A program made the translations under genes and the position numbers. Positions 1 to 25,647 of a stretch of 25,647 nucleotides of DNA are shown one piece after another. The DNA is taken from positions 1 through 25,647 of the IMG/VR virus record IMGVR_UViG_3300021961_000571. One strand, 5' to 3'. The notes below the pieces were generated by a model that saw nothing but the letters and a program-made list of their open reading frames with translations, was not told where the DNA came from and did not search any database. Each line of letters starts with the position of its first letter. Within the stretch, counting starts at the first letter, position 1. The DNA comes from a virus.

Positions 1-2
1 AG

Positions 3-431
3 GAGGCCATCGGAATCACCGAAGTGCCCGACCAGCCCACCCCGTACTACGACCAGCGCTTTTGGTGGGATACAGGCATCCCCAAGGACCATGCGCAGCT
101 AGTGGATCAGTGGGTGGGGCAGGTGAAGCAGACGGCTGCCTCACTGCTGCAGGGCACCGACTGGCTGGTGATCCGCAGCCAAGACCTCAGCTCACAGAAA
201 CCAATTCCCGACTGGGCGCTTGATGAGCGCGGCGTGATTCGCGCCAAGAGCGACGAGAAGGAGGCCGCCATCCGCGCCACCACAACGACCGAGGAGCTGG
301 CTGCTTATGTCACCAGCGCTGCGTTCAGCGCCTGGAAGGACGAGCCTGCACCTGCACCCGCGGCTGACCCTGTGGCTGAGGACACCATCGTCTTCAGTGG
401 TGGTGCCACGACTAGCGCGTTCAGTTTCTGA
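3..431 (+). CDS. C-terminal part of a phage structural/tail-associated protein (partial)
   Basis: The frame is open to the left window edge, so this is the last 142 residues of a longer gene. A GTG at 24 could be read as a start, but no ribosome binding site is correctly spaced from it; the AGGAGG at 1-6 is 17 nt away. The middle of the fragment (DQWVGQVKQTAASLLQGTDW, then LVIRSQD and PIPDWALDERGVIR) looks like the TDW-V-IR pattern of tail-fibre-assembly/DUF4376-type proteins. The tail is Ala/Pro-rich (DEPAPAPAADPVAEDT) and ends in SGGATTSAFSF. A structural or tail-accessory role is inferred from this and from its place at the end of the rightward program, before the holin-like genes. The resemblance is from memory and not searched. 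Confidence 0.6.
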   Translation, partial: EAIGITEVPDQPTPYYDQRFWWDTGIPKDHAQLVDQWVGQVKQTAASLLQGTDWLVIRSQDLSSQKPIPDWALDERGVIRAKSDEKEAAIRATTTTEELAAYVTSAAFSAWKDEPAPAPAADPVAEDTIVFSGGATTSAFSF

Positions 432-478
432 TCGGCAGGCTGCTGTCGTAGCCAGCGTCGTTGCTTGTCGGTAGGCCC

Positions 479-724
479 ATGGCAGTCAGCAGTCAGCTAT
501 CGCTCTTCGGTGGTGCGCTTGCTTTGCTCACCACCGTCGTAGCAACAACAGTGGCCATTGATTCGCGGTATGCGAAGTCAGAGGAGGTCAGGCAGCAGTT
601 CTGCGAGGCACGGAAGCAGCAGTTGCGTGACCGCATTTTTGAGCTGGACTTAAAGCCAACCAAGAGCGCCTCTGACAAGGCGCTCCGGGAGTACCTCCAG
701 CAGCAACTGAGAGATGGCTGTTAA
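479..724 (+). CDS. Small membrane protein, one N-terminal TM segment
   Basis: 81 residues from the ATG at 479. An in-frame TTG at 461 exists but has no better initiation signal. Residues 7-28 (LSLFGGALALLTTVVATTVA) form one hydrophobic segment. The rest is charged and mostly helical (KSEEVRQQFCEARKQQLRDR), like a short membrane-anchored periplasmic helix. Lying with the holin-like genes at the end of the structural program suggests a lysis-cassette member, perhaps an inner-membrane spanin, but no Rz signature is recognised. Its end overlaps the next gene by 11 nt, suggesting coupled translation. Confidence 0.55.
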   Translation: MAVSSQLSLFGGALALLTTVVATTVAIDSRYAKSEEVRQQFCEARKQQLRDRIFELDLKPTKSASDKALREYLQQQLRDGC

Positions 725-851
725 GAGCAAAGCGGGCAAGAGTGAGGCGAAGCATGTGTCCCGTGCTCCCTTCAAGAAGACGAGCATTGGTGGGTCAGTC
801 AGGAGCAAGGCAAAGTCAGGGCGGAAGAAGCGTCGCGGACAAGGCCGCTAA
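714..851 (+). CDS. Very basic 45-residue protein ending in RGQGR
   Basis: The ATG at 714 overlaps the end of the preceding gene (stop 722-724). The product is 45 residues, about one third Lys/Arg, with no acidic stretch: it begins MAVKSKAGKSEAKHVSR and ends SGRKKRRGQGR. From memory, small Lys/Arg-rich proteins with a C-terminal RGQG(R/K) motif occur in many marine phages, often unannotated because of their size. I cannot confirm this without a search. Nucleic-acid binding or packaging association is plausible from charge alone. The function is unknown. Confidence 0.5.
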   Translation: MAVKSKAGKSEAKHVSRAPFKKTSIGGSVRSKAKSGRKKRRGQGR

Positions 852-897
852 GCTGCTCATTCGTACTTCTTTCGAGAAGCACGGAACGTCCGCTGCA

Positions 898-944
898 GGC
901 AGGCAGCGGTGAGGCGGGCACCGCGCGAGGACCCGCCACCTGCC
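898..944 (+). other. GC-rich hairpin in an intergenic gap
   Basis: GGCAGG (898-903) pairs with CCTGCC (939-944), and inside it GGCGGG (913-918) pairs with CCCGCC (932-937). No T tract follows, so it is not a classical rho-independent terminator. It could be a transcript-end or processing structure in the 161-bp gap between the basic protein and the next membrane protein. A perfect TTGACA at 950-955 follows but has no convincing -10 partner. Confidence 0.4.
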
Positions 945-1012
945 AACCCTTGACACCGGCTAGCGCAGTTCTCTGTGGTCGTTAGCCTGATTCCGAGCAA
1001 ACAAAAAAAACG

Positions 1013-1264
1013 GTGATCGAGGTAGCGGCAGCGGTTGTAGGTGCAGCAGTTACGGTTGGCGCCATGGGGATGGGGTCAATGAGCACCCGCAACCGAGAAG
1101 GCCGAGACGCAGTAATTCGCCTGGCAGCCAGTGTGGACAACGTGGCTTCACGACTTGAGCAGCTTCATGTCGACATCAAGGCCGACAGAAGGGAGACCTT
1201 CACCCGCCTCAACTCCATCGAACAAAGGGTTGCTCGATTAGAAGCGACTGGCGACCACGTTTGA
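1013..1264 (+). CDS. Small TM plus coiled-coil protein (holin/XhlA-like or spanin candidate)
   Basis: 83 residues from GTG 1013. An ATG further in would lose the membrane segment. Residues 3-22 are Ala/Val/Gly-rich and hydrophobic (EVAAAVVGAAVTVGAMGMG). Residues 35-80 form a heptad-like amphipathic helix (VDNVASRLEQLHVDIKADRR and FTRLNSIEQRVARLEA). A short TM helix plus a C-terminal coiled coil resembles XhlA-type haemolysin/holin accessory proteins and some spanins. With the next gene it probably forms the membrane part of the lysis cassette. No clear Shine-Dalgarno is seen; an A8 run lies just upstream. Confidence 0.5.
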   Translation: MIEVAAAVVGAAVTVGAMGMGSMSTRNREGRDAVIRLAASVDNVASRLEQLHVDIKADRRETFTRLNSIEQRVARLEATGDHV

Positions 1265-1309
1265 CATTGCTCTACGGGTCCGTAGCGTTGGTCAGCTGAA
1301 CCCTTAGCG

Positions 1310-1495
1310 GTGGACAAATTCGGTCAATACGTCGCCCTGGCCGTTGCGTTGCATGGTGTGGCCCTGGTGATCGTGAACCTCACCCCCACGCCAAAGGATG
1401 ACGAGGCACTGAGCAACGCCCGTCGCGTGGCTGTCCGGCTCTACCGAGCGCTTGAGATCTTGGCTGGCGTAGTCGGCCCTCTTGTAAAGAGGTAG
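1310..1495 (+). CDS. Putative holin-like small membrane protein
   Basis: 61 residues from GTG 1310. A hydrophobic N-terminal segment (YVALAVALHGVALVIVNL, about residues 7-24) is followed by a TPTPKDDE turn and a second amphipathic/hydrophobic stretch (LYRALEILAGVVGPLVKR). From memory, the (N/L)LTPTPKDDE...Y+.IEILAG pattern is shared by short membrane proteins near lysis genes in marine phages and annotated as holins. The stop lies 2 nt before the next start. Holin function is inferred from size, topology and position. Confidence 0.55.
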   Translation: MDKFGQYVALAVALHGVALVIVNLTPTPKDDEALSNARRVAVRLYRALEILAGVVGPLVKR

Positions 1496-1497
1496 TC

Positions 1498-1716
1498 GTG
1501 CGGGAGTTTGTCGTCGACCAGGAGCTTGCGTTCCGCGAGGAGACGACCCGCAGGATGCTCCGCGAGTTCTATGAGGACGGCGACATCGCCTCCCTGCTGG
1601 ACGCTTCGTTGCTGCTGAATACGTTGTGGCACCACCAAGCAGCCATCTCCAAGTGGCTGGCCCACGAGGCAGCAGAGAACCTGGGCGAGGCGTGGGAAGA
1701 CCTGCTGCCTAAATGA
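1498..1716 (+). CDS. Hypothetical 72-residue protein at the end of the rightward transcription unit
   Basis: GTG start with a good ribosome binding site (AAAGAGG ending 6 nt upstream), overlapping the end of the holin-like gene. The product is acidic and predicted helical (MREFVVDQELAFREETTRRM, then LREFYEDGDIASLLDASLLL) with no membrane segment. The family is not recognised. Its stop overlaps by 8 bp the stop of the leftward gene, so the two genome halves converge here with no intergenic terminator. Confidence 0.55.
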   Translation: MREFVVDQELAFREETTRRMLREFYEDGDIASLLDASLLLNTLWHHQAAISKWLAHEAAENLGEAWEDLLPK

Positions 1717-2035
1717 TTGTCTTGGTGTCGTGGTTGGGGTCGGATTCGTCGAGGTGACATTCCGGCCCGAACCCTGTGGCCAGGTGCTCATCAGTCAGCG
1801 CTGGCTGCTGTGGTTCACGGGTGCTGCTGTCGTGAGCAGCAAGGGATGCCAGCCAGCTGTCGAGGCTGTCTCTCGATGGGGTCTTGGTCGGGAGCCGCAG
1901 GAAGTTCTTCAGCTCCTTGGTGTCCCGGATGAAAACGCTGGCGTTCTTGGCGTAGGCGATGAAGAACCTGCCGTTGAAGTCCTTGCCTGTCTCAATAGAG
2001 AGGCCGCCTTGCAGGTGAAGGGTTTCCCTTTTCAT
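1709..2035 (-). CDS. Hypothetical protein, last gene of the leftward block
   Basis: 108 residues. The ATG at 2035 overlaps the TGA of the peptidase gene (TGATG), suggesting translational coupling. The N-terminal half has alternating beta-type residues (LHLQGGLSIETGKDFNGRFF, IAYAKNASVFIRD). The C-terminal half is polar and probably disordered. No family is recognised. It is the last gene of the leftward operon and converges with the holin-region gene. Confidence 0.55.
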   Translation of the reverse strand: MKRETLHLQGGLSIETGKDFNGRFFIAYAKNASVFIRDTKELKNFLRLPTKTPSRDSLDSWLASLAAHDSSTREPQQPALTDEHLATGFGPECHLDESDPNHDTKTII

Positions 2036-2748
2036 CAGCTGAACGTCCAGCCCCAGCCGCCGCCGATGTCCCAGCGGGGCAGCAGGTTCTTCCAGCTGTA
2101 CTTCTCGTCCTTGCCGGTGCCGACGCCCTGCTTGGCCCAGCCACCGTTGACCAGATCAATGGAGCCGAAGGGGTCATGCACCAGGGCGTGGGTGCTGCTG
2201 TAGCCCCGCACCACCAGATAGTGCCCGCCCCCCTTGGGAGCAGAGACGGGGCCGTGATGCAGGACGCCAATGGCTACGGGGTAACCCTTGTCGATCTCGC
2301 GCATCAGGTCTTCCTTGTGCATGTCAGTGCGGAAGCGATGGCGGACACCAAGCTCCGTCAGCGCCTGCTGGTGAGCAGCAGCTGAGGTGGTGTCGCCATG
2401 GCGGCGGACAAAGGGCAGGTACTTCAGGTCATCGTCAACGGGTTTGCCGCTGACGGGATCCTTGGTGCCCAGGTAGTTCAGGCACATGGCGATGCTGCTG
2501 GTCTGGCACTGACGCCAGCCCTCAGGGCCGTTGTCCAGCTGGCTCATGTACTTGACCGGCAGTGGGTTGCTCACCGTGAGGGGAGGCTTCTGCCGGTAAC
2601 TGGCAACCCATTCGCTGTCGTCTTCCAGGAGGTCGGGGTGCTGCATGTGCAGCGCTCGGTAGAGGAGCTCCACCCCTTTCTTCTGGTTTTCGTCACCCTT
2701 GTAGAAGAGGAAGAAGTTTGCGAATCCTTCCTTGCTTAGTTGAGCCAT
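2035..2748 (-). CDS. C39-like papain-fold cysteine peptidase, candidate endolysin
   Basis: 237 residues. The C39-like (Peptidase_C39_2 type) catalytic pattern is visible. Cys81 sits in QCQTSSIAMCLNYLG, with a preceding SQLDN that fits the oxyanion Gln/Asn region. His176 is in GGGHYLVVRGYS and Asp192 in ALVHDPFG. The N-terminal ~60 residues (FANFFLFYKG...VELLYRAL) are helical and may be a separate module. From memory, proteins of this type occur in cyanophages near lysis genes. No amidase, muramidase or T7 gp3.5-type lysozyme is seen in the window, and holin-like genes lie just across the convergent junction, so an endolysin role is plausible. There is no signal peptide, so a holin would be needed for export. 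Confidence 0.7.
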   Translation of the reverse strand: MAQLSKEGFANFFLFYKGDENQKKGVELLYRALHMQHPDLLEDDSEWVASYRQKPPLTVSNPLPVKYMSQLDNGPEGWRQCQTSSIAMCLNYLGTKDPVSGKPVDDDLKYLPFVRRHGDTTSAAAHQQALTELGVRHRFRTDMHKEDLMREIDKGYPVAIGVLHHGPVSAPKGGGHYLVVRGYSSTHALVHDPFGSIDLVNGGWAKQGVGTGKDEKYSWKNLLPRWDIGGGWGWTFS

Positions 2749-2764
2749 TACGGGGCCGTATCTC

Positions 2765-3490
2765 TCACAAGGTAGGGGGCTCCCAGAGGATCGGCCTCTC
2801 TTTGGCTACGTCGTATTCGCCTCTCCTGAGAATGCGAGCACAACGGGCCATCTGAATGGCATCCGCCTCTGTCTTCTTGGCCTTCTCGTAGGCGATGACA
2901 ACAGCTGCCCAGAACTCGTTGTCCTTTTCGCAGCCGTCAAGGATTTGCTCGGCCTTCTTTGGACCGACGCCAGGGCAGCCGGGGTAGCCATCTGTCGCAT
3001 CGCCGCACAGCACTTGGCTGTAGAAGGCTGTGTCTGCCTGCAGTCGGCTGACGTGCTGAAGCTCATCACCTACAAGGTGCATCCCTGGAATGGTCTGCAG
3101 GTCCTTGTCCCGGCTGACGATGATGTCCTCCCCGTCAGACATGATCCCCACCACGTCGTCTCCCTCGATGCCGGGGAACGACTGGGAGACCCAGGTGCTG
3201 CGGGCCCAATCCCGCAGGGCTTGATAGCCAGCAGGCCTGCGGCTCTTGCGGCGGTTGGCCTTGTACTTGGGGTAGACGGCGTAGCGGAAGTTGCTCACAT
3301 CACCGAAGGCCAGCACCACTGGAGCGGTGGGCATGATCTCGTTGATGCGGGCAACCTCCTTGTCGAAGGCATCCTTGGCCTCCGAGAGGTTCACCTCATA
3401 GGTCCACTTATCTGGGGCCCATTCGGTTTCGTACTCCGCCCCCGCTACGCAGCGGAAGAGGAAGGTTTCTGCGTCGACCAGGATTCGCAT
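2765..3490 (-). CDS. T7 gp6-like 5'-3' exonuclease (FEN/PIN-like fold)
   Basis: 241 residues. N-terminal ILVDAETFLFR carries Asp6, and AFGDVSNFRY carries Asp64. GIEGDDVV (residues 108-114) and SRDKDLQ (126-131) are the acidic metal-binding clusters of 5'-3' exonucleases. CGDATDGYPGCPGVGPKKAEQIL (162-184) is the helix-3-turn-helix DNA-binding motif with two further Asp residues. In T7 this enzyme removes RNA primers and degrades host DNA; its length is slightly under T7 gp6. The start overlaps the zinc-ribbon gene by 46 nt. It is separated from the primase/helicase by five small genes instead of a DNA polymerase. Confidence 0.9.
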   Translation of the reverse strand: MRILVDAETFLFRCVAGAEYETEWAPDKWTYEVNLSEAKDAFDKEVARINEIMPTAPVVLAFGDVSNFRYAVYPKYKANRRKSRRPAGYQALRDWARSTWVSQSFPGIEGDDVVGIMSDGEDIIVSRDKDLQTIPGMHLVGDELQHVSRLQADTAFYSQVLCGDATDGYPGCPGVGPKKAEQILDGCEKDNEFWAAVVIAYEKAKKTEADAIQMARCARILRRGEYDVAKERPILWEPPTL

Positions 3491-3702
3491 CGTTCGGCGT
3501 GAATGAAGAGGGGGTGGAGGGCTTCGTGGCAGTAGGCCAAGACGTATTCCGGGGGCTGGGCGGTATAGAAGCGGTGGTCACAGGCCAGGCAGTGGCGCCT
3601 GCGCACGCGGAACCGACGCTTGCGGACCTTCGTGTAGACGACAGCGAGGTTCTTGCTGCCGCACTCAGGGCAACCGACGAGGGGCTGAGAGTGGTAGGCC
3701 AT
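3445..3702 (-). CDS. Small NrdR-like zinc-ribbon protein
   Basis: 85 residues. The first 46 form a treble-clef/zinc ribbon: Cys11 and Cys14 in CPECGS, Cys38 and Cys41 in RRRHCLACDHRFYT. This matches the N-terminal DNA-binding domain of NrdR (CPxCGS...RRRxCxxCxxRFxT). The ATP-cone domain of NrdR is absent. The C-terminal ~35 residues (EYVLAYCHEALHPLFIHAER) are of unknown function, and the last part overlaps the exonuclease gene by 46 nt. A DNA- or RNA-binding regulatory role is likely, but the target is unknown. A second ribbon of the same type is encoded at 6049-6246. Confidence 0.65.
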   Translation of the reverse strand: MAYHSQPLVGCPECGSKNLAVVYTKVRKRRFRVRRRHCLACDHRFYTAQPPEYVLAYCHEALHPLFIHAERCESWSTQKPSSSAA

Positions 3703-3703
3703 C

Positions 3704-3916
3704 TCAGTACGGGTTGCTTTCTTCCATCTCCCGCAGCAGCCGATCGGCTACTTCGTTGATGGCCAGGTGACAGATGCGGGCCTGCTCCTTGGCCGGGGCC
3801 CAGGTGCGGATCTTTTCGCTGATCTTGTGAACGACTGCCTGGATGCGGCGCTTGTCGTCGATGGCCAGTTCAGCGTCAGCCCAGTAGAGGGAGGTCAGCT
3901 CTTGAGAGAGGGTCAT
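3704..3916 (-). CDS. Hypothetical 70-residue helical protein
   Basis: The ATG at 3916 overlaps the stop of the upstream gene by 4 nt, and its stop lies 1 nt before the zinc-ribbon start, as expected in this compact operon. The sequence is predicted all-helical and charged (MTLSQELTSLYWADAELAID, then RRIQAVVHKISEKIRTWAPA). No family is recognised. Confidence 0.55.
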   Translation of the reverse strand: MTLSQELTSLYWADAELAIDDKRRIQAVVHKISEKIRTWAPAKEQARICHLAINEVADRLLREMEESNPY

Positions 3917-4146
3917 TTGGCAAGGACGGGGGTACAGGTGGGCCAGCGGGCTTTGGCGTAGGCCTTGGCCTTGGCAGCGCTTGGGGCATTGATGACCCAG
4001 CGCATGGGCTTGGCGTTCTCGAACTGGATCAGGAGGATGTATTCCTTGGTCCGTTCGCCGTCGCGTGGCCGGTCAACGCCAGGGCCACGCCGGATTTCCT
4101 TGTCGTCCTGCGCCCAGCTGAAGGGAAGGAAGGTGGGTTTCTTCAT
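3913..4146 (-). CDS. Hypothetical 77-residue protein
   Basis: The start overlaps the upstream stop and the stop overlaps the downstream start (4-nt ATGA junctions on both sides), which supports it as a real translated gene. The N-terminal half is basic and Gly/Pro-rich. The C-terminal half (EYILLIQFENAKPMRWVINA, then PSAAKAKAYAKARWP) looks like a beta-beta-alpha unit. The family is not recognised. Confidence 0.55.
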   Translation of the reverse strand: MKKPTFLPFSWAQDDKEIRRGPGVDRPRDGERTKEYILLIQFENAKPMRWVINAPSAAKAKAYAKARWPTCTPVLAK

Positions 4147-4343
4147 TGCCCGTCCGCGTCCATGACGTGGCGGCAGGCGCAGATGTAGCCGTCCCAGTAG
4201 GTGATGACGTACTTGGCGTCGTCTTTGACGGCTTGGTTGTAGTGCTTGTAGGCCATCTCAAGCAGGCGCTTGACGGTGCCGACAGTGACTTCAAGATCCC
4301 GCTCAGGATTGAACGAAGCGGATGTTTCGGGTGTCGTAGACAT
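4143..4343 (-). CDS. Hypothetical 66-residue protein
   Basis: Predicted helical core (VTVGTVKRLLEMAYKHYNQA) followed by YVITYWDGYICACRHVMDAD, containing a CxC pair and a nearby His. Metal binding is possible but unsupported. The stop overlaps the next start (ATGA). The ATG at 4343 lies 41 nt inside the end of the upstream gene; no later start would keep the helix. No family is recognised. Confidence 0.5.
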   Translation of the reverse strand: MSTTPETSASFNPERDLEVTVGTVKRLLEMAYKHYNQAVKDDAKYVITYWDGYICACRHVMDADGQ

Positions 4344-4506
4344 TGGTGATTTTTTCGTTTGACCCCTGGCTCCAGCGGATGGATGCGGAGGAGTCGTGGA
4401 CTTGAGTGATGTGTCCCTTCTTCCAGCCGTCAGCTGAATAGAAGTGGACGTGATGACCAGCTCTCAGCTGGCGGAAGCTCGCTACAGGCCCGCCGGGTCG
4501 TCCCAT
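4303..4506 (-). CDS. Hypothetical small beta-rich protein
   Basis: 67 residues from ATG 4506, which lies 25 nt inside the end of the primase/helicase gene. The core FRQLRAGHHVHFYSADGWKK followed by GHITQVHDSSASIRWSQG has the alternating pattern of a small SH3-like/Tudor-like barrel (basic turn, then GxIxxVxDxSaxIRW). It ends TNVYDTRNIRFVQS. Together with its three neighbours it fills the interval where T7-like phages usually carry DNA polymerase. Nucleic-acid binding is a guess from fold type only. Confidence 0.5.
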   Translation of the reverse strand: MGRPGGPVASFRQLRAGHHVHFYSADGWKKGHITQVHDSSASIRWSQGSNEKITNVYDTRNIRFVQS

Positions 4507-6056
4507 TTCTGATCGAGAGATTGAGTTGCTTCGTCGAAAAGGAAGGAGCCTGCATAACCACATCGGCCGAGCATCCTGTTTTTCAGGCAGTAGGAATGAG
4601 TCAGCTGTGTGCCGCGCCGTCTGGACAGGGCCCAGATGGTGTCGGCCAGCTGAACGATCGAGTGCGAGCCGCGGATGTCGTGCAGCTCCGGGACGCCTCC
4701 GTCCTCCATGTTTTTCACCTGACTGCTGCTGCGGTTCAGGTGACTGATGGCGAACACCGTGCACTTGGTGGCCGCAATGAAGGAGCGGATCTTGGTGACC
4801 AGGGCATCCAGCTGACGGGTGTCTTGCGCCAGGCCAGAGCCGACGATCGTCAGGTGGTCGAGATAGATGTGCTGGCAGCCAAGCGAGCGAACCATGTAGT
4901 TCATTCGCTGGAGGATCACGTTCTCGTCGAGCGATCCGAAGTGATCAAACAGCTCCAACATCCCCGAGCCGGTGACGAACTTGTCTGCCTGGGCGATGTT
5001 CTGCAGTTGCTCGTCGCTTAGCCCTGCGTAGGACTGGCGAGCGTGCAGCTGTAGACCCGCTGCCATGCCGACAAAGCGGAAGACCGCCTCGTCTGCTGTC
5101 TCTTCCAGGCCAATCCAGCCGACCTTGATCCCCTTCTCCATGTCATGGAGGGCCAGGGCTCTGGCGAAGGTGGTCTTGCCAATGCCCGAACCAGCGATCA
5201 AGACGATCATCTGGTTGTCGTAGAAGGGCGTCTTCTGGTTCCACCAGGCGAACGCGCAGTCAGTGGCTACGCGAGTCGGTGGCTTGAGGACGATCCCCTC
5301 GTAGGCCGAGGCCGGCTTGATGCCATCGGGCCGCAGCTCCTTGGCTGCATAGATGGCTTCCTTGACCGCCTGGCCGCCCAGCTCCTGCAGCGTGTCGTTG
5401 GCGTCCTTGCGGGGGAACACCACACGCCGCACCTGCCCTGCAGTGAAGAGGTCAACGAGTGCGCTGGCCGCGGCCTCGCCTGGCTCGTCGTTATCGGTGG
5501 CGATGTAGACGATCCGGTAGGCGTTGAACTGGTCAAGGTTTTTCTTGACCCAGCCAGCAGCTGACTGCGCACCGTTCGGGACTGAGATCCCCACGACCTT
5601 GCCGTTGGTGGCGGCGTAGATCGACGGCGCATCGAACTCTCCCTCGCAGATAGCGATGGCGTCGTGATGGGCAGGGTTGGCCAGGTGGTGGCCAAACCCC
5701 ATGACGTTCTTGGCGTCACCCTTCCAGCTGATCTTCTTGCCGTCAGTGCGGAACTTCTGGGCAATGACCTTGCCGGCCACGTCCCTGTATTGGAAGGCCA
5801 CACCGTTGTCGGTGCGGACGATTCCGTACTGCTCAAGAACCCGCTTCGAGAGACCCCTGCACTGCTCGTTCTCCCACGCCTCAATGGTGAGGGTGGTCAT
5901 TGGCGGAAGAGGGTCCGATCGGGTGGGCGGTTCCTGTCCTTCGCCCTTGGTGAACGTGTTGCAGACGAAGCAGAAGGTGTGATCTGAATAAATCGCCAGG
6001 CCGTCACTACTGCCGCAGCTGCAAGGCCCGTGACCAAGAAACTTGGAATCACTCAT
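4482..6056 (-). CDS. T7 gp4-like DNA primase/helicase
   Basis: 524 residues from ATG 6056. This start is preferred over an upstream one because GGAGGGG precedes it directly and it gives the expected N-terminus. A zinc-binding domain has Cys12, Cys14, Cys29 and Cys32 (GPCSCGSSDGLAIYSDHTFC); the first pair is CxC rather than the CxxC of T7. The Toprim primase core has CEGEFDA (about 137-143) and IATDNDEPG (186-194). The RecA-like helicase has Walker A IAGSGIGKTTF (287-297), Walker B IYLDHLTIVGSG, the AISHLNR motif, HDIRGSHSIVQLADTIWAL, and a C-terminal NRMLGRCGYAG arginine-finger region. It unwinds DNA and primes lagging-strand synthesis at the fork. Length is close to T7 gp4A (566). Confidence 0.93.
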   Translation of the reverse strand: MSDSKFLGHGPCSCGSSDGLAIYSDHTFCFVCNTFTKGEGQEPPTRSDPLPPMTTLTIEAWENEQCRGLSKRVLEQYGIVRTDNGVAFQYRDVAGKVIAQKFRTDGKKISWKGDAKNVMGFGHHLANPAHHDAIAICEGEFDAPSIYAATNGKVVGISVPNGAQSAAGWVKKNLDQFNAYRIVYIATDNDEPGEAAASALVDLFTAGQVRRVVFPRKDANDTLQELGGQAVKEAIYAAKELRPDGIKPASAYEGIVLKPPTRVATDCAFAWWNQKTPFYDNQMIVLIAGSGIGKTTFARALALHDMEKGIKVGWIGLEETADEAVFRFVGMAAGLQLHARQSYAGLSDEQLQNIAQADKFVTGSGMLELFDHFGSLDENVILQRMNYMVRSLGCQHIYLDHLTIVGSGLAQDTRQLDALVTKIRSFIAATKCTVFAISHLNRSSSQVKNMEDGGVPELHDIRGSHSIVQLADTIWALSRRRGTQLTHSYCLKNRMLGRCGYAGSFLFDEATQSLDQKWDDPAGL

Positions 6057-6246
6057 CCCCTCCCTGCTGCAGCGGGAGGTCGAGCACAAAGCCACGGGTC
6101 TTGCCAGCGTTGACCGCTAGGACTTCGTGGGTTTGGAACTCCTTGCCACAGTCCTTGCAACGCCTATGGCGCAGGACGTGATTGGTCTTGTTGTAGGTGT
6201 AGTCAACCTTGCTCTCAATAGAGCCACAGTGAGGGCAGCTGATCAT
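6049..6246 (-). CDS. Second small NrdR-like zinc-ribbon protein
   Basis: 65 residues. The ATG at 6246 overlaps the stop of the RusA-like gene (ATGA). The ribbon MISCPHCGSIESKVDYTY...LRHRRCKDCGKEFQTHE has Cys4, Cys7, Cys30 and Cys33 and closely follows the NrdR N-terminal pattern. No ATP-cone follows, only a short tail (VLAVNAGKTRGFVLDLPLQQ). The stop is 8 nt inside the primase/helicase gene. It could be a DNA-binding regulator or a small accessory protein of replication. No ribonucleotide reductase gene is present in the window to serve as a target. Confidence 0.65.
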   Translation of the reverse strand: MISCPHCGSIESKVDYTYNKTNHVLRHRRCKDCGKEFQTHEVLAVNAGKTRGFVLDLPLQQGGDE

Positions 6247-6602
6247 TGCCAGAGGACGGAGAAGTTGATGTGGGCGTCTTTGAGTGATGTCTTCTGCCAA
6301 CTCATCGCCACCGTCCCGATCACGTTCACGTTGTCGTCCTTCCAGATCAGGCCATTGCCTGCATCGAGCAGGCTGCCCAACCTGTTGTCCAGATCTCCCC
6401 TGGCTGGGCCGTAGAAGGCCACAACCAGGACGCTGATGTGATCGAGGGGTTGCTCTGTCCAGTGCTCGCCCATAAGAGCCCTGGCCTTGCGCACCCATTC
6501 CTTATATGCAGCGTCCATGTAGGGCCTGGCTTGACCCATGTAGGCCCTTGGACGTGCTTTGGACTTCGGCGCTAGCGGCAGGCAGATGTCAACCTGCTGC
6601 AT
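6243..6602 (-). CDS. RusA-like Holliday junction resolvase
   Basis: 119 residues from ATG 6602, overlapping the SSB gene end by 14 nt. The RusA family pattern is clear: an N-terminal PKSKARPRAYMGQARPYMD segment, then RGDLDNRLGSLLDAGNGLIW followed by KDDNVNVIG. Asp70, Asp72 and Asp89/Asp90 match the metal-binding carboxylates of E. coli RusA (Asp70, Asp72, Asp91). The position of the essential Lys76 of E. coli RusA is a Gly here, with Arg74 close by. It would resolve branched replication and recombination DNA before packaging, taking the place of T7 endonuclease I (gp3). Confidence 0.85.
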   Translation of the reverse strand: MQQVDICLPLAPKSKARPRAYMGQARPYMDAAYKEWVRKARALMGEHWTEQPLDHISVLVVAFYGPARGDLDNRLGSLLDAGNGLIWKDDNVNVIGTVAMSWQKTSLKDAHINFSVLWQ

Positions 6603-7158
6603 TGAAGACACAGCTGTCGTCGACGAAGCCGCCGGGCACTGCGTCGAAGACGCAAGCTGCTTTCTTCTCTTCGCTGACGTACTCCAGCAGCTCCACCACC
6701 TGGGCCTGGCGGGGCTGAAAGGACATGCCAGCACCTGTGCCGCGGCTGGGCCACGGATAGATGTCAAAGCCAATGATCACCTTGGAGCCATTGCCTACCA
6801 GGCGCTTGGCGTCCCAGGGGTTGCGGGCGCTGTCAAAGACAGAGGGACCTTCGCTCTTGGTGCCGTCCTTGCGGGTCCACTGGGGCAGCTTGAAGCTGAC
6901 CACCGTGCGGGAGCGAGGGTTCTCAGAGTCGGGCTTGGCGGGGAACCAGTTGCTGGACTTCTTGGTTTCCCCGTGAAAGTCCTTGTAGCGGCCTTCCATC
7001 TCTTCGATCCACGCCATGTGGACCTTGTTGTCGTTGTCCAGAAGAAGTTCAACGCTCCAGCTGGGGGGCTTGGAGGGGTCGAACTTGTTTTCCCGGGCAT
7101 CACCGAGGAGCTTGAACCAGCGGCACTCTGCAAGAGGAGTGACGAGAAGCTGCGGCAT
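6589..7158 (-). CDS. T7 gp2.5-like single-stranded DNA-binding protein
   Basis: 189 residues. Recognised by the pattern of phage gp2.5-like OB-fold proteins: an N-terminal strand with a FDPSKPPSWSVELLLDN segment, a middle TVVSFKLPQW, and a C-terminal GNGSKVIIGFDIYPW...GAGMSFQPRQAQVVELLEYV. The strongly acidic C-terminal tail of T7 gp2.5 is weak here (the end is VDDSCVFNAAG). It probably coats ssDNA at the fork and partners the primase/helicase encoded downstream. The start lies 2 nt after an ACCACGACCA leader motif, and no classical Shine-Dalgarno is present. Confidence 0.8.
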   Translation of the reverse strand: MPQLLVTPLAECRWFKLLGDARENKFDPSKPPSWSVELLLDNDNKVHMAWIEEMEGRYKDFHGETKKSSNWFPAKPDSENPRSRTVVSFKLPQWTRKDGTKSEGPSVFDSARNPWDAKRLVGNGSKVIIGFDIYPWPSRGTGAGMSFQPRQAQVVELLEYVSEEKKAACVFDAVPGGFVDDSCVFNAAG

Positions 7159-7160
7159 GT

Positions 7161-7170
7161 TGGTCGTGGT
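7161..7170 (-). promoter_or_regulatory. ACCACGACCA leader motif of the SSB gene
   Basis: One of seven perfect copies of this 10-mer in the window, all in leftward orientation. Here it lies 2 nt before the SSB start codon, in place of a Shine-Dalgarno sequence. Confidence 0.55.
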
Positions 7171-7193
7171 CTGCTGCGAAACGCCTCACGAAA

Positions 7194-7209
7194 GTAGCGG
7201 GAGTGCTAC
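7194..7209 (-). terminator. Small hairpin between RNA polymerase and SSB genes
   Basis: GTAGC (7194-7198) and GCTAC (7205-7209) form a 5-bp stem with a 6-nt loop. On the leftward strand the stem is followed by TTTCG. It may be a weak attenuating terminator or processing site separating RNA polymerase from the replication genes. Confidence 0.3.
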
Positions 7210-7235
7210 GGGGGCGGAAGGGTCATAGAGGAGTC

Positions 7236-9647
7236 TCATGAGTACAAGTACGGGTTTGACCCAATGAGTCCCACCTGCAGCGTGCCGACATAAGGAGGCT
7301 CAGGCAGCGGGATCCCAGTCACCAACTGGACTTCTTCCCTGAATACAGCCAGCCAGTTGGTCCGAAACATGCCTGCGTAACCGTGCAGCAAACTCGTATG
7401 AAGGACTGTTGCATCTCCCATATGAGTTGCGAAGCAGTCGTGATTCGTGAGCAGCGGCATCCCGAGCGATACACCCCTCTGGATGATCTGCTGGCACAGG
7501 GCCGCATCGAAGCCATGGGTGAAGTTGGCGCCGATGCCCTTGTTCGCCTGCGTTGCTGACAGCGGGGCGTCGATCGGCTGGTCCTGCATCGTGATGCTGA
7601 TCTTTTTGCCGAACAGCAGCGTCTCCACCCTGCGCCTGGTGGGCTCCCGGTCGGCCAGCCGCATGGGCCAGCCCATTGGTGTTGTCCACTCCAGGGGATA
7701 GCCCGCCGTCATCACCTTGCGGCACACCTGCTTGAGCCACTTCTTCACCTCCAAGCAGGGCGCCACCTCCTGCTTGAGCTCGGCCCACAGGTGGCTGGCG
7801 AGGTACTTGCTGGGAACGGCTACCCGGTAGGCGTATTCATCCAGCGGCACGTAGCCCAGGTGTCGATCGAGGGCATCCACCAGCCCATCGCAGAGGCTCA
7901 TGTAGCTGCCCCCGTAGGGCGTCGCCAGCACCGGCCCCTTCACCAGGCCGCGGTCGATGCCACGGGCCAGCCAGAGCTCAGCCAGTGCCCTCTCCTTCTC
8001 GTCGCCCAGCTCCAGGTCGGCGGTCAACCGCTGCACCACCTTCTCGGCGATCACCGTGTAGAGATCGCGGGGCGTGGTGCCGAAGACGTTGCACAGGCGG
8101 GCTGTCTTGGCGTCCCGCACAAGCGTCGCCAGGATCCCGCAGCCACTGGTGGTCTGGTCAAAACGGATCGGCACCCCGCTGTAGCCCGTGTCCAGTGCCT
8201 GCTTCAGCCCGCGGCATAGCTGCAGGAACTGCCAGGGATCCTTGGCTCCACGCCATAGCTCCAGCCGGCCCAGCGGGTCCTCGGCCGCGGCAACCATGGC
8301 GTCCTTGGCCTTCTCCCCCCACCGCAGGCGCTCATGCCAATGGTCACGGCTCAGGCCGTAGTGCCCTGCTGCTGCCTTGAGGATCCACTGGATCCCCTCG
8401 TCGGTGGCCGGGGCCTGCTGCTCAAACGACAGCAGCGACTTCTCGGTGTCCGGTCCTTGGTGCGTGCAGTATTTGTTGCCCGTGTAGATCCGGCCTCTGT
8501 GGTCTGCGTGGTACGCCTGCCAGACGGTGCGGCCGGCCAGCTCCTCAGCCATCTGCAGCGCTCGCTCGATCCGCACTCGCCGGACCCTGTTCTGCTCGCG
8601 GTCTCGGTGGGCCATGGCTGCCAGTCGGTTCCGGGTGCGCAGCTCCTCTGCTGTGGGGCTGTCGCCCAGGCGCTCGGGTACTTCCATCGGCGCCCTGCCG
8701 CAGGGGAACAGGCCGTCGATGCCGTTCTCCCAGGCCGTGCGCTGCAGCTGCACCATCTCTGCGTCCACCACCAGGGGCGTGGCCTGCAGGTGGTTGATCC
8801 CATCAACAAAGACAGAGAGGTCGGCCTCTCGGTAGTGATCAATGGCGCTGCCGTCCTTCTCCTCGTTGTCCTGGATCGGCACCCGGATGATGCACTCCTC
8901 ATTGCCCAGCACCCCGCCGCCATAGAGGGTTGGCCACGCCACGGGAGGACAGACCATGGCCGAGTGCGCCACGCTGTAGACCCGCTGCGGGCAGTTGCGA
9001 ATGAACTCCTCAGCCTCTGCTGTGGGCAGCACGAAGCGGGGGCTGGTCCTGCCCACCCGATGCTTGACCACCCGCAGCAAGGGCAGCGACTGCAGGATGT
9101 GATCGAGCAGGAACCGTCCAACGTGCAGCCGCGAGAGGTCGTTCCATGCGGGGATGGGGCAGCCCAGCTCCTGCATCACCTGCTTGCTGGCCAGCCGCCT
9201 GCGGCTCATGCCCTCACGCATCAGTCGGCGAAGCTCAAGCGGGCTCTTCTTGTCGAGCCGCATCAGCCGCGTCTCGTCCTCGATCGCCTTGCCCAGGTTC
9301 TGACAGAAGGTGGGCAGCCGCTGCTTGCGGCTTAGCTGGTCGATCGTCGCCACCAGGCCGACCGCTGCAATGTGATGCACCCCCTTGAAGGGATCAAAGA
9401 AGGGGATCGCTGCGCCATTGACCCTGGCCTTGGTCGGGTCCAGCAGGAAGTCCTCGAACGTGCTCTCTAAGGCCGCGGCCAGGTCTTCAAGGAACCGGCT
9501 GTAGAGCTCCTGGCCGTAGGGCAGGGCTGACTCCTTGCCCAGCTCCTTGATCCGGCGATGGCTCGATGCGTTGGCCTGCCTTGCTCTGTCTTCCGCCTTC
9601 CTTTGTCTTGCAAGTTGCTCGTCTTGCGGACTGCGGAACACTTGCAT
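7236..9647 (-). CDS. T7-like single-subunit DNA-dependent RNA polymerase
   Basis: 803 residues (T7 gp1 is 883). Conserved elements in order: DHRGRIY (382-388); motif A Asp497 in RFDQTTSGCG; motif B Arg566, Lys570 and Tyr578 in RGLVKGPVLATPYGG with the exact T7 spacing (R627, K631, Y639); GANFTHGFDAAL with His711; motif C His736-Asp737 in TNHDCFATHMGD. All catalytic residues are present, so the enzyme should be active and transcribe phage genes from its own promoters. The C-terminus is NPYLYS rather than T7 FAFA. The ATG at 9647 has no Shine-Dalgarno, and the first codons lie within the CTTGCA repeat region. It is the first gene after integrase and tRNA-Leu in the leftward direction. Confidence 0.95.
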   Translation of the reverse strand: MQVFRSPQDEQLARQRKAEDRARQANASSHRRIKELGKESALPYGQELYSRFLEDLAAALESTFEDFLLDPTKARVNGAAIPFFDPFKGVHHIAAVGLVATIDQLSRKQRLPTFCQNLGKAIEDETRLMRLDKKSPLELRRLMREGMSRRRLASKQVMQELGCPIPAWNDLSRLHVGRFLLDHILQSLPLLRVVKHRVGRTSPRFVLPTAEAEEFIRNCPQRVYSVAHSAMVCPPVAWPTLYGGGVLGNEECIIRVPIQDNEEKDGSAIDHYREADLSVFVDGINHLQATPLVVDAEMVQLQRTAWENGIDGLFPCGRAPMEVPERLGDSPTAEELRTRNRLAAMAHRDREQNRVRRVRIERALQMAEELAGRTVWQAYHADHRGRIYTGNKYCTHQGPDTEKSLLSFEQQAPATDEGIQWILKAAAGHYGLSRDHWHERLRWGEKAKDAMVAAAEDPLGRLELWRGAKDPWQFLQLCRGLKQALDTGYSGVPIRFDQTTSGCGILATLVRDAKTARLCNVFGTTPRDLYTVIAEKVVQRLTADLELGDEKERALAELWLARGIDRGLVKGPVLATPYGGSYMSLCDGLVDALDRHLGYVPLDEYAYRVAVPSKYLASHLWAELKQEVAPCLEVKKWLKQVCRKVMTAGYPLEWTTPMGWPMRLADREPTRRRVETLLFGKKISITMQDQPIDAPLSATQANKGIGANFTHGFDAALCQQIIQRGVSLGMPLLTNHDCFATHMGDATVLHTSLLHGYAGMFRTNWLAVFREEVQLVTGIPLPEPPYVGTLQVGLIGSNPYLYS

Positions 9648-9846
9648 GGGCTTGCAGCACGGCTTGCAGCTGCAAGTTATCCACTACGCGGGTGTAGACC
9701 CACCCTTAATAACGCCGCAGGCCTGTGGAACTGTTGCTCTGCAGGGGTGTAGACACCATCCACTGCGGATTTTAAGAGCACAGAGGCGGCTGCCCTGCAA
9801 GGGGTCTGGTCTCAACTTGCAGGAGCTTGCTTGCACTTGCTGCAAG
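9607..9846 (-). repeat. Iteron-like CTTGCA/TGCAAG repeat cluster
   Basis: CTTGCA or its complement occurs ten times in 240 bp (starting at 9607, 9609, 9641, 9651, 9663, 9671, 9796, 9816, 9830, 9841). About 0.1 would be expected by chance. Some copies form palindromes: CTTGCAAG at 9607-9614 and CTTGC-TGCAAG at 9836-9846. The cluster starts inside the RNA polymerase N-terminal codons and runs to 36 bp before tRNA-Leu. Two related elements sit between: GGGT-GTAG-ACCC (9690-9701) and GGTGT-AG-ACACC (9746-9757), sharing GTGTAGAC. Candidate roles are a replication origin, arm-type integrase sites of attP, or operators for RNA polymerase expression. Confidence 0.7.
9677..9685 (+). promoter_or_regulatory. 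DnaA-box-like sequence TTATCCACT
   Basis: TTATCCACT differs from the bacterial DnaA box consensus TTAT(C/A)CACA only in the last base. Weaker relatives in the opposite orientation lie at 9858-9866 (TGTGGACTC) and 9867-9875 (TGTGGACTT), a direct tandem 9-mer just outside the tRNA 3' end. These occur within or beside the CTTGCA cluster and fit an origin, but could also be integrase arm sites. Confidence 0.35.
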
Positions 9847-9881
9847 TTTCTAAAAGCTGTGGACTCTGTGGACTTTTTCTA

Positions 9882-9965
9882 TGGGACCAGAGGGACTTGA
9901 ACCCTCACCTCCGTACGGAGAACGCATTTTAAGTGCGGCGCGTCTACCAATTCCGCCATGGTCCC
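9882..9965 (-). tRNA. tRNA-Leu(UAA): tRNA-Leu (anticodon UAA), complete and intronless
   Basis: A full 84-nt tRNA. The acceptor stem GGGACCA/TGGTCCC has 7 bp with discriminator A73 at 9882. The D arm contains GAATTGGTAGACGC. The anticodon loop CTTAAAA gives anticodon UAA. The long class II variable arm TTCTCCGTACGGAG identifies Leu. The T arm is GAGGG-TTCAAGT-CCCTC. The 27-43 pair of the anticodon stem is a C-U mismatch. CCA is not encoded. Unlike many cyanobacterial tRNA-Leu(UAA) genes it has no group I intron. It lies 14 bp beyond the integrase stop on the same strand. Confidence 0.93.
9882..9965 (-). other. Candidate phage attachment site (attP) within tRNA-Leu
   Basis: Tyrosine integrases commonly use tRNA genes, and attP normally lies beside int. 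In the cyanopodovirus P-SSP7 a segment identical to part of host tRNA-Leu was reported downstream of int. The same arrangement is seen here with a whole tRNA. The core crossover cannot be placed without the host attB sequence. The repeats at 9796-9875 could be one arm. Confidence 0.45.
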
Positions 9966-9979
9966 GTGCCGGCATCCTC

Positions 9980-11008
9980 TCACCAGGAGGAGGAGCTGGC
10001 GACCAGTGCCTCGTAGCAGTCATCCAAGCGGCTCGTATCCATGTGGATGTAGCGCTCGCAGGTCTTGGTCCCCCGGTGGCCGAGCCAGGCCGCGATCTGC
10101 AGCGTCGTCCTACCGGCCATGCCCATACGAGTGCCGCAGGTGTGCCGTAGCTGGTGGATGGGGCGAGGGATGCTGATGTCGCACATCTGCATCGCCCTCT
10201 CTACCTGCCAGTTGAAGGCGTCATAGGTGATGTTCCATACGCGCAGCCGAGGGGATGGCGGCATGTATGGCGTGATCGCGTCAATGGCCCGGGGCGTCAT
10301 GCGCAGGACCCTGTTGCCCTCCTTGTTGTCCCGCTTGGCCTTGAAGAACTCGACCACGCCTTTCTTGAGATCAACGTGCTTGCCGAGGATGCGCTCGCAC
10401 TCGCTGAAGCGCGGGCCCATCTCCACCATGAAGACGACCAAGGCCTCCTCCTGGTGGTGGCCGCGGCGGCGCAGGTTGTCGCAGACCATGCGCAGCTCGT
10501 CTGGCGTCCAGATCCGCTCTTGGATGTTGTCTGCCGTGAGCCGCTGCTTGGCAAGCGGTGGCAGGGACATGGCCCCGCCCTCCTTGATGGCTGCCTCGCG
10601 CATCAGGTTGAGCTTGCAGAGCTTGTTTTTGATGGTCGAGGCGGCGTTGTCCTTGCGCTTCAGGTGCTCGACCAGCCTCTCAACGTCCTTAGCCGTGATC
10701 TCCTGCACGGGCGTGCTCATGCCGAAGAACTCAGCCACCTCGCGGGCATAGATCAAAGAGCTGCGCTCGCTGCGCATCCCCTCGAAATGGGCCTCCAGGT
10801 AGGGCATGGCGTCGGCCACCGTGTAGCCCTGACGCTTGCGGCGTGGTGTGTGCGGCTCTGGCGCGCGCAGCAGATCAGCCAGGCGTTGTTCTGCGTGCTT
10901 TTTGCTGTCGCAGTACAGCTGGCTGCGCTTGCCGTCGTCGAAATGAACGTTGAGAACCCACTGGCCATTCGACCGGTGGGTGATCCTCCATTGAACGGGG
11001 GCTGTCAT
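9980..11008 (-). CDS. int: Tyrosine-family site-specific integrase
   Basis: 342 residues. An N-terminal arm-binding/SAM-like region (about 60-150, with YTVADAMPYLEAHF and TAKDVERLVEHLKRK) precedes the catalytic domain. Active-site residues: Arg200 (MGPRFSECERI), Lys223 or Lys225 (FFKAKRDN), His285 and Arg288 (IHQLRHTCGTRM), His311 (AAWLGHRGTKT) and nucleophile Tyr320 (CERYIHMDT). All are intact, so it should be active. It catalyses integration and probably excision at the adjacent tRNA-Leu. No excisionase is recognised. An ACCACGACCA motif lies 31 nt upstream of the start, overlapping the stop of the regulator gene. Confidence 0.93.
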   Translation of the reverse strand: MTAPVQWRITHRSNGQWVLNVHFDDGKRSQLYCDSKKHAEQRLADLLRAPEPHTPRRKRQGYTVADAMPYLEAHFEGMRSERSSLIYAREVAEFFGMSTPVQEITAKDVERLVEHLKRKDNAASTIKNKLCKLNLMREAAIKEGGAMSLPPLAKQRLTADNIQERIWTPDELRMVCDNLRRRGHHQEEALVVFMVEMGPRFSECERILGKHVDLKKGVVEFFKAKRDNKEGNRVLRMTPRAIDAITPYMPPSPRLRVWNITYDAFNWQVERAMQMCDISIPRPIHQLRHTCGTRMGMAGRTTLQIAAWLGHRGTKTCERYIHMDTSRLDDCYEALVASSSSW

Positions 11009-11039
11009 GTTGTCTGCGCCTAAGCCCGGCGCGTGAGGG

Positions 11040-11049
11040 TGGTCGTGGT
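11040..11049 (-). promoter_or_regulatory. ACCACGACCA motif upstream of integrase
   Basis: A perfect copy of the leftward leader motif. It overlaps the last base of the stop codon of the 11049-11369 regulator and lies 31 nt before the integrase ATG. Confidence 0.45.
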
Positions 11050-11369
11050 TAAGCGACCGCGGCCAGTGCCCTCTTCACTGCTGCTCCCTTCTTGCTGAGG
11101 CGGACGAGGTATCGCCGCCCCTCGCGTGGGTCAATCACGACTTCCACGATGCCAAGGCAGGACTTGCGGTGTCGGGCGTGTTCGCCAAGCGAGTTGACGA
11201 TCCGACTGGCCGAGGCGTTGCTTATCTCGAAGCGGTCCTGTATCTGCTTGTACGTGCAGGCCTCCTCTTGCGCAATGAAGAGGAACACTTGCGCGTGATG
11301 GAGCGGCAGAGCGCCCGGATCCAGAGACCCGAGAACCTCCAAAGCTCTGTCCAGTTGATCCAAATCCAT
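11049..11369 (-). CDS. MarR-like winged helix-turn-helix regulator
   Basis: 106 residues. A winged-helix domain fills most of the protein: HAQVFLFIAQEEACTYKQIQ, then DRFEISNASASRIVNSLGEH as recognition helix, and a beta wing IVEVVIDPREGRRYLVRLSK, then KGAAVKRAL. The DPREGRR wing and LSKKG end are typical of the MarR family. It lies directly upstream of int in the same direction and may control integrase expression or the lysis-lysogeny choice. A related protein is encoded at 11533-11886. ATG 11369 was taken as start; a coupled upstream frame overlaps it. Confidence 0.75.
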   Translation of the reverse strand: MDLDQLDRALEVLGSLDPGALPLHHAQVFLFIAQEEACTYKQIQDRFEISNASASRIVNSLGEHARHRKSCLGIVEVVIDPREGRRYLVRLSKKGAAVKRALAAVA

Positions 11370-11533
11370 GGCTGAGGGGTCCTCCGCTGCTCCCGTTCAA
11401 GGGAAACAACCATACGAGGTCGCAGCGAATCTCGCACGCCATGGACGGAAATGCTGTAACCAACAGCGCGTGTTATCACTGCTGCCGAAGCCAGCAGGAC
11501 AGCCGCGGTCCCGCAAAAGATCATACGAGCCAT
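11222..11533 (-). CDS. Possible small membrane protein overlapping the regulator gene (doubtful)
   Basis: The ATG at 11533 overlaps the TGA of the upstream winged-helix gene (TGATG), as at many junctions here. The N-terminus looks like a signal or TM segment (MARMIFCGTAAVLLASAAVI). The frame then runs 148 nt into the MarR-like gene, where it has the look of a shadow reading (RSITRKCSSSLRKRRPARTS). Either a short membrane gene was extended by a frameshift or mutation, or the segment only bridges two real genes. Without it the 163-bp gap 11370-11532 is empty. Confidence 0.3.
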   Translation of the reverse strand: MARMIFCGTAAVLLASAAVITRAVGYSISVHGVRDSLRPRMVVSLEREQRRTPQPWIWINWTELWRFSGLWIRALCRSITRKCSSSLRKRRPARTSRYRTASR

Positions 11534-11886
11534 CACTCGCCAGGGGCCTGGAAATCTACAACTACGGGGGCGAGGATTTCCCTCCCCCTAGCGGTTAAAT
11601 GCACCCGGTATCCCTTGGATTGCGGGCGTCTGCGGCGTTGTAGAAGATGCAGATCGGGGCAGACCACCCGCTCGCGGCGCCGGTCGTACCAGGGCGTCAT
11701 GCTCAGCACGGCCCGGTTGACGGTTCCGTTCTGCGCTCCGGTGGCAACAGTCAGCTCCTCGATAGTTCGTGGCCGTTCAGCTACGTGCAGCAGGACTTCT
11801 ACGGCCAATAGGCCGAGCGTCTTTTGCCCGTAGCCGTTCCGCAGCTGCCGCAGCAGCCGGCTCATTTCCGTCGTCATCTTTTCCAT
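11533..11886 (-). CDS. Second winged helix-turn-helix regulator (MarR-like)
   Basis: 117 residues from ATG 11886, whose first base is the last base of the preceding TGA; a GTG one codon earlier is possible. Domain order: dimer-type helix (EMSRLLRQLRNGYGQKTLGL), HTH (EVLLHVAERPRTIEELTVAT, then GAQNGTVNRAVLSM), wing (RRPQSKGYRVHLTARGREIL). The YRVHLTARG end is MarR-like. It resembles the 11049-11369 product in size, layout and position, although identity is low. It is probably a phage regulator of early/lysogeny genes. Confidence 0.7.
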   Translation of the reverse strand: MEKMTTEMSRLLRQLRNGYGQKTLGLLAVEVLLHVAERPRTIEELTVATGAQNGTVNRAVLSMTPWYDRRRERVVCPDLHLLQRRRRPQSKGYRVHLTARGREILAPVVVDFQAPGE

Positions 11887-12101
11887 CACTGAAAGGTGCC
11901 GTCGTCATCACGGCGGCGCATGATCTCGTCGATGATTCGCCGCTTCTCCTCTGGCGTGATCCGCCCGTCGCTCTGGCGCCTGCGGTAGGCGGCCAGATCC
12001 ATTGGCATCTCTTCCCGGCGGCCATCCTTGGTGCCCTTGCGGGTCACGGCCCAGGCGACCAGCAGCACCCAGCCGCCAACCACCAGGCAGAAGCTCAGCA
12101 T
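11886..12101 (-). CDS. Small membrane protein with SHOCT-like C-terminus
   Basis: 71 residues with a strong ribosome binding site (GAGGAG, 5 nt before ATG 12101). Residues 1-19 are one TM helix (MLSFCLVVGGWVLLVAWAVT). The cytoplasmic part is basic and ends GRITPEEKRRIIDEIMRRRD, resembling the short SHOCT helix pair (G-I-T-EE-...II...L). The role is unknown. It lies in the lysogeny/accessory block and is coupled to the regulator downstream. Confidence 0.6.
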   Translation of the reverse strand: MLSFCLVVGGWVLLVAWAVTRKGTKDGRREEMPMDLAAYRRRQSDGRITPEEKRRIIDEIMRRRDDDGTFQ

Positions 12102-12232
12102 GGGTTCTCCTCGCGTTGCTTGCGGCGTTGTTGCTTGGGCTGTTCTTTGCCCTCTTGCTGCAGTCTGACCAGCTCCTCTAACGCAGCAGCGCAGCGGGCT
12201 AGGTCTCGTTCCCAGTTGGTGTCGTAGGTCAT
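12095..12232 (-). CDS. 45-residue hypothetical protein
   Basis: ATG 12232 lies 4 nt after the stop of the RlpA-like gene, and the stop overlaps the start of the membrane protein by 7 nt, so it fits the operon spacing exactly. The sequence begins MTYDTNWERDLARCAAALEE, continues as a helix (LVRLQQEGKEQ) and ends in a basic tail (PKQQRRKQREENPC). The AGGAG of the next gene lies within its last codons. No family is recognised. Confidence 0.5.
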   Translation of the reverse strand: MTYDTNWERDLARCAAALEELVRLQQEGKEQPKQQRRKQREENPC

Positions 12233-12236
12233 GGCG

Positions 12237-12557
12237 TCAGTGGCTGATTTGAACCCGGGCGATCCCGTCTAGCGGCACGCCCAGGCGGTGGGCGGCACCT
12301 GCTGAAAGGTCAATCGAATTGCACTCGCAGCGGTCTGTGATGGGCACTGTGAGGCTCCGGCCCTGGTGCCTGACCTGGACCCGCGTCCCGCAGGGCAGCC
12401 AGGGATGGGCGGCTGAGACGCCCCACCACTGGAAGGTCTGGCCGCAGTAGGTGACGCGGCCCTGAAACCACGGGTCGTAGACAGTGGCCGTCACCGGCCG
12501 GGCATTGGCTGGCGTAGCCAGCAGGGCGGCAACGGCCGCCAACAGAAGACGTTGCAT
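12237..12557 (-). CDS. Secreted RlpA-like double-psi beta-barrel protein
   Basis: 106 residues. Residues 1-19 are a signal peptide ending in a clean cleavage site (LLAAVAALLATPANA, then RPV). The rest is a DPBB domain of the RlpA type: TVYDPWFQGRVTYCGQTF, GVSAAHPWLPCGTRVQV, LTVPITDRCECNSIDLSAGA, then AHRLGVPLDGIARVQI. His51 (SAAH) and Asp75 (TDR) match residues important for lytic transglycosylase activity in RlpA. Cys38, Cys56, Cys77 and Cys79 could form periplasmic disulfides. It may cleave or remodel peptidoglycan, or alter the envelope of a lysogen. The start is 3 nt after an ACCACGACCA motif preceded by a hairpin. Confidence 0.75.
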   Translation of the reverse strand: MQRLLLAAVAALLATPANARPVTATVYDPWFQGRVTYCGQTFQWWGVSAAHPWLPCGTRVQVRHQGRSLTVPITDRCECNSIDLSAGAAHRLGVPLDGIARVQISH

Positions 12558-12560
12558 GGG

Positions 12561-12635
12561 TGGTCGTGGTTGGTGATCGGTGCGTGAGCACCGCAGGGAA
12601 AGGGCCAGCAGGTGCTGACCCGCTCCGGGCGGTGG
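12561..12635 (-). promoter_or_regulatory. Leader module (hairpin plus ACCACGACCA) of the RlpA-like gene
   Basis: ACCACGACCA at 12561-12570 is 3 nt before the start codon. A perfect hairpin GGTGC-GTGA-GCACC (12579-12592) lies 8 nt further upstream. The rest (CAGGGAAAGGG, CTCCGGGC) is recognisably similar to the leader at 13101-13168. Confidence 0.6.
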
Positions 12636-13097
12636 TCAAGGGCGAGCAAATTCCCGAACACTGCTTCGCAGTTGCCGGGCCTGCTCTTCCAGTTGCTCGG
12701 CTTCCTTCAGGGCTGCGTTCACGCCGTCTGCTGTGTAATCCGTCCGCCGCTGCCAGCCCTCGCCGATCGAGGTCAGCACCCCATCGGCCTCGTTGAACCG
12801 GGCCAGGTAGGCCTCGGCTTTCATGGCCGTTTTGGTATTGCGGACGGTTGCCAGGACTGACGTATAGGAGGCCGAGACGTTCAGCCACCAGTCGCCGTCT
12901 GGCTGGTTGTAACCGTGGTCTTTGCAGTAGGCGTCCAGCTGTTGCTGAAGCTTCTGGACGAAGCCCCCATACCCGGAAACCTTGCGGGCTTTCAGTCCCT
13001 GCCAGTCGGAAAGGATCCGCAGCAGGTGCCCCTCGATCTCGTTGGTCTGTGCGTTGATCGCGTTTTGCGCCGCGATTCGTTCGTCAGTGATGGTCAT
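12636..13097 (-). CDS. Hypothetical 153-residue helical protein
   Basis: Start chosen at ATG 13097 because the ACCACGACCA leader motif ends 3 nt before it. A longer frame to 13172 would run through the leader element and add a low-complexity Arg/Pro stretch. The protein is mostly helical with coiled-coil character (ERIAAQNAINAQTNEIEGHL and NAALKEAEQLEEQARQLRSS) and a central YCKDHGYNQPDGDWWLNVSA segment. No family is recognised. Confidence 0.55.
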   Translation of the reverse strand: MTITDERIAAQNAINAQTNEIEGHLLRILSDWQGLKARKVSGYGGFVQKLQQQLDAYCKDHGYNQPDGDWWLNVSASYTSVLATVRNTKTAMKAEAYLARFNEADGVLTSIGEGWQRRTDYTADGVNAALKEAEQLEEQARQLRSSVREFARP

Positions 13098-13100
13098 GGT

Positions 13101-13168
13101 TGGTCGTGGTCGTGGTCGGCTGCTTGAGGGCAGCAGGGAAGGGAGCAGGGCTCCCCTCCGGGCTGTCG
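13101..13168 (-). promoter_or_regulatory. Leader module (two hairpins plus ACCACGACCACGACCA)
   Basis: The motif is extended here by a CGACCA repeat. Hairpin GCTGC-TTGAGG-GCAGC (13119-13134) lies 8 nt from it and a second, GGGAGC-AGG-GCTCCC (13141-13155), behind that. Similar in order and wording to the leaders at 12561 and 13722. Confidence 0.6.
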
Positions 13169-13384
13169 TCATCCCATCCCCGACATGTCCGGGAATTGAT
13201 AGGTCTCACGCACTGGCGGGTCGGTGCTGATCTCGAACCAGGGGCACGCCATGGCGTACCAGCTGGGATGGTCCGCGTATTCCCTCTCTATCGAGACAAT
13301 GCGGGCCCGGGCTTCTGCTCGGGTGCTGAAGCTGTCGACGAAATCAACGACCCCCTGGTCGTGGGCGTAGACGTGAAAGGGCAT
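13169..13384 (-). CDS. Hypothetical 71-residue protein
   Basis: MPFHVYAHDQGVVDFVDSFS, then TRAEARARIVSIEREYADHP and a Trp/Tyr-rich end (WYAMACPWFEISTD). The layout (beta strand, helix with RAEARA, aromatic end) resembles small single-domain phage proteins of unknown role. The start is 3 nt after the upstream stop, so it is co-translated with the 13388-13711 gene and has no leader module of its own. Confidence 0.5.
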   Translation of the reverse strand: MPFHVYAHDQGVVDFVDSFSTRAEARARIVSIEREYADHPSWYAMACPWFEISTDPPVRETYQFPDMSGMG

Positions 13385-13387
13385 TGA

Positions 13388-13711
13388 TCAGCCCTCCAGG
13401 TGGTGAGCGCCGACGATCGTCAGATCACCGTTGCTGAGCTCGTGAGCCAGCCACCGGCAGTCGGCGGCTGAAACGCTGAGCCCGTTGCGCTCGTAGCGGT
13501 TGGCTTGCGTCAGCAGGGCGGGCAGGAGGTGAGTCACTGCCTGGTTATCCCAGCCCCTGGCGTCGTCGCTGTAGTCCCAGACGACAAACGAGCGGCCGCT
13601 GAGCAGTGGCCCCAGGTAAGGAGCGCTGATCGGGCGCTTCCAGGCTTTTACGGCGTCGAGGATCAACGCCTGCCAGCTTTCGTGGACTCGTTCAAAGGTT
13701 GATGTGGTCAT
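13388..13711 (-). CDS. Hypothetical 107-residue protein
   Basis: Begins MTTSTFERVHESWQALILDA. The middle VVWDYSDDARGWDNQAVTHL and the end ADCRWLAHELSNGDLTIVGA give no recognised family and no membrane segment. It is the first of a two-gene unit behind a leader module; the motif ends 10 nt before the ATG. Confidence 0.55.
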   Translation of the reverse strand: MTTSTFERVHESWQALILDAVKAWKRPISAPYLGPLLSGRSFVVWDYSDDARGWDNQAVTHLLPALLTQANRYERNGLSVSAADCRWLAHELSNGDLTIVGAHHLEG

Positions 13712-13721
13712 CGGTTTGGGT

Positions 13722-13780
13722 TGGTCGTGGTCGTGCTGCTGTGAGGGCAGCAGAGGACCCCGTAGGGCCCCGTGATGCCG
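13722..13780 (-). promoter_or_regulatory. Leader module (hairpin plus ACGACCACGACCA)
   Basis: The core 10-mer is at 13722-13731. A perfect hairpin CTGCTG-TGAGGG-CAGCAG (13736-13753) lies 4 nt behind it, with the same GAGGG loop sequence as the 13101 leader. Confidence 0.6.
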
Positions 13781-13933
13781 TCAGAGGAGGACCAGGGCAG
13801 CCAGGACAGCAACCACAGCCCAGAGGGCCTGCTGCTGTTGCCTGAGCCGCTTGATCTCCTCGGCTTGTGAATCCGTCAGCTCCAGCGCTGCGGTGATCAC
13901 GTCGGCCTTGGCTGAACGTTCAGTGATCACCAC
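13781..13933 (-). CDS. 50-residue C-tail-anchored membrane protein
   Basis: Starts at tandem GTG codons (13933/13930). An ideal AGGAGG at 13941-13946 lies 7 nt before GTG 13933, and the start overlaps the stop of the preceding small gene. The N-terminal part is soluble and helical (VITERSAKADVITAALELTD, SQAEEIKRLRQQQQ). Residues 37-50 (ALWAVVAVLAALVLL) are one C-terminal TM helix with no tail. The function is unknown. Confidence 0.55.
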   Translation of the reverse strand: MVITERSAKADVITAALELTDSQAEEIKRLRQQQQALWAVVAVLAALVLL

Positions 13934-14070
13934 TGCTGGGCCTCCTGCAGCTGTTGCTGCCGTTGGCTGTAGAGACGGTCCAGGGCCAAGCCCTGGCTTG
14001 TGGCAGAGACGGTGGCCAGCGTTGCCCAGCCAATGGCTAGGCAAAGCAGGCAGAACGCTGAGGCCTTCAT
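13927..14070 (-). CDS. 47-residue protein with signal/TM N-terminus
   Basis: ATG 14070 overlaps the upstream TGA by one base (TGATG), and its own TGA (13927-13929) lies inside the first codons of the next gene. Sequence: MKASAFCLLCLAIGWATLAT, then VSATSQGLALDRLYSQRQQQ and LQEAQQW. An N-terminal hydrophobic segment is followed by a Gln-rich helix. Both it and the next gene are small membrane proteins of opposite topology, a pairing that could act together (toxin, superinfection exclusion or spanin-like), but this is speculation. Confidence 0.5.
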   Translation of the reverse strand: MKASAFCLLCLAIGWATLATVSATSQGLALDRLYSQRQQQLQEAQQW

Positions 14071-14360
14071 CAGTACCCCAGCCAGCAGAGGGCTTGGCCG
14101 GCGTGGTTGACGGGCAACACAGCCAGGCCACTGAACGCGGCTTTGGTGGCCTCGCAGACGTACTCCTCCAGGTCGCCGCCGTGCTGTTGAAACAGCCAGG
14201 CCAGATCCCTGTCGTTGAGCTCACAGCTGCCGTAGTCGGCAAGGGAGACAACAGACGAGGAGAACGTGTGCTGCAGGTCTTGCATGAAGGCCTCCAGCCA
14301 CTCGTTGAACCCCCAGGACAGCGCCTCTGCGGGCACAGCCCAGGGTTGTTGGGTTGTCAT
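14070..14360 (-). CDS. Hypothetical 96-residue protein, first gene of the leftward transcription unit
   Basis: Begins MTTQQPWAVPAEALSWGFNE and has an acidic helical centre (WLEAFMQDLQHTFSSSVVSL, DLAWLFQQHGGDLEEY). No family is recognised. It is the first leftward gene after the divergent control region, so probably expressed first. The stop overlaps the start of the next small gene (TGATG). Confidence 0.5.
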   Translation of the reverse strand: MTTQQPWAVPAEALSWGFNEWLEAFMQDLQHTFSSSVVSLADYGSCELNDRDLAWLFQQHGGDLEEYVCEATKAAFSGLAVLPVNHAGQALCWLGY

Positions 14361-14379
14361 GGTTCAAGCGGCAGGCCGG

Positions 14380-14402
14380 TGGTCGTGGTGCAGCACTGCT
14401 GC
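14380..14402 (-). promoter_or_regulatory. Leader module (hairpin plus ACCACGACCA) of the first leftward gene
   Basis: The 10-mer at 14380-14389 directly abuts a perfect hairpin GCAGC-ACT-GCTGC (14390-14402). Here the motif is 19 nt before the ATG, farther than in the other leaders. Confidence 0.5.
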
Positions 14403-14591
14403 TCCGGCCCGCTGCTACACCCTCGCAGTTGTTCTGCGGCCCCGCAGACATGCAAGGGATAACTGTAACAATTCTTCACGACCTTAGGAGGGCAGGCTGC
14501 TGGCACCCCGCCTGGCACCCCTGCTGGCCATTGGCTGGCCACCGCCTGGACGTTGCGCTGGAATTGAGGGGCGCGTGCGTCCCTGCTCGTT

Positions 14592-14642
14592 TGCCTGCGC
14601 CCGCCAGCGGTGACCCCAGCGGCCCTGCCTGCGCCCGCCAGC
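14592..14642 (+). repeat. 17-bp perfect direct repeat in the control region
   Basis: TGCCTGCGCCCGCCAGC occurs at 14592-14608 and again at 14626-14642, with a 34-bp period (just over three helical turns). This could be a paired operator or a duplication. Confidence 0.6.
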
Positions 14643-14913
14643 AGGGCGCCAGCGTGCAGGCGGTGGACGCTCAGTCCACAGAAGCCCAGGCCCTGCCAGC
14701 CCCCGGCAGGTGGACTTGCAGCAAGACTTGCAGCCGGCCCCACAGCAGGCGAACGCAGGGGGGTATGGGGGGCTGCTGGCGCCTGGCGCTGAGAGAAAGC
14801 CCCCTCATTGCGCGACCCATTTTCGGGTTTTTCCCCCTGTTCCCTTCTGGCGTTTGCCTGCGTTTTTTCCTGGTTCCGCGGGCGTGGTGCAGGGGGCGTC
14901 GGAAGGTCTTCCA

Positions 14914-15028
14914 GCGTCCTTCTTTATATGTCTACTCCTGAGTACGCGGGGGGGTTTTATCGAGGTAACAGATCGAGGAGTGCTGCGGGGGTGTAGCGTC
15001 CTTCTAGTTATGTCTACGCAGGAGTAGG
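14914..15028 (+). repeat. Two copies of a 33-bp element before the first rightward gene
   Basis: Copies at 14914-14946 and 14996-15028 share GCGTCCTTCT, three variable bases, TATGTCTAC, four variable bases, then GAGTA. The first copy contains the palindrome TACTC-CT-GAGTA. Both point rightward and the second ends 6 bp before the candidate start of the winged-helix gene. They are candidates for promoters of the phage RNA polymerase, or for operators of that regulator. Confidence 0.6.
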
Positions 15029-15034
15029 TGGCCC

Positions 15035-15421
15035 TTGGCGGTGCATTTGGCTGATGCCTGTCCGTTGATGCAGGAGGCCTGCCGGCTGGGTCGGGAGTGT
15101 GGATTGGTTTATGCGGTGTTGTGGGAGGCGGCGTGGCATGACCGCAGGGGTGACTGCGGGGGGACGACGCAGATGAGTCATAAGTCGTTGGCTGCCCTGT
15201 GTCACATGAGCAACACGACGGTGTTGAAGGCTGTGGATCTGCTGCTGGATAACGGGCTGATCAGTTGCTTGGGATTGACGGGGAGTTGGGCGGGTGGATC
15301 GCAGAAGCGGATCTACCGGGTAATTCATCCCGACCATGTGGAGGCACAGAGAGCAGCGATTGCAGTGATGGGTGAGGGGTTGTCACCCAGCAAGAGGGCC
15401 AGGGCTTTGCGTGCTGGGTAG
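15035..15421 (+). CDS. Winged helix-turn-helix regulator, first rightward gene
   Basis: 128 residues if begun at TTG 15035 (GGAG 10 nt upstream). GTG 15041 is an alternative with AGGTGG 9 nt before it; upstream in-frame extension is limited by TAG at 15005. The HTH is GTTQMSHKSLAALCHMSNTT followed by VLKAVDLLLDNGLISCLG and a wing SQKRIYRVI, of the HTH_36/GntR-like kind found in phage and plasmid regulators or replication proteins. The two 33-bp repeats just upstream could be its operators, suggesting autoregulation. It could switch between leftward lysogeny genes and the rightward program. Confidence 0.65.
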   Translation: MAVHLADACPLMQEACRLGRECGLVYAVLWEAAWHDRRGDCGGTTQMSHKSLAALCHMSNTTVLKAVDLLLDNGLISCLGLTGSWAGGSQKRIYRVIHPDHVEAQRAAIAVMGEGLSPSKRARALRAG

Positions 15422-15550
15422 AGTCCTGTGGTCTTGGCTTGTAGTTGGTCGCTTGGTCGTGGTCGGCTGAGTCAAGGCGGGGAGACTGCTGTGGGTCCGT
15501 TGGCCTGCGGGTCTCCTTGTCGGCAGACTGATGGCGTTGCCTGAGTAGCT
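15422..15550. other. Intergenic gap with hairpin and leader motif
   Basis: Contains the seventh ACCACGACCA copy (15454-15463, leftward), with no leftward gene next to it. An inverted repeat GGAGAC (15481-15486)/GTCTCC (15511-15516) with a 24-nt loop is also present and could be a weak transcription-stop or processing structure. No gene is seen. Confidence 0.4.
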
Positions 15551-15712
15551 ATGCCGTATTTGACGAACAACCAACGTCTGGACTTAGGGCTGGTGGGTGC
15601 CAGCTGCGTGAAGGAAGAGACGCTGGAGAAGGTGAAGCCTGAGGGCTACTACGTCCAGGGTGCAAAGGAAGCACCGGCTAAGCCTGCTGCTAAGAGCGCT
15701 GCCAAGAAGTGA
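15551..15712 (+). CDS. 53-residue protein with Lys/Ala-rich tail, upstream of large terminase
   Basis: ATG 15551. The body MPYLTNNQRLDLGLVGASCV, KEETLEKVKPEGYYVQG is followed by a repetitive tail KEAPAKPAAKSAAKK resembling histone-like or linker tails. Its TGA overlaps the GTG start of the terminase (GTGA), a coupling junction. No family is recognised. Given its position it could have a packaging role, but it does not look like a small terminase, which is encoded elsewhere. Confidence 0.5.
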   Translation: MPYLTNNQRLDLGLVGASCVKEETLEKVKPEGYYVQGAKEAPAKPAAKSAAKK

Positions 15713-17475
15713 AGGAACTGTGGGAACCTCTACCGCCTGTCCTGCGGGATAGCTTCCCCAACTTCACTTGTTACCTGTTGCGGGAACTGGGGCTAGCGGA
15801 TAGTCCCACCCGTCAGCAGATCAGTGTCTGCGACTGGATGCAGAACGGCCCAGAGCGGTCGTTGACGGTGGCGTTCCGTGGTCTGGGGAAGTCAATCCTT
15901 GCGTCGTTCTATGCCTTGTGGCGACTGCGGGTTGACCCCAACGAAAAGATCCTGATCGTGTCGGCTACAGCAGTGAAGGCGACGGACTTCTCGTCGTTCA
16001 TGCTGCGCTGCATTGGTGAGGTCGACATTCTTCAGTGTCTGACCCCTGGTCCCAACAACCGCTTCTCAAACGTGGCCTTTGACGTGGGGCCAACGATGGT
16101 GGAGCAGTCCCCATCTGTTCGTTCGATGGGGATCATGGGCCAGACCACTGGCCAGCGTTGTACCTGCGCAATCCTTGATGACGTGGAGACGTTGGCGAAC
16201 GTCATCACGCAGCTCAAGCAAGAGCGGGTGGCCCATGCGGTTGAAGAGATCCAGTCGATCATCAAGCCGGAGGAGGGGCAGGCCCTACCCCGCAAGATCC
16301 TCTACCTGGGAACACCCCACACCGAGACCTCGATCTACCTGCGCCTGGTCCGTGAGCGCAGTTATGCCGCTCGGTATTGGCCTGCTCTGTATCCCAAGGA
16401 GCTGGAGTCTTATGAGGGCAACCTTTGCCCGGTCATTGAGGAGGAGGTCTTGGCTGACCCCTCCCTAGTGGGGGAGCCGACAGATCCCGAGCGTTTCTCG
16501 CACGACGACCTGCTGCAACGCAAAGCCGCCATGACCAAGGCGAGCTTTGAGCTGCAGTTCATGCTCAACACTCGTCTTGCCACGTTGGATCGTTTCCCGA
16601 TCCGCCTGGGGGACTTGATCGTGATGGACATCGACGGCACGGCACTGCCCGAGACCGTCGTCTGGTCGAATCAGCCCGATGTACGCCTGCAGGAGCTGGT
16701 CTGCGTTGGCATGGGCGCTGATCGCTTCTACCACCGCCCCATCTTCCAGAACGGCTGGATCAGCAGGGATGAGGCCTGGCGGTGCGTCTTGGCGATTGAC
16801 CCCGCAGGCCGCGGCGCTGATGAATTGGCCTGGGCAGTGGTCGCTGAACTCAACGGCAACCTGTTCCTGCTGGAGTCCGGCGGCAGCACCCTGGGTTATG
16901 CCGATGAGGTGCTGCAGTTTCTGGCGAAGACCGCCAAGAAGTGGGACGTGAACTACGTCGTCGCTGAATCAAACATGGGTGATGGCATGTTCTCCGCACT
17001 GCTCAAACCACACCTGATGCGTGACCACCCGGTCACCATTGAGGAGGTCCGCCACAACCAACGGAAAGAGCAGCGGCTTTGTGACACCCTTGGCCCACTG
17101 ATCCAGCAGCACCGGCTGGTAGTCACCACCCGCGTGATTAAGCAGGACTACCGGCTGCTCGATGAGGACCCCGAAAGCGGCCACAGCCGTTCCCTGTTTG
17201 TGCAGGCGTCGCGTCTCACCGCAGAAAAAGGGTGCCTGTCCCACGACGACCGACTTGATGCGCTCGCTATTGCCTGCGGGTACTTCGTGGAATCCGCTGC
17301 ACAAGACCAGGAACGTGCTCGTCAGTCCCGTGCGGATCAACTGCAACAGGAGGCCTACGAGGCTTGGTTGGATGAGACCGGCGCCGCAGTCGATGCGCTT
17401 GCCTTGGGGTGGCGTCCGAAGGCCGGAACCCGGTCCCACGGGGGTATTAGCCAACTTCGAGTCGGCGGGAAATAG
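15709..17475 (+). CDS. Terminase large subunit (T7 gp19-like)
   Basis: 588 residues (T7 gp19 is 586). The ATPase domain has Walker A in AFRGLGKSILASF (Lys61) and Walker B in CAILDDVETL (Asp157-Asp158, Glu160), then the coupling segment KILYLGTPHTETSIY. The C-terminal RNase H-like nuclease has Asp364 (VLAIDPAGRGADE), Glu420 (VVAESNMGDGMF) and Asp513/514/517 (HDDRLDALAIACGYF). It pumps DNA into the prohead through the portal and cuts concatemers. GTG 15709 overlaps the previous stop. Its last 29 nt overlap the end of the opposite-strand small-terminase gene. Confidence 0.93.
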   Translation: MKELWEPLPPVLRDSFPNFTCYLLRELGLADSPTRQQISVCDWMQNGPERSLTVAFRGLGKSILASFYALWRLRVDPNEKILIVSATAVKATDFSSFMLRCIGEVDILQCLTPGPNNRFSNVAFDVGPTMVEQSPSVRSMGIMGQTTGQRCTCAILDDVETLANVITQLKQERVAHAVEEIQSIIKPEEGQALPRKILYLGTPHTETSIYLRLVRERSYAARYWPALYPKELESYEGNLCPVIEEEVLADPSLVGEPTDPERFSHDDLLQRKAAMTKASFELQFMLNTRLATLDRFPIRLGDLIVMDIDGTALPETVVWSNQPDVRLQELVCVGMGADRFYHRPIFQNGWISRDEAWRCVLAIDPAGRGADELAWAVVAELNGNLFLLESGGSTLGYADEVLQFLAKTAKKWDVNYVVAESNMGDGMFSALLKPHLMRDHPVTIEEVRHNQRKEQRLCDTLGPLIQQHRLVVTTRVIKQDYRLLDEDPESGHSRSLFVQASRLTAEKGCLSHDDRLDALAIACGYFVESAAQDQERARQSRADQLQQEAYEAWLDETGAAVDALALGWRPKAGTRSHGGISQLRVGGK

Positions 17476-17686
17476 GCACAACCTTTTCTTCCATTCCTGA
17501 GAAGTCCAACTTCCCGGCCAACTTCTTAAGCGTGCTGCCCTCTTGAGCTACAGCAGTCACGTTGTTCTGCTTGAGCAGCTGCATCGCCTCGGCGCGGGCC
17601 TTGCGGTCACCGTTTTTCAGGTCTTCCAGCACCTGGGCGACCACTTCTGCGTGGATTTCGGCCAGCTGCTCCTGTAAATCCGACAC
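17447..17686 (-). CDS. Terminase small subunit-like protein, antisense to its neighbours
   Basis: 79 residues from GTG 17686, chosen because GAGGG lies 7 nt upstream and the N-terminus becomes MSDLQEQLAEIHAEVVAQVL, as expected; GTG 17713 would add 9 residues without a ribosome site. The pattern (SDLxxxLxxxHxxVxxxVLEDLKNGDRKARAEAM, QLLKQNNVTAV, then a Gly/Ser linker and EEKVVPISRR) is that of T7 gp18-type small terminases, which have a DL...L.ARQFLK.N.I core. It fills the gap between two rightward genes on the opposite strand and converges on the large terminase, an unusual arrangement. Recognised by pattern only. Confidence 0.6.
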   Translation of the reverse strand: MSDLQEQLAEIHAEVVAQVLEDLKNGDRKARAEAMQLLKQNNVTAVAQEGSTLKKLAGKLDFSGMEEKVVPISRRLEVG

Positions 17687-17784
17687 TTTTACGCCCTCGT
17701 AGCCCTGTTTCACCCACTATGGCGGCTAAAGCTGGGCCGTAACAGCGTTAATGGGTACGCTTACAACGTCTACGACGCCGCAGA

Positions 17785-17976
17785 GTGGGCCTGCTACCCC
17801 CTATCGACGACAGACTGGTCGCCGAACTGGCGCAGCAGTTCCCTGACCGGGCTCCATCGCTTGATTTGAGCGAAAAAGAGGTCTGGTTTCGCGCTGGTCA
17901 GGTGTCTGTCGTGCGCTGGTTAGAGCGGTTAGCGGCAGATCAGCGGCAAACCCTGTTTTCAGAGGAGGTGTCCTGA
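17785..17976 (+). CDS. Conserved-looking 63-residue phage protein
   Basis: GTG 17785, no clear Shine-Dalgarno. VAELAQQFPDRAPSLDLSEK, EVWFRAGQVSVVRWLERL has the (F/L)P-R-P...S-.E.WF.AGQ.SVV..L pattern I associate with short proteins of T7-like marine phages near the portal, function unknown. Its TGA overlaps the ATG of the first MC-type protein, and its last codons supply that gene's AGGAGG. Confidence 0.6.
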   Translation: MGLLPPIDDRLVAELAQQFPDRAPSLDLSEKEVWFRAGQVSVVRWLERLAADQRQTLFSEEVS

Positions 17977-18371
17977 TGTGTTCCGGCGGAGGCGGCAGCC
18001 CGGCGACGATCACCATGCCGGATTACGGCGCCTACAACAATCAATTTCAGCTTCAGAAGTCTGCAATCGAGCAGACGATGAACAACGGCACGCAGTTGAT
18101 GCAGCAACAGCTGACTGCATCGCTGCGGGACAAGGAAACCGCCTACGGGCGTCTGACCGAGCAGGCAAAACTCAGCGCAGAGAACACCAACGCGCAGGCC
18201 ATGAGGCTTGCCATGTTGATCGGCGCACCGCCGCCGGAGAAAACCGCTGACGCCCCGCTTGTAGGGGCCTCTGCTCGCGGCCTTAAGTCCGCAAAGGGCA
18301 AGGGTGCGCTGCGAATTGAGCGCGGTACGGCAACAAGCAACAGCCAGGGCGCTGGCCTCAACATCACCTAA
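17976..18371 (+). CDS. T7 gp7.3-like tail/virion assembly protein, copy 1
   Basis: 131 residues, start fixed by AGGAGG 7 nt upstream. The N-terminus MCSGGGGSPATITMPDYGAY is followed by a Gln-rich coiled region (NQFQLQKSAIEQTMNNGTQL) and a low-complexity linker. The C-terminus is KGKGALRIERGTATSNSQGA followed by GLNIT. T7 gp7.3 ends KKSLSVARSSGGGINI, the same layout of basic linker, L(R/S)(I/V)-R, then GG/AG-(I/L)NI, and also lies just before the portal gene. By analogy this is a minor virion protein needed for tail assembly or adsorption. First of three tandem paralogue-like genes. Confidence 0.65.
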   Translation: MCSGGGGSPATITMPDYGAYNNQFQLQKSAIEQTMNNGTQLMQQQLTASLRDKETAYGRLTEQAKLSAENTNAQAMRLAMLIGAPPPEKTADAPLVGASARGLKSAKGKGALRIERGTATSNSQGAGLNIT

Positions 18372-18382
18372 GGAGAAAACCC

Positions 18383-18784
18383 ATGTGTCTAGGAGGTTCC
18401 CAGCCTCAGGCCCCGCAAATCGTCTACCAGGGCCCCAGCGACGCTGACATCGCCGCCAATCAGGCGGCATTGGATCAGTACAAGGCGCAAATCGGTGAGC
18501 AGCAGAAGGCTTTCCAGACGACTCTGCAAGCCCAAATCGACAAAGCCAATCAAGAGACCACTGATCTGCAAACTCGGTTTGACAATGAAGCCGCCGCGGC
18601 TGCCGCTTCCGCTGCTGCTCAGCAAACCGGCGCTTACGCGGTGACGGCCACTCAATCCGAAGCCCCAGTAACGGCGCAGACCACGGCCGCTACGACCAAA
18701 AAGAAGAACCCCCAGACCAATTTGAAGATCAGTCGGGCAGCTATGCCCACGTCTGAAGGCGCCGGCCTCAACATCGGAGTTTGA
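18383..18784 (+). CDS. T7 gp7.3-like tail/virion assembly protein, copy 2
   Basis: 133 residues with AAGGAG upstream. It has the same frame of motifs as copy 1: start MCLGGSQPQAPQIVYQGPSD, coiled centre (ANQAALDQYKAQIGEQQKAF, TTLQAQIDKANQETTDLQTR), Ala/Thr-rich linker with KKKNPQ, and end LKISRAAMPTSEGAGLNIGV. The centre is not alignable with copy 1 by eye, but both ends are. Probably a structural protein with a disordered linker. Confidence 0.65.
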   Translation: MCLGGSQPQAPQIVYQGPSDADIAANQAALDQYKAQIGEQQKAFQTTLQAQIDKANQETTDLQTRFDNEAAAAAASAAAQQTGAYAVTATQSEAPVTAQTTAATTKKKNPQTNLKISRAAMPTSEGAGLNIGV

Positions 18785-18787
18785 GCC

Positions 18788-19453
18788 ATGTGTTCTGGCA
18801 ACGCCATTGCGGCAACTCAGAAGCAACTGGCTGCAGCCAGCCCGCCTTTCGCTCAGGCGATGGCCGCCCCAGCTGAGGCCGAGCCCTCCTTTGACTTCAG
18901 GGGATTCAGCCCCCTGGACTTGAGGGTCACCTCCGAACAGGGACGGGAGAACCTGGATCGACTGAATAGTCAGATGCCAGTTGCACCTGCGCTGAACCTT
19001 CCCGGTAGCGCAGCGCAAAAGGACTACGAGGCAAAGCTGGCCGCCTGGCAAAGGTCCGTTTCCACCCAGCAGAAGCAGCTCACCTCCATCAAGGAAGAGG
19101 AGTACAGGCGTGATGCTCCGCGTCGTCTAGCGGATGAACGCAACGCCCTGATCGCTCAGCAGCAGGCCGAAATGCTCGCCTATGAGCGTCAAATGGCCGA
19201 TCAGCAAGACAGGCAAGCGGAGCAAGCGGCTGGCTTGCAGGCACAACACAACGAGCGCGTGACGGGCATCCGTGCTCGCGGTTCTGCCGTTGCGCAATCC
19301 CTGCAAGTCCTTGGTCAAAAGGGCTTACAGGCACCTACTGCGCAAATGACAAAGCGGACCAACGCCCAGCAGGGTGCGCGGACAACTTCCGCGTCACTGC
19401 GAATGGGCTCAACCAGCGCTGGCGCCGGCTCTGGCGCAAACATCTCGGTATAA
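18788..19453 (+). CDS. T7 gp7.3-like protein, long copy 3
   Basis: 221 residues; GGAG 8 nt before the ATG, 3 nt after the previous stop. It starts MCSGNAIAATQKQLAAASPP and ends ASLRMGSTSAGAGSGANISV, a looser version of the same terminal motifs. The centre contains a long charged coiled coil (QKQLTSIKEEEYRRDAPRRL, ADERNALIAQQQAEMLAYER, QMADQQDRQAEQAAGLQAQH). This coiled region makes it almost twice the length of its neighbours. It lies directly before the portal. A virion or tail-ejection role is inferred. Confidence 0.6.
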   Translation: MCSGNAIAATQKQLAAASPPFAQAMAAPAEAEPSFDFRGFSPLDLRVTSEQGRENLDRLNSQMPVAPALNLPGSAAQKDYEAKLAAWQRSVSTQQKQLTSIKEEEYRRDAPRRLADERNALIAQQQAEMLAYERQMADQQDRQAEQAAGLQAQHNERVTGIRARGSAVAQSLQVLGQKGLQAPTAQMTKRTNAQQGARTTSASLRMGSTSAGAGSGANISV

Positions 19454-19456
19454 GAC

Positions 19457-21070
19457 ATGGAACTTGCTGAACAGTGCTATCGCCGGCTTGAGTCCGACCG
19501 AGATCACTACCTCGATCGCGCTCGCGTTGCGGCTCGACTGACAATTCCGTATCTGATCCCGGAAACCAGCGAGCCCACGGCAGAAAACCGCCAGTCCTAT
19601 GCCGTGCCCTGGAATGGGATCGGCGCTCGCGGTGTTCTCAACCTCGCCAGCCGGATGCTGTTGGCACTGCTGCCTCCCACCCAGCAGTTCTTCCGCTTCT
19701 CGCTGGACGAAGGAGAGCTGGCCAAGCAAGGCGTAGACCCTCAGCAGAAGTCACAGGTCGAAGAGGCGCTCAGCAAAATCGAACGGCTGGTGCTCCGGGA
19801 GATTGAGGCCAGTAACGACCGCGTGGTGTTCCACGAGGCGCTGCTGCATCTGATCGTCGCCGGCAACTCCCTGCTGTACGTCTCGCCGGAAGGGCTCAGG
19901 GTTTATCACCTGAACCGTTACGTGTGCTCGCGTGACCCCATGGGCAACCCCCTGGAGGTCGTCACCTGTGAGCAGTTGGCGCTGTATCAGCTGCCGAAGA
20001 ACGTGCAGGAGATTTGCTACGAGGAGGACGACGAGCTCAAGGGCATTCTCGATCGAAATGACATAACGACCAAGGGCAAGGAGAAGACCGTCAAGCTCTA
20101 CACCTACATCTACTGGGAAGGGAAGCACGTCTACTGGCACCAGGAGATCAACGGCAAGGTCATCCCTGGCACCGAAGGCAAGGCCCCCAAGGAAGTCAGC
20201 CCCTGGCTGCCGCTGCGCATGACGCGCATTGCAGGCGCTAACTACGGCGTGGGCTACGTCGAATCAGCGGCTATTGCTGACCTACAGACCGTTGAGGCGC
20301 TGTGTCAGGCCGTCGCTGAAGGCAGCCTCGCCAGCAGCAAGGTGCTGTTTCTGGTCAAGCCAAGCGGCGTCACCAAGGCTGCTGACCTGGCCCGGGCCCC
20401 TAACGGTGCCTTCGTGACCGGCGATCCCAACGACGTGCTGGCGCTGCAGGTGCAGAAGTCAGCCGACCTGGGTGTTGCCATGCAGGGCAAGCAGCAGATC
20501 GAAGCCCGTCTGGCGCAGGCCTTCATGCTGGCCGACATGCGGGATGCAGAGCGCGTCACCGCAGAAGAGGTGCGGCTGCAGGCGCTGCAGATCGAAAACT
20601 CCCTGGGCTCCATCTACTCAATCCTGACGACCGAGTTCCAGGTCCCTTACGTCGCCCGCAAGCTCGACATCCTGACCCGTGCCGGCAAGGTGCCGAAGAT
20701 GGACAAGCAGCTGGTCAAGCCCGTGATGACGGTGGGCTTGGCAGCAGTTGGCCGCGGCAATGACTTGGAGCAGTTGGTGCGCTTCACCACCACCCTGGGG
20801 CAAACCATGGGCCCAGAAGCGCTTGCTCAGTACGTCAAGCCGCCTGAGTTGATCAAGCGGCTGGCGTACTCCATGGGCATCGACATCCTCGGACTGGTCA
20901 AGTCCGACGAGGAGCTGGCCGCAGAGATGCAGCAACAGCAGCAGATGGCCATGGCGCAGCAGGCCATGCAATCGAGCATGGCTGACCCCCAAAAGCTCGC
21001 TAACGCCGCGGCCACTGCACAAGACATGCAGATGGCCGCGGAACAACCACCGCAAGACCAACCTCAATGA
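19457..21070 (+). CDS. Portal / head-tail connector protein (T7 gp8-like)
   Basis: 537 residues (T7 gp8 is 536). Recognised by the N-terminal LESDRDHYLDRARVAARLTIP, YLIPE region, PWNGIGARGVLNLASRMLLA, LLPPTQQFFRFSLDEGEL, the central AGNSLLYVSPEGLRVYHLNR, and LPLRMTRIAGANYGVGYVES. The C-terminus is Gln-rich (AAEMQQQQQMAMAQQAMQSS). It forms the dodecameric ring at one capsid vertex through which DNA is packaged and the tail is attached. Start 3 nt after the upstream stop; the stop overlaps the scaffold start (ATGA). Confidence 0.95.
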   Translation: MELAEQCYRRLESDRDHYLDRARVAARLTIPYLIPETSEPTAENRQSYAVPWNGIGARGVLNLASRMLLALLPPTQQFFRFSLDEGELAKQGVDPQQKSQVEEALSKIERLVLREIEASNDRVVFHEALLHLIVAGNSLLYVSPEGLRVYHLNRYVCSRDPMGNPLEVVTCEQLALYQLPKNVQEICYEEDDELKGILDRNDITTKGKEKTVKLYTYIYWEGKHVYWHQEINGKVIPGTEGKAPKEVSPWLPLRMTRIAGANYGVGYVESAAIADLQTVEALCQAVAEGSLASSKVLFLVKPSGVTKAADLARAPNGAFVTGDPNDVLALQVQKSADLGVAMQGKQQIEARLAQAFMLADMRDAERVTAEEVRLQALQIENSLGSIYSILTTEFQVPYVARKLDILTRAGKVPKMDKQLVKPVMTVGLAAVGRGNDLEQLVRFTTTLGQTMGPEALAQYVKPPELIKRLAYSMGIDILGLVKSDEELAAEMQQQQQMAMAQQAMQSSMADPQKLANAAATAQDMQMAAEQPPQDQPQ

Positions 21071-21933
21071 CCACGACCCCTACCAACATCGACATCGCCG
21101 CCCCTCAAATCACCACGCCGGAAGGCTCGGTGGAGGGGATGGTGGCTCCCGGGCAGGAAGGCCTGCTCGAAGAGTTCATCCAAGAACAGCAAGCCGGTCA
21201 GCAGGAAGAACCTCTGCTGGCAGGCAAGTTCAAGAGCGTTGAAGAACTGGAGCGCTCTTACCAGGAGCTGCAAAGAAAACTGGGCCAACCCGATCGCGCA
21301 GAGTCGGACCCAGAAGCCGCATCTCCCGCTCAAGGCTATAGCCAGGAACAGGCGGCGCAAGTGTATGGCTCAGAGGCCGTAGAAGCCTTGCAGGCCAAGG
21401 GTATTGACCTTGCTGAGGTGATGTTCAAAGCCGACAGCGGCGAGGACATCAGCAACCATTTCGACGATCTGGCTGAGGTGTTCCAGGTTCCTCGTCAGGT
21501 GGTGGAGAACTACGTGGGAAAGGCGCAAGCCGCTGGCACCCAGCAGGCCGTCAGTTTGTCGGAGGCCGATGCTGCGCAGATAAAGGCGATGGTTGGCGGT
21601 GACCAGGGCTTTGCTGACTTGAGCGCCTGGGCATCGGCCAACCTCGATCAAGGCGAGCTGGCCAGCTACAACGCCGTCGTCGACAGCGGCAACAAGGCCG
21701 CCATTGAATGGGCCATCAAGGCAATGGTGGCCAGGCGTTCGGCACCAGATTCCGTGGTGGAGCCAAAGCTCTACGGGGGTGGAGCAGCACCAAAGCAGAC
21801 GCGCTTTGAAAGCCAGCAGCAGGTGCTGGACGCCATGAACAAGACCAATGATCGCGGCCAGCGTCTGTATGAGGTTGACGAGGCCTATCGAAATAAGGTG
21901 GCGCAAATGATGGCGGTTAGCGACGTTTTTTAG
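21067..21933 (+). CDS. Capsid assembly scaffolding protein (T7 gp9-like)
   Basis: 288 residues (T7 gp9 is 307), between portal and capsid as in T7. Acidic, Gln/Glu-rich and helical: LLEEFIQEQQAGQQEEPLLA, GKFKSVEELERSYQELQRKL (the FKS-EELE+-Y-EL pattern is typical of these scaffolds), a middle HFDDLAEVFQVPRQVVENYV, and a C-terminal QQQVLDAMNKTNDRGQRLYE, VDEAYRNKVAQMMAVSDVF. It guides procapsid assembly and leaves before maturation. Coupled to the portal by a 4-nt overlap. Confidence 0.9.
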   Translation: MTTTPTNIDIAAPQITTPEGSVEGMVAPGQEGLLEEFIQEQQAGQQEEPLLAGKFKSVEELERSYQELQRKLGQPDRAESDPEAASPAQGYSQEQAAQVYGSEAVEALQAKGIDLAEVMFKADSGEDISNHFDDLAEVFQVPRQVVENYVGKAQAAGTQQAVSLSEADAAQIKAMVGGDQGFADLSAWASANLDQGELASYNAVVDSGNKAAIEWAIKAMVARRSAPDSVVEPKLYGGGAAPKQTRFESQQQVLDAMNKTNDRGQRLYEVDEAYRNKVAQMMAVSDVF

Positions 21934-21973
21934 TACGTTTCCGCATAAGAGCAACCAAAACGGCGGGCCCTTC

Positions 21974-22014
21974 AAGGAGGACAACTCGTGGCAGTTGTTG
22001 GCAAGACGCTCTGA
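21974..22014 (+). promoter_or_regulatory. Strong ribosome binding site with in-frame 8-codon mini-ORF before the capsid gene
   Basis: AAGGAGG (21974-21980), then a 7-nt spacer and GTG at 21988. The frame reads MAVVGKTL and stops at TGA 22012-22014. It is in the same frame as the capsid ATG at 22042, which has no good ribosome site of its own. The inverted repeat ACAACT-CGTGGC-AGTTGT (21981-21998) places the GTG in a hairpin loop right behind the Shine-Dalgarno. Possible leader peptide, re-initiation control, or a nonsense change in an N-terminal extension. Confidence 0.5.
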
Positions 22015-22041
22015 AACAACGTCCACTTATCCATTAGAGCA

Positions 22042-23082
22042 ATGACTGCTCCAATCCTTTCGCGTCTTGGCCAGGTAAAAGGCACCGCCGCAACCTGGGG
22101 CGCTGGCGCAACCGGCCTTGATGCCGACCGCGCGTTGATGCTGAAGCTGGGCGCCGCTGAGGTGCTCGACTCCTTCCTGCGCACCACTGTTTTCAAAGGC
22201 AAAGTCCGCGAGCGGAACATCCGCGGCGGCAAGAGTGTCGCGTTCCCAATCACGGGACGCCTCGAGGCTTCATATCATCAGCCGGGGACCGCTATAACCG
22301 GTACTGGGAATGATCCCAGCGACCTGAATGAGCGGGTGCTGACTCTCGACGCTCTGATGATTGCCGATGTGGCGATTCTCGAAGTTGACGAGCTGATGTC
22401 CTACTTCGACGTTCGGCAGGTCTACACCACCGAACTCGGCCGCGCACTCGCTTACGAGTACGACAAGCGTGTTGCCCGCATGATCTTTGCGGCTGCAAGC
22501 AACACCACCCAGCCCCTGAACAAGAGCATCAACGCTCACAAGACCGGCAACTCGCTGACCCTGGGCACCGACTACACCGGCGCTGGCGCTACCCGTCAGG
22601 CCAAGGGCGATGCCCTGGTGAACGCCATCTTTGATGCCCGCGTTGCTTTCGAGCAGAAGGACGTGCCCGTTGACGGCATGTATGCAGTCTTCACTCCTGA
22701 GGACTACTTCCTGATCTCGCAGTCTTCTCGTGCAATCAATGCCGACTTCAATGGCGGCGGTGGCGGCAACGGCACCATTGCCACTGGTCAGACCCTGCGT
22801 GTGGCTGGCATCCCTGTGATGATGTCCAACCACGTCACCCAGTCTGCTTACAGCCTGCTGGCTGGCGATCACAACGCTGATTACGCCCAGGATCTGTCCA
22901 AGTGCAAGGGCCTGATCTTCAGCAAGGAAGCCGTTGGCGTCCTGACTCTGCTGAATCCTGCTCTGCAGATGACCGGCCCTGAGTACCGCGTTCAGTACCA
23001 GTCCGACCTGCTGGTGGCCCGCCAGGCCCTCGGCATGGGCGTTCTGCGCGCTGAGTCCGCCTGTAAGATCGTTGTTCCCTGA
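22042..23082 (+). CDS. Major capsid protein (T7 gp10-like)
   Basis: 346 residues (T7 gp10A is 345). HK97-fold phage coat of the T7 type: LKLGAAEVLDSFLRTTVFKG, GGKSVAFPITGRLEASYHQP, GTAITG...LNERVLTLDALMIADV, AILEVDELMSYFDVRQVYTT, ELGRALAYEYDKRVARMIFA, later DGMYAVFTPEDYFLISQSSR, and the C-terminal QYQSDLLVARQALGMGVLRA. ATG 22042 gives a usual N-terminus (MTAPILSRLGQ). Codon choice shifts toward C-ending, highly expressed codons as expected for the coat gene. It is followed by a terminator. Confidence 0.95.
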   Translation: MTAPILSRLGQVKGTAATWGAGATGLDADRALMLKLGAAEVLDSFLRTTVFKGKVRERNIRGGKSVAFPITGRLEASYHQPGTAITGTGNDPSDLNERVLTLDALMIADVAILEVDELMSYFDVRQVYTTELGRALAYEYDKRVARMIFAAASNTTQPLNKSINAHKTGNSLTLGTDYTGAGATRQAKGDALVNAIFDARVAFEQKDVPVDGMYAVFTPEDYFLISQSSRAINADFNGGGGGNGTIATGQTLRVAGIPVMMSNHVTQSAYSLLAGDHNADYAQDLSKCKGLIFSKEAVGVLTLLNPALQMTGPEYRVQYQSDLLVARQALGMGVLRAESACKIVVP

Positions 23083-23105
23083 GCGCAGGGGACGAATGTT
23101 CACCT

Positions 23106-23136
23106 GGGGGCTGGCTTTTGCTGGCCCCTTTTTTTG
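23106..23136 (+). terminator. Rho-independent terminator after the capsid gene
   Basis: GGGGGCTGGC-TTTT-GCTGGCCCC followed by seven T. The stem is GGGG/CCCC plus an inner short helix with an internal loop. It lies 23 bp after the capsid stop, the same place as the Tphi terminator of T7 after gene 10. It probably reduces transcription into the tail genes. Confidence 0.75.
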
Positions 23137-23176
23137 TTGTCTTGCAGAATGAGCACTACAAGGCTGTAGTGGTCAG

Positions 23177-23839
23177 ATGGGTGTAGCGAACCAGACCGTG
23201 ACGCCAGGCAGGACGACCCTGCTGGATGCCGTCAATGTCCTGCTGGAGAACATCGGCGAGCAGCCGGTGAACACGCTGGAGAACCAGCAGATTGTCGATG
23301 CACGCATCGCAGAGCGGACCCTGCTGGAGTTCCACAAGGACGGGCAGGTCAAGGGCTGGAGCTGGAATACCGAGTACGACTACGAGTTCGCCAAGGACGC
23401 CACGACCAACAAGATCCGTGTCCCCGAAAGCGTTGTGCGGTTCTCGATGGACCCCTACGCCTACGCCGGCCGCTTCCAGCTCCGCGGTCAGTACGTCTAC
23501 GACCTAGAGAAGCGGACATCGGTGCTCGGCAGCGACATTCCGCACCTGCACGCAGACGTGATCTGGATGCTGCCCTGGGACGAAACACCAGAGGCCTACA
23601 ACCGCTGGACAACAATCCGCTCTGCGCGGGTGTTTGCCAATCGGGTGCTGGGCTCTGACTCCCTGTACCGCTACACCGCGCAAGACGAGCAGGACGCCAA
23701 GGCCACCCTTGAGCGGATGGAGCAGCAGGTCGAGCAGTCCAACATCCTCACGGGCGGCAGGAACTACTTCCCCTTCCCGACCTATGCACCGGCTAGCGGC
23801 CTGGCCACCCGTCGCATCAGTGCAGGACTGCGCCTCTGA
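23177..23839 (+). CDS. Tail tubular protein A (T7 gp11-like)
   Basis: 220 residues (T7 gp11 is 196). Family pattern: TTLLDAVNVLLENIGEQPVN, TLENQQIVDARIAERTLLEF, a WSWNTEYDYEF strand, and the C-terminal DEQDAKATLERMEQQVEQSN, then ILTGG. It forms the adaptor ring below the portal in short-tailed phages. The stop overlaps the next start (TGATG). The 94-bp gap before it carries the terminator. Confidence 0.9.
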   Translation: MGVANQTVTPGRTTLLDAVNVLLENIGEQPVNTLENQQIVDARIAERTLLEFHKDGQVKGWSWNTEYDYEFAKDATTNKIRVPESVVRFSMDPYAYAGRFQLRGQYVYDLEKRTSVLGSDIPHLHADVIWMLPWDETPEAYNRWTTIRSARVFANRVLGSDSLYRYTAQDEQDAKATLERMEQQVEQSNILTGGRNYFPFPTYAPASGLATRRISAGLRL

Positions 23840-25647
23840 TGTCTCTCTACTCCTACGCAATTCCAAACCTTGCGCAGGGCATCAGCCAGCAGCCTGATGC
23901 GCAGCGCGATCCAAGCCAGGGCGAGATTCAGATCAACGGCATGTCCTCAATCCTTGAGGGCCTGCGCAAGCGCGACTGCACGCAAACCATTGCGTTGGCT
24001 TCCAACACCGACTTTGGCGATGCGTTCATCCACAGCATCCTGCGGGACAACGTGGAGGAATACCTGGCCGTTGTGACCAACAACCAGATCCGCGTCTACG
24101 ACCTCAACGGTGTTGCGCAGACCGTCAGCGCTCCCTACGGCTACAGCTATCTGAGTGGTGTCACCGACGCCAAGGCTCAGCTGCGTGCGGTCACCATTGC
24201 TGATTTTACGTTCGTCACCAATACCAATACGGCGCCGGCAATGAACGCCGCCGTCGCGCCTGCAGTTTCTCGGCCGACGACCCATGAGGCGTTGATCTGG
24301 GTCAAGGCGGCGAACTACGGCCAGACCTACACGGCCAACGTCAACGGCACCCAGGCGCAGGTCCAGACGGCTGTGGCACCTGTCGTCACCAGCGGCACAA
24401 CAGTCACCGAGAACCGCATCAGCTCTGCAGACATTGCTCAGAGCTTGATGTCAGCCCTGTCGGGATCTGGCGTGAGCATGAGCCGTAGTGGCTCAGTGAT
24501 CCACCTGCGCTCCAACAGCCCGATCACGGTGTCTGCCAACGACGCACGGGCGAACGCCGACATCACGGCAATCCTGGGCCAGGTGCAGGCGTTCACCGAG
24601 CTGCCAACCATTGCGCCCGAGGGCTACCAGATCGAGATCACAGGCGATCCCGGCAACAACTTCGACGGCTACTACGTCGAGTTCCAGCCCAAGAGCGGAA
24701 CCTTTGGCGAAGGCGTTTGGGCAGAGACCGTCTCCCCTGGCGTCGAGTACCAGATCAATGCGGCGACCATGCCGCACCTTCTTGTACGGCTACCAGGCGG
24801 CACCTTCTACTTCGGCCCAGCCAATGGCAGCACTCAAGGCGGGATCACGATCCCTCACTGGGGTGAGCGGGTCTCAGGTGATTACGACACTGCGCCTGAC
24901 CCGAGCTTTATCGGCAACCCCATCAATGACATCTTCATCTACAAGAACCGCCTGGGCTTCCTGGCAGATGAGAACGTCATCCTCAGCCGGGTGCGGGGGT
25001 TCTTTGAGTTCTTCCCGGAGACGGTCACAGCAGTGCTGGACACTGATCCTATTGATGTTGTGGCTAGCAATAACCGGGTCTCCGTTCTGCGGTACGCGGT
25101 CCCGTACCAGGACGAGCTGATCCTGTTTTCGGCTCAGTATCAGTTCCGCTTTAACGCTGCGGAGACGGTGCTGACGCCAGCCACAGCGCAGATCACGGTG
25201 CTGACCCAGTTCGAGGTTGACGTGAACGTCAGGCCTCAGCTGGCAGGTGGCGGGATCGTCTTCTGCCAGGCCAACGGGGACTTCTCGATGTTCCGAGAGT
25301 TCAGCGTGCGTGGGGCTGGCACAGCCCTGACGGCAGATGCGCAGGATCTCACCGGCTACGTCTCAGCGTTTGTGCCAAGTGATGTCTTCACCATCACGGT
25401 GAACGACACCAGCAATGCGGTATTCGCCATCAGCTCTCACGCCGGACATGAAAGCAGGATCTACGTCTACAAATACTTCATCCGCAATGCCGGAGATGGA
25501 GCCCAAAGAGCCCAGTCAAGCTGGAGCTATTGGGAGTTCAGCGGAGCAGATGAAATCCTCCAGGTGCTCTGCGTGCGGGAGACCCTGTACTGCCTTGTGC
25601 GCTACGGAAGCAACATCTTCCTAGAGCGCATTCCGGTGCAGGACCGC
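23839..25647 (+). CDS. Tail tubular protein B / nozzle (T7 gp12-like), partial
   Basis: The first 603 residues of a gene running off the window (T7 gp12 is 794). The start overlaps the tail tubular A stop. N-terminus MSLYSYAIPNLAQGISQQPD, AQRDPSQGEIQINGMSSILE, G is the hallmark of gp12-like nozzle proteins (IPNL..GVSQQ....R...Q...Q.N). Later FIGNPINDIFIYKNRLGFLA, DENVILSRVRGFFEFFPETV, and YQDELILFSAQYQFRFNAAE are further conserved family blocks. It forms the end of the tail tube on which fibres attach. No stop codon was met up to the window end. Confidence 0.93.
   Translation, partial: MSLYSYAIPNLAQGISQQPDAQRDPSQGEIQINGMSSILEGLRKRDCTQTIALASNTDFGDAFIHSILRDNVEEYLAVVTNNQIRVYDLNGVAQTVSAPYGYSYLSGVTDAKAQLRAVTIADFTFVTNTNTAPAMNAAVAPAVSRPTTHEALIWVKAANYGQTYTANVNGTQAQVQTAVAPVVTSGTTVTENRISSADIAQSLMSALSGSGVSMSRSGSVIHLRSNSPITVSANDARANADITAILGQVQAFTELPTIAPEGYQIEITGDPGNNFDGYYVEFQPKSGTFGEGVWAETVSPGVEYQINAATMPHLLVRLPGGTFYFGPANGSTQGGITIPHWGERVSGDYDTAPDPSFIGNPINDIFIYKNRLGFLADENVILSRVRGFFEFFPETVTAVLDTDPIDVVASNNRVSVLRYAVPYQDELILFSAQYQFRFNAAETVLTPATAQITVLTQFEVDVNVRPQLAGGGIVFCQANGDFSMFREFSVRGAGTALTADAQDLTGYVSAFVPSDVFTITVNDTSNAVFAISSHAGHESRIYVYKYFIRNAGDGAQRAQSSWSYWEFSGADEILQVLCVRETLYCLVRYGSNIFLERIPVQDR

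Follow-up and report, generated by a model that had tools for sequence, protein, structure and literature searches.

A T7-like phage lineage without a DNA polymerase gene that probably uses a host polymerase

The replication block and its lineage

The stretch of viral DNA analysed here (the window) is a linear fragment of 25,647 bases without end repeats, and about 17 kb of the phage genome lies outside it. Its minus strand carries a 5'-3' exonuclease of the T7 gene 6 type (2765-3490; Pfam 5_3_exonuc_N 1.9e-8; PHROG 107 5.9e-52), a primase-helicase of the T7 gene 4 type (4482-6056; Pfam DnaB_C 2.2e-16 and Toprim_2 1.7e-8; PHROG 239 2.7e-115), an NrdR-like zinc ribbon of 84 aa (6049-6303; Pfam PF22811 5.8e-7), a RusA-type Holliday junction resolvase (6243-6773; Pfam RusA 6.8e-9; PHROG 140 1.3e-16), a gp2.5-type ssDNA-binding protein (SSB; 6589-7158; PHROG 112 3.8e-12), a T7-type single-subunit RNA polymerase (7236-9647; Pfam RNA_pol 9e-46; PHROG 414 4.7e-128) and a tyrosine integrase (9980-11008; PHROG 1 4.8e-34). 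The ORF of the zinc ribbon may start further upstream, and this gene has a counterpart in all 11 lineage genomes compared. The terminase large subunit (15709-17475; PHROG 38 4.4e-85) and the major capsid protein (22042-23082; PHROG 267 7e-63), both used as phylogeny markers, lie on the plus strand. The single-subunit RNA polymerase and the T7-like capsid and tail tube genes are traits of the Autographiviridae (T7-like phages); a further trait of this family, a replication block with its own family A DNA polymerase, is not found in the window.

At the DNA level, AP013546 (Oinezvirus) and S-SRP02 are the named records closest to the window. Every gene tree places the window in one clade with AP013546, AP013547, AP013548, S-SRP02 and six IMG/VR genomes; the clade with the four named records is monophyletic in nine of nine single-gene trees and has 100% support in the eight-gene trees. 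Judged by these sequences, the window's lineage is group G9 of Mizuno et al. (Oinezvirus, Nohivirus and Stopalavirus) together with the isolate S-SRP02. Mizuno et al. gave this name to the AP0135xx genomes and could not assign them a host (PMC3861242); the uncultured phages Oinezvirus S37C6 (AP013546), Nohivirus S31C1 (AP013547) and Stopalavirus S38C3 (AP013548) belong to this group. The host of S-SRP02 (MW822601) is a freshwater Synechococcus (PMC8790148). The window shares gene order and a monophyletic clade with the G9 phages, none of which has a DNA polymerase, but its gap genes, early genes, SSB tail and integration tRNA are different from theirs; in S38C3 the primase-helicase that the window has is missing too.

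A tRNA-Leu (taa) identified with ARAGORN (9882-9965, minus strand) adjoins the integrase as a possible attachment site. Across 85 nt it shares 84% identity with tRNA-Leu from freshwater picocyanobacterial MAGs (Synechococcus and Vulcanococcus), in which its final 25 nt have an exact match; planctomycete matches extend over 27-29 nt only. The host is thus likely a picocyanobacterium of the freshwater Synechococcus type. A longer tRNA pattern search returned no host, and an RNA polymerase search of three candidate host MAGs returned no prophage.

In T7-like phages, the DNA polymerase (gene 5) lies between the primase-helicase and the exonuclease. An earlier note on this DNA had reported that only five small genes, four without a family and one zinc ribbon, occupy this place, and ORF prediction with Pfam and PHROG matches bears out both the borders and the content of the gap. 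The 991 bases at 3491-4481 consist of five closely packed minus-strand ORFs, s1 (4303-4506, 67 aa), s2 (4143-4343, 66 aa), s3 (3913-4146, 77 aa), s4 (3704-3916, 70 aa) and s5 (3445-3702, 85 aa). The last is an NrdR-like zinc ribbon (Pfam PF22811 5.8e-8); for s1-s4, neither Pfam nor PHROG gives a match at E <= 0.01. In the 74 relatives that have the genes on both sides of the gap, its length ranges from -75 to 1805 bases, with 243 aa as the size of the largest ORF inside it.

The AlphaFold2 model of s1 (pLDDT 91.9) predicts a small barrel of the Tudor/SH3-like type and matches Tudor/SAWADEE-type structures with Z up to 8.6 (61 residues, 1.7 A). This fold is common to many unrelated proteins. 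PSHCP was considered as a counterpart, and the model resembles 6nnb (Z 7.3) among many Tudor/SH3 barrels; since this structural likeness comes without sequence support, we draw no function for s1 from it.

Search for a DNA polymerase in the window and its relatives

The profiles PF00476, PF00136, PF03175 and PF07733 (families A, B, B_2 and C) gave no match in the window. The same search recovered the family A positive controls P-SSP7 (E=1.5e-35) and AP013544 (E=8.6e-48); the B_2 search is weaker because its controls score only below the curated cut-off. The large genes of the window are all assigned to other functions (RNA polymerase, terminase large subunit, primase-helicase, portal and major capsid protein), and we agree with the earlier note that the window contains no DNA polymerase gene. 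None of the 26 lineage records, 11 of which are 42-44 kb long, has a family A polymerase, and family B, family C and beta-clamp domains are missing from the window, eight IMG/VR relatives and four named genomes.

Because the record is a fragment without end repeats, the polymerase gene might sit in the unseen 17 kb. We therefore turn to G001, the closest closed relative (42,461 bp), which shares 84% identity with the window across eight core proteins. It shares with G004 and G006 the presence of 127 identical bases at both ends, which identifies all three as closed assemblies. The window ends map to about 17,300 and 34,000 of G001, and the arc between them completes tail tubular protein B and further encodes an internal virion protein as well as fibre-like and other large virion-type ORFs. 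G001 has no match to families A, B, B_2 or C. The check on the rest of the genome that the earlier note had proposed, carried out on the matching arc of relatives, thus finds virion-type genes and no polymerase; together with the 26 polymerase-less records, this leaves very little chance that the gene lies in the unseen part.

A very divergent polymerase might instead hide among the unassigned genes, as in the third possibility that Cai et al. raise for MPP-C (PMC9860041). Candidates by size exist, as G001 has ORFs of 773 and 1129 aa without a family match outside the part that matches the window. However, both belong to the virion block and are flanked by tail tubular protein B and the fibres. 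This is where T7-like phages have their internal core proteins. No unassigned protein of the replication block is longer than 85 aa, and none of the four polymerase families has a match. We regard an unrecognised polymerase as very improbable.

Relation to MPP-C and other cyanopodoviruses

The earlier note had mentioned a reported cyanopodovirus lineage without DNA polymerase. This is MPP-C (P-SCSP1, P-SCSP2), according to Cai et al. the only cyanopodoviruses without this gene (PMC9860041), and our search found no family A polymerase in P-SCSP1a or P-SCSP2 either. Like the window, these are T7-like phages that keep the primase-helicase, SSB and exonuclease. They differ in their separate branch, in T7-type SSB tails and in having none of s1-s4. 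Their genomes are also smaller, at 37.3-37.9 kb; the window is a fragment with a closest closed relative of 42.5 kb. They infect Prochlorococcus MED4; the tRNA-Leu of the window points to freshwater Synechococcus-type hosts. Syn5, P-SSP7, S-CBP1 and P-RSP2 (MPP-A/MPP-B and P-RSP2) have core proteins homologous to those of the window and the same general T7-like gene order, but all have a family A polymerase between the primase-helicase and the exonuclease.

The earlier note had left open whether the phage belongs to the reported lineage or is a separate case. Membership of MPP-C, with one shared polymerase loss, would account for the same trait and the similar gene order, and a joint clade is compatible with the AU test on four genes (p = 0.143). 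Nevertheless, none of nine single-gene trees groups the window's lineage with MPP-C alone, and the lineage genomes (42-44 kb) exceed those of MPP-C in length. In the best tree of eight concatenated proteins, the polymerase-bearing P-RSP2 stands beside the window's lineage with support of 92-98 and MPP-C is placed elsewhere; a tree with both polymerase-less groups forced into a joint clade is 41 log units worse (AU p = 0.021). By parsimony, two changes are required. The trees were built with FastTree and a quick tree, and the two-loss reading rests on one AU test (p = 0.02). As eight genes place MPP-C apart and four genes alone are indecisive, two losses are favoured, and membership of MPP-C appears distinctly improbable. 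The family A polymerase was probably lost separately in the window's lineage and in MPP-C, so that a second, apparently independent, T7-like lineage probably joins the polymerase-less cyanopodoviruses already known. The part of PMC3861242 consulted does not point out the absence of the polymerase in G9, and the literature searched, with most subscription journals outside its scope, contains no statement that the G9/S-SRP02 lineage lacks it.

Possible routes to the host replication machinery

The window phage keeps the primase-helicase, SSB, exonuclease, RusA and RNA polymerase. The description of its replication block as otherwise complete therefore holds for the window itself; for the whole lineage it does not, since the S-SRP02 branch is also without the primase-helicase. 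In agreement with the earlier note, a T7-like phage without a polymerase must obtain one from elsewhere, most simply from the host. By elimination, the phage DNA is probably copied by a host polymerase. The candidates that Cai et al. put forward for MPP-C are Pol I or Pol III of the host, or else an unknown polymerase (PMC9860041). Taken together, we think it quite likely that the window is part of a polymerase-less lineage formed by G9 phages and S-SRP02, that the family A gene was lost, probably at the lineage base, separately from MPP-C, and that a host polymerase copies the DNA.

The earlier note had further suggested that the small proteins of the gap recruit the host polymerase. In favour of this, s2, the most widely kept gap gene, is found in the helicase-exonuclease gap of 63 of the 74 relatives and s1 in that of 53. 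They are kept even where the helicase is lost, since S-SRP02 has s1, s2 and s4, and s2 is also present in AP013548. In some relatives, moreover, the tail of s1 ends in QQSLFGS or QSELFN, resembling clamp-binding motifs. Several observations weaken this proposal. Such a tail is missing from the window s1, and none of the window's replication proteins contains a clamp-type motif. AP013547 lacks s1 and s4. In G005 (42.7 kb), which has no polymerase, the helicase and exonuclease genes overlap, leaving no gap, and the s1-s4 families were found nowhere in this genome at E <= 1. They are therefore not needed for polymerase-less growth across the lineage, and gap proteins as dedicated recruiters seem unlikely, although they could serve this role within the window's own branch. 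The remaining gap genes are less widely kept, s3 in 28 of 74 and s4 in 20 of 74; s5 lies in the gap of few relatives, and its paralogue upstream of the helicase occurs in 11 of 11 lineage genomes. A QLSLF sequence in x87 (461-724, plus strand), the only candidate clamp-binding motif in the window, was taken as chance, because it adjoins a hydrophobic stretch and has no homologues in the compared genomes.

The tail of the SSB offers a better lead on recruitment than the gap proteins. In T7, the acidic C-terminal tail of gp2.5, which ends in Phe, docks the phage polymerase; bacterial SSBs dock host replication proteins through a tail ending in I-P-F. In the basal branches of the lineage the SSB ends in [IVLM]PF, as in host SSBs, whose tails at three picocyanobacterial MAG loci read EDEIPF, EDEIPF and DEEVPF. 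In all 18 S-SRP02-like contigs the SSB has a tail of the form [DE]E[IVM]PF or similar, one with an extra S after it, and a host-like PF tail is present in 11 of 59 SSBs of the helicase-bearing branch. The SSB of the window ends in CVFNAAG without a terminal Phe, and its subclade has neither the host-type nor the T7-type tail. Polymerase-bearing phages have [DE]F in 9 of 12 cases, but an IPF-type tail is also found in the polymerase-bearing AP013544 and SIO1 and so is not diagnostic. Given these exceptions, the relatedness of the sequences and the T7-type DF/EF tails of the polymerase-less MPP-C, the tail pattern is a correlation that only hints at a mechanism.

The S-SRP02 branch appears to have gone further. 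S-SRP02 resembles the window in lineage, freshwater origin, the lack of a polymerase domain and its gap genes, but has no primase-helicase. DnaB_C and Toprim_2 are absent in S-SRP02, AP013548 and 11 IMG/VR contigs, and present in AP013546 and P-SSP7; one T7-like branch thus seems to be without its own polymerase, primase and helicase. At the helicase position, S-SRP02-like phages have a family of about 170 aa without a Pfam, PHROG or PDB sequence match, and its AlphaFold2 model (pLDDT 47) is unusable. That a sister branch has lost helicase and primase is easier to reconcile with a takeover of DNA synthesis by the complete host replisome than with a hidden polymerase of the phage.

We then propose a model for the replication of these phages. 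An ancestor at the lineage base would have lost the family A DNA polymerase gene, and synthesis behind the phage's own helicase-primase would fall to a host polymerase, for which the Pol III holoenzyme and its clamp are the most likely candidate. More tentatively, the host-type SSB tail of the basal branches may help to attract replication proteins of the host, and phages of the S-SRP02 branch may have come to use the host helicase and primase too. It is tempting to speculate that the system was dismantled stepwise, with the polymerase lost at the base, the primase-helicase lost in the S-SRP02 branch, and the DF tail of the SSB exchanged for the host DEIPF, drawing the host replisome onto phage DNA; we consider this full sequence of events possible but doubtful. 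As S-SRP02 is cultured, a T7-like switch to the host replisome is directly testable.

DNA polymerase is a widely used marker gene for cyanopodoviruses, and the G9/S-SRP02 lineage, freshwater members included, is missed by it. Existing annotations are affected as well. A 234-aa 'DNA polymerase III beta subunit' of S-SRP02 does not establish a phage clamp, as it has no PF00712 match and only a weak, sub-threshold match to PF02767 (0.0065). The proteins annotated as 'DNA polymerase I' in S-SRP02 (246 aa) and AP013546 (243 aa) match 5'-3' exonuclease domains only. By their domain content, the 'DNA polymerase I' entries of the S-SRP02 and Oinezvirus records are 5'-3' exonucleases only, which corrects annotations already used in a published phylogeny.

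Primase-helicase locus of the relatives

The primase-helicase is encoded by two ORFs in related loci L049-L053, L055-L057, L059, L060, L062, L068, L070, L071 and L073-L077, and in the complete polymerase-less relative G005 (17199-18774). The N-terminal ORF (106-113 aa) carries the zinc-binding part, while the second, of about 420 aa, starts with MNKND; the two lie in different frames and overlap by 8-14 bases. This split arrangement is kept across many metagenomes, and coupled translation or frameshifting is possible.

In the branch of the cultured phage S-SRP02 (L089) and its related contigs L117-L134, a strongly conserved family of ~170 aa occupies the position of the lost primase-helicase (20596-21252 in S-SRP02). 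This family matched nothing in family or PDB searches and gave no usable structure model.

Other replication-related candidates

The genes recorded as ‘DNA polymerase I’ in S-SRP02 (22389-23129) and in AP013546 (L002; 20750-21481) contain only 5'-3' exonuclease domains. Upstream of TerL, the window encodes a winged-helix protein (15035-15421) that is 71% identical to its AP013546 counterpart. It also shows weak similarity (PHROG 391, 0.0017) to replication initiators of the lambda O type; its possible roles are small terminase and origin binding.

The gap gene s1 ends in QQSLFGS, QSELFN, QPELFN or PPLFGC in L048, L061, L065 and L119. These C-terminal tails resemble clamp-binding motifs; the window's own s1 has no such tail.

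Integrase region

The integrase adjoins a tRNA-Leu (taa) at 9882-9965 in the window, whereas the relatives G001, G003 and AP013547 have tRNA-Met instead, so different members of the lineage may integrate at different sites. Upstream of the integrase lie two tandem MarR-like regulators (11049-11369 and 11533-11889), both retained by most relatives.

Follow-up and report, generated by a model that had tools for sequence, protein, structure and literature searches.

The window analysed here, a virus record of 25,647 nucleotides (25.6 kb) taken at its full length, belongs to a T7-like (Autographiviridae) phage. Its RNA polymerase (RNAP) is 71% identical to that of S37-C6, an uncultured Mediterranean phage among the closest named relatives, and 55% identical to that of S31-C1, likewise an uncultured Mediterranean phage; Synechococcus phage S-SRP02 (37%) comes after these two. 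Picocyanobacteria are the presumed hosts, on the basis of GC content, kinship and tRNA matches. The order on the minus strand is MarR-like regulator, integrase (int), tRNA-Leu(UAA), a 234-bp gap and RNAP. The features of the locus are listed below.

7236..9647, minus strand: T7-like single-subunit RNA polymerase, 803 aa (PHROG RNA polymerase, 4.7e-128; Pfam RNA_pol, 9e-46)
9607..9614, no strand assigned: CTTGCAAG palindrome within the first RNAP codons, an arm site or a coding constraint
9641..9676, no strand assigned: P' arm, four CTTGCA arm-type sites (9641, 9651, 9663, 9671), +97 to +127 from the core
9677..9685, plus strand: DnaA-like TTATCCACT; its minus strand is the AGTGGATAA tail of E2
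9682..9698, minus strand: E2, TCTACACCCGCGTAGTG, second candidate phage-RNAP promoter, 55 bp from E1
9737..9753, minus strand: E1, TCTACACCCCTGCAGAG, candidate phage-RNAP promoter (alignment with relatives, genome-wide motif)
9763-9776, minus strand: candidate attP core CTTAAAATCCGCAG, 14 bp, an exact match to the anticodon loop and 3' stem of Cyanobiaceae tRNA-Leu(UAA)
9770-9776, minus strand: proposed overlap region, the 7-nt loop CTTAAAA
9796..9846, no strand assigned: P arm, four CTTGCA arm-type sites (9796, 9816, 9830, 9841)
9857..9874, minus strand: tandem GTCCACAGAGTCCACAG by the tRNA 3' end, resembling the right arm of the core in relatives
9882..9965, minus strand: complete tRNA-Leu(UAA) (ARAGORN; Rfam tRNA, 59.3 bits), which folds as a tRNA
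9980..11008, minus strand: int, tyrosine integrase, 342 aa (Pfam Phage_integrase, PF00589, 1.5e-10)
11049..11369, minus strand: MarR-like winged-helix regulator just upstream of int, co-occurring with int in relatives

Ten CTTGCA/TGCAAG hexamers, all within 9607-9846 (240 bp), form the cluster described in the original prediction, and counts in the window and in shuffled sequence bore it out. Elsewhere in the window no 240-bp stretch held more than 2, and 200 dinucleotide-preserving shuffles gave at most 4 per 240 bp (mean 2.4). CTTGCA was also the most clustered hexamer of the window (10; in 30 shuffles no hexamer exceeded 8). The cluster had been described as intergenic, with tRNA-Leu on one flank. 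The tRNA was confirmed by ARAGORN and Rfam, and the intergenic placement holds in part: the cluster includes the predicted RNAP start codon (9647), which the P' arm overlaps, and the 9607-9614 palindrome falls in RNAP codons. The tandem CTGTGGACT pair (9857-9874) and the two GTGTAGAC elements (9682-9698 and 9737-9753) are present as reported.

Four CTTGCA sites lie on either side of the 14-bp core, which is placed between tRNA-Leu and RNAP, 157 bp downstream of the phage tRNA's own anticodon loop. This copy of the host anticodon loop between the halves of the cluster had been missed, as had the probable function of the tRNA as a replacement; the copy supports the earlier suggestion that the region is the arm region of attP. 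The flanks of the core do not match host tRNA-Leu, and the shared stretch of 14 bp would be too short to rebuild the host gene. The host Leu(UAA) pattern occurred once per matching genome, and the host tRNA-Met gene was present in one copy in nearly all genomes. When the tandem TGTGGACT pair and the TTATCCACT box were set against the right arm of the core, clade by clade, they resembled that of their own core, with 28 mismatches versus a mean of 41.5 for swapped cores (3 of 2000 swaps were as low as the own core, the rows being related). On this resemblance they may act as additional sites, core-type or accessory.

The region was compared with 80 RNAP-matched viral loci and four annotated records, classes being assigned only to loci with a readable int-RNAP gap. 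In class A (21 loci and P-SSP7), to which most of the distant relatives belong, the gap holds a tRNA-Leu or tRNA-Met 5' half that runs as far as the anticodon loop; class B (the window and 24 loci) has a complete tRNA and a bare core of 9-17 bp; class C (12 loci) has another or an unrecognised target, and in four of its members (L006, L007, L035 and L039) the core is the start of pdxJ. The tRNA 5' halves occupy the same place as the core of the window, with arrays on their flanks. The original prediction would have been weakened by repeats that were not conserved in relatives of the same gene order; the array was found to be kept in place, and its sequence differs between clades. The repeated hexamer is particular to each large clade (CTTGCA/TTGCAA, TGCAAA, TCTGCA/GCAGAC, GCGTCC, GCATCC and others), and even with different motifs the offset of the right-hand sites from the core stays near +97 to +127. 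The position of the first right-hand site varied by an SD of 2.9 bp when measured from the core, versus 10.0 bp when measured from the RNAP start. Loci of the L063 group have int 1.9 kb away, with the array and half tRNA still together beside RNAP. No comparable array was found upstream of RNAP in int-less relatives, which also form a separate RNAP clade, nor was the MarR-like regulator found in them.

In the int-RNAP gaps of L035 (759-810), L006 and L039 a copy of the opening pdxJ codons (M-S-LGVNLDHIAKV) is flanked by the array, which suggests that these phages integrate at the 5' end of pdxJ in the host. The gaps of L023, L027, L028, L030, L032, L033, L036 and L082 contain arrays or repeats in which neither a tRNA nor a pdxJ core could be recognised; for L082, the closest named relative, the core gave no convincing host target. 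Extra genes lie between int and attP in L063 (3437-4900) and L084 (15187-16234), with KilA-N in S-SRP02, so adjacency of int and attP is not obligatory.

In an alignment of 30 relatives, the R, R, H/G and Y columns of the integrase were invariant. The AlphaFold2 model (mean pLDDT 85.6) has a beta-beta-beta-alpha N-terminus (residues 1-47) joined by a flexible linker (50-59) to the core-binding and catalytic body, and its fold matches in the PDB include full-length lambda integrase chains. An Int_N domain was recognised at low stringency in 7 of 28 relatives; for the protein of the window Pfam gives no such domain. The N-terminal domain, predicted from the model, would be the arm-binding domain. 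With lambda-type tyrosine integrase systems the window shares the catalytic domain, the predicted separate N-domain and two-sided arm sites at fixed spacing, and we infer that the CTTGCA sites are the arm sites of this integrase. In a Mantel-type test, no covariation was found between motif and whole-Int identity, and motif similarity followed integrase identity less closely than the identity of RNAP and MarR. Since the test did not favour Int, Int is no more than a putative binder of the CTTGCA sites.

The same correlation speaks for another view of the array, raised in the original prediction, namely that it is an operator array controlling RNAP; the binder of such an operator/promoter region would be the MarR-like protein or phage RNAP. 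The GTGTAGAC elements E1 and E2 point the same way. They align at equivalent places in relatives and are part of a genome-wide intergenic motif: with a profile built from the relatives, 10 of the 14 top sites in the window were intergenic (p = 1e-7), as were 8 of 14 sites in S31-C1 and, among the matches listed, 7 of 11 in S37-C6. The motif resembles the Syn5 RNAP promoter ATTGGGCACCCGTAA, found within a primer given in PMC6395800, and in phage LUZ100 a phage promoter precedes RNAP (PMC10134795). Given these likenesses E1 and E2 are probably phage-polymerase promoters; a MarR operator is the alternative for them. A scan for sigma-70 promoters found none. The CTTGCA sites, however, flank the host-tRNA core, keep register with it rather than with RNAP, and within the window are clustered only at 9607-9846. 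The operator/promoter reading does fit E1 and E2, a motif different from CTTGCA, and as an account of the whole array we regard it as quite improbable. Near-palindromes of the CTAC-N5-GTAG type, often just upstream of genes, were seen at 9682-9698, 9737-9753, 23154-23170, 2746-2762, 17769-17785 and 14981-14997.

An origin of replication, made up of iterons and a DnaA box, had also been proposed, and the short clustered repeats, the TTATCCACT box and a somewhat lower local GC content are in keeping with it. The box is indeed present at 9677-9685, but it is of a one-mismatch type expected about 16 times per window in shuffles. In the tRNA-Met phages the AGTGGATAA tail is replaced by CGAATAA, so TTATCCACT is not a conserved DnaA box. 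The cumulative GC-skew curve is flat at 9.5-10.5 kb, with no inflection at 9.6-9.9 kb; the array is absent from int-less relatives, and the repeat sequence differs between clades while the matches to host tRNA persist. The origin was rejected on the box, unconserved and at chance level, and on the missing skew inflection, and we hold it to be extremely improbable.

The anticodon stem of the phage tRNA-Leu (GCACTTAAAATGC) differs from the host stem by compensatory changes, and as a result the phage gene matches the host there over only 9 bp. Phages with a bare core carried a full tRNA of the core isotype in 25 of 25 cases (3 Leu, 22 Met), a count that omits three L063-group loci in which the first 'tRNA loop' was a chance match and no tRNA is held. 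All 33 loci of classes A and C lacked a complete tRNA. For this contrast with the bare-core phages the Fisher p was 6e-17, which is overstated because the loci are related. L006, which has a pdxJ core and no tRNA, pairs with the tRNA-Met phage L005 as its sister in the RNAP tree. The phage tRNA-Met genes showed compensatory change in 11 of 20 pairs, with 99.5% of cells paired. From these comparisons the phage tRNA-Leu looks like a spare for a host tRNA broken by insertion, and a bare core with a maintained full tRNA fits the tRNA-dependent lysogeny of PMC10865867. Alternatively, the region could be attP and the tRNA-Leu a relic of imprecise excision, as proposed for a tRNA-Leu next to int in T7-like phages (PMC10134795), or a translation helper of the kind that many phages carry. 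Against either origin, the core isotype was matched in 25/25 and full tRNAs were lacking (0/33) where the target is self-restoring or not a tRNA, and the tRNA-Met set covaries as maintained genes do, not as in decay. A tRNA that is not a replacement is thus unlikely.

Taken as a whole, the region is most likely the attP of a temperate-type T7-like picocyanobacterial phage with a bare core and a spare tRNA. In the proposed mechanism, the N-terminal domain of the integrase would bind the CTTGCA arm sites on both sides and bend the DNA, and CTTAAAA of the anticodon loop would recombine with the identical 7 nt in the host tRNA-Leu(UAA) gene. With a shared core of 14 bp only, insertion would break the host tRNA without restoring it, and the complete phage tRNA-Leu beside int would replace the host copy. 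In the integrated form the host tRNA-Leu 5' half would be joined to GTGGATGGTGTCTACACC, RNAP would follow the promoter and 5' half of the host tRNA, and int and the phage tRNA would lie at the opposite end from RNAP. For the attP of the window we infer protein binding, strand exchange, tRNA rescue and lysogeny on these grounds. Integration itself might also be the lysogeny switch, an idea that we put forward tentatively and hold to be rather doubtful. The attP is inside the leftward unit early genes-marR-int-tRNA-RNAP, and insertion would cut RNAP from upstream early transcription and leave it at the prophage's far end, downstream of a host tRNA promoter, with the phage tRNA sustaining the host. 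If so, the 5'-end targets used across the family (tRNA-Leu, tRNA-Met and pdxJ) would reflect selection for promoter exchange.

Host tRNA-Leu is the integration site of P-SSP7 and S-TIP37, and for S-TIP37 int and attP are required; stable lysogens were not obtained for the T7-like cyanophages studied (PMC8776855). As in the window, their attP is located downstream of int and shares sequence with host tRNA-Leu (PMC8776855). P-SSP7 shares the marR-int-attP-RNAP order and a similar core-RNAP distance, and differs in having a tRNA-Leu 5' half instead of a bare 14-bp core with a complete tRNA. The latter arrangement recalls mycobacteriophages such as Fionnbharth, LeBron and Gaia, which show tRNA-dependent lysogeny (PMC10865867). 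They have a tyrosine integrase, a host-tRNA core (8-17 bp), a cognate phage tRNA and putative arm sites beside the core, but belong to another phage family and infect another host phylum; the self-restoring relatives hold a tRNA 5' half in the cyanophages here and a 3' half in mycobacteria. The short host-tRNA core and same-isotype tRNA are both found in the window; by analogy, dependence of the lysogen on the phage tRNA is putative.

For Autographiviridae prophages like Mesorhizobium phage vB_MloP_Lo5R7ANS a replacement tRNA was reported (PMC12429752). Compared by gene order, this T7-like phage has the same regulator-int-tRNA-Leu-RNAP arrangement, except that its tRNA is separated from int by two additional genes and from RNAP by three, and its host is alphaproteobacterial. 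The T7-like Pseudomonas phage LUZ100 (PMC10134795) also has a MarR-int operon, a tRNA-Leu next to int and a phage-specific promoter before RNAP; there the tRNA is upstream of int and was read as an excision relic. The present analysis would extend tRNA-replacing integration to cyanophages and allows half tRNA, full tRNA and pdxJ target to be compared within one family, natural comparisons by which the origin of phage tRNAs and the lysogeny of T7-like cyanophages become directly testable. It also gives a sequence-level attP map for the uncultured T7-like phage group G9, whose host could not be assigned (PMC3861242), and points to picocyanobacteria as hosts.

An RNAP search of 400 Cyanobiaceae genomes found no integrated form; close copies were present in five, none integrated where this could be judged, and the phage contigs that could be judged had int and RNAP side by side. 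Two junction patterns searched in viral contigs gave no match. An integrase scan gave no match in genome contigs and only two loci, both already known, in viral contigs. In L028 (3407-3709) a second, diverged MarR-like gene lies upstream of the first. The RNAP search also returned distant relics in Cyanobiaceae chromosomes and contigs (L217-L237), T7-like RNAP genes of about 22-27% identity, some with internal stops, which are probably relic prophages or other mobile elements.
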